Positions 1 to 64,000 of a DNA stretch of 64,000 nucleotides are shown in pieces. The notes below the pieces were generated by a model. The model was not told where the DNA came from. It was given only the letters and a program-made list of their open reading frames with translations, and did not search any database. The stretch spans positions 496,001 through 560,000 of the forward strand of contig CAWUHX010000215.1 of NCBI GenBank assembly GCA_963922205.1. The letters are read 5' to 3'. The position numbers and the translations under genes were made by a program. Source of the DNA: Romanomermis culicivorax. Taxonomy: Eukaryota; Nematoda; Enoplea; Mermithida; Mermithidae. Each line of letters starts with the position of its first letter. Within the stretch, counting starts at the first letter, position 1.

Positions 1-2
1 AT

Positions 3-611
3 TGGCATGAACACCTACTGTACTCTGTGTTTGCTGTCAATATGGGCATGAATGAGTCAACAGGGTACTCCCCCTTTGAACTCATGTATGGTCACACACC
101 CATGCTCCCTGTTGACGCCCCGCTCTCATTCAACCCTCCAGCCCATATCATTAATGTTTCCTCATATGATAAGGAGGTCAAACGTCATTTCACGAATGCA
201 TTGACCTCAATCCAGAGTCAGATTGAGAAAGCACAGGAGGCCTATGCACGGTCTTACGACGGGAGGGCACAAGATGTCTCGTACAAAATAGGGGATCAGG
301 TGCTCAAACTGTGCACTTCCAGCAAATGTGGGCTCACCCCTAAATTGCTGCCCATTTAGGATGGGCCCTATCTTGTAACAAGTGTGGCATATCCCAATGT
401 CACACTTCGCCTCGAGATGGATCAGGAAGACACCGTACATGTCAACCAGCTTCGACCTTACATGTCCCCTGACCCACCGAGTGAAGCAGAGGATACACCT
501 CCCACTTCGCAGGCAGCTGATTCGGCACCCTTGTTGTTTCTTTCAACAAGTCGGGACTTTACACTGAATTTGATTGATCCACATCTTGATGCAGAGGTCC
601 TCCACCACTAA
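3..611 (+). pseudogene. Ty3/Gypsy integrase C-terminal fragment
   Basis: This is the end of a Ty3/Gypsy pol polyprotein whose upstream part lies outside the window. The reading frame opens at the window edge and contains the integrase segment STGYSPFELMYGH near residue 20, followed by a basic helical stretch and an SH3-like C-terminal region (KIGDQVLK, then DGPYLVTSVAYPNVTL, then VHVNQLRPY). The same order occurs in the integrase of the element at 38-46 kb, so the two elements are relatives. One in-frame TAG at 357-359 splits the frame just before DGPY; both sides are in the same frame, so this is a nonsense change, not a frameshift. The frame ends at 609-611. Retroviral-type integrases insert element cDNA into the host genome; this copy is partial and broken. 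Confidence 0.9.
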
Positions 612-2431
612 TTCAAGATGCTCTTCTCTTCATTGTCCCGGCTTATGGATGAGGACATCCTTTTTCGAAGGACCGCAGTGCCCCTCATGGAGTATCCATT
701 CTTATCCATGCTGGATCTTAGTGGATAGAAGAGAATGTGCAGCAACCAGAGCATCACATCATAGGCGCATCCCTGCGATAGCCTACACCACACTGGGCGC
801 ATCCCTGCGATAGCCTACACCTCACTGGGCACATCCCTGTGATAGCCTACATCTCGCCCTGAAAATTTTTCTTTTCTTTGTTTTAGACTTTCGCACAGGA
901 TATTCAATGCCTACAACTTCATGCATCAACGATTTCCGGTTACCATTCTGTCGAACAAACCATGATCAAAGAAGGCTTCATCCGCCAACAACCCAATGGA
1001 CCTATTCGACCACTCCGTCGTCACACCTCGAAACGACCAACAACCACGGACACGCCGCACAACCCTCACCACTAACCACAGCAAGGACGAGGACGCCCTT
1101 TTTCGAAGGACCACCGTTTCACGTGCCGCTCAATCTCTCCAATGTCACGTGATCCAAATCATGTCAACATTTTACTTTTTCTCCATGTTTTGTTAACGTG
1201 AATTCGTTTTTCGTTTGTTTTGTTTCTGCACATGCATTTTGTGTTCATTGTTATATTTTTCATGCATTTTTATGTTTCATTTTCGTTGTATTTTATTTCT
1301 TTTCGCACGCGGGCTACAGTAGGCCCTTTAGCTATAAACTTCCGCCAAACGGGCTCCACGAGCACATGGCTATTTTTGGTGCATTCCATGCATCTCTTAT
1401 CACAAAAATTAGCCTCGTTTTTTTCTGCAAAAACGACTAGCTAAGAAGTTTTAGCTAAAGATGCTCATATGCTTAGCATAGGCACTGCAGTCGGCCCCAA
1501 TGCTAAAGGCATGTGAGCGAAAAAAATGTCTTTGTGCACATAGGCATCTTCTGCATCACATCTAGCTGCAGAAGTTAGCTTGGACGCTGAGAAACTCTGC
1601 CAAAGCTGCAGCTGTAGCCAAAAATGTCCTTAAAAGGACATGTTTCTTTAACCTTTCACTCACTTTTGGGTTCACCCAAGCTTCCATTCGGTTGTTGTAA
1701 CTCTGCATCCGCCGCTCCTCAAATTTGCATATTTTTTTATACTCGTCTGCATCCGCCGCCTTTTATTTCAAATAAATTTCATAAACTTGCATCACTTACT
1801 GTGTGTGCCGCCTATTCTACATACTGTACCTGTCCCTCATCCGTGCCAGGTTCCCGACCGCCCCGGTTAACAGAAAATAATCGAGAGTCGCCTCCCGATC
1901 CCCAACACCCGTTGCCCAAGAACCGTGTAGATCGCATCCCCATTCCTTGTCCGAAAACCGAAAGTTCCCAGGGACCTGCCACCCGTTTCGTCGAATCCTT
2001 TGAAGAACAGGACTAGGTGAGTCTTCTCAGGGGATTATTGTTATTGTGGGATATTTTTGGGGAACCCTTCTTAAGTCGGTTTTCCCAAGTCTCCCCAGAT
2101 AGGTAGGGCTCCTCTCAGGTTTGGGCTAAAAAGGGACTGTCTGGTTCATAATTGGGTCCCACAAATCAGGTCATTTTACGGGTGACCCTGTCCCCACTCT
2201 CACTGAGCAGGACTCGGGGATTGTCACACCTAACCTGGCAGCGTTGTCCATTACCCTATAGCAAGACCCCAGGACAGCACCAGAGGAAAGCTATAGGCCT
2301 CCCTATAGCCACCACTCGCCGGGTTAGGCCCCCAACTAAATGGGGAAAAACCGATGGGGAAATCGACAGTATCCATCAGGAGTCATAGCCTATTACTCAC
2401 TGTAATAGGATCAATCTGATATGGTTCACCA
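612..2431. other. Non-coding 3' tail of the Gypsy element, possible LTR
   Basis: No convincing gene. The stretch follows the integrase stop and probably holds the untranslated tail and 3' LTR of that element. A TG dinucleotide in TGTCACGTGATCC near 1142 is one possible LTR start, but there is no adjacent purine tract and the partner LTR is outside the window, so boundaries cannot be fixed. The phrase CTTTTTCGAAGGACC occurs twice (about 659 and 1098), showing an internal duplication. A pyrimidine-rich open frame at 1624-2016 has no recognisable domain and is not called. Confidence 0.4.
762..861 (+). repeat. Tandem repeat, three copies of a ~32-bp unit
   Basis: The unit GGCGCATCCCTGCGATAGCC plus TACACCNCACTG is repeated three times head to tail with a few substitutions. 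It lies just after the Gypsy pol frame. There are no spacers, so this is a simple minisatellite and not a CRISPR array. Confidence 0.85.
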
Positions 2432-2665
2432 TCAATGTGACTGGGAAAAACAATGTTCTACCTGATGCGATACCCAAACCTCCCCATCTCCCCTGTTTAA
2501 CGTGACACCAGGCTGAAATCTATGAAGATCTGCTTGGAGAATATGATTATTAGTAGAGGAGTTGAAAATTTTTACATCATCAGCAAACAAAAACATATTG
2601 GACTTAATGTTGTCAGGAAGATCATTTATATACAACTTGCCTTTTTCGACGGAACGGATAGCCAA
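2432..2665 (-). pseudogene. LINE (non-LTR) reverse transcriptase fragment
   Basis: The minus-strand frame contains YINDLPDNIKSNMFLFADDV followed by KIFNSS and ILQADLHRF. The sequence (Y)INDLP..I.....LFADD is the classical signature around the catalytic FADD motif of jockey/CR1-type LINE reverse transcriptases. Only about 75 residues remain. The upstream half of the RT and the endonuclease are missing, so this is a short 5'-truncated relic. Confidence 0.85.
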
Positions 2666-2955
2666 TAGCCTGAAACGCTCATCCTGAGAATCGACTTTCG
2701 ATCGGAAAGGATAACTGCAATTTTGTGGAAAATGACCGAAGGTATTCTCCGACGGAACGAAAATTTCTCGTTCGTTCCGTAGTCACGTGTCGACTGCATT
2801 CCGTTCCGTCGGAAGAGACAAGTATAAATGACCATCAGCTTGAAATTCACTTTCGATCGAAGAGGATAACTGGAATTTTCTAGAAAATGACCGACGGTAA
2901 CCCCCAACCGAACCGAACGTCGTTCAGGAACGTTGGGTCGATTTCTTTCCGTTGG
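2660..2955. repeat. Duplicated non-coding unit (~175 bp, two copies)
   Basis: Two related segments lie side by side. Each has CTTTCGATCG(G/A)A(A/G)AGGATAACTG, AATTTT and GAAAATGACCGA(A/C)GGTA in the same order (about 2693-2745 and 2851-2905). GACGGAACG/CGTTCCGTCGG motifs in both orientations add local inverted repeats. Nothing suggests a gene. Confidence 0.6.
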
Positions 2956-2959
2956 CAAG

Positions 2960-4915
2960 AATAAATGACCCTTATGGCTTATCAGATAGAGAAACCAAAA
3001 AATTAATCAAAAGGAAACACAATTTCGTTAGAACAGAAACGATTATATTTTTATACGTACCATAACACACGTGGAACATCGTTAAATAGTTCATAAATAA
3101 AATCACCAATATAAAACGAACTTCTCGCAACTTCCTGATATCCCATCTTGAAATTACGGCTTGTGCAGGACCGAAACAAAATCGAACGACGTGCACTCAG
3201 TTCAAAAGATTCCTTATCTCTTTATGGACGTGACACAAAAATTCGACATAACTGGGCGAACTGTCGGCACCGCGATCTTCGACCATAAATTTTTTGAACC
3301 ACGGTTCTAATTTGTCTTGTTGTTTTATGATGTACAGCTGAAGAAAAGAGAAATGTTTTCTTCAGAAAGTCGTACTTTTTCTATCTTACAGCCAAGGTTT
3401 TTCCCGCACGCCTTCCTCCGCACCGTGCGGAAATGACTCAAAATTTTTTCCTCACACAAAAATTGTTTCCGTTCGAAATTTAAAAAATTTGTGAAATGAG
3501 CGAAAATTGTACATTGCTAAGAAAATCAGGAAAATCATCTGTTTCTCTAAAAACAGTATTTTAGATTGATTGAGAAAAATTAATAGTTGCTGCTGTCATT
3601 TCTGTGACTAGAGATTTACAGATTTCAATTGATTTTTCAATCAATTGACTCAATTTCTAGATTTTGATGTTCCAGAATGCTGGAAAATGAGTGTTTTCAG
3701 CTCTTATCGCTAAAATAACAGCTTTATATTTTCAGTCGAAAATCGTGTATTTATCGTTCCCCAATGGCAAAATTCCTTCACAAAATTCAGAAAACCTTGA
3801 TCGAGAAAAAGAATTTATGAAGATCAATAATGAATCTCAATTTTCAACAAAATCCGAACCGAAAATGATTTTATGGATAAATGTGGGGAAAATAAACAAA
3901 TTCGTATGAAAATTCCAATTCACACTAATAAGTGACAAGTTTTACTCACTCTACCAGAGATATAGAAGATTCATGGAAATAATCAAGGATAACTGAGAAA
4001 TCAAACTAAGCTTCTTTTTGGCTGTGCTTCAGCGCAATTGTAGTGGATATTATAAATTATTTTCATTGCCGGCGCGGAGCGCCGGAAAAGTTTGAGATTT
4101 TGACCTTCTAAATTGCATAAAAATTCACCTTTTCATCAATGCCAGCAGTAGAAACGCCAAAAAACTTCCGTTCTGCGTGGAAAATTCCCCAAAAATTTTC
4201 CGCACAGCCCAAAAAAAGTCCGCACTGTGCGGAAAAACCCTGCTTACAACAGAATTTTTTTGAGCTGCACTTTTTATTTTGACTATAGATTACCCAAACA
4301 TGTTCAGATCGATTTTTCCGGACTACTCTAATATTGCTAAGTAGAAACGTTCAAAGTGAACCCATAGGAGCAGCATTTGAAAAATTTGAGGTGTAACTAT
4401 GATCTCAGGATTTGACGCTACACAAAGCAAGGAGCAAATCATTGGATGAGATTCCCGGCCAAAATCTGCAAAAAACGTGTTGAGACACACCCTCCCACAC
4501 ACTCTATTACCATGTTGGAATTTCCCACAGTATCGCTAAAATAAAGATAAAATAAACTAAATTATGTATTCAATAAATATTGGAATGATCGACGTAGCAA
4601 CAAGCAAGAAAGTAGATTCAATTTTTACACTAAATATTTACGTAGTGAAAAACGTTATATTACAGAAAAACGCTGAATTTCGCCACAATGGTTAAGGCCA
4701 TAATCCTGGACAAACATCAAGCTTATATATACCTTTGACTTGGATAAAACTGTATGGAGACATGAGTGCTACTCGAAACATTTTGACTATCTATCTAGGT
4801 TATTGAAAAAAAATTTCGGTTGATCTGCTGCTTAAAACATTGACTGCAGTCTGTTTCGAACTCAATTGAGTCGCTGCAACTATTATTTCGGAAAAAACAG
4901 CGTAAAAAGACTAAC
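2960..4915. other. Intergenic DNA, no gene recognised
   Basis: AT-rich DNA without a supportable reading frame. It should contain the missing last exon and 3' UTR of the SEC24 gene, but I could not find the expected C-terminal sequence (around 45-50 residues) on the minus strand here. Reverse-complement-like copies of a CCGCACNGTGCGGAAA motif occur near 3415-3430 and 4200-4240, suggesting a degenerate dispersed repeat. Confidence 0.5.
4069..4085. repeat. GC-rich palindrome CCGGCGC-loop-GCGCCGG
   Basis: A perfect short hairpin, CCGGCGCGGAGCGCCGG, sits in otherwise AT-rich DNA. The same motif with variant loops recurs at 12934-12948, 14773-14788 and 18767-18783, and decayed near 6050 and 16203. 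It is a dispersed hairpin family of this genome. Confidence 0.85.
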
Positions 4916-7900
4916 TTTCATGTGACGCGTCCTATTTTCTTGCAATTTAGTGAAAATTTTACGAACAAAACGCGACGTCGCATTATCTTTCTCAGGTAAA
5001 TCGTGCTTAAAAAAGATTCAGTGCGAAATTCTACGAAAAGTACAAAACATAATAGGAAAACACTAACTTTATCCGCATTAATCTGAGCGAAACTCTGGAC
5101 ACCAAAAACGTCCAATATCCATTGGGTAGATATCTGCTGTCCAATCCATAACATTATCACAACGCTGTTTTCTAAAACGAAAATAGAAAAATGTCGGGAA
5201 AATCGGAAGGTTCCGCAAAATACCGAATAGATAAGCGCCGGTAGGCAACAAATTTTCATAAGCGCATCGAATTGCAACGGGTAACTCATCCGTGACATCC
5301 TCATTTGGTTCTACCTTAAAAATAGACACGCATGGAGAAATCGTCAACGCTTCAGTCATGCAAAACAAAAAGCGTTGAATGACTTTTTCCAACTTAACCC
5401 TCAATACATTAAGCTTTGGATGAACAGCTAGAGACAATATCAATTGAAGAATATCAATAAGGTACTCAGTATTTTTCAAAATTTTCTTCTTAAACATACT
5501 AGGCATCATCAAGGCCGTTCTCAGGGTTTTAGCGGCCGCGGGCGAACTCAGGTTAAGCGGCCAGTGTTTTTTCTACAAGCCTCTTTGTACACGTACAAAG
5601 ATCGGCCGAAAAATCTTTGCATGAAGAAAATTTTTTTTATACACTAAAAAACCACGATCTTTCGTGTATTTTTGCACAAACTTTCCCGGTAGCACTTGAG
5701 TTCATCCTTCTTAATTATTTTACAAATTAAGAAAATATATCTGACTCGCATAAATCTGAAAAACTGTTGACTTGAAATTTTTTGTTAAACCTGAAATTTG
5801 TGAAAATCTTTACACCTGAAATTTCTGAACACTTCCATGATGCTTCTGAATCCAAACCCGGCTTCATGTTTGAAATTATAGCTACAAAAAAGTCGGAAAA
5901 ATATATTTTGATATCCTGAAACGCATCAAAATTTGCTTTTTCCATAAAGGACCACCAACATTTCCCCTTTCCGGAAATTTTTTTCTCTTGAAAGTACGAT
6001 TTGCACAAAAATAGTGAATAGACCAACGCAAAGAATTATAAAATAGAATCCGGCGCATTGTGCCGGAAAATTTTCCGATGTTTTCTGATACTAGAGCCTG
6101 GGGAAGCGAGTTCTGACCAGATAATTTCGATATCCTTTTGTGCTCCCTTTGTACTTTGCACAAAGATTATCAAAAAATCTTTGTACGGGGCCAAAAATGT
6201 TTGTCTCGTAAAAAAACGCTGTTAGCGGCCCTCAATTTTTTCAATATTTGTTGTACAAAGCGTCGTTTTTAGGTAGATGATTTACTACTTTGTACTGTTT
6301 GCATACAACTATAGAAAATTATGAATGGCAGCCAAAACATTCATTCTTCAAGCATACACGAAAAATATTTTAGCGGCTCTAGGCGGCCAACCAGTTCGGC
6401 CCTAACAAAAGCTCTGGGCATCATACCATAGAAATGGCGCTCGATGCTCCAGTGGCCGACAGCTTAGGTCTAAATAGGCTATTTTTACTTCAAACTTGAA
6501 TTGAAAGTTTGAGATTTAGTCCAAAAACGTAAAATAACTCATAGTCTGCAAAATTGATGTTATTTTTACTTTTTATTTTTCCAACTTTTCTGTCTGTCAC
6601 TATTTCAGCGAGTTAAAAGTGAAACTTGAATAGCATATTTTTTCAAGAACAGCAAATATAAACCTACGACGGGTATCACGCGAGGATATAAGTAATAAAC
6701 CATATCGAGTATGGTCATTGCTGGAATATTTTGCATTAACCACGCTCTATCATCAAAAGATAAATCGGCTCCTGTAAAAAGTTTAAATTGATAATAACGT
6801 CAATTTAGTCCATTATATAACATGCAACGTTGTGAAAGAATTGCTAACCGCCGGTAAATGCACTATGTTTGATAACGCAGTTGATCATCAGCGGCAACAA
6901 TTTCATGGTTTCGGGTAGAACTAGTTGACCCAATGAAGATCCGGCCGGTGAGCAGTGTTGACGGTAGGCCGCCAAAATTTGAGCCGATCGATTGACCAAA
7001 CTTTCGCGAACATCGCGAGGCGCTTTCGTGAGTAAAAGCCGCTCTCCTAAACATTCAATACATTTCGATTGCTTTTATCAGGGCACTTGAAAATTGAAAA
7101 ATCATAATGATTATCGAACTATGTACAAATTGACTAAAATTGAATCACTTTTACCAATGAATGATCATTTTTGTCGAAAACTATGAAAAATGAAAAACAT
7201 GATACTGTATCAAGTTTTTGTATTGTAAATCACCTTGTTTGGTCAAATAGCTGACAACGCTAAATAAATCGGATGATCGATATAGAGAAGCGATATCCGT
7301 TCCAACATTCAACGATAAATTATGGATCCGCAATCGCCGTTGACCTCCAACGCTAGTAAATAGCAGTGCTGCCTGCGAGATTTAATGTAATTTGATTATG
7401 AGCACGATTTCCGCTATAATTCCAATTTTACTTGGAAAAAAACGCTCTGATCTTCAATTTTGTCGTCGTGTTTTATTTCGACCGTAACGGTTTTGTCACT
7501 ATCGATTGCGGACAATTCGATATCGGTTGTATTTTGCATGAAGAAACTACCGAAAAATTCTGTGGGTCTAATGCCTGTAAAATATTGGATATGCGCAAGA
7601 AAGAAGGATTCATTGCATTCGCATATACGAGTACATGTAAAACAGTGAAAGGATAGGTATCTCATAAGGGTCAATGGTAGAACAATGGATGGAATCACAA
7701 TCTGGTGGCAGAAAAAAACGAAGATTTCAACGAAAACATTGACACAGATTTTTAAAATATGAAATCAATCAACATTATGGTCGTCATGATTACTCAGTAG
7801 CTCACATTTGACCTATGGCAAATAATAAAAAACAGGTTGAATACCAATGGATTTTAGAGCATAACTAATTTCTAAAAGCAGAAAAGGGTTATTCTTTATA

Positions 7901-10900
7901 ATTATAACTATCCTTCTCAAATTTGTAAAATTTTCAGATCTATATAAGTTTGTATATGGATTCAGTGTGATGTCATTATTATATTGAATTGATCAGGAGC
8001 GAAACCACCAGATCAATATATGATGAAAATTGTTACCGGTACTAGTTCTGACACGCATTATCGCATCAAACACAATCGGCCTTTCAATATTATGTTTTAG
8101 ATCATTCAAAAACCGAGGTCCATCAATTTCTGCCTGAAAAACATTCAATAATTTATCCCAAGCGATACTTGTTTCTTGACACTTGACATTGTGAAAGAAC
8201 AAGTTCAACTAATGTCAAGATTTTCGCGAAATTTTTCGCTGTAGGCGTGACCTAGGTCAGCGAGACTAAACAACGGAGCGAAAAACAGGGAAGGGTGGCA
8301 AACTTATTACTTTCATTAGATTGGTAATTTATCTGCGCTGAATAACAAAAAATAATTGTTCTTACTTGGAAATATTGGTATTTGTAAACCTGACCACCCG
8401 TTAAGCCACACATGGTTCCGATGGTAGCGACATCAACGTAAGAGTTGGGAAACAGAAACACGTCTACACAACATCCGACTGCGACACAGTCTTGAGCCAG
8501 TTTGGTATAAAATTCGCTTTGAGGCAGCAAAACCTGCTAAAATATTCAATCAAGAAAAAATAAGGATAATATAATATAATAAAAACAAATTATATAAAAA
8601 CGAGACCTTTTCTTTGTCCGTCCCAATAACTTGTTTATCGTCCCGGTTTTTCAATTTACCGGGAGCGTCGAAAGTCGGCAGCGAAGTGTGAAAAACAAAC
8701 AATTTTCCTGGTCTATCCGCCGCCTGAAAAGAAGCATTTTTAAGAGCATAACTGCAGAGATCAGATAGCGACTCTTTATGCAGTTGGCTATTTTCCATAG
8801 GTACATATTCCACGAAATGTTTCGATAGACATGAAATACATGCGCTGTTGCACGCGACATGTGATCCTTCAATTATTATAGTTTCTTGACACAGTAGAGG
8901 AGTTATACCTTTTCTGCAGTCACTAGAACTATTACCGCGTGATCATATCGCTTAAATGAAAAAAGTAAAATCAAGCAAAATTTTGCAAACTTACTTTCAA
9001 CGCATCCATTCCCGCTTGAACTGCAGCACCAAGAACAACTTCGGTGATTTTCGAATCAGCGAACATTAGCGGAATTTGTGATAACAAACTGAAAATATAA
9101 AAATCTATGAAATTATTATACTTACAGATATTAGGCTTCATAATACGTTGTAATAATTTTTTTCCATTTATGCTAAAACATTGCTTAGAATTTTCTACCT
9201 GTCTATAACACCTTCAACCTCTTCCAAATCGACCAAAAATCCATCGACGATGGGTACAAACGTGTCTTGTACATCATTAATAATCAACATTTTCGGTTGA
9301 CCCAAGGCACTCTGAGAAAACAAATTCGTACGTAATACAATGAGAACTAGTAAACAGTTCAAGAAAACACAAACTTTAAGACTGTAGAAATGAACCGTCT
9401 GGTCATATGTTGCGAATCCGACTTTTATCTCAGACTTGGCAGCACCGGTTTCCCTTAAAAAGTAAAAGAATCAATATGAGAATGTTTTGAAAATGATTCG
9501 AGACATTCTGAAAGTAGATTGAAGAACTTTTAAAAACGAATTTTGAGTGGGCAGAATCATTAAGACATGGCATATAATGCATGAATTAGTTCTCGAAACT
9601 CAGCCTACTTGGGCAGGTTTGCCAGTAAATGTTTGATGTTTTCGCAAAATAGTTTGATTAGACCTATACGACAAGCGTTGTACGAAACGTCCAACATGAA
9701 TATAAACGCCGGTGACTTTGGGAATATGTTATTCTGAAAAATTTAATGAAGTTTCTAATTGGATAATGAAAAAAGTGCAAAAAATTTATTGGGGGTCTCT
9801 TTCGTTACCAACTAAAAAAACCGCAAATGCTCGATACTCGAGAGAATTCGGCTCCCACCTGCATGTTGTGATGTTTTCATTCAGCTAAAAAACCGTCAAA
9901 ACATATGGGAAGCAGAAAAATCAGTTGAGAATCAACCATTTTTGATAAATTTGAGCAAACGGCAAAAATCGCGTCAATTTCATGCCGAAAACAGACAATC
10001 AGTCAAAAAATGGTTAGTCCAACATACAAGAACATCGGATATTGCACAGCATTGACTCAGCTTATAATAATTTTCAAAAACATTGCTTTAATCTTGGGGC
10101 CAGATTTTTATGGAAGATCGAATAATCAACTGCAGACCGGTCAGTTTTACTTTGCAATATTCTTTGGTTGCTACAAATTCGTAAGATCCAAAACATAATT
10201 CTGGTCGTTCGCATATATCGGTTCTTTGGCCATTTTGATCCAAATGGGCGAAATATTCGGTAGGAACTTAAAAGATAATGCATGAGTTGGATATGAGGAA
10301 CATATAAAAGCACATGATTTTATTGCAGTGAACTAAAACTAATGACAGACCACAGTTTTTGGATGCGAATGATTGATTGCGCTCAGAAATAAAGTAAGAA
10401 ATGCCAATGCAACCGACATTTCACGAAAAATGTTTCATTTTACATTGCAAAGAGTTTTAATAACTTATCTAAGAAACTACGTCTGTTCTACCGGATTAAT
10501 TTTATTTGCTTCGAAGTACGAAAAATTCTTCAAATACTGCTAAAAATTTTATAGACTGATGTCGTACGAGGAACTGCACCTCCGGTAATTAAAAATATTA
10601 CCATCGGTATTAGCCTTGCAAAATGGACAAAAGAATCTTCGTCCGCCATAATTGAACTCCATATAGGGGCACATGTAAGCCTTGCAACGATGACAACGAA
10701 CCGGTCCCAGGTCGCCCATATCAATGACAGGTAAGGGACGCTGAAATAGATTATTTTTGAAGAAATACGTGAGTGAAAGTAAATTAATGGTTAAAGTGTT
10801 CTTTCCACAAGATTAGCAGAATTTTACCTCTTTATCGCTCAATTTAGCGACAGGCGATATAGACATAGCGAAAGGTATTGCGCTCTGCTTCAACAATTCA

Positions 10901-12389
10901 CTATTTATCGGTCCAGCGTATAAAGTTGATCTGACAAACTTCGGATTACAATTACCTGGAAAAGTCTTCAAAATTATCGGAACAAGAAGAAAACTGTTTT
11001 TCCTACCTTGGTCTTCACAAAAAAAGTCAGAAGTTACTAAAGGTGGTAATTCGGCTCGCGGGTAACCAGTCTGGAACAAGCCAGAATGAATTTTTCTGTC
11101 GTCATCGATTACTTGAATCTAAAAGATAAAAAGGTTCCTATTAATATATTATGCTAATCTATATTCCATTACTATAGGAAATTTCATGCAACTCATGATA
11201 AAAGTTATTAATGCTTCTACTCTTCAGGATTTGAGGCGCATCAAGTCAATGGACTTTCTAAACGTTAATATGAGAATTGTTTATTTTTTTAAATTTCAGT
11301 GCCTATGTGTAGTTCCCTTTGACAAACATTTAATTACTTCCATTCTACGAGTATAAATCTTAAATCAAAAAATATGTGGTCAACAGAGAATTATTCGACA
11401 ACCACGAGTAAAATTACCGCGCTGGGCATCATATTTGGATCTAGGCGCTTCTGCTGCTGTTGTTGCATTCCCGGCGTCTGACCTGAATACGGCATTCCTC
11501 CAGACATTTGGGAATGCATTCCACCAGACATTTGGGTATGCATTCCACTCGGCATTTGGGGATGCATTCCACTGGGCATTTGGGGATGCACTCCGCTGGA
11601 CATTTGCGATGGCATACTAGGAATTTGCGATTGCACACCGGGCATTTGCGGTTGCATGCCAGACATTTGCGGTTGCATGCCAGACATTGGCGGTTGCATA
11701 CCGGGCATGGGCTTTGGCGGTTGCATACTGTGCATTTGCTGTTGCACGCCGGACATTGCCAATTGCATACCGGGCACTTGCGGTTGTACGCCGGGCATCA
11801 GTGATTCCATTCCAGGCATTGGAGGCATTCCAGGCATTGGAGGCTGCATTCCAGTTAATTTCGGCTGCATGCCGGACATATGCGGTTGCACGCCACGCAT
11901 TGATGATTGCATTCCAGGCATAGGCGGTTGCATTCCAGTTATTTTCGGCTGCATATGGGACATCTGTGGTTGTACGCCGGACATTTGAGGTTGCACGCCA
12001 TGCATGTGCGATTCCATGGTTGTCATTTGCGGTTGCAAGCTGGGCATTTGAGACTGTATTCCGCTAGGCATTTGTGAACCAATTTGGGGCTGCTGCATAC
12101 TTTGATCCAAACGTTTTTGTTGTGGGGGAAATCCAGGCATTTGGGCCAACGGCGGTAAAGTTGGTTGTGTTGTTCCGTTCAAAATCGGTAGCGTTGACTG
12201 CGCCGAGACGGGCGGCACAAGATTTTGAGTTGGCGGTGCCGAATTCGCATTAAAGGGCGCTTGATGGGGCGGTAAGGGTGTGTAACTGTCTGTCATAGAC
12301 TGTTGCATTCCGTTCGACATTGCCGGCGGTTGCATCCGAGACTGAATTATTGCATTCGACATCGGCGGCATCGCATTCATCATCGGCAT
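4916..12389 (-). CDS. SEC24: SEC24C/D-type COPII cargo-adaptor subunit (19 exons traced, 3' end not found)
   Basis: Sec24 binds cargo sorting signals and, with Sec23, forms the inner COPII coat budding from the ER. Traced coding exons, high to low coordinate: 12389-11418, 11118-11007, 10955-10828, 10740-10602, 10266-10151, 9733-9609, 9453-9375, 9311-9199, 9088-8995, 8723-8607, 8533-8366, 8133-8037, 7574-7432, 7372-7234, 7046-6849, 6771-6664, 5310-5224, 5171-5068, 5005-4916. All introns are GT-AG and phases agree, giving about 1043 residues. Domains: Met/Gln/Pro-rich N-terminus (~1-324); zinc finger [12 protein letters not shown]...CPFCKANTD (~404-450); trunk ([44 protein letters not shown]); beta-barrel/helical part ([53 protein letters not shown]); gelsolin-like part ([15 protein letters not shown]). 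[15 protein letters not shown] favours the C/D class over A/B. The start is the first ATG of the repeat exon; CCCGTAG just upstream could be a splice acceptor, so a 5' non-coding exon is possible. The last ~45-50 residues are unlocated. Confidence 0.95.
5311..6663. repeat. Repeat-filled SEC24 intron 16 (~1.35 kb)
   Basis: This is the longest intron of the gene; most others are roughly 50-450 bp. It contains GTACACGTACAAAG near 5588, CTTTGCACAAAG near 6150, GCGGCC(G/C) motifs near 5532, 5557, 6228 and 6378, and a decayed copy of the GC hairpin near 6050. It looks like one or two inserted non-autonomous elements. The open frames inside it have no recognisable domain. Confidence 0.5.
11430..12080 (-). 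repeat. In-frame Met-Gln-Pro minirepeat in the SEC24 N-terminus
   Basis: The first SEC24 exon encodes more than twenty tandem degenerate units of the type G-M-Q-P-(Q/P/K)-M-(P/S)-(G/S) (for example [10 protein letters not shown] and [10 protein letters not shown]). The DNA is a diverged 21-30 bp minisatellite. Family N-termini are usually Pro/Gln-rich and disordered; the regular Met spacing is unusual. The antisense strand is also open here because of the repeat, giving false reading frames. Confidence 0.85.
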
Positions 12390-12788
12390 TATTCTACGGG
12401 ATCGAGGGAATCAGTCCCGGCAACAAATATTTTCGAAAAATCTAGAAATATAATACTAGGTCCTTAAAAATACAGAACTTTTTGTTGGTAGAGATTTCTA
12501 TTAATCAGGATCCGGCAGAAGCCGACTTTTCAAAATATCGACTTTTGGGGTTTTGCTGGGTTGTTCTATCAGGTAAGTTGGCATTTGAGTTGAAAACACG
12601 GCTAAACACTTAGAAATTACCTACATCCAGTTGTAAATTAAAACTAATTAAAAAATTAGTTCTCAACAGAGATCGTTCACAAGAAAGTTTATCAAAAATA
12701 GAACGACATAACTTTTACCGACAAATTTCTGAAACAGTGCTTTACTTTTCAAAAGCGCCTGTAGTCAAAATCTAAAAAAAGTGGGATG

Positions 12789-12855
12789 CATAATAATAAT
12801 AAAATAATAATTAATAATAATAATAATAATAATGATAATAATAATAATAATAATC
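12789..12855. repeat. (AAT)n microsatellite
   Basis: AATAATAAT runs with a few interruptions. It reads as poly-Asn or poly-Ile in long open frames, which are not genes. Confidence 0.95.
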
Positions 12856-12933
12856 GAAAATTTGATTTTTTCACCAAAAAATCTCGAAAAACGGTTCAAA
12901 AAAAATTTTTTAAACCCGTAAAAAATGCATTCA

Positions 12934-12948
12934 CGGCGCGAAGCGCCG
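12934..12948. repeat. GC-rich palindrome CGGCGCGAAGCGCCG
   Basis: Second member of the hairpin family (perfect 6-bp stem, GAA loop), in the AT-rich sequence next to the microsatellite. Confidence 0.85.
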
Positions 12949-13007
12949 ACGAAATTGACATTCTTGACCATTTTTGTTCAAAAATTAACATTTTCTAGTA
13001 TGTTTCA

Positions 13008-13145
13008 GACCAAAAGTATGGGGGTTCCTATGACTAACATATGGCTAGCCATAGGACTGGAAAATCCTTGAGAGGTCACCCGATGGCTAGCCATGTGGCC
13101 GACGATTTCTGGGGGGTCCTATAACAATTTACCCCTTCTAACTAC
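13008..13145. repeat. Direct repeat copy 1 with paired ATGGCTAGCCAT palindromes
   Basis: The segment has CATATGGCTAGCCATAGGA, then GGAAAATCC, then GGTCACCCGATGGCTAGCCAT and GACGATTTCTGGGGGG. The same order occurs at 17555-17695. The two GGCTAGCC palindromes about 50 bp apart make each copy a potential hairpin. Confidence 0.85.
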
Positions 13146-13779
13146 ATGTATGGTCAAAACCTAAAAATTTTCCGACACTTCGCGAGGGCAATGATTATAA
13201 TAATCCTCATTTGCTAGCCCAGCCCAGACTCGATCTTTAGCATGTATACTTTACTAAATAGTAGTCAACATTCAAAAGTATCACTTGAATGTATCATCTA
13301 TATTGAATGTATGGCCAAAAAACCAAGGTCCACCCTGTACTCTCCCAAAAATTGCTGAGATGTTTCATGTTTGGTAGGAAAGTGTGTTGATGCACTCACC
13401 TGCAGAATATACTTTTTCACAGACATGGAAAATTTTTTTGAGAAAGAATGAGTGAATTTTTTCCAACTTTGACCCAAGTCCTTAAAAATCTAGTCCACTT
13501 CTTTTTCTAGCATGGTAATTATCGAAGCAAATATATTTTTCTTTTTTCTGCCCCATCAGGGCATTTTCTAATAAACTACTTCGCTTCTTTTTAGTGGGCC
13601 TCAACCATGCACGAAAAACTTCATAGAAGCACATTGAATTTTCAAATTTGGTCATCTTCACGTCAAAAAAACAATAAAAACAATCTTCAAGCTACGAATT
13701 CTCACTTTCGGTCAAAGTAGAAGATGTATAAACCGCATGGTACTTAAAAAACGTTGCATTGTAAACAGACTGAAAGGTT

Positions 13780-14210
13780 ACCATATCTATTGAATTCCGC
13801 ATGGTCTAGAATCCCTCAACCCAAAAAATCACAGAAATACCTTTGTTTACACTCAATATGAATGGAGTGTAAAGTGATCACATAAACTGAATTTCCCGTG
13901 CGAAGACCCCTTCTGAAGAAAATTTTACACTTAGGATAATTTTCCTTGTGTAAAGTGACGCATCCATTGAACTTCCCACAGTCCAAAACCCCTTCCACAA
14001 AAGAAGTCACAAAAATATGCTTGTTTACACCCGGGATAGCTTTTCATGTAAGATGACCGCATTCATCAAATCCCCCGTGGTCGAAAACCCGTTCCACCGA
14101 AAAATCACGGCAATACGCTTGTTTACACCCGGGATAATTTTTCGTGTAAAGTAACTGTGTCCATCGAATTCCCAAGGGTCGAAAACCCTTGCACCCCAAA
14201 AATCCTAATA
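13780..14210. repeat. Diverged tandem array, about four ~108-bp units
   Basis: Recurring phrases in fixed order are GTTTACACCCGGGATA, TTTTTCGTGTAAAGT, CATCCATCGAATTCCC, GGTCGAAAACCC and AAAAATCACNGCAATA(C/T)GC. Units diverge by around 20-30% by eye. The satellite-like array contains no gene. Confidence 0.8.
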
Positions 14211-14772
14211 AGGCTACCGGTTCAATTGAAACTGCAAAAAAATAGTAGTGCATTATGCTGCAAAAATTATTTTTTTGAAGCCGTAAGTATTATATAATAA
14301 AATTGGGGAATTTGGCGTTTTCCGGGACTTTTTATCACCATATAATTGAATTGAGGCCATATTTCAAAAATATGAAAAATCACATTTGAGATTGCATCTC
14401 CAAGATGCTGACGCCGAAATATGGAGCTTGGATATGGCACACACATTCCTGGGCATGGTGGAACTACGTGTCCTTAAAAAGTGCGTTTTTTGCATGTTTT
14501 TGGGGCCCCACCGAGCATCACTTGCAGATAGAAGCGAAATGACAAAAGGCACCCCATAGTTTGCCCCTATGCCCGACTCTTGCCGTTTTGGCTCTAGGGC
14601 AGTGTTCTTTTGCCGGAGGCAAATGAAAATTTTTTTCGGCAAACGAAATTGAGGTAGTCATTTGTACATGTACAAACGGCTCTTTCCCCGTATACGGAAG
14701 AAAATTTTGGGGATAAGGTACTGAAAATATGCATTTTGGTGCATTTTAGAAGTTCATAATCTCTAAACTTTA

Positions 14773-14788
14773 CGGCGCTTCGCGCCGG
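14773..14788. repeat. GC-rich palindrome CGGCGCTTCGCGCCGG
   Basis: Third clear member of the hairpin family (stem CGGCGC/GCGCCG, short TTC loop) in AT-rich flanks. Confidence 0.85.
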
Positions 14789-15109
14789 TTATAACTTTAA
14801 TAACCATTATTATGTATTACCTAGCTCAGACGCGACTTTCAGAATGTCTACCGTCACCTATCATTTAATGTATAATAGTTTTCATCATCCCAAACGTATT
14901 ATGTCATGTTTTAATTGGTAATCTTCAATATTTTATCTTTATATTTAATGAAGATTCGCAGTTTTTCATTGAAACATTTTTTGAGAAAGATCAATACGTC
15001 AAGTCTGTAATCTTTTTGAAGCGATTATTTCTTTCTCAACGTAAAATCAATTCGGAATCTTCACGGAAGTAGTTTTTAGAAATTTCTACTCTTCTCACTC
15101 ATATCTTTC

Positions 15110-15440
15110 CGGCCAAGTTCATGAGAGTTTGTGAATAAATTACAGGTTTTAAAATTTTTCAAACAAAATTATAGAAATTACGACTTTTAAACAGTAAACT
15201 CCGATCAAATTCTTGAAATAAATGTTTAGAAAATTGATTTTCCAGCGTCGCCAAAGGTCAATACACAGAAAATTTTCCCTTGGGCTCTCACTTGTCATCA
15301 TGGAGGAATCAACTATCGGTTTATCATCTAATGCAAATTCATTAAGCTATTGGATAGTTTTCTAAACAAATTGTTCCACAATGCTTGTAAATTAGACTTG
15401 AAACTCGAAAATTTCGATTTTTTGCTCAATTTTAATAATT
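15110..15440. repeat. Direct repeat copy A (~330 bp), lacking the GC hairpin
   Basis: Collinear with 18600-18960: ATGAGAGTTT...AATAAATTA, TAGAAATTACGACTTTT, GAAAATTGATTTTCCAGCGT, CTCACTTGTCATCAT and ACTCGAAAATTTC appear in the same order. Where the other copy has CCGGCGCTTCGCGCCGG, this copy reads straight through. Confidence 0.85.
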
Positions 15441-16379
15441 TTTTTTGCAGTTATAAACAAAATTTGAAAATTACACTGATTTGGTTATTAGTCTTTGGCC
15501 ATGACATAGAGGAACACAGGTTAGTTATTTATACCTATTTTTGCTACGTACAAATTGTACAAATCAAATATTTGGCTGTCGTTTGTACATGTGCAAATGG
15601 GTCATGTACAAAAAAAAACCCTGCTCCAGGGTGGGGGGGGCATGAAAGTTGGGGGATAAGTATATTATAGGTTGACGATATCGCACCACCTATGATCAAT
15701 AGTAACAAAAAAGTAAAGCGGGAAAAATCGAAATTGCATAGAAACTCGACTGACGATGCTGACATATATTAGTGCTTAGTCAACATTAAGAATCGATCAT
15801 AGACTGCATTTGAATCATTCTTAATTCCTGCGCAAAGCTCCGAAAAAATGTTAGGATTCTGATACATAAGAACGTTGGAAGGTAGATCTTTTTAAGACTT
15901 TTTTCATGATTTAAAATCTGATTTTTCCGGCCTAATGATGTTCAGGCTTGAATAAAGCGCAGAGCTTTTTAATCAGCTAACCAGTGAAAAAACTAGCTTG
16001 AAGAGGCTTTTCTTTTAGTCATTTCAACGGGCTGGGCACCTAAAAATTTGTAAATGCCTCCTAAAATTTTAGGTCATGGAACCATTAAGGCTCCTAAAAT
16101 TTTGATAAATATATCTATATTTTAGTGGATTATATTTTCATTCAATTTTAGATTCATAGTTAGTGTTCTGCAGACTCTAAAATCAGGAAACATAGAAAAT
16201 TTTCGGGCGCTTCGCTTCGGATTCCATTCTTTCCACCTCACAGCAGGGGTTGTATACACAGCAAAAATGACCTGCTGATTTCAAATAGTAATCAAATGCC
16301 ATTCATTTAGCAAACTCTGAGCAAAGTCGCCCCTGATCAAAGTGACCCCACTTTACCTTACACTTCCTTGCCAATTTTT

Positions 16380-17735
16380 TCTAATTTGTTCCAAACTGGG
16401 GGGAGGGGTTGGGTATATGGTTGACTAAGTTGGGGGGGATTTCCCCGCAACCCATACCTGTAAGAGGTCCGATCAGTTGGGGGGCATACCTGTACTATGG
16501 GGGGGGGGCCCAACTCAGCCAACCCTGTACCCAAAATCATTTACCCCCCCCAACCCTCCCCCACAGTTTGGAAAAAATTAAAAAAATTTGGCAAAAAGTG
16601 TATGTTTTTTGGCCTTTTTTGGGAAAAAATTTCGATTTTTTCTACCCCCCCCCCAACTGGTCGGAGGTCTTACAGGTATGTTGGAGGGGGGGGGGGGGGG
16701 GGGTAAATCGGAAATTTTGGGGGAGGGGGTCGAAAAAAGTCGAAATTTTTCCCAAAAAAGGTCAAAAACATACACTTTTTGCCAACTTTTTCCAAACTGG
16801 AGGGTGGCTTGGGGAGGGGTTGGGTAAACGGTTGGCCAAGTCAACCCTCCCCCACTTACAGGTATGCTCCAACCCCCCAATTACAGGTATGCAGCATGAT
16901 AATTGAAGTTTTCGCGGAAAAATTTGAGATTATGATCTTCTAAAATGCATCTTTTCTGTATCTGATCCCCAAAATTTTTTTCCCTTTTCCGAATTTTTTT
17001 TCCCGAAAAAGCACGATTTGGGGAAAAAACAGTGTGTGTAGTGTAAGCATACCTGTAAGAGGTCCGATCAGTTGAGGGGAGGGTAAACCCAAAATTTTGG
17101 GGCAGGGGTCCCAACATTTCCAAAATTTTGGTGAGTCAGGTCGAAAAACCCCCAAAAAAGTCGAAAAAATTTCGAAAATTTTCCCAAAAAAGGCCAAAAA
17201 AACCACTTTTTTCCTGATTTTTTCCGAGTTTGGAGGGGGGTTGGGTATAGGATTGACCGAGTTGGGGGTGGGGGTCCTCCCCCCGACCTCCCTACAGGTA
17301 TGAGTGTAAGGAACATACATGTAACGGAGCCCCGAGGTCTGGGGGGGGGGGGGTTGGGCGACCTTTTTGGGGCCAGGGGTCAGTAATTCCCAAAATTTCG
17401 GGGGGAGGGGTCTCTCAAGAAAAAAATTCTATTTTTTAACAAAAAAATTCGGAAAAAAAATTCAAAAAATAGTAATTTTTCCCAGAAAAGACCGAAAAAA
17501 TTCAAATTTTTCACCATTTTTCGTCCAAAAATTGACATTTTTCAGTATTTTTGCGACCAAAAGTATGGTGGTCGCTACGGCTACCATATGGCTAGCCATT
17601 GGATTGGAAAATCCTGGTGAGACGGTCACCCAATGGCTAGCCATATGGTCGACGATTTCTGGGGGGGGAGGGTTCCCATAGCACTTACCCCCCAATTACA
17701 TGCATACCTGTAAGACCTCCGACCAGTTGGGACAG
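16380..17735. repeat. G/C-run inverted-repeat patch with CATACCTGTAAGA ends
   Basis: CATACCTGTAAGAGGTCCGA plus TCAGTTG occurs at about 16455 and 17049, and CATACCTGTAAGACCTCCGA plus CCAGTTGG at 17704. The reverse form, CCAACTGGTCGGAGGTCTTACAGGTATG, lies at about 16656-16683. Between them are runs of 8-18 G or C and A/T-rich AAATTTT blocks. It is best read as several nested copies of a small non-autonomous element with a CATACCTGTAAG end. Proteins predicted from either strand are low-complexity artefacts. Confidence 0.7.
17555..17700. repeat. Direct repeat copy 2 with paired ATGGCTAGCCAT palindromes
   Basis: Second copy of the segment at 13008-13145, in the same orientation (CATATGGCTAGCCATTGGAT ... 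CCCAATGGCTAGCCATATGG ... GACGATTTCTGGGGGGG). Confidence 0.85.
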
Positions 17736-17940
17736 GGGGGTAGGAACAGTGTTCAACACTGACTATACATTTGGTTGTAACATATTTACACGAGTCACGC
17801 GACTGCACATCGCACAACGATTTTATCGATTTGGCTCATTAAAACGATTGGCTGTTTATTGAATTTTTTATTGCATGATCTAAACACTAAAAATTGAAAT
17901 GTCACTTTAAAAAATTGAGAATTACGGAAATCAAATTTCA

Positions 17941-18430
17941 CGCTTCGGCTTCGCTCACTTCATCAGATTCACAGTCACGGGAACTTTCTAGCAGCCCAAA
18001 GTTTGTCTTAACGAATACCAGTTTGCGCACTGTTTCCGTCGACAATTGATTTCGCAGCTTGGAATGTATGAAGCCATAGCCAAAGGTAGAGAAGTTTCTT
18101 TCCGAAGATGCGGTAGAGACAACGAGCGAAAAAACCTCAATTAATTTTTTATACATGTAATACATTGAAAAAAAACATGTTATCTATGTACCTTCAGAGC
18201 GATTCGTTGCACCAGCGGCCAGTCAGCTCCATCTGTGAGCCAATACTCAAGGACAGACTTTTTCTTTTTGACGAGCATCTGGTCTGGTAGCGAAATGAGT
18301 TATTTTTGTTTTTGTAATTTTGCCTCAATCATGTATTGCGTCAATTCTTGATACACAGCACTTTTTTGGTCAGCTAGTTCTGGATTTGCCACAGGGAAAT
18401 TAACGATGAAATCCTCAATCTCGTTCTGGA
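17941..18430 (-). pseudogene. hAT-family transposase, C-terminal dimerisation region remnant
   Basis: The 3' part encodes the hAT C-terminal dimerisation motif: VSTASSERNFSTFGYGFIHS, then LRNQLSTETV and KLVFVKTNFGLL. This corresponds to the S..(A/S)ERNFS....H...RN.L..E...KL.F...N signature of hAT transposases, which cut and paste DNA with 8-bp duplications. Upstream, after an apparent small intron (donor GTACAT near 18191), the frame continues with VLEYWLTDGADWPLVQRIAL and, past one stop, ANPELADQKSAVYQELTQYM. The BED zinc finger and catalytic core are absent, so this is a truncated fossil. Confidence 0.9.
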
Positions 18431-18480
18431 TTTGCCACAGGGAAAATAACGATGAAATCCTCAAATTAACGATGAAATCC
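18381..18480. repeat. Short tandem duplication at the end of the hAT remnant
   Basis: TCTGGATTTGCCACAGGGAA with AACGATGAAATCCTCA is present twice, with a further partial AACGATGAAATCCTCA. It is a local duplication of about 48 bp. Confidence 0.85.
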
Positions 18481-18499
18481 TCATTTTAAAAGAATTGAG

Positions 18500-18585
18500 A
18501 AAAACCCAAAAACCCAAATTTTGTCAAAAAAATGCACCCAGAAAAACCCAGAAAAACCCAAAAACCCAAAAACCCAAAAACCCAG
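18500..18585. repeat. AAAAACCC-type microsatellite
   Basis: Runs of AAAAACCC with AGAAAAACCC variants, about nine units interrupted once. It is a simple repeat inside repeat-rich DNA. Confidence 0.85.
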
Positions 18586-18599
18586 GTCTTGCCAACCCT

Positions 18600-18960
18600 G
18601 ACCAAGTATGAGAGTTTACAAATAAATTATACCGGTTTTAAAATTTTTCAAGTAAAATTCTAGAAATTACGACTTTTGAACACAAAATTCAAATCTAATT
18701 CTTGAAATAAACGTTCGGAAAATTGATTTTCCAGCGTCGCAGAATATCAATACCCAAAAAATTTTTCCGGCGCTTCGCGCCGGAAAGATTAACATCCCTT
18801 TCGGGTTCTCACTTGTCATCATAGAGGACTTAACCGTCGATTTCTCATGTAATTCAAAGTCATTATGGTTTTGGATAGTTTGCTTAAAAGTTTGTTTCAA
18901 TGCTTGTAGATTAAACTTTGAACTCGAAAATTTCAATTTTTTCCTGAGTTTTAATGAATT
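18600..18960. repeat. Direct repeat copy B (~360 bp), containing the GC hairpin
   Basis: Collinear with 15110-15440 in the same orientation. It carries CCGGCGCTTCGCGCCGG plus a few flanking bases at 18767-18783, exactly where the other copy has none. Confidence 0.85.
18767..18783. repeat. GC-rich palindrome CCGGCGCTTCGCGCCGG
   Basis: Member of the dispersed hairpin family (stem CCGGCGC/GCGCCGG). Its absence from the sister repeat at 15.2 kb shows that it can be gained or lost as a unit. Confidence 0.9.
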
Positions 18961-19878
18961 AACGGGTCTGAAAACACCAGAAGGCTTGAAAAAGCTCAAA
19001 AACACGTAAATAAAGCACCTGTGAGCATTTTTAAGCGAAAAAAAACGACTTCGGGAAAATGGGGAAAAAAATTTTGATCCCTTTCCCCATTTGGGGAAAA
19101 GGCCCGGGGGGAAAAAAACAGTGAGGAGGATTGAGGAAGGCGAAAAAAAATTGAAAATTTGCCACGACAGAAAAGATACAGTAACTAGTCAAGTTTTGTC
19201 ATAGATTTTACAACAATAAACCCTTTTCAAATTTCATGACAATAGCAAACGCGTGAATTGCAATTTGAGTAGGGTTGTTTGTATTTTAAAATAAAAAATG
19301 ACTTATGGAGAGACAATGTCCGAGAAAATTCACCTTCTCATATAAAGAGTTGTGATAAGTATAAAATCAACCCTATAACTGAAAATCACATATTTGGTGT
19401 AACTTTATGCACTAGGAACGAAAATGATATTCATTTTGTCTGAAAATTGAAACTAGCATTGCTGCAGTAAGACAAAAGTTGACAATTAATGATTTTTGAC
19501 ATGCACGTCTCTCAACTTTTGCAAGTTTAGGTATGTCAAACATCGAGTTCTGGAAATTTACCCAATTTTAGGCCAATAAATGAACCACAATCAACTGTAG
19601 GATTAATTAGTGTAAAGTACGTATAAAGAATACAGTGGTGTTGGAAACATAGAATTTTGAGAGCAAAAATTGTCGTTTTTTCACAAGAACCTACTTCTCT
19701 ACCAAGCTCAGAAGCACCAAAAAATTCTCTATATAGTAAAAAGTTTACGATGCCTTCTACTTGTTGACAAAAAATTACAGAAATTCAACTAGCTATATGG
19801 GAATTCAACTAGCTACACAAAAAATACCCCTGTACAAAATATACACTTCAAAGTTTGCAGCCTTAACTGTGGGGGTGA
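18961..19878. other. Intergenic DNA leading into the outer inverted-repeat element
   Basis: AT-rich, with no gene. From about 19818 (ACACAAAAAATACCCCTGTA) the sequence matches the reverse complement of about 54945-54990, marking the outer end of the large inverted repeat. Confidence 0.5.
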
Positions 19879-20475
19879 TGTTATGCTTATTTCTCTGCTG
19901 TCCGAGGATGTCAGCAATATGACTCAAGTCCTATTGGCTTGTACTCAATCGACTACTGTAGGTCACTCAAAGGAGCTTCCTGTTAGTAACTAAACACAGT
20001 GCAACAGTCCTCAAGCAGAAATAAACACAAGCTTCAGTCACTAATAAATAACTGGAAACTCTAACTCTTGCAATCAAAGGGCACTCAGGGTCTCCCCAGA
20101 TGCCTCCTAAAGGTTTACACAAATACACAAAACTCACTATAATAATATCCAAAAGAGCTGGGGCTTTACCTTGGCTTGGCTCCCGTGTAATGCAGCTCCC
20201 CCTTCCGCTTAATGCGCAAGTAATAAAATAATAAATAATAAATAATAATAATAATAATAATATGTAAATTTGGGTGTTGGGCTGTCGACGCTTGCTGTTA
20301 CTAGGCAAAACAGAACAATACAATATACAGCGGACGTGACTCGCCCACGACACACCAAAATTACGAGAATGCAAGAATGACCAACATTTATCTTTTTTGG
20401 TCAAATCATAACTTTGTCAATTCACCAATTTTGCATAGATGTGGGATTGCTACTGCCCTAAGCACATCCCCAACA
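19879..20475 (-). repeat. 3' LTR of Gypsy element 1
   Basis: 597 bp, TGTTATG...CATCCCCAACA. Nearly identical to the LTR at 33727-34330, differing by scattered substitutions and small indels, including an AAT microsatellite of different length. On the minus strand the purine-rich CCCGAGGGA immediately precedes it and may be the polypurine tract. Confidence 0.93.
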
Positions 20476-21364
20476 TCCCTCGGGCCTTGAAACTGACCAA
20501 TGGGAGGTGAAGAATGAAACCGTGAGCAGGACTTCTACCTTTTACGGTGTGACCTACTACTGGATCCCAACTTCATAAAAAAGATTATGATCCGACCCGG
20601 AAGGGTGTATGGGTCATAATCATCCTGACCTGACCCCGAAGGGTGTAGGGGTCAAGACCGCCTCCAATGTCAAGTCTTTTTACAAGGTTACCCAGGTCCG
20701 TCCACTGAGATGCCGCGGCATGATCAATCACTGATCCAGCACCTGACCGATCGATGACTCTGCATCGACTTGACTTTTCCCTGGCTTCGCCAGCGTGCCT
20801 TGAGGCTCCTAGATACCTTCCTCCACTATTGATCATTTCGTCCCATTGAGTGATGTGGAGTGTCCTTGGTAGCAGCATTCCAATCCTTGCAGTAATTGGC
20901 TACTTTCGTCCGCTCCATCATCCCTTCAGTTCGCCGTTAATTTTTCATACGAAAAATTTGAAATATGATATGACGAACAAGTATTTACAAAACTAGTAGG
21001 GCGAAAAATATTGAGCAAAAAATTTTAAAATACGAGGCACAAATAACAAGAAAATAATAACAAGAAACATTTTACAAGGCAAAAATGATGAGAATCAAAT
21101 ACAAGAAAAAATAACAAATGCAAAAAATAAGTGAAAGAAATTTAAACCAAAAAGTGGCCTCAAGCGATGAGCTTGGCCAAAAATGAGATTTCAAAAGGCA
21201 ACAACACAACCAAAAGTTTAAATAATATTTTTGTATTTTGTGTTTTATAATGTTTTTGGGTTTTTTGTAACTTTATTATGTTTTTGTATTTTTGTGTTTT
21301 TTTAATAAATGAAATATGAATCAAGAATGGAGGATTTTTAGACCAAGATTTTTGCGGCTAAAAT
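20476..21364. other. Element 1 untranslated region before the 3' LTR
   Basis: No gene recognised. A minus-strand frame at 20585-20878 has no known domain. The part nearest 21200-21310 is T-rich and contains ATAAA-like signals that could serve 3' end formation for the accessory module. Confidence 0.5.
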
Positions 21365-22822
21365 TTATTGTTGCTGCCCCCCGCCTTGCTGCTGGCCTTG
21401 TTGATGACCTCCATGACCTCGGAATGCACCACGAGGGTGTTGTCCTTGGTATATACCTCGGCCACCAACATAACCAGCTCTGCCCCTGTTCAGATTGTTA
21501 AAATGAAACTGGCCTGGTTGGGCACCCCTTCCCCGTCCTCCACGAGCTCTACTAGCACCCTGTGGATGCTGTATAGGTTGCTGTTGTTTCGGAACGGTTC
21601 TGGAGGCTTGCCTAGTGCCAGTACTGGGGCCAGCGGAGACCTGGTTGGCTATACCAACAGTGGCTCCTTGACCACCAGTTTGACTGCTTGCGAGTCCGGG
21701 TGCTCGAAAGGTCTGTCCTGCATCGTTCGGAACTTTGCTAAATTTAGCAGTAGTTGGAGGACTTGGGCTACCTGACCTTTTGACATCCATCTCCGCCGCT
21801 TGTTGACTGTAATTATACATCACCAAGCGATAGGCAGTCTTAAAAACATCCGAAGCAGTGGCACTCCAATACTCCTGTAACAGCATGATGTTTGCAAACA
21901 CTTTGGCTGAGACTGATCGTTTACCGATCTGCTCAGCCCTAAGTGGCGCATAGTCAAGCATAAGGAATATCATCATACACAAGTATCTGACTGCTGTAAA
22001 TAGGACACTCGCTTGATATTCCGTGAGCCATTCAAGAACAATTTCACAAATGATCCTATCCCATAGTAGCTCTGGAATATTTTGCGAATCGTATAAAAAT
22101 CCTCCTTGGACATCAAACTGTGGCTGATACAGTTTGTATATAGTCCTGACCACTTTATTGACCATCAGCCAAATATCCGGAACTTCAAACTGCTCATCGC
22201 AGAAATAATTAGCTAATTCCAGTGTAGCAAAAGAAATTGGACCTCTGGATCTACTTTTATCTTTGGTAACTTGCCAAAAATCCAACAATACATCCTGGAA
22301 TAATTCCACCGTCATTTCTGGTGTTTGTTCATTTGTCTCAACAGTAACCAGAGTTAATGGCTTTATTTTTCCTGGTGTAAAGATTTGAACTTTTTGTCCT
22401 GCAACATGTGGCTTGCTAGGAGCTCCCTGCACCTTAGGCTGATGCCGTCCGGAAGCAGAGGTGTCCGTAGCCTGCAACACAAATTGTGTGGACTGACTCG
22501 TTGCCATAGATAAAGTATCTGTAGAGACAGTCTGCGACATAGGAGTAGTTGAAGATATGGTGGTCACGGATACCATTGCTGAAGCTGGAGCAGAAGTTTT
22601 GGCAGGTTTCGGCTGCGTAACCTTTGCAGGCTGCGCAATAGCGTTTTCTACCTTTTTCTTCTCCTGACAGGCTTTTGTTTTTCGTTTCTTTTTCAAGTTA
22701 ACAAAAATTTGCCTATCATTTAAGCCTTTTTCTTTCATATTTTTTATTGCCTCAGCAGTATAGTATCGGGGAACACCTTCTACATCCCAGGTCAAGGCTA
22801 AGACTTGAATTTCCTTATCTTC
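21365..22822 (-). CDS. Element 1 accessory ORF C: RGG-box protein, unknown function
   Basis: About 480 residues, third ORF of the module between pol and the 3' LTR. The N-terminal part has TWDVEGVPRYYTAEAIKNM and a basic KKKRKTK cluster. It is followed by a Ser/Thr/Gln/Pro-rich linker (~60-150), a predicted globular part (~150-350, ending near AYRLVMYNYSQQAAEM), and a Gly/Arg/Gln tail with RGGRGRG and repeated RG/GHGG/QQG units typical of RNA-binding RGG boxes. No catalytic domain recognised. The RGG tail resembles the nucleocapsid-like tail of this element's own gag, so an RNA-binding or particle-associated role is plausible but inferred. The call starts where the frame opens; no clear ATG is present. 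Confidence 0.75.
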   Translation of the reverse strand, partial: EDKEIQVLALTWDVEGVPRYYTAEAIKNMKEKGLNDRQIFVNLKKKRKTKACQEKKKVENAIAQPAKVTQPKPAKTSAPASAMVSVTTISSTTPMSQTVSTDTLSMATSQSTQFVLQATDTSASGRHQPKVQGAPSKPHVAGQKVQIFTPGKIKPLTLVTVETNEQTPEMTVELFQDVLLDFWQVTKDKSRSRGPISFATLELANYFCDEQFEVPDIWLMVNKVVRTIYKLYQPQFDVQGGFLYDSQNIPELLWDRIICEIVLEWLTEYQASVLFTAVRYLCMMIFLMLDYAPLRAEQIGKRSVSAKVFANIMLLQEYWSATASDVFKTAYRLVMYNYSQQAAEMDVKRSGSPSPPTTAKFSKVPNDAGQTFRAPGLASSQTGGQGATVGIANQVSAGPSTGTRQASRTVPKQQQPIQHPQGASRARGGRGRGAQPGQFHFNNLNRGRAGYVGGRGIYQGQHPRGAFRGHGGHQQGQQQGGGQQQ

Positions 22823-22823
22823 C

Positions 22824-23898
22824 TCAGCCAGGGGGCCGTGTCTCCACGACAGTATGGCTAGGTGTCCCTGCTGTCTGTTCTTCCTCCTTCTTCTTTACAC
22901 CTTCAGCATCCATGTACTCGCTAATATATGCTTGCTCATACACCTTCTGCTCATCCTGGGCAATACGAGTTTCTTCGGACTGCGCTTGACTTTCTACGCT
23001 GGACAAGTACTGACTCACATCCATAGATGTTTGTATCACTCGCGACGTAGGTAAGCCAGGCGGCGGTGGCAGCATTTCCGTCTGCAGCTGCGTCACAACT
23101 TGTGGTTGTGGTTGCAACTGCATGACAGAAGATGCTGTCATCACAGACTCGGCTACTTCGGAGTCCGCGATCGAAATATACAATAATGCGTCTTCGTCGT
23201 TGATCTTTTTGCAGCTTTCCTCTCCCAGGAGGGCGGAATCATCCTCATCCTCACTCTCCAATTCCATGACATCCTCGTCCACTTGACCTGACTGAACTGT
23301 GGGTTCATTATCAGGGTCAAGTATATCCGATTTCGTCCTGAAATTGGATTGTTTGGTTTCGTTACCATATGTAAAGGTAACCATAGGTAATTCCGTCGGC
23401 AGAGGCCTCCGGTGAATACACTTCTCAGGAAATTCATATGTATACAACGGATAGTCAGCCGGTATACATCTAATTTGACCCGTCTGAAGAGTAGGCATGT
23501 CTGGTGATAGGCCATATCGCAGCCACGGGGTTTTACTACCAAATTCAGCATAGTAGAATCTGACGTAGAAAAAGCAGTTGGCCCAATAATCCTTGTTATG
23601 GGTTATATTGTCCTTTGCTTTTTCTGTCGAAATCGGAGAGCCTATTTTGTTGGGCAAGCGCAACCTAATAGGCATAAAGCCAAACCTATTTTGCCAGGTC
23701 GTAACCCTTTTGCCTTTTACAGCATGTTCGGGTTCCATTGGCAGTAAAGATGCCACTATGCTGAAATTCTGCAAAACCCTATCATTGGTCTTCCATGCCA
23801 TCTTCTTTATCAACTCCGCATCCTCCTTCGAGTAGGATTTGGGGAAATTATAATTCAATAATTCCCTCAGTATGTAATCATACTCAGCATGGCTATGA
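22824..23898 (-). CDS. Element 1 accessory ORF B, unknown function
   Basis: About 345-355 residues. The conserved-looking N-terminal half (NYNFPKSYSKEDAELIKKM; WQNRFGFMPIRLRLPNKIG; TPWLRYGLSPDMPTLQTGQI) is followed by an acidic stretch (DEDVMELESEDEDDSALL) and a Gln/Pro-rich tail. No family recognised. The frame is open upstream of the first methionine to CTTTGTTTTCTAG at about 23899, a good splice acceptor, so it may be an exon rather than a separate gene. It overlaps no other frame and is followed 28 bp later by ORF C in another frame. Confidence 0.65.
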
Positions 23899-24052
23899 GG
23901 CTAGAAAACAAAGAATGGTAGAGGAATTAGGTTGCATGCCTTTTCCAACGCAGAAAACTTTGTTGAGTCCTCAAGTCCCCCATCCAGTGATCTCTGTCAT
24001 ACTTAGCCGTACCGGTGTCAATTTCCACTGGTTCACAGCAGTCCGTTCCGAG

Positions 24053-25399
24053 TTAAAACGATTGAAGCTGCTTCGACCAGTCCTGTCGAGGAGTTTTATT
24101 CATGGCAAGACCGGCTGTGATATACCACACAACATCTACCGGATCCGTCAATCTGAAAAACCAAACCCCTTGCAACATTTCTGTATGCAGTCGGTTTATC
24201 ACCTCGTTTGTTCTATTGACCTGTTGCTCCATTGTATCCATGTCCTCTGGATCACTTACGTCTTCCCACTGGTTCACCTTCTTTTTGCTTGGACCAGGTT
24301 TTAGCGCCTTGGGATAAACCCCAGACAGTAAAGTGTGGTCCGTAGCTTTAGCGGGATTTTTAATATCCGCAGGACACCCATACTCTGGCAAGTCATTATG
24401 AAATTGTGTAGCCCACCTGGCCATTACCTCTTGCCGCATCATGTGGTAAACCTTGAATAACTGCCTTTTTACGATGTCCTTCTCATCTACGAAGTTTCGA
24501 TCCTCGAACCCCGTTAGGTCTTGAGAGTACACCATATAAAAGTGGAAAGCCAAGGTTCTCACTTGGGCCGGCGACAAAATATCATGGGGGTATGTTGCCG
24601 TAACCCCACTTAATTCACGGCAAAACCCGTTGTGAAAAAACCCCAAAAATATGGCAATTGAGTAATAGGCATCTAGGCCAGCATACACAATTTCTGTATC
24701 CTGAATCGTGGGGGCCAAGAACTTTTCTCGAATCTTTTTGTCACCGAAGTCGCATTGATATTTGCCGACATCAGCCAAGTAAAATTCGGTGAAAAGTCCT
24801 TTTAACTCAAGGTTTTCAGGACACAATCCTAAATCATGAGCGTGATTGGCCATGGGCCCCGTCATCATTCTGACGCAAATTTCACAGTCCCAATATTTTC
24901 CAAATCCTTGGAGTATGCAGGCCTGTATAATTTTCGTCTTATCATGAGCCGAGGCCCCTGACCCGGATCCGTAGATGTTCAAAATTGCAACCAGATCGTC
25001 CACAACTTTGGAACCAACCAGGAAACGATCCACCGATGAAAGCAATGAAATCAAAAGATCCCATTCCTGCGGCTTCAATGTTGTAAGGTCGATGACAAAG
25101 CTGGAACCATCTATATGTGCAAATGACACCAGCCTAGCGAACTCTTTCCCTTCCAGGTTCTGGATCGCTACTCTTTATGGTATGATACATACCTCGGTCT
25201 TCTTGACCTTTTCCACGTCAAATCCGACAATGCCTAGCGCCCGAAACTGGCTTGTGGATAAATTGCTTCAGGATTGGTTCAACATTGCTGCTGTGGACCC
25301 ATTCCGGCTCCATCGGTCGTTGCGGCCAATAACCCATCGCGCCGGCGAACCATTGTTCAATTTCTCCGACGCGGACCAGACACTTGATGTTGTAGTCTA
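24053..25399 (-). pseudogene. Element 1 accessory ORF A: DEDDy 3'-5' exonuclease-like protein
   Basis: This ORF sits where env would lie in an errantivirus-type element, but shows the motifs of the DEDDy (WRN/RNase D-type) exonuclease fold. Exo I is IVGFDVEKV (D and E) at about 25230. A strand pair follows, with RVAIQNLEGKEF and SFVIDLTTLK. Exo II is FLVGSKVVDDLVAILNIYG, with its Asp near residue 40 of the main frame. Exo III is IVYAGLDAYYSIAIF (Y and D). The spacing LKGLFTEFYLADVGKYQ...YAGLDAY matches the helix before motif III in this family. All four acidic residues and the motif III Tyr are present. A further ~180 residues end near WSKQLQSF with no known domain. The 5' end lies just after TTTTGATTTTTAG (a splice-acceptor-like site at ~25400). 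The copy has a frameshift near 25240 and a TAA at about 25188, so it is decayed. Family assignment by motif reading only. Confidence 0.75.
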
Positions 25400-25400
25400 A

Positions 25401-26658
25401 AAATCAAAACGAATTTGCCCCTTGACCCTTTCAAAATGAGGCATTAGGCCACCACAACCAATTAAATGATCAAATTTGACCGGCACCAAATTAAAAGAAA
25501 GATTTAGCGTGGGGAAAAATAAATTAATAAGTGAGGTTAGGTGTCAAACTCATAAAGTAAGCAGGCCCAGTGGTTAACGCAAATGCTACACCAATTTTTC
25601 AGGAACCTCACATTTGCACCACCTCTCGCTTCTTGATGTCAGCCACCATCAATTTACCACTTACCCTAGCGATAACTTCACGCCTCGGTACCAAAATTAA
25701 ATAGTGAATAAATAACCAATCAAGGTTTTAATCAATTCAGGAAATAAATTTAGTAAACCAGGGGCTTTAATAAAACCAAAAATTTAAATGCTTCGGAATC
25801 GGATCCAAGGTAAAAACCATTAGATTTTGGCTTTTTAGGGCTGTAAATCCATTAGGTTTTTTCTTTTCACCTATCCTAAAATTTTTAGAAACTTTTCTTC
25901 AAACTCGTTTTAACCTTGGTTGGCCCATTCAGAAAATTGAGCGTGAAGAAATCATTCCTAAGACACCTAAATGGGCGAACTCATCCCACCTACCAAGAAA
26001 TAATTAAGTAAAACTTACCGTAGGTCAAAAAATAATGATTGTTTTGGCAGCCTTGCAGTTGGCCCGCCTTAACGTGGTCGAGGTGTGCACAATAATTTCG
26101 GGTGAAAGGCGCGACACCTAATTTCAACATTGAAATTAAAAAAAAATTTTTGAAATTTTTTCTAAATTTCGCGTTGTATCTTCTAAAGTAAACAAAATGT
26201 TAAAGAACATTTATCGTTACTTCAATATCAATACAATATATGAAATTACCAAAAATAATTTTATTGGGTCCTTGGGCTGGACGAAAAATTTTGTTCGGAA
26301 AGATTTGCGCGACGCAGAGCACAGAAAAAACACAACTTTTGAAATTGAAAATGAAAATTGGTCGTAAACCTCCCAAAATGTAACCCAAAAGATTTTAGCA
26401 TCGGGTGTACAAATTAACAATATTATTCTGAAAATTTGACCCTTCACTACACGAATTTAAAAAAAAAGTATTAAATGAATATAAATTGGTTAAATAACAC
26501 AAAAAATAAATTTATTCACATAAAATACACATATACTGCATTTTCCGCTAAAAATTTTTAGACACAGAAATAACGACCGGATGATCTTCGGTCTCCACGA
26601 GATTTCCAGTTGCATTAACTGGAGTATCCCGGAAGACCTGTGACATTTCGTGTCGAGA
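25401..26658. other. Element 1 spacer between integrase and accessory module
   Basis: About 1.25 kb with no supportable gene. It ends at a splice-acceptor-like TTTTTAG in front of ORF A. A spliced subgenomic mRNA, as used for retroviral env, would explain how the module is expressed; this is inference. Confidence 0.5.
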
Positions 26659-27396
26659 TCATCTGGTACCTTCGTATCGAAAGTGTTTTAGCCTACTTGC
26701 AGATACGACCTGCTTTTTAAGTGGGTTATTCCAATGCGCTATTGTGAGCACTTTTTCTTTCAATCTTTTATCATCCATGATGATATATGGTCCTTGCCAA
26801 GGTAACCCCAATTTTTTCTGTCTGTCAACCTTCAACAGCACCCAATCTTGTTTTTAATTTTGTTATCAAAATATTTCTTGCTGTCCTTAGCAGCTTTTTG
26901 TATGTTTCTGGCCATACTTTCATACAAAGTTGTAAGATGGGTAGCCAAAACATACTTATAAGCTTCATAGTCATTGGGCATGACTATTCTAAGTGCAGCA
27001 GTGAAATTGATACCAAAATTTGCTTCATGCCACCGCAGCAGTGAAAATGGCGAGCATTTCGTTGCTGCGTGGGGTGTGGCATTATATGCAAATACCACTG
27101 CACTGAGGTACCTTGGCCATTTATTGTTATCCTCAATTGCAACTTTTCGCGGGTGCTTTATTAGAGTTTGGTTAAATCTCTCAACCATACCATTACCCTG
27201 TGGGTGGTATGCTGTTGTGAAAATTTTTCTGCACTCTAACAGTTTACAGACTGCTTTCATAAGATCTGAGTTAAATCCAGATCCATTATCACTAAGAAGT
27301 TTTCTTCAGGTACCATGCCTAAATATCACATGCTCTAAGAATGCATCCACTATGGTTTCAGCCGTCTGATCAGGAATCAATATAGCTTCAACCCAT
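26659..27396 (-). pseudogene. Element 1 integrase core (second half) and C-terminal domain
   Basis: Continuation of the pol frame after stops. It contains MDYFTKWVEAI, the second catalytic Asp in LLSDNGSGFNSDLM, the catalytic Glu in GNGMVERFNQTLIKHP, the C-terminal helices (NIQKAAKDSKKYFDNKI) and a GPY/F-like ending (PWQGPYIIMD ... VVSASRLKHF). A TGA lies just before RKLLSDNG (about 27305), and the C-terminal piece at 26659-26841 is in a different frame. With the neighbouring frame it makes a full-length but broken integrase. Confidence 0.9.
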
Positions 27397-29229
27397 TTAG
27401 TGAAATAATCCATATGGGCGACATTCCCTCAAGGGAGCAATCCCTACTATTTCCACAGACACAATATCAAAGGGACCCTCCAGTATAATGGGTATCAATG
27501 GGGATATGGAGCTTTTACCTGGAGTAGCCACCTGGTAGACAGGCAAAAACTTCAACCAATTTCTGACATCTTTTTCAATGCCAGGCCACCAGAACCGCTG
27601 TTTGACAACACTCAGAGTTCTTTTGAACCCTTGGTGTGTCATTATAATGGCTCTGTGATATTGGTGAAGAATGCTGTCTCTGAGGGAATTCGGGACCACG
27701 ATCTGATCATGGCCATGTCCCTCAGTTTCCCTATAAAGAACTCCGTTATCCTCATAGAATCCACTATGATACTTCCTAGTGCTTTTGACCCCTAATCTTT
27801 CCCAAATTGGGGTAAGATTAGTGTCTTCTTTTTGCAATTGAGCGATAACCTTTAGATCAATTGGATAATTGATCTTATCATCATCGTTTTCTTCATCTTC
27901 TCCTTCTTTCACCTCTTCAAACTCCTTCTTTTTATTTGGGAAAAGCCAAGCAATGTTTTCAGGATCAATTGGTACAGATATAACCTGTTCCTGATTTCCT
28001 GCACTCTGATCCTGAAGTTTTGCTTGTCTTCTAGTTGTGACTGCATCAACTACCGTAAGCTTCTGCATTTCATCTCTGCTCTGCAATATATCTTTGGTAG
28101 TTGGTGCAATATTGTCCTTTCTTACCCTCAATTCCTGGATATCCGTCAATTCCTTGGTCTGCTCGGGGACAATCTTTTCGTCTCTACTTTCAATTTCTTC
28201 ATCCCTTATCCTCTGAAATTGTTGTACCAATATTTGGCTTTCAATTTCATTGATTTGAGTTCTGAAATTAGGAAATAGAATTTTGAAGACATATTCCCAT
28301 TTTGGTGGGTTCTTGTTCTTAGCGTCTTCGGGTTCATCTTTCCTTGAGAGGAAATCAGCCATTGCATTTTGTCTACCAGGCACATACTCCAATCTATGAT
28401 TAAATTGATTTATAATGGAATACCATCTTTTCAATTTATCATTGGTTTGAGTATTAACTTTAATTGATAAAAGAGGTTTATGATCAGTTTTGATCAATAC
28501 TTTTTGCCCAAACAAATAGTGCCAGTAAACCTTAAGACCATAGACGACCGCTAGGCATTCTCGCTCTGTAGCACACCACTTCCTCTCGTCTTCCTTAAGG
28601 ATTCGGCTGCTATAGGCTATTACCCATTGGTCATCTTTAGTCTTCTGATAAAGTACTGCTCTCAGTGCGGTTCCACTGGCATCTGTTTGGAGAATGAACT
28701 CCGCAGTTCCATCCAAAACATGATACCGTAGAAATGGCACTGAGGTGAGTGCTTTTTTCAGTTCTTCAAACACTTGGCGGTGTTCCTCTGTCACTCGGAA
28801 CTTCTTCTTTCCCCTAGCGGTAAGCTTATACAACGGTTCTGCAAGATTTGCAAGGTTTGGGATAAATTTCTTACACCATTGCAGTATCCCCAAAAATTGT
28901 TGCATATGCTTAATGCTATTGGGAAATTCGAATTCCGTAATAGCCTTCACTTTTTTCGGATCTGTTGAGATTCCATTTTCGTCCAGTATGTGTCCAAGAA
29001 AATGAACACTTTTTGGAAGAAATTCACACTTCTCCAGTTTAAGTGTTAGCTTTGCTTTCCGAAGAGCTTGCAAGACCAATTCTAAATTCTCCAAATGTTC
29101 TTCATAAGTCTTGGAGAACACAATGATATCATCAATATAAACCAGACAGACTCTCCAGACTAGACCATGCAACACCCTCTCCATCATTCTTTGAAACTCT
29201 AGAGGTGCATTTTTAAGTCCGAAAGGCAT
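27397..29229 (-). CDS. pol: Element 1 pol: RT (C-terminal half), RNase H, integrase N-terminus
   Basis: Longest intact frame of the element (610 residues). Domains in order: RT palm with MPFGLKNAP and catalytic YIDD (CLVYIDDIIVFS, ~30); thumb (FLGHILDENGIS, ~75); RNase H with TDASG (~180), ERECLAVVYGLK (~222) and KTDHKPLL (~245); a charged linker (~290-470); integrase zinc finger with histidines near HQYHRAIIMTHQGF (~530), lacking the usual CX2C pair (LPVYQVATPG); then the start of the catalytic core, FDIVSVEIVG. The first core Asp is Glu here (GAA), so this integrase would be catalytically impaired. The N-terminal RT half lies upstream in other frames. Confidence 0.93.
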   Translation of the reverse strand: MPFGLKNAPLEFQRMMERVLHGLVWRVCLVYIDDIIVFSKTYEEHLENLELVLQALRKAKLTLKLEKCEFLPKSVHFLGHILDENGISTDPKKVKAITEFEFPNSIKHMQQFLGILQWCKKFIPNLANLAEPLYKLTARGKKKFRVTEEHRQVFEELKKALTSVPFLRYHVLDGTAEFILQTDASGTALRAVLYQKTKDDQWVIAYSSRILKEDERKWCATERECLAVVYGLKVYWHYLFGQKVLIKTDHKPLLSIKVNTQTNDKLKRWYSIINQFNHRLEYVPGRQNAMADFLSRKDEPEDAKNKNPPKWEYVFKILFPNFRTQINEIESQILVQQFQRIRDEEIESRDEKIVPEQTKELTDIQELRVRKDNIAPTTKDILQSRDEMQKLTVVDAVTTRRQAKLQDQSAGNQEQVISVPIDPENIAWLFPNKKKEFEEVKEGEDEENDDDKINYPIDLKVIAQLQKEDTNLTPIWERLGVKSTRKYHSGFYEDNGVLYRETEGHGHDQIVVPNSLRDSILHQYHRAIIMTHQGFKRTLSVVKQRFWWPGIEKDVRNWLKFLPVYQVATPGKSSISPLIPIILEGPFDIVSVEIVGIAPLRECRPYGLFH

Positions 29230-29295
29230 AACTTTAAACTGATATAGGCCTTCCGGACATATAAATGCAGTTTTCTCCTTGCTACTTTCCTCAAG

Positions 29296-29487
29296 TCAGA
29301 CTTGCCAATATCCAGACTTTAGATCCAAAGTGGTATAAAATTTGGCATTACCTATACAATCCAAATAATCATCCATTCTAGGTATAGGATACCTATTGTC
29401 CTTATTAACTTCATTTATACCTCTGAAATCCACAACTGGTCTGGTGGTACCGTCCTTTTTCCCAACTAGGAAAGGGGAGCAGCCCAC
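29296..29487 (-). pseudogene. Element 1 RT fingers/palm fragment
   Basis: Contains LVGKKDGTTRPVVDFRGINE and KFYTTLDLKSGYWQV, the RT motifs 1-3 of Ty3/Gypsy polymerases including the first catalytic Asp (LDLKSGYW). It is separated from the main pol frame by a break at about 29230-29296 and from the upstream part by a frameshift at ~29470. Confidence 0.92.
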
Positions 29488-30416
29488 GGTGACTGGCTGG
29501 GTTCAATAACTCCTTTATCTAACATGTCTTGGACTTGAGCTCTAATCCCTAATCTTTGGTTAATGGGAGCTGTGTAATAATGTTTCGCCACTGACATTGC
29601 ATTACCAGTATCAATTTTGCACGTAAGATACGGTGTTGTAGTTAAGGGATCATTGGGTAAGCTGAAAACATCCCTGTATCTAGACAATTTTGCCACAGCT
29701 TTTTCCTTTAATTCCTCATCAATATCAGCCTTCGAGATCATTTTATATAGCGCTTCCCTAAATGCCAATGCATCATGCACTGACATTCTGGGAGTGGCAT
29801 TAAAATTATCTTCAACACTAAATATCCCACAACTCGTACTTTGTACTTCTGATACTCCTGAATTTTCTTGTAATATTGAGTCACAGTAGCCTACAATCTG
29901 ATTAGGTTGCAATTGGCATCCTGAACCGGTATTATTGGAAATCATCAGAACAAAGTCTTCCCATTTACCATCAACCAGTGTGCTATCAACTCTGAATTTC
30001 TTTTCTTCTTTATTTCCCTTTATGACCAAACAATACAGATCTGTTTTAGACGATTGTTCCCATAATCTTGCCTTAATAAGCACATCAGTTCCGTGTGGTA
30101 TGTACACTTTTGTACATGATACCACTGGAACCACTATACCTAATTGGCAGATCCTGAGGTATTGATCCTCTTCAGGACTTGAATGTACTATAGGTGCTTC
30201 CCCTATACAATCAATAGCTTGTATATGACTCGCGTGATCTTTAGGTACAACACTTATAGCTTTCCCAACTCCATTAAGCTTCATGATACCTTTACCAAAA
30301 TCTATCATTGCTCCAACATCTGGATGTGCTAAAAAATCCATTCGAATTATGAGGTTCTCCTCAGCATTTGGAATGATTATGGCTTTCACCAAGAAAACTC
30401 CAAATTCACAGTGCAT
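29466..30416 (-). CDS. Element 1 protease C-terminal region and RT N-terminus
   Basis: 316 residues. The beginning (FGVFLVKAIIIPNAEENLII; DFLAHPDVGAMIDF) corresponds to the C-terminal half of a retropepsin-like domain (I(L)G.DFL). A linker follows, and then the run-up to the RT: YRDVFSLPNDPLTTT, IDTGNAMSVAKHYYTAPINQ, MLDKGVIEPSQSPWAAPL. It overlaps the next RT piece by about 20 bp in another frame, consistent with a small indel. Confidence 0.88.
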   Translation of the reverse strand: MHCEFGVFLVKAIIIPNAEENLIIRMDFLAHPDVGAMIDFGKGIMKLNGVGKAISVVPKDHASHIQAIDCIGEAPIVHSSPEEDQYLRICQLGIVVPVVSCTKVYIPHGTDVLIKARLWEQSSKTDLYCLVIKGNKEEKKFRVDSTLVDGKWEDFVLMISNNTGSGCQLQPNQIVGYCDSILQENSGVSEVQSTSCGIFSVEDNFNATPRMSVHDALAFREALYKMISKADIDEELKEKAVAKLSRYRDVFSLPNDPLTTTPYLTCKIDTGNAMSVAKHYYTAPINQRLGIRAQVQDMLDKGVIEPSQSPWAAPLS

Positions 30417-30422
30417 TTTGAA

Positions 30423-30935
30423 TTATATGTAACCATGTGCATGTACTACTGCACCATCAGCAACAGTGACTTTTAGTATCACAGGATATCTGGTATATTC
30501 TTCATCAAAAGCTTCCTTAGGAAACCATGAAGACATCACCAAACACTGAGCACCAGTATCCACTAAAGCCTTGGTGTTAGTATTACATATGGTCACATTA
30601 ATGTGAAATGGGAGAGTTCGAGGAAACTTAGAAAACCTTAATCGTTCCTCCTGATTAGGAATTATCCCATGCTTGAAGGCCTTTGTAACCTTTGAGTAAT
30701 CTTCTTTCATCATGGCACACTTCAATACTCCAGGCCATTTCATCTCACTAACACCTTGACCCGTAGTCGCAATGCTATTAACACTTCCAGCAGATCCCAA
30801 CTCTGTCTGACTCGACGTGGATGGTTGACTACTGGAAATGGCTTGCACACTTGGGCTAGGGTTACTGATTTGAACCTGACCTTGAGGGGGAGCTGTGATC
30901 ATCAGCTGTTGGCTAGGAGCTGGCAGTTGTAGTGC
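30423..30935 (-). CDS. Element 1 aspartic protease N-terminal region
   Basis: About 170 residues. A Pro/Gln/Ser-rich linker precedes PFHINVTICNTNTKALVDTG, with the catalytic DTG followed by AQCLVMSS. Retropepsins process Gag-Pol into mature proteins. A stop separates it from the next pol part. No ATG begins the frame; upstream is a stop, so it is normally made as part of a fusion. Confidence 0.88.
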   Translation of the reverse strand, partial: ALQLPAPSQQLMITAPPQGQVQISNPSPSVQAISSSQPSTSSQTELGSAGSVNSIATTGQGVSEMKWPGVLKCAMMKEDYSKVTKAFKHGIIPNQEERLRFSKFPRTLPFHINVTICNTNTKALVDTGAQCLVMSSWFPKEAFDEEYTRYPVILKVTVADGAVVHAHGYI

Positions 30936-30938
30936 CAA

Positions 30939-31604
30939 TAGAGTTGCTCATTCCGCAATCTATTCTGGTTATTGTTGGGCACCCTGTTGATGGCAATTTG
31001 TGTGGGGAAATCGACATGCAAATCGGACAAATGGACGACCAGCAGCGCAGACATTTGCATAGAAGTGGAGCGCCAAAGAAAGACTAAAAATGATAGTGAA
31101 AATCATTCTTCACAATAATCATTATTTTTATAATATTCTTGTTATTGCTGGCGTCCATAAATATAATTCCCAGCACTTCGACTTGTTGTTACATATTATT
31201 CACTGTGGTATACCACATTCTTTTTACATATTTCGTCGGAAGTATTGTTTAATACATTTGTTTATTTATTTAGATTAATCGTATCGACGAAGGCGGAGGG
31301 CCAGAGGCCCAGGCCCCAGCTTGCACCCAGCAAGCCTTGGGAAACCCTTTAAGGGTTATACTCAAGTAAGTTTATCCCTGAGGGGATTCCTTGTCTCAGC
31401 TAGGAGACTGCGGAGCTCTTTGGTGAGGCCCCCCACTTAAGTTTTAAGTAATCTTTGTTGTTGTAGGTCGGGGATAATCGGACTGTTGCACTATCACGGA
31501 GGCTTAGCCAAGGGATTAGTTCTAACAGGTCAGATCAGACCCGAAGCCTCAATCTTTTCTTATGCCTCTTAAGAAAAGACCTGCACAACATAATCAATGA
31601 ACTG
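30939..31604. other. Non-coding insertion or decayed gag-pol junction of element 1
   Basis: About 670 bp between the RGG tail of gag and the protease. On the minus strand near 31020-31060 there is a cysteine-rich snippet ([18 protein letters not shown]) reminiscent of a zinc-binding end of gag. The AT-rich part (31090-31290) and the GC-richer part (31290-31540) look unlike the rest of the element and may be a small insertion. No terminal repeats were found. Confidence 0.4.
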
Positions 31605-33708
31605 TCAATAAGTATCATAATCCATAGTATCACCATAATAACCTATGGGATGAACTCCTCTACTGCTCCCGCCAACAAATCCTCCTCTAAAGCCTCCAAA
31701 CTGTTGCCTGAAACCTCTGTTTCCCCCATATTGATTATCCCAATTACGTCCTTGTGCATTTTTCCATTGAAGGGTTTTACATTCCGACGTGTCATGAGAA
31801 TTATTTCTATTTTCTGTGGTATCGACAATATGGTTACCTGAACTCGTTTCCACCAGGTTTTTGGGGTTTGCCCTTATTAACTTTGGCAGAAATTTCATTC
31901 AATTTAGCATCAGTCTTTTGGCTTATCTCCTGATAACACTGAGCCAACTTAGCAATCTCCTGTGACAACTTTGCTAGAATAGAATCACTGCTAGGTTCCT
32001 CAGGCTCTTTTCCCTTTTGCGGAGAAGTAGCCATTTGAGTCCCCTGTGAGTTATTCTCTTCTACAGAAGTATCAGAATCCTTCTTTTCTGACACTAGGAT
32101 CGGGGCTTGCTTCTCTCTCCTTGCTTGCTGTCACATAGCTTTATTTTGAAACTGCCTTTGTGGGGCATTGTCAAATTTATTTCTACCAACATAAGCCACT
32201 TCAGCTTGCCCTTCCCCCATCCTCACTTCATTTATCACACTTGGAGATTCCACAGTTCCTCTCTTTTTATAAGCAGCTGTATTCCGCTTATCAATCTTGT
32301 GCACATCCTCTGCTAGATCATGCCATGTTTCATACTTCTCTCTCTGATCTAGCAACTCCATCTGATATTCTTCAGATGCTTTATACAAAAAGGTATCAAT
32401 TATGAAGCTATCTCTGAATTCTTCAGTCTTATTAGGATACAATCTATCTACTAGCACACTAATTCTCTTGAGGAATTTCACTGGAGGTTCATCAAATTCC
32501 TGCTTTATGTTCATCAGCTCCCTTGTTTGCATACCGACATTTGAATCTGGAGCTTGCACTTTGAGTAACTTCCTTCGGGCTTTTTCATAACTTTTGAACC
32601 TTTTACAGTAGCTTTTGGTACACCCTTAGAAAGTGCTCGTAAGGCAGCCAGCTTCATTTTATCGGTAGTCTTTGACGTAAACTCTGCCTCTAAATCATTT
32701 AGGAAGCTGAGAACTTGTGTCTCAGTCATGTCATAGAGGAGTAGCTTTGGCTTTACAGCCTTCACTATATCTGACACAGCAGGCTCCAATCCATCCACTG
32801 AGGAGTTATCAGAATCTGATGAATTTCCTCATGTGGACTTTTTGGATTGTTTGTGCTTCGACGTAGTATGTTTGCTTTCCTTATGACTACCTGCTGCTTC
32901 CTCATCAGCTTCTTGGAAAAATTGAGCAACTATATCACTTGCTTGTTCTCGAACAGCAAGCGGTTCAGTTACCCATTTTTCCATAGAAGCCTTTGATTTC
33001 ACAACAGGTTTGACTGTGAACTTTTGCTCTGACTCATCTGCTTCCATCTGCCGTAACCTTTGGTCATTGGCAATACGGGTTGCAGACATCATTGGCAAAG
33101 TGACTCCGACCATCAAATCGGCCATTTTGTCAATTTTGACATTAAGTCGTTGAATTTCATCGTCCTTTTGACTCATTTCAAATCGTAAATCATCCAATGG
33201 ATCATGACAGTAATCATCCCGAATATTATCCAAATTATTGTTAACGTATTTGCGATGATACGTATCAAATCGTTGTCGAGGTCGTCGAAAACGTTCCTCT
33301 CTAAATTGATCAAATGGATCAATATGATCCTCGGCCTTCTATCCATAAGCCCCAATAATTGAGCATCTCTATCATCGGCAGTTAATAGTTCCTTTGCCGT
33401 GGCCATATTATTGGTATTATTACTGGCCATGCTACGGAATTGGGCGCACTTACTGGGTCCAATTTTACCTTAGCCCGCTGGCTTATGGCACTTGAGTTGG
33501 AGCCTTTCCGCTTGCTCGTAGTATTAGATACCAGGGGCAATGGGAGAGATTTATCCATCTCATCATGCCTTACACCAGGCGGAGTCCTCGGTAAAGTCGT
33601 ACTAGAGGCTAAATCCTCAGCATTTTTGGACATTTTGAGTCCTAAGTCTTTGTAAAAACCTTTAGGTTTTTGACACCTCGAGTGACTCTGCGCTCTTCCA
33701 TATTGCAA
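31605..33708 (-). pseudogene. gag: Element 1 gag (capsid and RGG-type nucleocapsid), broken into frames
   Basis: Several consecutive minus-strand frames together form gag. The 5' part includes MSKNAEDLASS and HDEMDKSLPLPLV. Next comes a coiled-coil-like helix (FEMSQKDDEIQRLNVKIDKM). The capsid has ELMNIKQEFDEPPVKFLKRI, then TEEFRDSFIIDTFLYKASEE, the LK..(F)...I...IDTFLYKA pattern of Ty3/Gypsy capsid. A second helical part (LSQEIAKLAQCYQEISQKTD) precedes a Gly/Arg/Phe-rich tail (GGNRGFRQQFGGFRGGFVGG), which replaces the usual CCHC knuckle. At least five breaks separate the frames at roughly 33.4, 33.2, 32.8, 32.53 and 32.1 kb. Confidence 0.8.
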
Positions 33709-33726
33709 GTGTCAGAAGCCACCACT
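33704..33726 (-). promoter_or_regulatory. Possible primer-binding site of element 1
   Basis: Directly after the 5' LTR on the minus strand the sequence reads AG then TGGTGGCTTCTGACACT. A TGG two bases from the LTR end is where the tRNA 3'-CCA pairs in Gypsy elements. I could not assign the tRNA. Confidence 0.4.
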
Positions 33727-34330
33727 TGTTATGTTTATATCTCTGCTGAAGTCCGAGGATGTCAGAAATATGACTCAAGTCCTATTGGCATGTACTCAAT
33801 CGACTACTGTAGGTCACTCGAAGGAGCTTTCTGTTAGTAATCAACTAAACACAGTGCAACAGTCCTTAAGCAGAAATAAACACAACCTTCAGTCACTAAT
33901 AAGTAACTGGAAACTCTTACTCTTGCAATCAAAGGGCACTCAGGGTCTCCCCAGATGCCTCCTAAAGGTTTACACAAATACACAAAACTCACTATAATAA
34001 TATCCAAAGGAGCTGGGGCTTTACCTTGGCTTGGCTCCCGTGTAATGCGGCTCCCCCTTCGGCTTAATGCCCAAGTAATAAAATAATAAATAATAAATAA
34101 TACTAATAATAATAATATGTAAATTCGCGTGTCGGGCTGTCGATGCTTGCCTTTACTAGGCGAAACAGAGCAATACAATATACAGCGGATGGGACTCGCC
34201 CACGACACACCAAAATTATGAGAATGCGAGAATGACCAACATTTCTCTTTTTTGGTCGAAGCGTAACTTTGTCAATTCACCAATTTTGCATAGATGTGGG
34301 ATTGCTACTGCTGTAAGCACATCCCCAACA
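33727..34330 (-). repeat. 5' LTR of Gypsy element 1
   Basis: 604 bp, TGTTATG...CATCCCCAACA, matching the LTR at 19879-20475. It is followed by GTGA, the target duplication. Confidence 0.93.
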
Positions 34331-34712
34331 GTGATACAGGGGGTTGTAACAGTTCCCCAACACTGGGTGGTAGCTTCTCTACCACCGACTGCACAGCCCT
34401 GCATCACCTGTTGCAACTGCAGCAGTGCCGGTCACAAAAATCCAGGTCTGGGCCCCTGACTTGGATGAGCAACATCAAGTCTACAGGTTCAGAGGAAAAT
34501 GCGCGATGGCACCTTTTGCACATCATCACATTCTCCTCCTAGGGAAGTGTGACGTCCTCGTCACAACATCCCTCCCCCTGCTGAGGCAGGCAAGGGGCCC
34601 CCCTGGTACGGTCACCATGTAATGGTTCTCGCACACTATGTAGCTTCTCTACCACCGACTGCACAGCCCTGCATCGCCTGTTGCGACTGCAGCAGTGCTC
34701 GTCACAAAAATC
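34331..34712. repeat. Left-arm insertion with a 75-bp direct duplication
   Basis: GTAGCTTCTCTACCACCGAC with TGCACAGCCCTGCATC and TCACAAAAATC occurs at about 34370-34445 and again at 34640-34712, about 270 bp apart. The segment interrupts the left arm relative to the right arm. No gene. Confidence 0.75.
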
Positions 34713-36215
34713 GGGTGTAGAAAGTAAAATCAACGATGTAATAGGATCTCAATTTTGTTAAGCGAGTGGGGGCGATACAGAGGGTGTGGAAAGTACGCCC
34801 AAAGCTTCAATGTGTAAAATTCTACTTCCATGTGGAAACTAGGCTCGAAGCTTTAATGGGTAAAAATCGACCTAAATGTAGAAAGTATGCCTTGGCCAAC
34901 TTGACTCTGACATTAAAGTTGATGACACAATATCTCTATTGAAAAAATAAAAAAAAACACCTGAGGATCATAGAATCTAACAGCTTTACTCACTTTTATG
35001 CAATTTAAAAAACACCTGAGGGTCATGGAAGCTAACAATCTGGTAGTTTTACTCGTTTCATACAAAAAATTTTGTTCCAGGACACATTTTTTATCAACTC
35101 GGACATGTTTTTTGATAATTCCCTATGCTTAAGCATTATTTTCGGGACACATTTTTCACTGTTTCGGGGCACAATTTTATATGCGTTTTGTAAAAAAATA
35201 TGCCCCGAAATAATTAAAAACGTGTCCCAAATACAATGCTTAAGCATAGGGAATCGTCAAAAAACACGTCCCGAGTAGGTAAAAAATGTATCCTGAAAGA
35301 AAATTTTTTGTGAAAAACGAGTAAAATCGTTAGATCGTTAGATTCCATTAGCCTCAAGTTTTTTTTTTAATTTTCCCAAGAATGCAGGACAAACGGATCA
35401 CTAAAGTCAGCAAATATAATATCGATTTTTTCAAAAAATTTTTACATTTTAAATAAAAGTTTAATGGTTTCACAAAATTTCTGTACAATTTTAGAGAGTA
35501 AGACAATTAGATTGTTATACTGGCGTAAAATCTAATGTAACGTCCGCGAGTCATACCGTCTAACGATCTAACGAGTTAACTTGTTTTTACAAAAAATTTT
35601 GCCCTGGACTCATTTTTTAAATACTCGGGACACGTTTTTGAATTATTCCCTATGCTTAACCATTGTTTTCGGGACACGTTTTTTACTCTTAGGGGTATGA
35701 TCTTTTTACAAAACATATGCAAAGTCTTCAGGTCGTTAGATTCTACAAAACACATGCAAAATCTTTAGATCGTTAGAATTTATAGAAAATGTAAAATTGT
35801 GGCCCGAAAAAAAATTTTCTATAAAAAATCGAGTAGAACGTTAGATAGTTAGATTTTAAGTCACGCTAAAATAACGATTTCAAGAGTAGGATCTAACAAT
35901 CTAACGGTTTTACTCATGAAAACTGTACAAAATCTTCACCAAAAAATGTACAATTTTTTTTAAAGATTGATACTGCAGCTACTGATTATAATATTTTCAA
36001 TGATCACTTTGTCCTACATTTCTGAAACATTTTAGCATTCAGGACGTCAATTGTTAGATCGTACTTTTACAATCCAGGACAAAATAAAATTACCATACAG
36101 TATAAAATTACAAATTTTTAAAAAATTATTGTGTGCTAAACAACTTCCTCTACTGGCAGAAGAAGTCTCAAAAATATTTTTTTAGATCTTTTGTCCGGAC
36201 TTTAAAATCTAATAG
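34713..36215. repeat. Left arm of the large inverted repeat
   Basis: Starts GTGTAGAAAGTAAAATCAAC; this end matches the reverse complement of about 54895-54922. Iterated units with GTAGAAAGTA, AAAGCTT and AAATTCTACTTCC are followed by AACGATCTAACGG-type units and a long hairpin. No gene. Confidence 0.8.
35047..35332. repeat. ~285-bp hairpin inside the left arm
   Basis: The two halves are reverse complements: ACTCGTTTCA(T)ACAAAAAATTTT ... CCCTATGCTTAAGCATT ... GGGACACATTTTT ... TTTCGGGGCA, then TGCCCCGAAATAATT ... GTGTCCC ... AATGCTTAAGCATAGGG ... AAAAATTTT...AAACGAGTAAAAT. The stem is around 130 bp with a loop near 35175-35200. A sister hairpin lies in the right arm (53832-54118), and a single half-stem at about 35580-35700. 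Confidence 0.85.
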
Positions 36216-36259
36216 TTTACTTGCTTTTTTTGCAGCGAGTAAAGCCTTTAGAGGGTATG

Positions 36260-36984
36260 CTTTTATGCTCGGACCTCAAAAATCTAATTTTCAAATATTG
36301 CTTTTTACATAGCAAACAAACAGCTGTTAGGTTTAACATCATGAAATTGTCTAAAGTAACCAATGTGGAAACTAAGGACTCTATGATGGTATCTTCAAAG
36401 CTTTTCATCTCGAATTTTGAAGATAACAAAGGCAATTACATTCAAATGTTTATCAAAAATTTTTGAAAATTTTTACAGACTAAAAAATTTGATGCACACA
36501 TTTTACAATAAAAAATGTAAACTCAATGACAATTATTTTGCATTAATCATAATTTACCCTTGTAATCTACAAATCTTGAATATGAAACACTATTCTCACA
36601 CACTCCATGACTTGCAGTTGCAAAACGATGAAATTATCAAGTTTGATAAATTCACAAAATACGACCAGTATAATATTTATGCCCTTCGATATATTCGTAA
36701 AATATTACAGGTAACTTCCTGCAAACACGTAGAGATTTCTACATGTGCAGGGTTTACAGCTATTTCAAAATGTAGTTACTATATTTATTCATAAAAAATA
36801 TGTCAACAATGATATTTCGTCAATACATTTGACAATCTGTAATACAATATTAATTTTCAAATATTTTCAGAAAAACGCTTTTGAAAATTATATTGATATG
36901 CTGATAATCAACTCTCTGCACATATACAAAAATCTTTTTGTGACATACTACATTCATGCATTAGAGAAATTTGCATATGCGTAG
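36260..36984 (+). CDS. Possible spliced ORF of the outer element, unknown function
   Basis: Exon-like frames with good splice signals. One frame (about 36300-36465) reads SKQTAVRFNIMKLSKVTNVE and ends near FIKNF, followed by TTTTTACAG. A second (36473-36711) contains PCNLQILNMKHYSHTLHDLQ and ends RKILQ at ACAG/GTAACT. A third starts after TATTTTCAG (36870) with NAFENYIDMLIINSLHIYKN and stops at 36984. The protein is not low-complexity and lies in the unique part next to the left arm, so it may be the remains of the outer element's own transposase. No family recognised. Confidence 0.35.
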
Positions 36985-37254
36985 AGCATTAACTCATCTA
37001 CAGTATCAATTTTGATTAATTTGTAAAAAATACGATGAATATAATTTATCCCTTACAATTTGTAAGGATTACCCTAAAGTACAATATCAACATTCAATAA
37101 CTTATACAAACGTGGGACTGTTAATCAAAACATACTTTAGCTACAGTAAATGCAAATTATACTAAAATTGCTAAAGACTGTAGTTGATTTGGTCAAAAAA
37201 TTGACCAAATGAATAAAATTTTTAGTTTGAACATTTTTAGGGGTTAATATGCTA
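36985..37254. other. AT-rich spacer, no feature seen
   Basis: Unique AT-rich DNA between the possible ORF and the inner foldback repeat. No gene, repeat or RNA recognised. Confidence 0.5.
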
Positions 37255-37640
37255 ATACTTAGAAATACAATTTATAGGGGGTATGGTTAAGCATACAGAT
37301 TTTAGAGTTATCGTAATAGTAGAATTATGGTAATATTTGGATTATGGTAACAGTAGAATTAGGCTAATATTTGGATTATGGTAACAGTAGAATTAGGGTA
37401 ATATTTGTCTTACTGTAGGTTGAAAAAGGAAAATCGATGTGCAATGAAAAATGGAAAGTGAAAATTTATGTGAAAATGGATATACAAAAATCAATGTGGA
37501 ACAAAAATGGAAATCGAAAATAGATGTAGAACAAAAAATGGACATACAGTATGCATGTACTGTACAAAAAAGTAAGGCAAAAAATTGATCTGGGAAAAAC
37601 TGGAAATACACTATGCATGTAGTGTACAAAAGTGACAAAG

Positions 37641-38541
37641 GTGTAACGACCAGATTTTGTGAAGCACTTTACTTAAACCAAATGGGACGTTACGGCAGAA
37701 ATGGCTATAATGGAACAGGGTGCAGGCGAGACGATAATACGATTACGGTGGGTTCGACGATCACTTGATTCTTCGAAAAAAACAAAAATGAACGTCGCGT
37801 TCGCTTGCAAATAATGAACAGGCCTCAGTCTAACTGCTTTCGTAAAAATTGGCTGCTTGCAAATATAAAACGAAAACAAATGCCGTTTGAGAAACGAAGA
37901 ATTCAATAATCCAATAATAATAAAATCACGCTTTGCTTCTCTTTAAAAACGATGTTTTTGGCCACTCCCTGGGCGTCATGGGAGGTCCTGCTTCTGTCCA
38001 TCTTCTTCCGCCAATCGTCGCTTCCTGCTTTGCTTTTCATGCTTACTTAGTCACGCCCTTTAACGCTTTTTTAGTATGGCATGCTTTTCGTGTATTGCTT
38101 GCTTCCTACGGTGGGCTTAGCCACACCTCTGTGCTTCTGTGCATGCTTCCTGTATCAGTTTCTCTGTATACACATGTTTTGTGGGGCCGTCACTACCGTT
38201 GCACTTGAGACTACTGTCTGGCGGGGCGTTTACTTATTTTACTGTGTGCAGGTGTTGTTTACGATTTTTACGGGGGATTAGGGTAGCCGTGGAATGTGTG
38301 GTTTAGTGTAGGTTCTAGGGGACCAGCTGCCATTTGTGCAAATTAATTGGGGCATCTTAATTGGGCTACCGGGGTGTGAATGGATCAAAATAAAGTACTT
38401 CATGTAATTTTATAGGAATGTTTGGGTGTGAATCCCAGACACCCTTGAAACGATAAAATAGGAAAATGAATAATATTTAATAATTACTATCACATACAGT
38501 ATGCTATATATTTACAGTACTGCTTTAGCAGGTACGTTACA
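37641..38541 (-). repeat. 3' LTR of Gypsy element 2
   Basis: 901 bp, TGTAACGACC...GGTACGTTACA. Very similar to 45972-46871 with scattered single-base differences, so insertion is fairly recent. Open plus-strand frames inside it (37933-38281) are repeated in the other LTR and have no protein signature. Confidence 0.96.
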
Positions 38542-38556
38542 TTTCCCTCCTTCCCG
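38542..38556 (-). promoter_or_regulatory. Polypurine tract of element 2
   Basis: On the minus strand GGGAAGGAGGGAAA directly abuts the 3' LTR start TGTAACG. This is where plus-strand DNA synthesis is primed in LTR elements. Confidence 0.85.
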
Positions 38557-38572
38557 AGTTGAACATCCTCAT

Positions 38573-39739
38573 TCAAGGGTTTCGAGGGTAGAAAGGGGTT
38601 GTCTCGTTTACATGTACCGTAAATGTGATATTCTTATGGGGGTGTTTGAGTGTAACATTGGGGTACATGAAATTTGTAACTGTATAGGGCCCGTTTTGGG
38701 GAGGGAGGAATTTGGGAGTCAGCCCTTGTTTACACGAATGATTTTTGTAGAGAATAAGATCACCTGCCTTGTAATGCATGTTCTGAACATGCTTGTTATA
38801 CTGACGGGTATAGTGATCTTGGGCTTTTTGTAAGCTTTTCTGTACGGTTGAGAGTGCTTCTGTAGAATGCGATTTTACACGAAGGGCGTAATCATCTAAA
38901 TCAACCATGTAGGACGTGGGGAAAAAATTTAAAGCTGCGTCTGATGGAAGATTAGCCTGTCTACCATGGAGCAATTCAAATGGGGGATACGAGGTGCTAT
39001 CATTCTTATGAATGTTGATCGAAAAAACGGCATATGGTAGATAAGTATCCCAATCAGTGTGATGTGAATTGATGTACATGCGGATACGGGTGGCTAGGGT
39101 CTGGTTGCATCGCTCAACTTCCCCATTGGCAATGGGATTATATGGGGTGGTATGGATTTTCTGAGTGTTGCATAAGCTAGTGATCCGTGAAAAGAGATCA
39201 GATACAAAATCGGAGCCACAACCACAATGGATGATTTTTGGGGAGCCATGATGGCAAACAATTTTGGTTACGAATAATTTGGCGATAGTGGCTGCAGTGA
39301 TATCAGGGGTCGGAAATGCCTCTACATAATTTGTGAAATAGTCGATGAAAACGACAATGAATCGGTTGCCGTCTTCAGTGAGGGGTAAGGGCCCCATGCA
39401 ATCAACACTGACTCTATCCAATGGGCCAGTCGGCTGAATTCGTACCAGATTTGCATGTATTCTGTGTGGGAGGGCTTTTTGTGTCTGGCATGGGTGGCAA
39501 GTTTTGCAATACCATTTGATATCACGGCTCATTTGGGGCCAAAAATATTTTTGCCTGAGCAAGTGTAAAGTTTTCCTGGCAGTGAAATGACCTGTGAATT
39601 TGCTGTCATGATGAGAGGCAATGAGATGCTGGACTTGTGACTTGGGGATGTACAGTTTTGCCTGCTTGTTGATTATATGAAAGAGGATGTTTTGATGCAC
39701 TGCGAATTTGATCATAGTAAGGGGGTGTTTTTTGGCCAT
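38573..39739 (-). CDS. Element 2 integrase
   Basis: About 388 residues. HHCC zinc finger (HHDSKFTGHFTARKTLHLL ... CKTCHPCQ). Catalytic core: first Asp in RVSVDCMGPLPL. The second position reads IIHCGCGSDF, where families have (S)D.G..F, so the second catalytic Asp is replaced by Gly. The Glu is present in NGEVERCNQTL. The C-terminal part (STSYPPFELLHGRQ; YKAGDLILYKN; NGPYTVTNFMYPNVTL) closely parallels the fragment at the start of the window. The frame ends about 30 bp before the 3' LTR. The lost Asp makes this copy catalytically dead. Confidence 0.94.
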   Translation of the reverse strand: MAKKHPLTMIKFAVHQNILFHIINKQAKLYIPKSQVQHLIASHHDSKFTGHFTARKTLHLLRQKYFWPQMSRDIKWYCKTCHPCQTQKALPHRIHANLVRIQPTGPLDRVSVDCMGPLPLTEDGNRFIVVFIDYFTNYVEAFPTPDITAATIAKLFVTKIVCHHGSPKIIHCGCGSDFVSDLFSRITSLCNTQKIHTTPYNPIANGEVERCNQTLATRIRMYINSHHTDWDTYLPYAVFSINIHKNDSTSYPPFELLHGRQANLPSDAALNFFPTSYMVDLDDYALRVKSHSTEALSTVQKSLQKAQDHYTRQYNKHVQNMHYKAGDLILYKNHSCKQGLTPKFLPPQNGPYTVTNFMYPNVTLKHPHKNITFTVHVNETTPFYPRNP

Positions 39740-41478
39740 TTTTGCTAAAATACTTTTGACAGCTGGGTCAGTGCGTTGGAGTTCAGCAAAATTTTTCTGT
39801 TGTTCTTCTTGTTCAGTTGCATCAGCTTCAAGAACAGAATTGATGGTGGAGATTTCAGGGTGGGTTTCTAGTTGATCAATGTCAAAGGATTGCTTGGCTG
39901 TCTCTGGGGGGAATCGAGAAATAGCATCTGCATTGGGGTTAGCGGTGCCTTTCTTAGGTCAAATGTCTAGCTGAATACCGGAGAGGGCTAGTCCCCAACG
40001 GGCAATGCAAGGGGATGGGTTTTCCTTCTGCAAGACTGCCTGAACTGCAGTATGGTCAGTGTGTACAATAACATGTTGCTGGAAAAGATAGGGGCGGAAA
40101 TACTTGACAAACTCAACTACTGCAATGGTTTCCAACTCAGTTATTGGGTAGTTGCATTCTGCGGGTTTCAATGTGCGGCTCCCAAAAGCAATGGGGCGAT
40201 CCTGACCTTTACTGTCTAGTTGGCTGAGAATGGTGCCAATTCCGAGTTTTGAGGCATCGGTTTGCAGGATAAACAGTTTGGTGAAATCGGGGTGCTGCAG
40301 TATTGGGGCATGAATGAGTAATTCTTTTAGCTTAGTGAATGTGTCTTGCTGTTCAGGGCCCCAGGAAAATTCAGAATTCTTTTTGAGTAGAGCTGTGAGT
40401 GGGCTAGAAATTTGGGAGCAATTTGGGATGAATCTACAATAATAAGAGGGTAGGCCAAGGAATGATTTAACTTCTTTTGAGCTTTTGGGTGTGGGTATGT
40501 CATAAATGGACTGTACCTTATTGGGGTCTGGTGAAATGCCTTGCTGAGAAATGATGTGGCCTAAGTATTGGACTTGGGGCTGGCAGAATTTGCATTTTTG
40601 TATGTTTAGTTTAAGGCCTGCTTAGGAGAACCGGGCAAGAATAGTGTCTAAACGTTCCAGCATTTGGGCATGGGAGTCTGCGAAGACTAAAACATCATCC
40701 AGATAGACAAGGCATGTGTTCCATTGCAATCCCGAGATTAAGCTTTGGAATGTGGCTGGAGCATTGGTGAGGCCGAAGGGGAGATAGTTGAACTGATATT
40801 GTCCGGCTGAGTAATTAAATGCAGTTTTTTCTCTGTCTGCTTGTGCTATGGGAATGGAATAATAGGCATTGGATTGGTCAAGGGACGTAAAATATTTCAT
40901 TCCACGCAGGGTGTCTAGAATTTCATCTATCCGGGGCAAGGGATAGGTATCTTTTTTGGTTACTTTATTGAGGCCTCGAAAGTCGATGCATAAATGATGG
41001 CCACTATCTTTTTTGGGGACTAAAACTGTGTTGGTACACCATGGAGAATTGCTCTGGCTTATGACACCTGCTGCTGCGAGTTGCTCAACTTCTGCTTGTA
41101 TGATTTGCTTTTCCTTTGGGGAGGTACGAAAAAGGTGCCTGCATACGGGTTGGGAGCCATTGGTGTCAATTGTATGTGGAACAAGGTTAGTTCTACCTAC
41201 GTCCATTTTGTATTTAGCATATAATGCAGGATACTTGGATAGGGCGTGTAGGAGTTGCATTTTTTCTGTTTCTGTAAGGTCACTCGAGGTTAAGTTAACA
41301 TTTTGTTTTAACCAGGTGAATGTATCAAAACGGTTTGGCTGGTTTTGCATGGAGGGGGCTACTGTAGCGGGAGCATTTTGTTTTGGGATGTAACAGGAGA
41401 CTGTACTGATGCATGTTCCAGGGTAAAGAGTTTGGGCTGTGTCTTGTGTGTTGAGGACCGATATGTGTATGCGACTGT
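39740..41478 (-). pseudogene. Element 2 reverse transcriptase and RNase H
   Basis: RT frame 40622-41350 (extending a little upstream) contains VPHTIDTNGSQPVCRHLFRT, LVPKKDSGHHLCIDFRGLNK, LDQSNAYYSIPI, FGLTNAPATFQ and catalytic YLDD (CLVYLDDVLVFA). After an in-frame TAA at 40622-40624 the same frame continues with the thumb and RNase H: LFILQTDASKLGIGTIL, ELETIAVVEFVKYFRPYLF and VIVHTDHTAVQAVLQKE, supplying the acidic residues. It stops again at 39959, and ~220 bp follow before the integrase frame. All RT motifs look intact, so inactivation is by nonsense changes. Confidence 0.93.
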
Positions 41479-41479
41479 T

Positions 41480-42478
41480 TTAGTTTTCAGAGACAGAAGG
41501 TGCAAAATGAACTTTGGGGTTCTGCTTGGGTTTCAGGATGATTTCAAGCTGTTTGACCTGTAGGTACGATTTGGGCAAAGGGACAGTAAATTCGGTTACT
41601 GTACTGGGTGGTAATTCTAATTTTTTGTCTAAATAAGTTCCACCACGGGCCGAAAGGGGGCTATATTCTAGGCCGTCACAAGGTTGTATAACATTGCCAA
41701 ATTTGACCTGGGATTTTTGGTTGTTGATAGTGTATTCCGAAAATCGACTGAGAAAGTTTTTGCCTAGAAAGACATCTGCTGTGCAATCTTTTTGGACATG
41801 AACCATTATTGTTTCCTGGATAGTTTGAGCTGTGTCCATAACAAAAGTGGTTCCTACAAAGTGGATTGGAAGGTTATTTGCTGCTTTGGCTTGGACTAGC
41901 GGGTGTTTCATGTCTAACTGTAGAATTTGAGTGATTCGTGAATCAATGAGTGAGTATACAGCACCAGTGTCAATCATGCCTTTTGTAATTAGCTTGCCGT
42001 TAAGTGTGATGGGAATGTGAGGGGTATGTTTCTCAGGTACGTTTTGGGGTGGCTTGTTTGATTCAGCTTGATGAATTTGATTAATGAGTTCGATTGCAGG
42101 AGTTCCGGGGGTATCAATATCGACAAGGACATATTTCTGCTGTGTTTGTGCCCCACGAGGATTAGCTAATTCTAAGAGAGCATGGCCAAATGATGGGGGA
42201 ATGGTCTGATGTAAACGTCTGTTGTGTGATGGTATTTCATTAGTAACCTGATGCTTTGGGAAAGGGAAATATTTTCGAAGGATGAGAAAGGAGTAAAAGA
42301 CGCCTGCAATGACTACAGTGATAACAGCTAGATTAATAATGATTTGGGGGGGGGGTCCTTTGAGTAGATTATTTAATCCATCTGTGAGACTTTGGGTAGT
42401 ACCGGTTATTACATGTTCTATGCCTTGACTGGCGCCAGAGAGGGTATTTCCGATTGCTTGGCCACTGCCTGAGATCAT
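41480..42478 (-). CDS. Element 2 env transmembrane anchor fused in frame to aspartic protease
   Basis: One continuous 332-residue frame. The N-terminal ~100 residues are a Gly/Ser/Thr-rich stem, a hydrophobic segment (IIINLAVITVVIAGVFYSFL, ~49-68) and a basic cytoplasmic-like stretch, as in a type I glycoprotein C-terminus. It continues without a stop into a retropepsin: HIPITLNGKLITKGMIDTGA (catalytic DTG near residue 165), FLGKNFLSRF and a linker to RT. The fusion means the protease is made attached to the env tail, or is processed from a long polyprotein. I know of no standard Gypsy layout like this. The frame is intact here, though neighbours on both sides are broken. Confidence 0.88.
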   Translation of the reverse strand: MISGSGQAIGNTLSGASQGIEHVITGTTQSLTDGLNNLLKGPPPQIIINLAVITVVIAGVFYSFLILRKYFPFPKHQVTNEIPSHNRRLHQTIPPSFGHALLELANPRGAQTQQKYVLVDIDTPGTPAIELINQIHQAESNKPPQNVPEKHTPHIPITLNGKLITKGMIDTGAVYSLIDSRITQILQLDMKHPLVQAKAANNLPIHFVGTTFVMDTAQTIQETIMVHVQKDCTADVFLGKNFLSRFSEYTINNQKSQVKFGNVIQPCDGLEYSPLSARGGTYLDKKLELPPSTVTEFTVPLPKSYLQVKQLEIILKPKQNPKVHFAPSVSEN

Positions 42479-42479
42479 A

Positions 42480-43887
42480 TTCTAAACTGTATCTGAGTTG
42501 AGAGACATTTGGGGGGTGTAATTGATGAGTTTTTTAACAACGTTTTCAAGTGTGTGTTTTATAAATGTATTGTTTCAAAAAGAGTAAGTTTGTCGAAATT
42601 GTTGCAAGTTGATCATGAAAAATTGCTGGTGTGTTAAAATGGAAAAGGGAGAAATTTTGGTTCCAGACGATTTCTAAGGGTAGATTTGTGACATGCGGGG
42701 ATCCTGTTCCACTGACCCATGTGTTGTTTTGTTTGCAAAGAACTACATGCATGTGATGGCAGTCAACCGCTTGTGAGAAAGGGGTCAAATCGTTGCCTCT
42801 GGGGTTCAAAAACATGAGTTCGCTTCCTACGAGAATAGGTAAAAGTTTGTAGCACGTTTGGTTGATTTTATGGTTGTACAAGGGGTGCATTTACTTGTTT
42901 ACAGGGCCAGACTGTGAGGGCTTCTCCTGTGAATTCTGCTATTATGTCGGTTCGCTGTAGGAATGCAAGCGCTCCAAGGGTTGCATCAAGACACAAAATT
43001 TGCCATACTAGATCAAGGTGACGCTGTGCCTGTCTGCATAATTCACTCCATACGTTTTTGAAATTTTGAATTTCGAATTCCTGGATTTTGTCTACTAGAT
43101 AATTTAGTTTCGCATTAATGGGCTCAAAATCATCAAAATCGTAGAGTGTAGTATGGGTTTCGTTGGTTTTTGGGGTTAAAAATGCATTATGATGTGGTGT
43201 GCTTTTGTCTAATTGTACAACAATGCCTTGTTCGGTTAGAATGCTGTCTTGGATTTCTGGGCAGTTGGGGTTCAAAAAGAGTGTATTTTTAACCGAAAAT
43301 GCACCTTGTAGCTCTTCTATGATCATGTGGGTTTGCGTGAGTTTGATGGGATGTGTATTTTTGTATTCGAACGGGCATAAGTTTTCAAATGCTGTTTCAT
43401 TCCAGATAATGGATCCGTCGGCTGTGACACAATGACCTGATGTTGGTTTGCATGACCCCAGGTCACCTAATGTACCTGTCATAGATTTTCCATTCCAAGA
43501 TGCTATTTGTCCTATTTCTATGATGACATTAGTGACCGAGGTACAGTGGTCTGTACAACACCATGTGTATTCTACGCTTAGGGAGTTATTTGTTGACCAA
43601 AATCCTGGTTGGGTTTCGTATAATTTTTGACCGTTGTGTTCTTTGTCTATAAGGATTGCCTTACAAACATGTGGGGTTAGATTTTGCATTTCGGTTTGGT
43701 CGAAGACAATACCTTTTGAGTGAAAAAATCCTGTATTAGTACAAATTTTCCGTTTGCGAACACTGCATTTGTATGCATCTGTAATGTGAGGCTTAGTGGT
43801 GGGGATATAGATTTTTCCGAATGTCTGTACTGGTTTGTCTACTGTGGAAGGGGGCATGCATGATACCAGTTTTGGTATGCTGACCAA
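42480..43887 (-). pseudogene. env: Element 2 envelope-like glycoprotein (ectodomain), broken
   Basis: Two main frames (42868-43887 and 42546-42890) encode a Cys- and Asn-rich ectodomain. The first has many paired cysteines (YTWCCTDHCTSVTN; GHCVTADGSIIWNET; ENLCPFEYKNTHPIKL) and several N-X-S/T sites, then a helical stretch rich in Leu/Asp (LVDKIQEFEIQNF). The second has FLNPRGNDLTPFSQAVDCHH and CKQNNTWVSGTG. The signal peptide is supplied by the preceding frame and the anchor by the next. The GHCVT..G.IIW...CPF(E)Y pattern recalls glycoproteins of chuvirus-like mononegaviruses found in some invertebrate LTR elements; that link is tentative. Frameshifts near 43890 and 42880 and a stop near 42480 break it. 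Confidence 0.75.
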
Positions 43888-44422
43888 GTGAACCGCTCAA
43901 TGAAGTTCTACAGATCTGAAATTGGGCACTACACGATGTGGGGATTATTATACAAAGAATTTCACAAAACATCTGCCAATAGAATGTTTTAGTGGAGGCG
44001 GCGGGGCACTGTATTTTTTCGCTCTGGCGGGTTTGGCCCGGCGAGCATTGTCGTTTTGCGATATTGAGCTGATGGGGTGGCTGGTTTGTGATCTGAACAT
44101 TCTGTAAAAGTTTAGAAGTTGAGTCATGGGATGGGGTTTGGATTTGCTTACTTGTGGGGGTCGGTAATAATGTTTGGCGGGGGCGGAATCTATAAGGTTC
44201 AGGGGTCAGGCCGTGGAGAAGGGACAACAAGTTACGACCTGTTTTTGATGGAGTTTGGAGGGTGGTGGGCGACTTGGTGTCTTGTTTTTGGGGGATATTG
44301 TAGCCTGCCGTTGTGGTGGGTGGCTGTTTTTTGACTCTGGCGGCTTCCGGCGTGGGGGGTGGTGACATGGCGCACCAATCGGGTACGTCCAGGTCGAGGA
44401 CGTACTCCTCCTGACTACGTCA
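43793..44422 (-). CDS. Element 2 Pro-rich leader with env signal peptide
   Basis: In the same frame as the third gag zinc knuckle and separated from it by a single TGA (44420-44422). The frame begins with an acidic stretch (EEYVLDLDVPDW), then MSPPPTPEAARVKKQPPTTT and a long Pro/Thr/Gln-rich region. Near residue 125 of the methionine-started frame is the hydrophobic FCEILCIIIPTSCSA, a good signal peptide with cleavage after SCSA, followed by Cys-containing sequence that shifts frame into the glycoprotein. It links gag and env as one possible read-through product; whether the TGA is programmed or a mutation cannot be told from one copy. Confidence 0.65.
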
Positions 44423-45728
44423 GTGGGTAGTGGGCATAATGGTTCCTAAAGTAGTCTGAGGGCCGTTAGTTATGGCGGGTAATGTTGAGTAAAATGGGGG
44501 ATCGTCAATGTCCATGAGGGGTTGGGGTTGTCTGTACTCAATGCAATTTTGAATATTACGACTCTGTTGATTCGGACAGTATCTGCTTGTATGACCTCTC
44601 TGCTTGCATAGAAAACATTGAAAGTTTGAGTAGGGTTTTGAAAGGCAGTTATCAGATCTATGTTCTGTTTGGGAGCAGTGGATGCATCAGCTTTTACAAT
44701 CGTGCATACTGTGATTATTACCAAAACAGATTTCACATGATTTTCTGGTGCCTACTGATTTACAATTACGAGCTACATTTCCAAGTTGTCCACACTGGAA
44801 GCATGTGGGTTGCCTAGGGGTGGTATTGCTCCTGTAAGCTTTATTCCTGCTGAAAGTATTGTTACTGAAATTGTTGTAGTTACTCTGTTGTGGGGGTTGA
44901 GGTTTTTGTTTGATCTGCAACTGTAAATCTTTTACTTGTTGTTCTAGCTGATGCAGAAGGTCCTGTTCGTCTGTATTTTTGGTTAGGGAAAAGATGGGTT
45001 CGGGTTTTGGGGGTATAAATGGAAGGGCGTTGGACTTTAACTCATTTCTAAGGATTTGCTGTTCAATGTAAGCTGCTTCGTCTGACATTTCTTTTAGGGT
45101 CGCGAACCGTCTATACTTAATTGCTTCGCTGATTCCGTTTTGCATGCCTTCTACAAAGAGGGGTTTTATGATCATTTCTCGTGCGTCTGTGTTAAAGTTA
45201 GGGTAGGGGAGGGTTGGGAGGTGTTCTAGATCAAACAAGAATTCAGTTTCTGTTTCTGATCGCTTTTGTTTTCTTTCGCTTAAAAATTGCTGATGTAGCT
45301 CATTATCTCGATTGTTTGGGAAAAAGGTCTGCAATGCGACTTTATACTGTTCGTATGTGTGGGGAGGGTTTTCGGAATTGGCTAAACTTTTGAATTTTGC
45401 TAACGCAGCTCCTCCTAAATGAATCTCTAAACATGCCAACTTTAACTGTACATCTGTATCTTTCATGCCTTGAAGTGCCATGAACTTCTAAAGGTTTATT
45501 CCATTCACCAAAATGTTGGGTCACACCGCCCATGAATACTGTAGGTTTGGCCTAAAAATTATTTGCTATGTTATTAGGAATGTTTGCTGTTCTTAGATCG
45601 TCTATTAGGGTAGGGTTTACTGTATTCTGATTCAATTGTGTGCACAGAGTATGAAAATGTTCTGAAAATAAATCGTTTATCTGTTCTCTAACAATTTCTC
45701 CTAAATGATCTTGCGTTTGGTGGGTCAT
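44423..45728 (-). pseudogene. gag: Element 2 gag with three CCHC zinc knuckles
   Basis: Capsid region: HFGEWNKPLEVH, then LKLACLEIHLGGAALAKFKS, YKVALQTFFPNNRDNELHQQ and EFLFDLEHLPTLPYP, the retrotrans_gag pattern. A Gln-rich helical linker precedes nucleocapsid knuckles CFQCGQLGNVARNC and CEICFGNNHSMHDC and, after a frameshift at ~44690, CFLCKQRGHTSRYC. A TAG near 45555 and a frameshift near 45490 break the N-terminal part. The frame is open upstream of the first methionine almost to the LTR with one stop, so the true start is uncertain. Gag forms the particle and packages element RNA. Confidence 0.9.
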
Positions 45729-45971
45729 TCTTGGTTTAGGCTGGGATTTCTGCTTAAATGCTTCAATTTTTGCTTCACGCTGTATTCATTTAAATGTATC
45801 CCTTAATGTTTCGTTGGAGGGGATTTCCAGTTTGCTTTCTACGAATACTGTCTTACTGTAGGAAATTATTACTACTGTATTATCTAATGCTTTGAAATTT
45901 TCGGATAAGAGTTCACCTAATTGGGGGCAGGGAGTTCCAGTGGTTAACGGTACGGTACTGTCACAAAAATA
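45729..45971 (-). other. Element 2 leader between 5' LTR and gag
   Basis: Upstream extension of the gag frame without an ATG, interrupted by a TGA near 45790. No clear primer-binding site directly after the LTR: the sequence begins TATTTTTGTGACAG, and the first TGG is about 30 bases in. Confidence 0.4.
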
Positions 45972-46871
45972 TGTAATGACCAGATTTTGTGAAGCACTTT
46001 ACTTTAACCAAATGGGACGTAATGGCGGTAACAGCTATAACGGAACAGGGCGCGGGCGAGATGATAATACGATTACGGTGGGTTGGATGGTCGCTTGATT
46101 CGTCGAATAAACAAAAATGAATGTAGCCTTCACTTGCAAATAATGAACGGGCCTCGGTTTAACTGCTTTCCTAAAAATTGGCTGCTTGCAAAACTAAAAC
46201 AAAAACGAACGCCGTTTTGAGAAACAAAGAACTCAATAATCCAATAATAATAAAATCACGCTTTGCTTCTCTTTAAAAACGATGTTTTTGGCCACTCCCT
46301 GGGCGTCGGGGGAGGTCGTGCTTCTGTCCATCTTCTTCCGCCAATCGTCCCTTCCTGCTTTGCTTTTCATGCTTACTTAGTCACACCCTTTAATGCTTTT
46401 TTAGTACGGTATGCTTTTCGTGTATTGCTTGCTTCCTACAGTGGGCTTAGCCACACCTCTGTGCTTCTGTGCATGCTTCCTGTATCAGTTTCTCTGTATA
46501 CACATGTTTTGTGGGGCCATCGCTACCGTTGCACTTGAGACTACTGTCTGGCGGGGCGTTTACTTATTTTACTGTGTGCAGGTGTTGTTTACGATTTCTA
46601 CCGGGGATTAGGGTAGCCGTGGAATGTGTGGTTTAGTGTAGGTTCTAGGGGACCAGCTGCCGTTTGTGCAAATTAATTGGGGCATCTTAATTGGGCTACC
46701 GGGGTGTGAATGGATCAGAATAAAATACTTCACATAATTTAATAGGAATGTTTGGGTGTGAATCCCAGACACCCTTGAGACGATAAAATAGGAAAATGAA
46801 TAATATTTAATAATTACTATCACATACAGTATGCTATATATTTACAGTACTGCTTTAGCAGGTATGTTACA
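45972..46871 (-). repeat. 5' LTR of Gypsy element 2
   Basis: 900 bp, TGTAATGACC...GGTATGTTACA. Pair of the LTR at 37641-38541. Carries the AAGG target duplication immediately after 46871. Confidence 0.96.
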
Positions 46872-47278
46872 AAGGTAAGGTAAAAACACTAAAATCAATC
46901 TGAGGAAAAAATCTGGACATACATGGTGCATGTAGTGGACACAGGCAAAAACGTTTTGAGGAGTACCCTAAATTGCATAAAAACCAGAATCCATCTGAAA
47001 AATGTAGACATACAGTGCATATAGTGCACAAAGGAAAAAAGTAAGGTAAAAATCAAAATCAATTTGGAAAAAAAGTGAACATGGGAATAGAGCACAACTA
47101 GTTGGCATAGAGAAAGGACATGCAGAAAAGATTATACATAGATCTAAAAGAGAGCATGCAATGTGTGGACAATTTAAAAAGTGCACTCGTAGTGGACATA
47201 AAGAGAAGACCTACAGGAAAAACATTATTGATTTAAAAAGAGAACATTTTGCCAGCAGAGAAAAAGAGCACCATTTTT
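46872..47278. repeat. Left arm of inner foldback repeat, second part
   Basis: Continuation of 37255-37640 after Gypsy element 2; reverse complement of about 47804-48200. No gene. Confidence 0.85.
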
Positions 47279-47803
47279 ATAGGAGCAGGGTGAATTTCTT
47301 TTGCAAAAATTACAAGTTTTTCAACAAATTGCATTTTTCCTGATTTTGTTGGAGCAGAACCTATGCAGTTGAAAGAATGTTTCCAAATATAAAACTCATC
47401 AAGGTCTAAGATATTCCAAGAAAAACTAACCACTTTTTTACTCAAACACTTTTTCAAAATGATTTTATTTCATTCAGATGCCATTTATAATTAGCAAAAT
47501 TTCAATACAGTAAAACATGAATAGTTGCACAAAACAGAATACAGTGAAGCTAACTTGCATGAAACATTAAACATGCATCTTTTTCTTCTTTTCTACAACA
47601 TGTGCTCTTTTTTCTCTGTCCACTACATGTTCTCTCTAGATCGATTTTTGTTCTTCATACATTACCTTCTCAGGTCTTTTTCTTTTTTTAAGCCACTCAC
47701 AGTAGTCGGCAGACATGGGTTAGATAAGATTATCTTGTAATATAAACAAAAAATTACATTAGATTTTTGAAAAGTCATTCAGTAGCATTTTCCTTTGTAA
47801 GTA
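47279..47803. other. Loop of inner foldback repeat
   Basis: About 525 bp of AT-rich sequence between the arms. The part near 47606-47690 resembles the arm units (GTCCACTACATGTTCTCT). No gene. Confidence 0.6.
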
Positions 47804-48540
47804 CAGGTGCTCTTTTTCTCTGCTGGCAAAATGTTCTCTTTTTAAATCAATAATGTTTTTTCTGTAGGTCTTCTCTTTATGTCCACTAGGAGTGCGCTTT
47901 TTAAATTGTCCACACATTGCATGCTCTCTTTTAGATCTATGTATAATCTTTTCTGCATGTCCTTTCTCTATGCCAACTAGTTGTGCTCTATTCCCATGTT
48001 CACTTTTGCTCCAAATTGATTTTGGTTTTTACCTTACCTTTTTTCCTTTGTGCACTATATGCACTGTATGTCTACTTTTTTCAGATGGATTCTGGTTTTT
48101 ATGCAATTTAGGGTACTCCTCAAAACGTTTTTGCCTGTGTCCACTACACGCACCATGTATGTCCAGATTTTTTTCTCAGATTGATTTTGGTGTTTTTACC
48201 TTACCTTTGTCACTTTTGTACACTACATGCATAGTGTATTTTCAGTTTTTTTCAGATCAATTTTTTGCCTTACTTTTTTGTACAGCACATGCATATTGTA
48301 TGTCCATTTTTTGTTCTACATCTATTTTCGATTTCCATTTTTGTTCCACATTGATTTTTGTATATCCATTTTCACATACATTTTCACTTTCCATTTTTCA
48401 TTGCACATCAATTTTCTTTTTTCTACCTAAAGTAAGACAAATATTACCCAAATTCTACTATTATTATAATCAAAATATTACCATAATTCTACTATTACTG
48501 TAACTCTAAAACCTGTATGCTTAACCATACCCCCTATGAA
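47804..48540. repeat. Right arm of inner foldback repeat
   Basis: Uninterrupted arm, preserving the empty insertion site of Gypsy element 2 at 48192-48213 (TTTTTACCTTACCTTTGTCAC). Ends GTATGCTTAACCATACCCCCTAT. Confidence 0.88.
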
Positions 48541-48648
48541 TTTACAAAAAAATCGAGCATATATGTTTACCATTACCAGTATAAATCGACTGAAAATGAC
48601 AAATTATAGGGGGTATGCAAAAAATAGGGATATGCTTAACCATTATGA

Positions 48649-49130
48649 TTATCCATTTCTTGGCCTTACAATTGTATTAAAATTATATAATGCTTTTATT
48701 CTGCCCGTAGGCACACAATGAATGAATAATATGGTAGGTATGGTAATGCCATGTTTCGGTAGTCTTAGATTGATTTCTTCTTCAGGTGACAATAAACTCC
48801 TTTTTACAAAATTTGCTGGTGGAGGGAATTGTACCCTGGTCATTTGATTGAGAGTCACTACCACCGGGCCATGGGGGCCAGTAGTAACTTGTTTAGAAGT
48901 GCTATATATCCTGACTGGGGGGGGGGGGTACTGGTTCCGACTTGGTTTCCTGTCTGTTGCCCTTTCAAGGAATACTTGGTTCGATATGTGGCCTATTTCA
49001 ATGCTCTTACTACCTACATTTTTTGACCCTACTTTTTCCATCTCGATAGTTTCTCTGATCTTCTTTTTGTAGGCATCAGACTCTTCGGGAAGTATGTCTG
49101 CCATTGGATGTTGCTGTGGTGTAATAGTTA
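48649..49130 (-). pseudogene. Inverted 3' fragment of the Penelope-like element
   Basis: Minus-strand copy of the extreme C-terminus and tail: AYKKKIRETIEMEKVGSKNV and SKSIEIGHI, then ATDRKPSRNQYP, matching AYERKIRETIEMEKVGSKNV and SKSIEIGHI of the plus-strand copy. It keeps about 130 bp between YPP and the tail that are deleted from the plus copy, so it is the fuller version of the tail. Confidence 0.85.
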
Positions 49131-49231
49131 CCAACATCAAATGTGCAGCACATTTCATAGAAAATAACAAACAAGGTGACTTCGAGTTCAAAATTAGGAC
49201 AGCAATTGAACATGAGCAAAAACCAAAGCTG

Positions 49232-50224
49232 AACAAATGAGACAGGAAGCCAGTGCTATCAGGAACCTGAAGTGTGATAAGACAGTTGTGATACTACCAG
49301 CTGACAAGGGTCACACAAGAGTAATACTGAATACTGATGAGTATGAGCAGAAGATCATGGCAATACCGGATGATAGAAAAAAAGTTTAAATGCCTGGGGA
49401 AAAGAAATCCAATTGACAGAATAGAGAAAGAAGTTAGAAAGCAAGTACCAGATGCCAAGTTAGAAAAAACAGTAACAATAAAAGAATGATAAAAGGCCCC
49501 TCATATTATATGGCCTGCCAAAGATCCATAAGCCAGAAATCTCACTAAGACCAGTGGTGGGCTGCATTGGAACAACAATCCATCTATTAGCTAAGCACTT
49601 AGTAAAGATCATTTGTCCATTGCAGAACGATATAGAATCCAACATAATCAACAGCAAGGACTTTGTAAGTAAGATCAAGGACATAAAGTTAGATCAGAGC
49701 ACTAAGTTAGTAAGCCTGGATGTTGTAAGATTGTTCACAAGTGTTCCAGTAGTAGAAGCAATAAGCCATCTTAGGGCCAAATTGGAAGCAGATCACAGCC
49801 TAGCAGAAACGACTAGCCTAACAGCACAACAGGTTGCAGACCTAACTGAGTATTGTGTGTGCAGCACTATATTCCAGTTCAAAGACAAAATCTACCAACA
49901 ATCACATGGAATGGCAATGGGTTCACCACTATCCCCTGCACTTAGTAACCTAATTGTGGAAAAACTTGAAACATCAGCATTGAATACAGCACCAGACAAG
50001 CCAACAATCTGGCTGCGATATGTGGATGACACATTCATCCTGTGGGACCATGGTGAGGAAAAGCTAAGATCCTTCCTAGAACATATGAACCAACAGAATC
50101 CAGCCATACAGTTCACCATAGAAATAGAAATCAATGGGCAGGTACTCTTCCTGGATGTTCTTGTCAAACAGCAAGGACAGACAATGGCAACAAGTGTTCA
50201 CTTTAAACCAACTCACACAGATTA
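49232..50224 (+). pseudogene. Penelope-like reverse transcriptase
   Basis: The first readable part has CDKTVVILPADKGHTRVILN, the start of Penelope RTs, interrupted by stops at ~49390-49490. The main frame (49554-50224) has SLDVVRLFTSVPVVEAI (first catalytic Asp), QSHGMAMGSPLSPALSNLIV and WLRYVDDTFILWDHG (YVDD), then FLDVLVKQQGQTMATSVHFK and PTHTD. These are the RT motifs of Penelope-like elements, related to telomerase RT. The 5' part is lost against the inverted tail copy. Confidence 0.93.
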
Positions 50225-50324
50225 ATATCTGAACTTCATGTCAAACCATCCTGTAAAGAACAATGCAGGAATTGTAAAGGGAATGATATTGCGGTCGGGT
50301 ACACTATGCTCAAGTGAATAACAC

Positions 50325-50900
50325 ATGAAAATGGAAGAAAATAACATCAGGCAAGCCTTCAAGAAAAATGGTTATCCCACAGAAATCATTAACAAGGCAA
50401 GTATAACCAGAAATGCAAATGACCAAGAAAAAGTTGAATACAAAGGCACTGTTGTAATACCTTACAGTGGCCAACTAACACAGAAACTGAAGCAAATATG
50501 CCACAAGTACAAGGTTGGACTAGTTGCCACAAGTAAAGACATAATCAGGAAAAGAGTCAGCAAAGTAGCACCACCTAGAAACAAAGAAGATACACAGGGT
50601 GTAGTATACCAAGTACTTATGGCTCCATGTGGGAAAGTATACATAGGAGAAATGGGCAGAACACTTAAGACCCATATTGCAGAACACAGCAATGCCCTTA
50701 AGAACCTTAGCCTTGAGAAAAGTGGTGTGGGAGAACATTGCCTATCATGTGGATGTACACCCAATTTTGATAATACCACCATACTTGCCCAAGAGCCTAA
50801 TGCCTACGAAAGGAAGATCAGGGAAACCATTGAGATGGAAAAAGTGGGGTCAAAAAATGTACATAGTAAAAGCATTGAAATAGGACACATATGGAAGTGA
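50325..50900 (+). CDS. Penelope-like GIY-YIG endonuclease domain
   Basis: 191 residues continuing the polymerase after a short break (~50225-50325). The GIY-YIG core is present as GVVYQVLMAPCGKVYIGEMG followed by RTLKTHIAEH, with YQV and YIG motifs, the conserved Arg and the downstream Glu region. This nuclease nicks target DNA for insertion in Penelope-like elements. A cysteine/histidine stretch (EHCLSCGCTP) and a C-terminal helix (ERKIRETIEMEKVGSKN) follow, as in the family. Confidence 0.92.
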   Translation: MKMEENNIRQAFKKNGYPTEIINKASITRNANDQEKVEYKGTVVIPYSGQLTQKLKQICHKYKVGLVATSKDIIRKRVSKVAPPRNKEDTQGVVYQVLMAPCGKVYIGEMGRTLKTHIAEHSNALKNLSLEKSGVGEHCLSCGCTPNFDNTTILAQEPNAYERKIRETIEMEKVGSKNVHSKSIEIGHIWK

Positions 50901-51310
50901 GCACTCCTTAGAAGGGCAACAGACAGGAACCCAAGTCTGAACTAGTACCCCCCAGTCAGGATATAGACTACCAAAATGTTGCATTACCATAACCACTGTA
51001 TTATTCGTTCATTCTGTGCCTACCGGCAGAATAAAAGCGTTATGTAATTTGTATGTAATTGTAAGGCCAAGAAATGAAGAATCATAATATTATACACCAA
51101 TCGCAAACAACCTTTCACCAAATATTATGCTTAACCATATCTCCTATACAGTCTGGGGTTACTACTTATATGGTCTTTTTCTCTTTTTTTCTCTTTTCTG
51201 TTTTTACCCCATATTTATTAAAAAATGCACAATACATAATAAAATTTACTATAAATTACCCCAAAAAATAAAACAACATTTTTTAAAAATTTTAAAAAAC
51301 TCACAAGGTA

Positions 51311-51617
51311 GATGGCAATGCAAAATATGCATGCTCGGATATTTGCACTGCAGCTGTCCAAAAATTATTAGAGAAATGCCATGCAGCTTTACCCATTTCA
51401 GACATTGTCATCCAACTAAACTCTGAGTCAGAAACACTTTGGTCATCCATGAAATTATAAAAGCATGGCATGAAATACATAAATGTATTAAAACTAGATG
51501 GATAAATAAATCCTTTACACTCTTTTGAACCCTCTTTAGAACAAGGTGTCATTGATTCCCAAATAGTTGAACCCAAATGTACATGGTCAACAAGAGTCAT
51601 AGTTAGTGCTGGAATAA
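51311..51617 (-). CDS. Exon-like ORF of unknown function in the outer element
   Basis: About 100 residues of non-repetitive protein-like sequence (LVDHVHLGSTIWESMTPCSK; AAWHFSNNFWTAAVQISEHA) bounded on the minus strand by TTTTATTCCAG before CACTAAC and by CTT/GTGAGTTTTT at the end. Good splice sites and balanced composition favour a real exon over chance. No family recognised; it could belong to the outer element's transposase or be an older fragment. Confidence 0.35.
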
Positions 51618-52200
51618 AATTTGTGAAGGAAAAATTTAAAAACAGAATTATTGTATACCACTAAGGCATTTACTACAAACCATGTGTAAATATACACTAA
51701 AATTTATGAATGGTGTACTCATTCTTGTCCAAAATTCAGAGGTAATGAGCAAACTTTTAATTGGAACATTTCGAGAATTACAGATTACATAAAACTATAT
51801 AAGTGCCTCCCAGGAAATTGTCATTTGCTCGCTATACTCTTCTGTAATTTCTTCTAACTTTTGCTGGAATGCTATATAGCACAGAGGTCAATTTCGTAAT
51901 GTGAAAAAGTAGCCACCCTAATACAGTATGAACTTGCAAAAACACTGTAGCTACAATGCTAAAACTAATCTACAAGGTGAAAGTCTCAAAAATAAACAAA
52001 GCGCAATCAGGCAAGTATTACAAAAATTAACTCTTAAGCTATCAAGTTAAAAAATTTTTTGTCTGTCTGTTTGTTTCCTATTCAGTATGGAAAGATTACA
52101 ATCATGGACTATTTCAATGTTTTTGTTAAGCAATGCATAAGTTCTACATATCAATATTGATCAAAATGATTCTATCAGTATTGTTTTCATACCTACAATA
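51618..52200. other. AT-rich DNA, no feature seen
   Basis: No gene, repeat or RNA recognised. Confidence 0.5.
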
Positions 52201-52781
52201 ATGGGTCCTAAGTTCAAGTTAATGTTGTCTCAGTACAACGTGTTCTGCTGCAAAAGCTCTGAATATCCGAAAAACATTCTCAGATGGCCAAAAATAATGT
52301 TAGTTTTGAATACCATTAGTTTGTCAAGCTATGGCGATGCAGAAAATTTTGAATTCATACATATAACTGATAGAAAATGTTTTTTTCAACTGAGGAGGTA
52401 AAACAATTGAGTCTACACATTCTCTTTGAACAACTATGATAATTGCATTTTTATTTCTAATTTGAAATTGAATGTTGAAAAAACAACTCATCTTTGGATT
52501 CTTTAAATAAAAATGTTGATCCTAATCATAACAATTCTATTTTGAAAATAAACGATCCATGGTTAATCAATTTGGATATTGTTAGCTGTGAAATGATATT
52601 CATTATTATATATAGTGAATTTGTTACACCAAATCTTTACACTAACATCAAATTTAATTATTATTGCAGTGGAAACTTTTTTATGGACAACATGGATCAT
52701 ATGTGCCCTGGCTGTCAGCAAAATTTCAAGTTACATATCATTATAATAGTTGCTTGATTACACAACAAAATTTCTAAAATT
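52201..52781 (+). other. Possible exon fragments, unknown
   Basis: A frame from 52201 (MGPKFKLMLSQYNVFCCKSS) and a second stretch after TTATTGCAG near 52670 (KLFYGQHGSYVPWLSAKFQV, ending NSCLITQQNF at about 52781) read like protein, but there is no match I recognise and no continuous gene. Confidence 0.2.
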
Positions 52782-53689
52782 AATGCTTGCTTTGAATATA
52801 TTATGAAATCACATAAAAACGAAATTTACAAATTTATGGAGAAATTAATTTCAATCTATAGATGTTGAATAAAGTATAAGGTCTTATTGAACATAATTAT
52901 CATTATGAAAACAACATTGATATAGATATAATTGCGAAAATTCACACTTTCATATGTAAAATTGAAATTTGAAATATGTTTGCACTTATAATAAAATTTT
53001 GTCATCTACAACTAGAATAATGTAAATAATTGTGACCTAATTTTATTGTTTCAATAGGACCTCCTCTGGTAAAAAGAGGTCTTCATATTGTTGGAACTGA
53101 TTCAAAAATAAAATTCATTTACAAACAAATTAAATTTTCAAGGTTCATTCAAATAATTTTTTGTTTACACTTGCATAAAAAATATTGAGAAAACAAGCTT
53201 AAAGCAAAATTATAGCACCAAAATGTAGATATTGACCTTTGGTCTTCAAAACTTCTCTTGTCTCATTAGGTCCATATATATATACAAAAAAAACTGTTTA
53301 AAAACTTAGAAGGTCAAAAGTTCCACAAAAATGAAACATCAGGGCTAAGGGTTTGTTTTTATCGATCTACATTCTCAGGCCAGCTGACCTTTTTTCCTCT
53401 AAGAAAAAAAATTGTTCAACAGGTGTTTGACCAAGCTTGCTATAAAACTTTTGGATAGAAAGCGACCTTTCATTGCATGTTCAAAACTGTTCTAAAATTT
53501 TTGACCAGGCTCATCAAATATCACTATCAATTATTGACCTCACCCTAGTGATGAGGAGATCTCTCAAAAAGTGAAAGAGCACAGGCCGTAACTATTAATA
53601 CATCACTGACTGGGTTTTTGAACATTATGCTTTAGTAATTTTAAGTTTGTCAAATGTGTACCATTAGATCATTAGACCATATGACTCTT
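52782..53689. other. AT-rich DNA, no feature seen
   Basis: No gene supported between the possible exon fragments and the right arm. Confidence 0.5.
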
Positions 53690-54990
53690 GGACATTACAT
53701 TAGATTTTTATTAGAATGTAAAAATTCTTTGAAAAAATTGATACTATAGTTGCTGACTTTAGTGGTCAGTTTGCCCTGCATTCTAGGGAAGATTTTAAAC
53801 AACATCTGAGGGTCATAGAATCTAATGATATAATGGTTTTACTCATTTTTTTCAAAAAATTTTGTTTGGGGACACTCATGTACTTGAGACATGCTTTTAG
53901 ATGATTCCCTATGCTTGAGGATTGTTTTTAGGATAAGTATTTTCATTTTTTTCAGGGCATGTATTTTTACAAAATGCATAAAAAACTGTGCACGGAAACA
54001 GTGAAAAATGTATCCCAAAAACAAAGCTTAAGCATAGGGAATCATCAAAAAATGTGTCCTGAGAAGGTAAACAATGTGTCTCAAGACAAAATTTTCTGTA
54101 AAAAATGAGTAAGACTGTTGTTAGATCGTTAGATTCTATGACCCTCGGGTGTTTTTAAAATTGCAAATAATGGGTAAAACTGTTAGATTCTATGACCCTC
54201 ATGTGTTTTTTTAAATTTTTTCGATAGAGATATTGTGTCATCAAATTTAACATCCAAGTCAAGTCCGCAGAGGCATACTTTCTACATTGAGTTCGATTTT
54301 TACCTGGTAAAGCTTTGAGCATAGTTTCTACAACAAAGTAGAATTTTAGACATTGAAGCTTTGGCCTTACTTTCTACATGGAAGTAGAATTTTACACATC
54401 TATGCTTCAGGCCTAGTTCCTACATATAAGTAGAAGTCTAAAGTATGTTTTTTATATAATGCTTCCAGATGGAAACGTGAAACAAATCTATATTGTCATC
54501 AAAATCGTCTACAGAGATCTTACAAAAAAATTTTTCACTTGAAAAATCCTCAAGGTTAGGCCAGTGTGGTCACAAATTTCTAGTCCTATGTGATATATTG
54601 TCTATCAGTGAATCAGGAAAATATGATATACTACTTGCTTTCCACTTTCATTATTTAGAAGCATTTCAAGAAAAACAGGCTATAGGGTTGAAGTTTCAAC
54701 ATCTAAAATTTTTTTTCAATGTAGAAAGTGTGGTCCAAGCTTTGGGTGTACCTTCTACATGAATGTAGAATTCTGGGGCAGTAGCTTTGAGCGACTTTCC
54801 ACATGGAAGTAGAATTTTACTTGTTGAGGCTTCAGTTGTACTTTCTACACCCTCCTGTATCGCCCCACATGCTTGATGAAATCTGGATCGTATTACACTG
54901 TTGACTTTACTTTCTACACTCCCTGTAACAGCCCACACATTCAATATCCCAAACTTTGAAGTATATGTTTTGTACAGGGGTTTCTTTTGT
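53690..54990. repeat. Right arm of the large inverted repeat
   Basis: Reverse complement of the left-arm sequence: TTTTAAACAACATCTGAGGGTC, the CCCTATGCTT hairpin, ATAGAGATATTGTGTCATCAAA, the iterated TACTTTCTACAT/AAAGCTT units, and finally GACTTTACTTTCTACACTCC and AAACTTTGAAGTATATGTTT plus TGTACAGGGG. A plus-strand frame at 54493-54762 is arm sequence, not a gene. Confidence 0.8.
53832..54118. repeat. ~285-bp hairpin inside the right arm
   Basis: Counterpart of the left-arm hairpin (TTTTACTCATTTTTTTCAAA ... GATTCCCTATGCTTGAGGAT ... centre near 53970 ... AAGCTTAAGCATAGGGAATC ... GTAAAAAATGAGTAA), with more mismatches between its stems. Confidence 0.8.
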
Positions 54991-57739
54991 GTACCCTTTG
55001 TACAGACCTGAATAACTACTAATTCATGTACTGCTAGAGGGTCCCAGGACTTGGCATATAAATACCTAAATTTCTTATATTTGCAACTGCTATTGTGAGA
55101 GAATCAAAACTTGATACATTTCCAAAATGAGACATTAGAACATGTTTCACATGCTAAATATTAATGTAATGCTCATCTTGCATAAAAAATAAGAGTCACA
55201 TAGCTGTAGTACCCCAAAGCAGGGAATTTTCACATTTTTTGGTATTTTTCAGTCTTTTTATGACACTTGAGATGCATTGGGGTAGACATGGCCTAGCATT
55301 ATGCTTGAGCATTCCTTAAATGCTAAATATTATGCTATAATGTGGTATAAAAATTTTTTCCCATTCTGCATTTTAAACTTTTTAATAAGATTTAAAATGT
55401 TGAAGACAAGATGATAAAAATGGTTGCAAAACTGATTTCTCCACAGAAATAACTGTTTCTACTGCTAAAGTTAAAGAACTGAAAACATCCTTATACAATA
55501 TATAGTTCAAGATGTCTTTTAGTTGCTGATGAAAAATGATAAAACTTCATGTGCTGCTATGGGGTTAAATCTACGAAAAATGGTAAACTATTTTAGTTGA
55601 GAAATTTTGATTTTCAATTCTCGATCAACAAAAGTTGGGTTTTCTTGATATTTTGCCCTCGAGATCAGATAATCTTAAAGTATTAGGAGTGGACATAAAG
55701 AAAAAAACAAAGCATCAGACTTGAAGCAGTTGCTAAATCACTTCCAATTGGTTCATAGTTTAGGATATTTTATAGTTTCTGCATCATCATCATCACATAC
55801 ATCATTTGCTTCAGCATGACAGTAGTAGGCTGGTTGATATTCTCGGAGACGAGTTGCTTCTAATGACCAGAAACCTGCAACTTGTCTCACTGCCAGTTCA
55901 TCTCCGGACACTGTATGTTTTTTTTGTGCATCAGTCTGAATATAATTTCAGGGTCAAACTCTTGTTTGAGACTAAGTGTTTTCATCAAACTTTCTTAGAA
56001 GAAACTTATTTTGCTCTGGCAAGAGCGTCTTTATGTGTTCTTTGACTCTTGAGTGCTCATCCCTATCCTACAATGCTAGTGTCTCATGTAGCGTAGAAAT
56101 CTTGTAATGTTTCTTGAGAATGTGGGATTAATAGCATCAATGCAACTGCTCCATTATAAATGTACCAACTCAGAAGAATTCATTCAACGTGCAATTGTGG
56201 TGGAGTCAAAGCTACAATTATAATCCAAAGTTGACTCCAAGATTCATCATTTTAAAAGAGGTATAGGCACTCAAGAGTCAAATATCAGGTAAAACGTTCA
56301 GACAAAGCAGAAGCAGTTTCTGCAGAAAAAATTGATGAAGGAATTCACCTAAAACAAAAAATTGATGTTAAAAAGATAACCAGACTTTTGTGCCAAAATT
56401 TGGTTTTTCAAAGAAGAGTTTCCAACAGTGCAAGTTGTACTTTGGCGCCTTCAGAGTGTCACCCAATGTATGACTGATAGTGCAACAAGTTGCAAATTTC
56501 TAGTCACAAAGAAACTTACTACTATCTTACTGAAGCCAACAATTTAGGTGAGAAATATGAAACAGAAGATATGAATTGCCTAACATAATATGACCCGAAT
56601 GGACCCAACACTATATGACCTGAGGTGATTTTCTAGAAGCCTATATACTTCAAAAGCTTGTTATGCATTGCTCTTCTATTTACGTCCATTCCCAATGCCT
56701 TACCATCCTTTAATCTGAAACATAAAATTTCAAGAAAACCTAATTTTTATTGATGAACAGTATAGAAGGGAGTTTCAGTGGTAAAATTGAGTAGGGCCTA
56801 TCTTATAACATAGGAACATACTTAGAAAGAATTTTGGATGTCATTTTTCCAGGTGGAAAGAAGCATGACGTCACACCTGGGGTGGAAAGAAAAAAAGTTG
56901 CCCAAGGAATCAGCTCAATGAGATCTGTTGATTGGTACCCAACATGACCCTTTTTGGACAAGACGTCAAATTAAGTGCGGGACTCTACTGTTGTGATCTT
57001 AGTTATTAGGCATCACCCCGGCTGCTGCTGCCACTGCACCTGTTGGGGGGAAGGGAAGTTCGTCTAGCAGTTGAAGCTGAAGCTACTGCTTCAAGCTTTA
57101 TATAGCTAGCCTAAGTAGGATAAACAATCAATATGAGCAATAAGTCACATGATATATCAATAGAAATTGTGTACTCATTTGCACTAATCCCAAGACCAGT
57201 CCCAGCCCCAGCTGTGGGGAGGCTAGTACACATGTGGCACCAGTACTTTCATAGAAAGTACTCAAAAATTAGAGAATATTCATGCAGTATTCGAGTCATA
57301 TAAATTAGAAGTCTTGCACCAAACATACTAGCCTGATGTCAGACCATCATTGGCTCCTCACCATGCACCTAACATCATGCATACACATATACACATGCTT
57401 AACTCCAGGCTGTCATTGGCTCTTCACCAAGTACCTGGAACCCAGCATAGATTTGCATAGCACTAGACCATCAGTGGCTCCTCACCATGCATCTAGCACC
57501 TTGCTACATTCAAGAATTCAAACAGGACAACTGACAATTCATCTTCCTACTGCTGACATACTCTTCTTTGTGTTGAAGTAAAAATGTCTGCATAGTGGAC
57601 ATGTGAATATAAAATATAGTTGGTGAAAATTAAATGAACAAAAAAAGTACAAAATAGAATAAAGTAAATTCACAAAATAATCAAACTTACCTCATGTAAG
57701 CAAAAATCATACACATCTAATGGTACAGTTGTCATAACA
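54991..57739. other. Intergenic DNA between outer element and Polinton, no gene
   Basis: About 2.7 kb, AT-rich, no supported gene. The frame at 55806-56045 has no recognisable domain. The left terminus of the Polinton, and any genes between 55 and 57.7 kb, could not be identified. A short frame with MKQKLLDDVMTTVPLDVYDF reads down to a GAG/GTAAGT donor-like site near 57693 on the minus strand and may be a frame-shifted tail of the next gene. Confidence 0.5.
57330..57505. repeat. Three ~70-bp tandem units
   Basis: CAGACCATCATTGGCTCCTC, CAGGCTGTCATTGGCTCTTC and AGACCATCAGTGGCTCCTCA, each followed by ACCA(T/A)G(C/T)A(C/T)CT and an AGCA/ATGCATA stretch. No gene. Confidence 0.7.
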
Positions 57740-58453
57740 TCATCTAGAAGTTTTTGCTTCATGTACAGATAAGGTAGACCCCGTTTCTGCTGTATGTAGG
57801 AGAAAGTATGGAGAAGCAAATTTTTCATCACTTTCACTTCCAACATTTAACCTGGACTTATTTACAAAAAGATCTCGAGGCACATCCTCCTTTAAGAGGT
57901 TTTTTACAAACAATTCTGACCCTATTGATAGCTGATGCCTCGGACCAACTCTTGCTACATCAGAAATCAAATCAACAATGTTAGTTCCACTTATTTTGTT
58001 GCCTTTCAGAATCATTTCTCCTTTATCGGACCACTCCATGTGTGGATTATCTTTAGCATAATCATATAACATTTTAGCTTGACTATGCCACTTTTTTGGT
58101 ACGATTTTCATAGTTTTTTCATACAGCACATCTTTTCTCGGGGTAACATCAACAGTGCTTTCAGCAGTGTCTGGCTTTTTTTGCTTCAGTGTTATTTCTT
58201 CCAGATCAGGAATGGGGTGTTCTGCAACAGGTTCACTAACAGTCAACTCATAAGGTCTGGTTTAATCCTGCGTAGCCTGCCTATATCTGTGCAACACTTG
58301 ATTGTATAAGATTATCTTTCTGTCAGACTGCAATGACTTATTAGTTAAAATGTCATTCATTTCTTTATCCAAAGCAGTCATTACATTAGCTGCTATGTCT
58401 TCCCTATGACCAATGTCATGTGGTACAAGAATCATTTTATTTGTATGCATCAT
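57740..58453 (-). pseudogene. Polinton conserved protein of unknown function
   Basis: About 235 residues in one frame with a single stop at 58262-58264. The N-terminal part has MILVPHDIGHRED and LDKEMNDILTNKSL...LYNQVLHRY; the C-terminal part has KKWHSQAKMLYDYAKDNPHM, EWSDKGEMILKGNKISGTNI and VDLISDVARV, ending with LLKEDVPRDLFVNKSRL. This combination (Leu-Asp-x-Glu-Met-x2-Ile-Leu near the start; W.(D/E)KGE...G..I.G(T/S)NIVDL later) recurs beside ATPase and capsid genes of animal Polintons and related viruses. Its role is not established; a virion role is inferred from position. Confidence 0.75.
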
Positions 58454-58467
58454 TTTTTTATAATTGG

Positions 58468-58838
58468 ATCAGCTAGTAATTGTCCAGCTATTCCTAAAAT
58501 TGGTGCCAATAATACAGGCAAGAATCCACCTTTTTGTTCTAGAATGTCTCATTTGCTAAGACTTGTTTTCTCATCTGCTAATACTCGTAAATGTCCATGT
58601 GGGAACTTAATTTATTTAAGGTATTTTTGTCAACTTTTATATTGCCTTCCAGAAAGTTGAGTATACATTCACACAAACAAAGTATCAGTTCACAATCAGC
58701 AGTGCTAATAATATATTTATGTTGCTTGGGTTTAGCCTTAGCTAGTACCCTGATGTAATCAATATTATGTCTAAGATGATCACAAGGCATTTTGACTATA
58801 CAACTGAAGAATAGACAACTTTTACACTTTTGGCACAT
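58468..58838 (-). pseudogene. Polinton small basic/hydrophobic ORF (GGFLP-type)
   Basis: N-terminal section: HNIDYIRVLAKAKPKQHKYI and ELILCLCECILNFLEGNIKV, a pattern common in animal Polintons. After a frameshift near 58590 comes HLRVLADEKTSLSK and, past a stop, a hydrophobic tail with EQKGGFLPVLLAPILGIAGQ. The KGGFLP followed by a Leu/Ala/Ile-rich segment resembles adenain-type cleavage contexts and small membrane-active minor proteins of adenovirus-like capsids; that role is inference. It adjoins the ATPase, as expected for a structural module. Confidence 0.7.
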
Positions 58839-59487
58839 ATATCATGGAAAATTTTGAGAAAATATCAGCTCTGAGTCTAAGTTTATCAGGTGTTGTTTGA
58901 GAAAGATCAATAATTATATAACTGTATGGTTTAAATGTGGCATCTTCAAAAGACTCGAGAAAGTACTTTACTTTATCAGGAAACAACTGTCTTGCCAAGG
59001 TTTTTACTTGGAGCCTATCTGCAGGATTTTTCATCAAAACAAGATACTCTGCATTTATTCTAGATGTTCTTAGACCCTCGAAGAAAACATTTTGAACAAT
59101 GTGCATCACAGACACATTCATGTGAAGACATGCACGAGTAAAAAGAATGTGCAGATGCTTATTTTTTGTCATTTCCTCCATCAGATCATCTAGTATAACA
59201 AGCTGGGGTACAGGACTGAGCTCTCTAATCAAGTTCATGTCAGGTAATCCCTAATAGAAGTTGACCCTGCCAGATAAGTCATTGTAGACTGGCTGCTTCT
59301 CACTAAAGGACCAGTGAATATGTTCAGGAACTGGTTCAATCAAGTACTTCACATTTAGTACTAAATTCTTTTCAAAGGTTGTTTTACCAGCTTTTGTAGG
59401 ACCAGCAACAATACATGTAAAAGGGTGATTAAATTTTACAGCCATGTTTTTTTTTAATAAATTCTCAACTTTTATAACATGCAACAT
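58822..59487 (-). pseudogene. Polinton A32-like genome-packaging ATPase
   Basis: About 220 residues in one frame with one stop at about 59251. Walker A is CIVAGPTKAGKTTFEKNLVL near residue 35. Walker B is QLVILDDLMEEMTKN, followed by HLHILFTRACLHMNVSVMHI and VQNVFF with the glutamine sensor (QN). RINAEYLVLMKNPADRLQV and ARQLFPDKVKYFLESFEDAT follow. The FtsK/HerA-type fold drives DNA into capsids in Polintons and large DNA viruses. Confidence 0.92.
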
Positions 59488-59586
59488 GCTGGGAATACCA
59501 GCAATTGTGTTTTAATTTGTTTTTCTCTTAATTTTTTTCTTGTCTTTTATTTTTCATTACAATATTTAATTACAATTATCACAATA

Positions 59587-59919
59587 TTAATAGGGTATAT
59601 CTATACCTTCATCATTGTATTTTTGCATGGCTTCTGGACTCAGATTCATCCAGATCTCAAACAAAAGGTGTCCAGCACTGCAGGTTTTCATCAAACTCTC
59701 TAGTGCCTTGGCAAAATGCCAAAATCCTGTCAATTTTCTTTTACCTATACGATGATCTGGTTCATTGGCCACTTTAGCCAAAATCTTTCATTCACACTTG
59801 TAGCCATCAATTATTCGATCCCAAAAATATGAAGCATATCTGGCCACATCTTTTTGAGTATAAGGTATTTTGAGAAAAGTGTGCATACTCAGTGCAACAT
59901 TTAAAAAAATACCTTCCAT
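59587..59919 (-). pseudogene. Polinton small ORF, unknown function
   Basis: About 108 residues starting MEGIFLNVALSMHTFLKIPY, with one stop after DRIIDGYKCE, continuing KILAKVANEPDHRIGKRKLT and CSAGHLLFEIWMNLSPEAMQ. Composition and position between ATPase and integrase suggest a conserved Polinton gene, but I cannot name it. Confidence 0.55.
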
Positions 59920-60031
59920 TTTGAAAAAGTGACTAAACTGTAGAAGGAAAAGTTTGAAGACTGAAGACTAAGGAGAATTTACAACTTATATACATGAAAA
60001 ATGTTACAGAATACTTGCAAATCACATTTCA

Positions 60032-60307
60032 CTAGTTTACTGTAGGCTTGAAGATGAGTGCCTGTCTATCAGCCAGCTGCTTCTTTAGTACAGCCGTGCC
60101 AGCTTCCTGCAATGCCTTATTGTATTCTAGACATTTTGGGCACATTTCAATAGTAAAGAATGTTTTACCCTGAGACAACTGAAAACACTCCCGTTCAGAG
60201 CTATTCTTTTGACAAAAATAATACAGTTCAATCATTAAGGGATAAATGGCTCTTCGCAAGTTTTGAGCGCAGAGTTGAATAGGAGCTTTAACTTTTTTAG
60301 ACTCCAT
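60032..60307 (-). CDS. Polinton small ORF, unknown function
   Basis: 91 residues from MESKKVKAPIQL. Includes LRRAIYPLMIELYYFCQKNS and a Cys pair (MCPKCLEYN), ending RQALIFKPTVN. The longer open frame upstream of this methionine is probably not translated, because MESKK is followed by balanced codons and preceded by AT-rich DNA. No family recognised. Confidence 0.5.
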   Translation of the reverse strand: MESKKVKAPIQLCAQNLRRAIYPLMIELYYFCQKNSSERECFQLSQGKTFFTIEMCPKCLEYNKALQEAGTAVLKKQLADRQALIFKPTVN

Positions 60308-60417
60308 TCTAGTTAATGAAATGATTAAAATAATTTTGAAGTTGCTTATATACTGAAATGTCAGGCACAGGTAAAAATTTTCAGACCTGCAAATCATTGT
60401 TTAGTTTTCATACTGTA

Positions 60418-61480
60418 GCTATAGTTTTATCAAATCTGTCACCCAACTATTGAATTTATCTGGGTGACCCTTCCATTTAACAAAGTATTCAGTTTTCTCA
60501 GCCCTTTTTCTCTTTCATATAATCTTTTCTATAATGCAAACATCTGTAATCTCATCAATTTTCTGTAATTCTGGCTCGTAAAATACACCCTGTATGACTT
60601 CTCCCAGCTGATCTTCTACCCTATATACAGGAGGATATCTAGCTTTTTTCTCATGAATCACAAAAACTTCATCACTCCAATTGGGAGTGTAACCCTTCTC
60701 AAAAGTCCCTTTGACTTTGCTTATGCATACCTTGTCACCAGGGATCAGTTTAAATTGTACACTAGACTTACATTTCCTGAAAATCTTTTCAACAATTTCA
60801 GCTTTATTCTCATCAGTAACATCAATGGGAGCAACACCTGTGGTTCTATGCCTAGTCGAGTTGTAAGAGTTTAGCAGGTGGGTAGAATGTTTAGGTACTT
60901 GTATGTATTATTTTGAGTAAAATGACGCCACATTAAAGTTCTATTAAAGTTCTTTAAAGTTCTATTGAACCACTCAACAATGCTAGCCTTAATTTCACTA
61001 GCAGTTATGAAAAAACTAATGCCAAGTTTCTTTAATAAGGCCTGGTAGGCTTTGTTTGTAAACTCTGTACCAGCATCAGTCTGTATTTTTTGTGGCTTTC
61101 TGCCAGATTTCAAAATTGTTTGGAAGGCATGCAAAATAGATGATGTATTTTTATTTTTCAAGGGTACAGACCATGCAAATTTTGACAGGACATCTATAGA
61201 ATTTAAAAGAAATTTGTATCCATCATTATGCCTGGCGAGTGAACTGAGGTCTGCAAGATCTATTTGCCACTGTTCATCAATATCAGTAACTAGAACTTTA
61301 TTCCTGGGGTAATGGCGTCTAGCATACTTGTGTACAGCATAAGTTGGCTGTTTTTGTAACCATTCCTTAACCAAATGCAGGATGACCCTGGGATTACTAG
61401 CTTTTGCCTGTTGTAACAGGCTCTAAAGACTACAATACCCTGTGCTTGGGTTAAAGTATATGCTTTCAAAGAGCTAGTCC
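60418..61480 (-). pseudogene. Polinton integrase with chromodomain
   Basis: Domains in order: an N-terminal YFNPS stretch with an in-frame TAG (~61423), then VKEWLQKQPTYAVHKYARRH. The rve core has first Asp in WQIDLADLSSLARH, second in KIQTDAGTEFTNKAYQALLK and Glu in IKASIVEWFNRTLKNFNRTL, the complete DDE triad. A tail of NSYNSTRHRTTGVAPIDVTD follows a frame change near 60890. Next is an SH3-like part (PGDKVCISKVKGTFEKGYTP; YRVEDQLGEVIQGVFYEPEL) and, after a stop at ~60513, a chromodomain (AEKTEYFVKWKGHPDKFNSW). Polinton integrases insert the element with 6-bp duplications; chromodomains can steer them to marked chromatin. Confidence 0.93.
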
Positions 61481-61512
61481 ATTTTTTAAGCATGCTACTG
61501 TCAAACTTTTAT

Positions 61513-61728
61513 TTATACATCTGTAAGGTTGAATCTGACACTTTTTGTACTAGTTCCTGGCTTTTTTGTAAACAGGTTCTCTAAATATCTTCTCAACAAT
61601 TTCAATAGAGTCAGTATTGTTAGTGCAGCCAAAAAAGCCACACAATACCATACCTCAGTAAAAACTGTTTTCCCATTATGCCTTTCCAGGCAAGCTAAAA
61701 AATTTTCAATAGTGTGGTTAGTACCCAT
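61513..61728 (-). CDS. Polinton small membrane protein
   Basis: 71 residues with a clear start (MGTNHTIENFLACLERHNGK) and one hydrophobic segment (VWYCVAFLAALTILTLLKLL, ~26-45), then a basic stretch (RRYLENLFTKKPG). Probably a single-pass membrane protein. It is the first gene of the minus-strand set, 30-40 bp before the integrase region. Function unknown. Confidence 0.6.
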   Translation of the reverse strand: MGTNHTIENFLACLERHNGKTVFTEVWYCVAFLAALTILTLLKLLRRYLENLFTKKPGTSTKSVRFNLTDV

Positions 61729-62510
61729 GTTTTTTTCATTATAGAGAGCTAGTCAACTTTTATAGTCACCAATACATAAAAAGAACCAATCAATTTTCAA
61801 AGAGAGCTAGTTGTTGTTTGTTTACTTAAAGTTAATTGATTGAAAACCTTCCTGCTACATGAAACACTTTATGTAGTCCTTATAGATGAAAAGATGGTTG
61901 AAAGTTTGGCATGCTTTCCTAATGGTGAGAGAGCAATTGGATAAAATTGAAACAGCCGTAAGGTACAGTATTACAAGCTCAAGTGATTCACATGCTCATT
62001 GTTGTGAATCAAAGCTATGGAATATGCTAGAAGCTTCTATACTATTGGAGAAACCCTGTCTGTATCTATGATGAAACATTTCAACTGGAAGGAAAAAATG
62101 GGTTAATGAAAAGGCAACTGAGAAAATGACTCATAAAGTGACTACTTGTCTAAAGAAAAATGACATAGGCATTTATTTGTTCGTTACAATTGAAGAAAGT
62201 TTTTATATATGCATTTCAATTAAATTTGATTTGAGAAAAGATCAAAAAGTGAGATAAGAAGAAACTAGTAAAAACCAGTTTTTCAGCATGAATCATCAGA
62301 AAAAGTGACAAGGAAGTACCATTTGATTTAATAGATCAGTAGGTTTTGCTGTTCTAACTCAGCCTACAGTAATCCTACCGAGAAAAATATAAAAGCAGAA
62401 AAAATTTGTGGAGGCTCATTTGTGATTTCTGTCAACTTGAAGGAAGGTGAGCTCTAAAAATTTGCATTAAAATTTTTTGTTATTGATTATTATGGAGAAA
62501 CATTAATTGT
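61729..62510. promoter_or_regulatory. Divergent intergenic region of the Polinton
   Basis: About 780 bp between the minus-strand gene set and plus-strand PolB, AT-rich with no gene; presumably holds both promoters. TATAAAAGC near 62388 (AATATAAAAGCAG) is a TATA-like sequence about 120 bp before the first PolB ATG. Near 61755 TTTATAG reads CTATAAAAG on the minus strand, about 30 bp upstream of the membrane-protein ATG. Roles are inferred from position. Confidence 0.5.
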
Positions 62511-63999
62511 ATGGAATGTAGAAAGCAGTTCTCTGAAAAATGGTATATAAAACAGCATATGGATTCATACCATAATGGACTTCAATTCAGGTGTCCACAA
62601 TGTTCAGCCATTTCTTCACAAAAGAAGAATCTTAGTAGGCATTTTAATGTCAAACGTACAGACACCACTTGTTTATATTGTTGAAAAAGTTTCTCAGACT
62701 TCACTGAACTTCTGAAAAAGGACCATGCTCGGTCATGCCTAGAAGTACAGCATAATGGAAAACAAGGAACCACTTCTTCCTCAAGTATTACAATAGACAA
62801 TAATGTGGAGCCTACAGGAGACAAATTCCAAATTGATAATATGGAAGAATACCCTGATGATGCAAAAAAGGCAATTGAACAATACCAGTGACTCATTCAA
62901 ACTAAGGAATCTACAACCAATTTACTCAATCATGCTTACAACTACGAATGGGCTTCATTCAATGGTAATTTTTATGCAATGAAAAAAATGCTTTTGGATC
63001 AATGGGGCAATTAGATGTCTCCTGAAAAACCGAGAAACAGGTGAAGTAAAATATTGGTATGCCTGTCATAATAATTTTACATTGTTAGATAACGAGGTAC
63101 TGATTAAGAATGGTGAAAATGTAAAACAGCTGACTGAAACTATGAAAAATATCGATTTTGAGCAAAAGTTTACTCGACTAAATACTAAGTGGGCTCTATA
63201 CTTTGTAACCAATATCGAGTTTCATGTAATACCACAGCATGAGTTTATTGCCGGATGTAAGAACTTTCTTCTGCCTGATAATATAGCCTATCAGGGCACA
63301 ATCTCATTGGAATGACACAAGATAGACAGAATAATAAATTTAATGATAACCTGTGCTTATTTCAATATTTAGCTCAATGCCTAACTGTGGACTTTGGGGA
63401 TAAGTTTCTTGTTTTTGGTCTCTTCATGAAGTACTGTCAGAAAAAGAAAATAGAAGCCTTGATAGACAATTTCTCAGGTGTTCCATATACTGACCTAAAA
63501 CTAATTGAACAATTGTTTCATGTGGATATCCAAGTATTTCATATGGATATTGCAGTCTATGCTGGAACAGTGTTGTTCAAGGGAGTAACGAACTTTTGAA
63601 TTTAAATGTATCATTTTCTGAAAATTATGCAGCTCACTATAGCTTCATTGTTAATTTAGACTAGTATGCAAAAAGATACTCATGCTTGTGCTGTAGTCGG
63701 TTATTTAAAAAAAGAGAAAAGCTTAACAATCATACTGAAAATCATTGTCATAGAGGGGAAACTGTACATAATTTTCCAGGAGGTGTGTATCATGTTAAAA
63801 AGTCAGTTTTTGAGCAGTTGGAAGAACTATATATTATTGTAGACACTGAGGACCATTTTTGTCTTTTTTTGCAGTGTTTGATCCTGAAGCAATCCTTGCC
63901 AAACATCCATAACAGGATTTTGAAAAATTGATTTTTACAGCACAACATTGGCCAGTATTTTGTGCTATAGCAACCAAACTTCCAAGTTTTGAACCAATT
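62511..63999 (+). pseudogene. Polinton protein-primed DNA polymerase B, N-terminal part (runs off window)
   Basis: Begins at ATG 62511 with zinc-finger-like segments (MECRKQFSEKWYIKQHMDSY; RCPQCSAISSQKKNLSRHFN; CLYC). An acidic linker follows, then the conserved block WALYFVTNIEFHVI...FLLPDNIAYQ, then NDNLCLFQYLAQCLTVDFGD (the DNxCLFRCLA-type block of Polinton PolB). Next is YSCLCCSRLFKKREKLNNH with FPGGVYHVKKSVFEQLEEL, and finally the start of the exonuclease domain, VFDPEAILAKHP, where D and E of Exo I remain. Stops (about 62690, 62888, 63012, 63660, 63898) and at least two frameshifts break it. The catalytic palm and TPR regions lie beyond the window. Confidence 0.85.
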
Positions 64000-64000
64000 T

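What the first reader, a model, noticed from the sequence alone, without database searches (positions are those of the whole stretch)
24053..25399. LTR retrotransposon carrying a DEDDy 3'-5' exonuclease-like gene in the env position
Between pol and the 3' LTR of a clearly bounded Gypsy element lies an ORF with GFDVE, VGSKVVDDL and YAGLDAY in the right order and spacing for a WRN/RNase D/Mut-7-type exonuclease. All catalytic acids and the motif III Tyr are kept. Retrotransposons are not known to me to carry this activity. Possible roles are trimming cDNA or RNA ends, processing the tRNA primer, or interfering with small-RNA silencing; these roles are speculation.
Basis: partly seen in the sequence, partly recalled or inferred. 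Interest (0 to 1): 0.82.

Follow-up and report, generated by a model that had tools for sequence, protein, structure and literature searches.

The report
Nematode retrotransposon carrying an exonuclease gene
A family of jumping genes in a mosquito-parasitic roundworm carries, where a virus would keep its envelope gene, a conserved gene for an enzyme that probably trims nucleic-acid ends; similar genes are known in rotifer jumping genes, but here several related families have kept it.

The parts
33727..34330 (-). 5' LTR (604 bp, TG...CA on the minus strand)
   Evidence: 33 mismatches in 592 aligned columns to the 3' LTR, K2P 0.058
19879..20475 (-). 3' LTR (597 bp)
34331..34334 (.). target-site duplication GTGA (right)
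19875..19878 (.). target-site duplication GTGA (left)
31608..33338 (-). gag region by position only, broken into several open pieces (no Pfam gag match in the two pieces scanned)
30426..30938 (-). aspartic protease piece (weak PF13650 7.6e-4, PF13975 1.9e-3)
26662..29502 (-). RT - RNase H - integrase, broken by frame changes in this copy
   Evidence: RVT_1 8.1e-21, RT_RNaseH 1.6e-29, Integrase_H2C2 4.7e-15
26019..26130 (-). likely ORF3 exon 1, from an ATG to a GGTAAGT donor; short frames with the shared motif GQPQ.RQ(N/D)N occur at the same place in families D and E
25397..26018 (-). inferred intron (donor GTAAGT; acceptor TTTTGATTTTTAG in 17 of 20 fetched copies, TTTTTAG in 19 of 20)
   Evidence: no RNA evidence
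21368..25396 (-). ORF3 main exon (one 1356-aa open frame, counted from 25403, in intact copies; broken by stops, frame changes and gaps in the window copy)
24056..25174 (-). longest open piece of the exonuclease part in the window copy (373 aa, motifs II and III)
25211..25219 (-). motif I, D-V-E
24995..24997 (-). motif II catalytic D (second D of KVVDDL)
24671..24685 (-). motif III Y-A-G-L-D
21368..21667 (-). RG/Q-rich C-terminal tail of ORF3 (11 RG/GR pairs in the last 100 residues here, 15 in the intact copy L022)

Best explanation
The element is a Ty3/Gypsy LTR retrotransposon of R. culicivorax whose env-position gene (ORF3) makes a large accessory protein of about 1390 aa from a spliced RNA. 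Its N-terminal part is a catalytically competent DEDDy 3'-5' exonuclease domain of the RNase D / WRN / Nibbler-Mut-7 type; the middle is of unknown fold; the C-terminus is an RG-rich tail likely to bind RNA. Shown here: the position, intact copies, the fold (by prediction), the conserved catalytic residues, purifying selection, and relatives in further families. Inferred from sequence signals: splicing. Inferred from residue conservation: that the enzyme is active. Inferred from the fold's relatives and the RG tail: that it works on 3' ends of RNA (or ssDNA). My single most likely mechanism (about 35%) is that it degrades or trims the 3' ends of small or aberrant RNAs that silence the element. 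Next (about 25%) is trimming of the element's own RNA or cDNA ends.
Against: No activity, expression or RNA data. A+C against B gives only 57.6% in hhalign and A-B no real BLASTP match. The same fold also serves as RNA binder: EXD1 (inactive, per PMC5408684 passage) and Egalitarian (RNA binder, from the entry titles) are among the matches. Copies were chosen from the better matches, which biases the replacement ratio downwards; single changes are less depleted (0.37-0.50 for the exonuclease part). One hydrophobic stretch (ORF3 aa 1141-1163) leaves a membrane role open. Substrate and anti-silencing role are guesses.
Confidence: 0.7

Rival explanations
1. RNA-binding, not catalytic in function: ORF3 is mainly a nuclear RNA-handling protein that gets unspliced genomic RNA out of the nucleus or packages it, as CERV does for the C. 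elegans element Cer1; the exonuclease fold serves as an RNA grip.
For: CERV is also an env-position, spliced product of a nematode Gypsy/Ty3 element and is required for gRNA export (PMC10309623, listing and passages). ORF3 has an RG-rich tail. Fold relatives EXD1 and Egalitarian appear among the structural matches.
Against: All catalytic residues are kept over the five families' representatives, which a pure RNA grip would not need; EXD1 is called catalytically inactive (PMC5408684, passage). [quoted passage not shown]
Confidence: 0.2
2. Silencing-independent replication enzyme: the exonuclease trims 3' ends of the element's RNA, tRNA primer or cDNA, or removes mismatched ends during reverse transcription (a proofreading aid for a 14-kb element).
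Against: ORF3 is not part of the pol frame and its likely message is separate. No measure of copying fidelity was made.
Confidence: 0.25
3. One-off capture of a host exonuclease gene by a single copy, without function.
For: The window copy is broken; the host has a PF01612 gene of its own (the exon in L073 looks Mut-7/Nibbler-like, motif recalled).
Against: 110 scored copies, the same layout in 20 of 20 fetched, intact frames, purifying selection, and relatives at 23-41% identity downstream of other Gypsy-type pol frames.
Confidence: 0.01
4. Env-like fusion or membrane protein with a chance resemblance to DEDD motifs.
For: Position; one hydrophobic stretch near the C-terminus.
Against: Fold match, motif conservation, no Pfam envelope match in the parts scanned.
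Confidence: 0.03

Closest known systems
Bdelloid rotifer Juno and Vesta LTR retrotransposons with DEDDy ORF3 (Rodriguez, Kenefick, Arkhipova 2017, PMC5408684)
   Same: RNase D-like DEDDy ORF as ORF3 of retrovirus-like LTR elements; present in several families; function unknown.
   Different: Nematode host. Here the residues are canonical D, E, D, D with Tyr, whereas the rotifer paper says DEDD is changed to DEED. ORF3 here is about 1390 aa, apparently spliced, with an RG tail. [quoted passage not shown] its section names no DEDDy ORF) found mostly neutral variation; here shared changes in the DEDDy gene are depleted in replacements. Sequence kinship to the rotifer ORFs could not be tested.
Athena / Terminon elements of bdelloid rotifers
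   Same: Retroelements carrying DEDDy ORFs (same paper, passages).
   Different: Penelope-like, not LTR elements.
Cer1 / CERV of C. elegans (PMC10309623)
   Same: Nematode Gypsy/Ty3 element; env-position gene that is not an envelope; made from a spliced mRNA.
   Different: CERV has 517 aa with H, M and G domains; no exonuclease mentioned; sequences not compared here.
Nibbler / Mut-7, WRN, RNase D, Pol I exonuclease domains
   Same: Fold and catalytic residues.
   Different: Cellular proteins; 11-21% identity in the listed VIA rows (Nibbler 15%). The host exon L073 keeps W..RPL, which family A lacks.

Membership tests
DEDDy 3'-5' exonuclease (PF01612-type) | Motif I DxE | tested here: met
   19 of 19 rows with letters in A7 (5 of 24 rows have gaps there; the window's open piece is one of them, its motif I lies before a stop), five families; 28 of 28 unique family-A sequences
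DEDDy 3'-5' exonuclease (PF01612-type) | Motif II D | tested here: met
   22 of 22 rows with letters (2 gaps)
DEDDy 3'-5' exonuclease (PF01612-type) | Motif III YxxxD | tested here: met
   Y in 23 of 24 rows (H in L068, family C), D in 24 of 24
DEDDy 3'-5' exonuclease (PF01612-type) | RNase H-like DEDD fold | tested here: met
DEDDy 3'-5' exonuclease (PF01612-type) | PF01612 profile score | tested here: inconclusive
   No match for family A or two D members; E 18.6-22.7 bits in three members, C 19.4-31.8 in three, B 42.6 in one; cut-off 23.6
DEDDy 3'-5' exonuclease (PF01612-type) | 3'-5' exonuclease activity | not testable with these tools
   needs an assay
Ty3/Gypsy LTR retrotransposon | LTRs with TG..CA, TSD, order PR-RT-RH-IN | tested here: met
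   primer site and subgroup not tested
Bdelloid DEDDy-ORF3 elements | DEDDy ORF between pol and 3' LTR | tested here: met
   20 of 20 fetched copies have the ORF after a pol frame; LTR start motif found downstream in 19 of 20
Bdelloid DEDDy-ORF3 elements | ORF3 sequence in the same clade as Juno/Vesta/Athena DEDDy ORFs | not tested
   rotifer sequences not held; searches listed none at E 1 or less, with limited sensitivity
Bdelloid DEDDy-ORF3 elements | dUTPase between PR and RT | tested here: inconclusive
   no Pfam match at E 1 or less in 29469-30416; broken copy only
CERV-like env-position gene | Expression from a spliced mRNA | tested here: inconclusive
   donor, acceptor and in-phase ATG exon in families A, E, D; no RNA
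CERV-like env-position gene | H, M and G domains | not tested
   CERV sequence not compared
Envelope glycoprotein | known fusion-protein domain plus TM | tested here: inconclusive
   no Pfam envelope family in the parts scanned; one hydrophobic stretch aa 1141-1163

The most novel reading that the evidence does not exclude
Several Gypsy families of a nematode from a lineage reported to lack piRNAs carry, as a selected gene, an active 3'-5' exonuclease with an RNA-binding tail that destroys or trims host small RNAs directed at them: a retrotransposon-encoded counterpart of viral silencing suppressors, related in fold to the cell's own small-RNA trimming enzymes (Nibbler/Mut-7).
Probability: 0.25. 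Interest if true: 0.87.

Novelty: new variant of a known kind. Interest (0 to 1): 0.6.

Why it matters
Enzymes outside the standard set are unusual in LTR retrotransposons. In rotifers the DEDDy ORF was described with its activity and role left open (PMC5408684, passages). Here, in a second animal phylum, representatives of several Gypsy-type families keep the same catalytic residues while the rest of the domain has drifted to 23-41% identity (B further), some copies are young (0.22% apart), and the gene is under constraint similar to pol. That makes the question of what a retroelement gains from a 3'-5' exonuclease directly testable with one purified domain and RNA from a nematode used in mosquito control.

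Tried and rejected
Direct profile and PDB sequence searches of the window ORF and of an intact copy: no exonuclease match (one search listed weak alcohol dehydrogenases, best E 0.064); the PDB search with profile A4 gave nothing relevant. AlphaFold from family A alone: useless (pLDDT 33.1); redone with 24 rows from five families. Alignment A6, with bacterial RNase D rows, misaligned motif I of RNase D and was dropped; A7 has no RNase D rows. Viral contigs: no match for the window protein, and alignment A7 has no stretch fit for a pattern. Viral structure library: named matches are giant-virus 3'-5' exonucleases and phage polymerases, general fold matches. Protein database: only R. culicivorax proteins, plus weak RNase D hits for family B. 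Host origin: of three PF01612 exon-like places fetched, L071 and L072 read as family B, L073 looks like a host Mut-7/Nibbler-type exon (motif recalled) and is not close to family A by eye. The closest subfamily inside DEDDy cannot be settled: the Nibbler and Aquifex Pol I rows differ by less than 1 in Z. Whether ORF3-less relatives of the element exist was not searched.

Literature: listings show no report of a DEDDy ORF in a nematode LTR element; only open-licence PMC papers are searched, so absence is weak evidence. Papers: PMC5408684 (outline with abstract, passages, sections 3.1 and 3.6), PMC10879605, PMC10309623, PMC4323106, PMC10989877 (passages); the rest search listing only.

[quoted passage not shown] element length, splice-site counts, and the C/D order corrected; the pol frame was tested in all 20 fetched copies.

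Full report
What is there. The window lies in an unnamed assembly of 359,112,060 bases in 595 contigs. A published R. culicivorax long-read assembly has 359.1 Mb in 595 scaffolds (PMC10879605, passage), and the two proteins found with the window ORF are from R. culicivorax; I take that as the host. On the minus strand an LTR element spans 19879-34330 (14,452 bp). Its LTRs are 19879-20475 and 33727-34330, and the 4-bp duplication is GTGA. The LTRs differ at 33 of 592 aligned sites (K2P 0.058). Pfam finds a weak aspartic protease, then RT, RNase H and integrase in Ty3/Gypsy order. The gag region upstream is assigned by position only.

The region in question. From pol towards the 3' LTR the window copy has open pieces at 25174-24056, 23900-22827 and 22894-21368. 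The three motifs of a DEDDy exonuclease are there in order, but a stop separates motif I from the others in this copy. In other copies the whole is one open frame. One search scored 110 of 3063 first-look candidates, the window's own included: 75 of 110 list no stop in the exonuclease part, 25 an open frame of at least 1300 aa, and 15 exactly 1356, one of these with a stop listed inside the match. I fetched 20 copies with flanks, chosen by me from the plus-strand matches and mostly with long frames (20 of 110). In 20 of 20 a pol frame (95-100% identical to that of L022) precedes ORF3, and an exact LTR-start motif was found downstream in 19 of 20. The two closest copies differ by 0.22% over ORF3; the window copy differs by 5.6% from its nearest. 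So the family has been active recently and the window copy is an older, broken one.

Expression. The ORF3 frame begins at a stop that is itself the AG of a 3' splice-site-like sequence (TTTTGATTTTTAG in 17 of 20 of L021-L040; TTTTTAG in 19 of 20). Upstream, a GGTAAGT donor is present in 20 of 20, and before it a short frame beginning with ATG (MSKLGVAPFARNYC...FLTD) ends in the phase that ORF3 needs in 18 of 20 (L038 lacks it, L039 lacks the ATG). In families E and D, one locus each, the equivalent short frames share GQPQ.RQ(N/D)N and end at phase-1 donors; a TTTTTTAG acceptor-like site was listed for E, while for D the script's pattern found none, though the frame opens after ...TTTTAAG. This points to a two-exon, spliced gene. 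There is no RNA evidence. A second donor-like site (25665 in the window) is kept in 19 of 20; its use is unknown.

Is it a DEDDy exonuclease? Pfam and PDB sequence searches with family A found nothing. A PF01612 search of the genome gave 80 matches, none of which I recognised as family A. I fetched 12 of these 80: 10 are family B (about 609-aa frames; L043 scores 42.6 bits) and 2 are family C (L048 31.8 and L051 30.5 bits; cut-off 23.6). Family C aligns with family A by BLASTP at E 2e-19, 22% over 249 aa, and by hhalign at 98.3%; A plus C against B gives only 57.6%. A genome search with C then brought families D and E. E is 39-41% identical to A over about 310-360 aa and its best member scores 22.7 bits against PF01612; D is 24-25% identical to A, and two members have no Pfam match. 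In the 24-row alignment A7, D and E of motif I are kept in 19 of 19 rows with letters, D of motif II in 22 of 22, Y in 23 of 24 and D of motif III in 24 of 24. Over one representative per family only 13 of 206 positions are invariant, and all five catalytic residues are among them.

Selection. In 28 unique exonuclease sequences (38 of 40 loci plus the window were usable; duplicates removed; one of the 28 is the window's own), changes shared by four or more copies are 10 replacement to 40 silent, by two or three 19 to 40 (and 1 stop), single ones 98 to 69 (and 4 stops), against 2.87 to 1 expected without selection. In 20 copies the normalised ratio of shared changes is 0.21 for the exonuclease part, 0.095, 0.18 and 0.23 for the rest of ORF3, and 0.19 for the pol part; single changes give 0.37, 0.41, 0.47, 1.16 and 0.65. 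The 1.16, with 28 stops, comes from the last part and reflects frame-shifted copies. Copies were picked for similarity to the protein, which lowers the ratio; the between-family conservation does not depend on that choice.

Relatives. Integrase lies upstream of ORF3 in one locus each of families C, D and E, and RNase H with a sub-cut-off integrase zinc domain upstream of B. A-E is the closest pair in both integrase and exonuclease (62% and 40%); A-D 45% and 24%; A-C 48% and 23%; A-B 25% and no real match. The simplest reading is that A, C, D and E inherited pol and ORF3 together; B is an older branch or a separate capture. Most family-C rows are fragments or list stops.

How it may work. Conserved catalytic residues argue for an active enzyme. 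The fold's relatives trim 3' ends of RNA (Nibbler, RNase D, RRP6) or ssDNA (WRN, Pol I) (general knowledge). The tail has 15 RG/GR pairs in its last 100 residues in L022 and 11 in the window copy, typical of RNA-binding tails (general knowledge). Clade I/II nematodes are reported to lack piRNAs and to control transposons with RdRP- and Dicer-made small RNAs; DNA methylation machinery is reported present in R. culicivorax, and HENN-1 not conserved in T. spiralis (PMC4323106, passages). Unprotected small-RNA ends would be good substrates, hence the anti-silencing reading as first guess. Replication-end trimming, proofreading and a CERV-like RNA export role (PMC10309623, passages) remain open.

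Known or new. DEDDy ORF3s exist in bdelloid Juno and Vesta elements and in Athena/Terminon elements (PMC5408684, abstract, passages, two sections). The rotifer authors note a DEED change in the motif. [quoted passage not shown] their discussion says the same of the extra ORFs in general. Here the residues are canonical and constraint is clear. I could not compare the sequences. The listings show no nematode report. Verdict: real, conserved, a new variant of a known kind.

Noticed in passing
38573-45481, minus strand: A second Ty3/Gypsy-type element in which a Monjiviricetes-type fusion glycoprotein piece (43887-42868, PF24664 E 3.4e-6, 25.7 bits, just under the cut-off 27) lies between gag and protease/pol, and a hydrophobic segment is in one frame with the aspartic protease (42478-41480). 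An envelope-type gene before pol is unusual, from general knowledge.
   Followed up: partly
L054:1733-2350 (C130:66018-69217): By eye, the family-C copy has an LTR-like stretch resembling the window element's LTR (shared translated strings) between its RNase H side and integrase, perhaps a solo-LTR insertion.
   Followed up: no
34939-35723: Nested inverted repeats of 42-133 nt, 75-84% complementary, near the element's 5' end.
   Followed up: no
34370-34442 and 34640-34712: Two 73-nt direct copies, 95% identical, just outside the right TSD.
   Followed up: no
37282-37417: Short array of repeats spaced 17 nt.
   Followed up: no
G000 genome-wide: 80 PF01612 matches, many in frames of about 608-610 aa. 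Of 15 of them read, 12 are family B, 2 family C and 1 looks like a host gene: the domain is spread by retroelements here.
   Followed up: partly
C104:307729-308847 (L033): One copy has an ORF3 frame running on to 1741 aa and no LTR-start motif in the stretch fetched.
   Followed up: no
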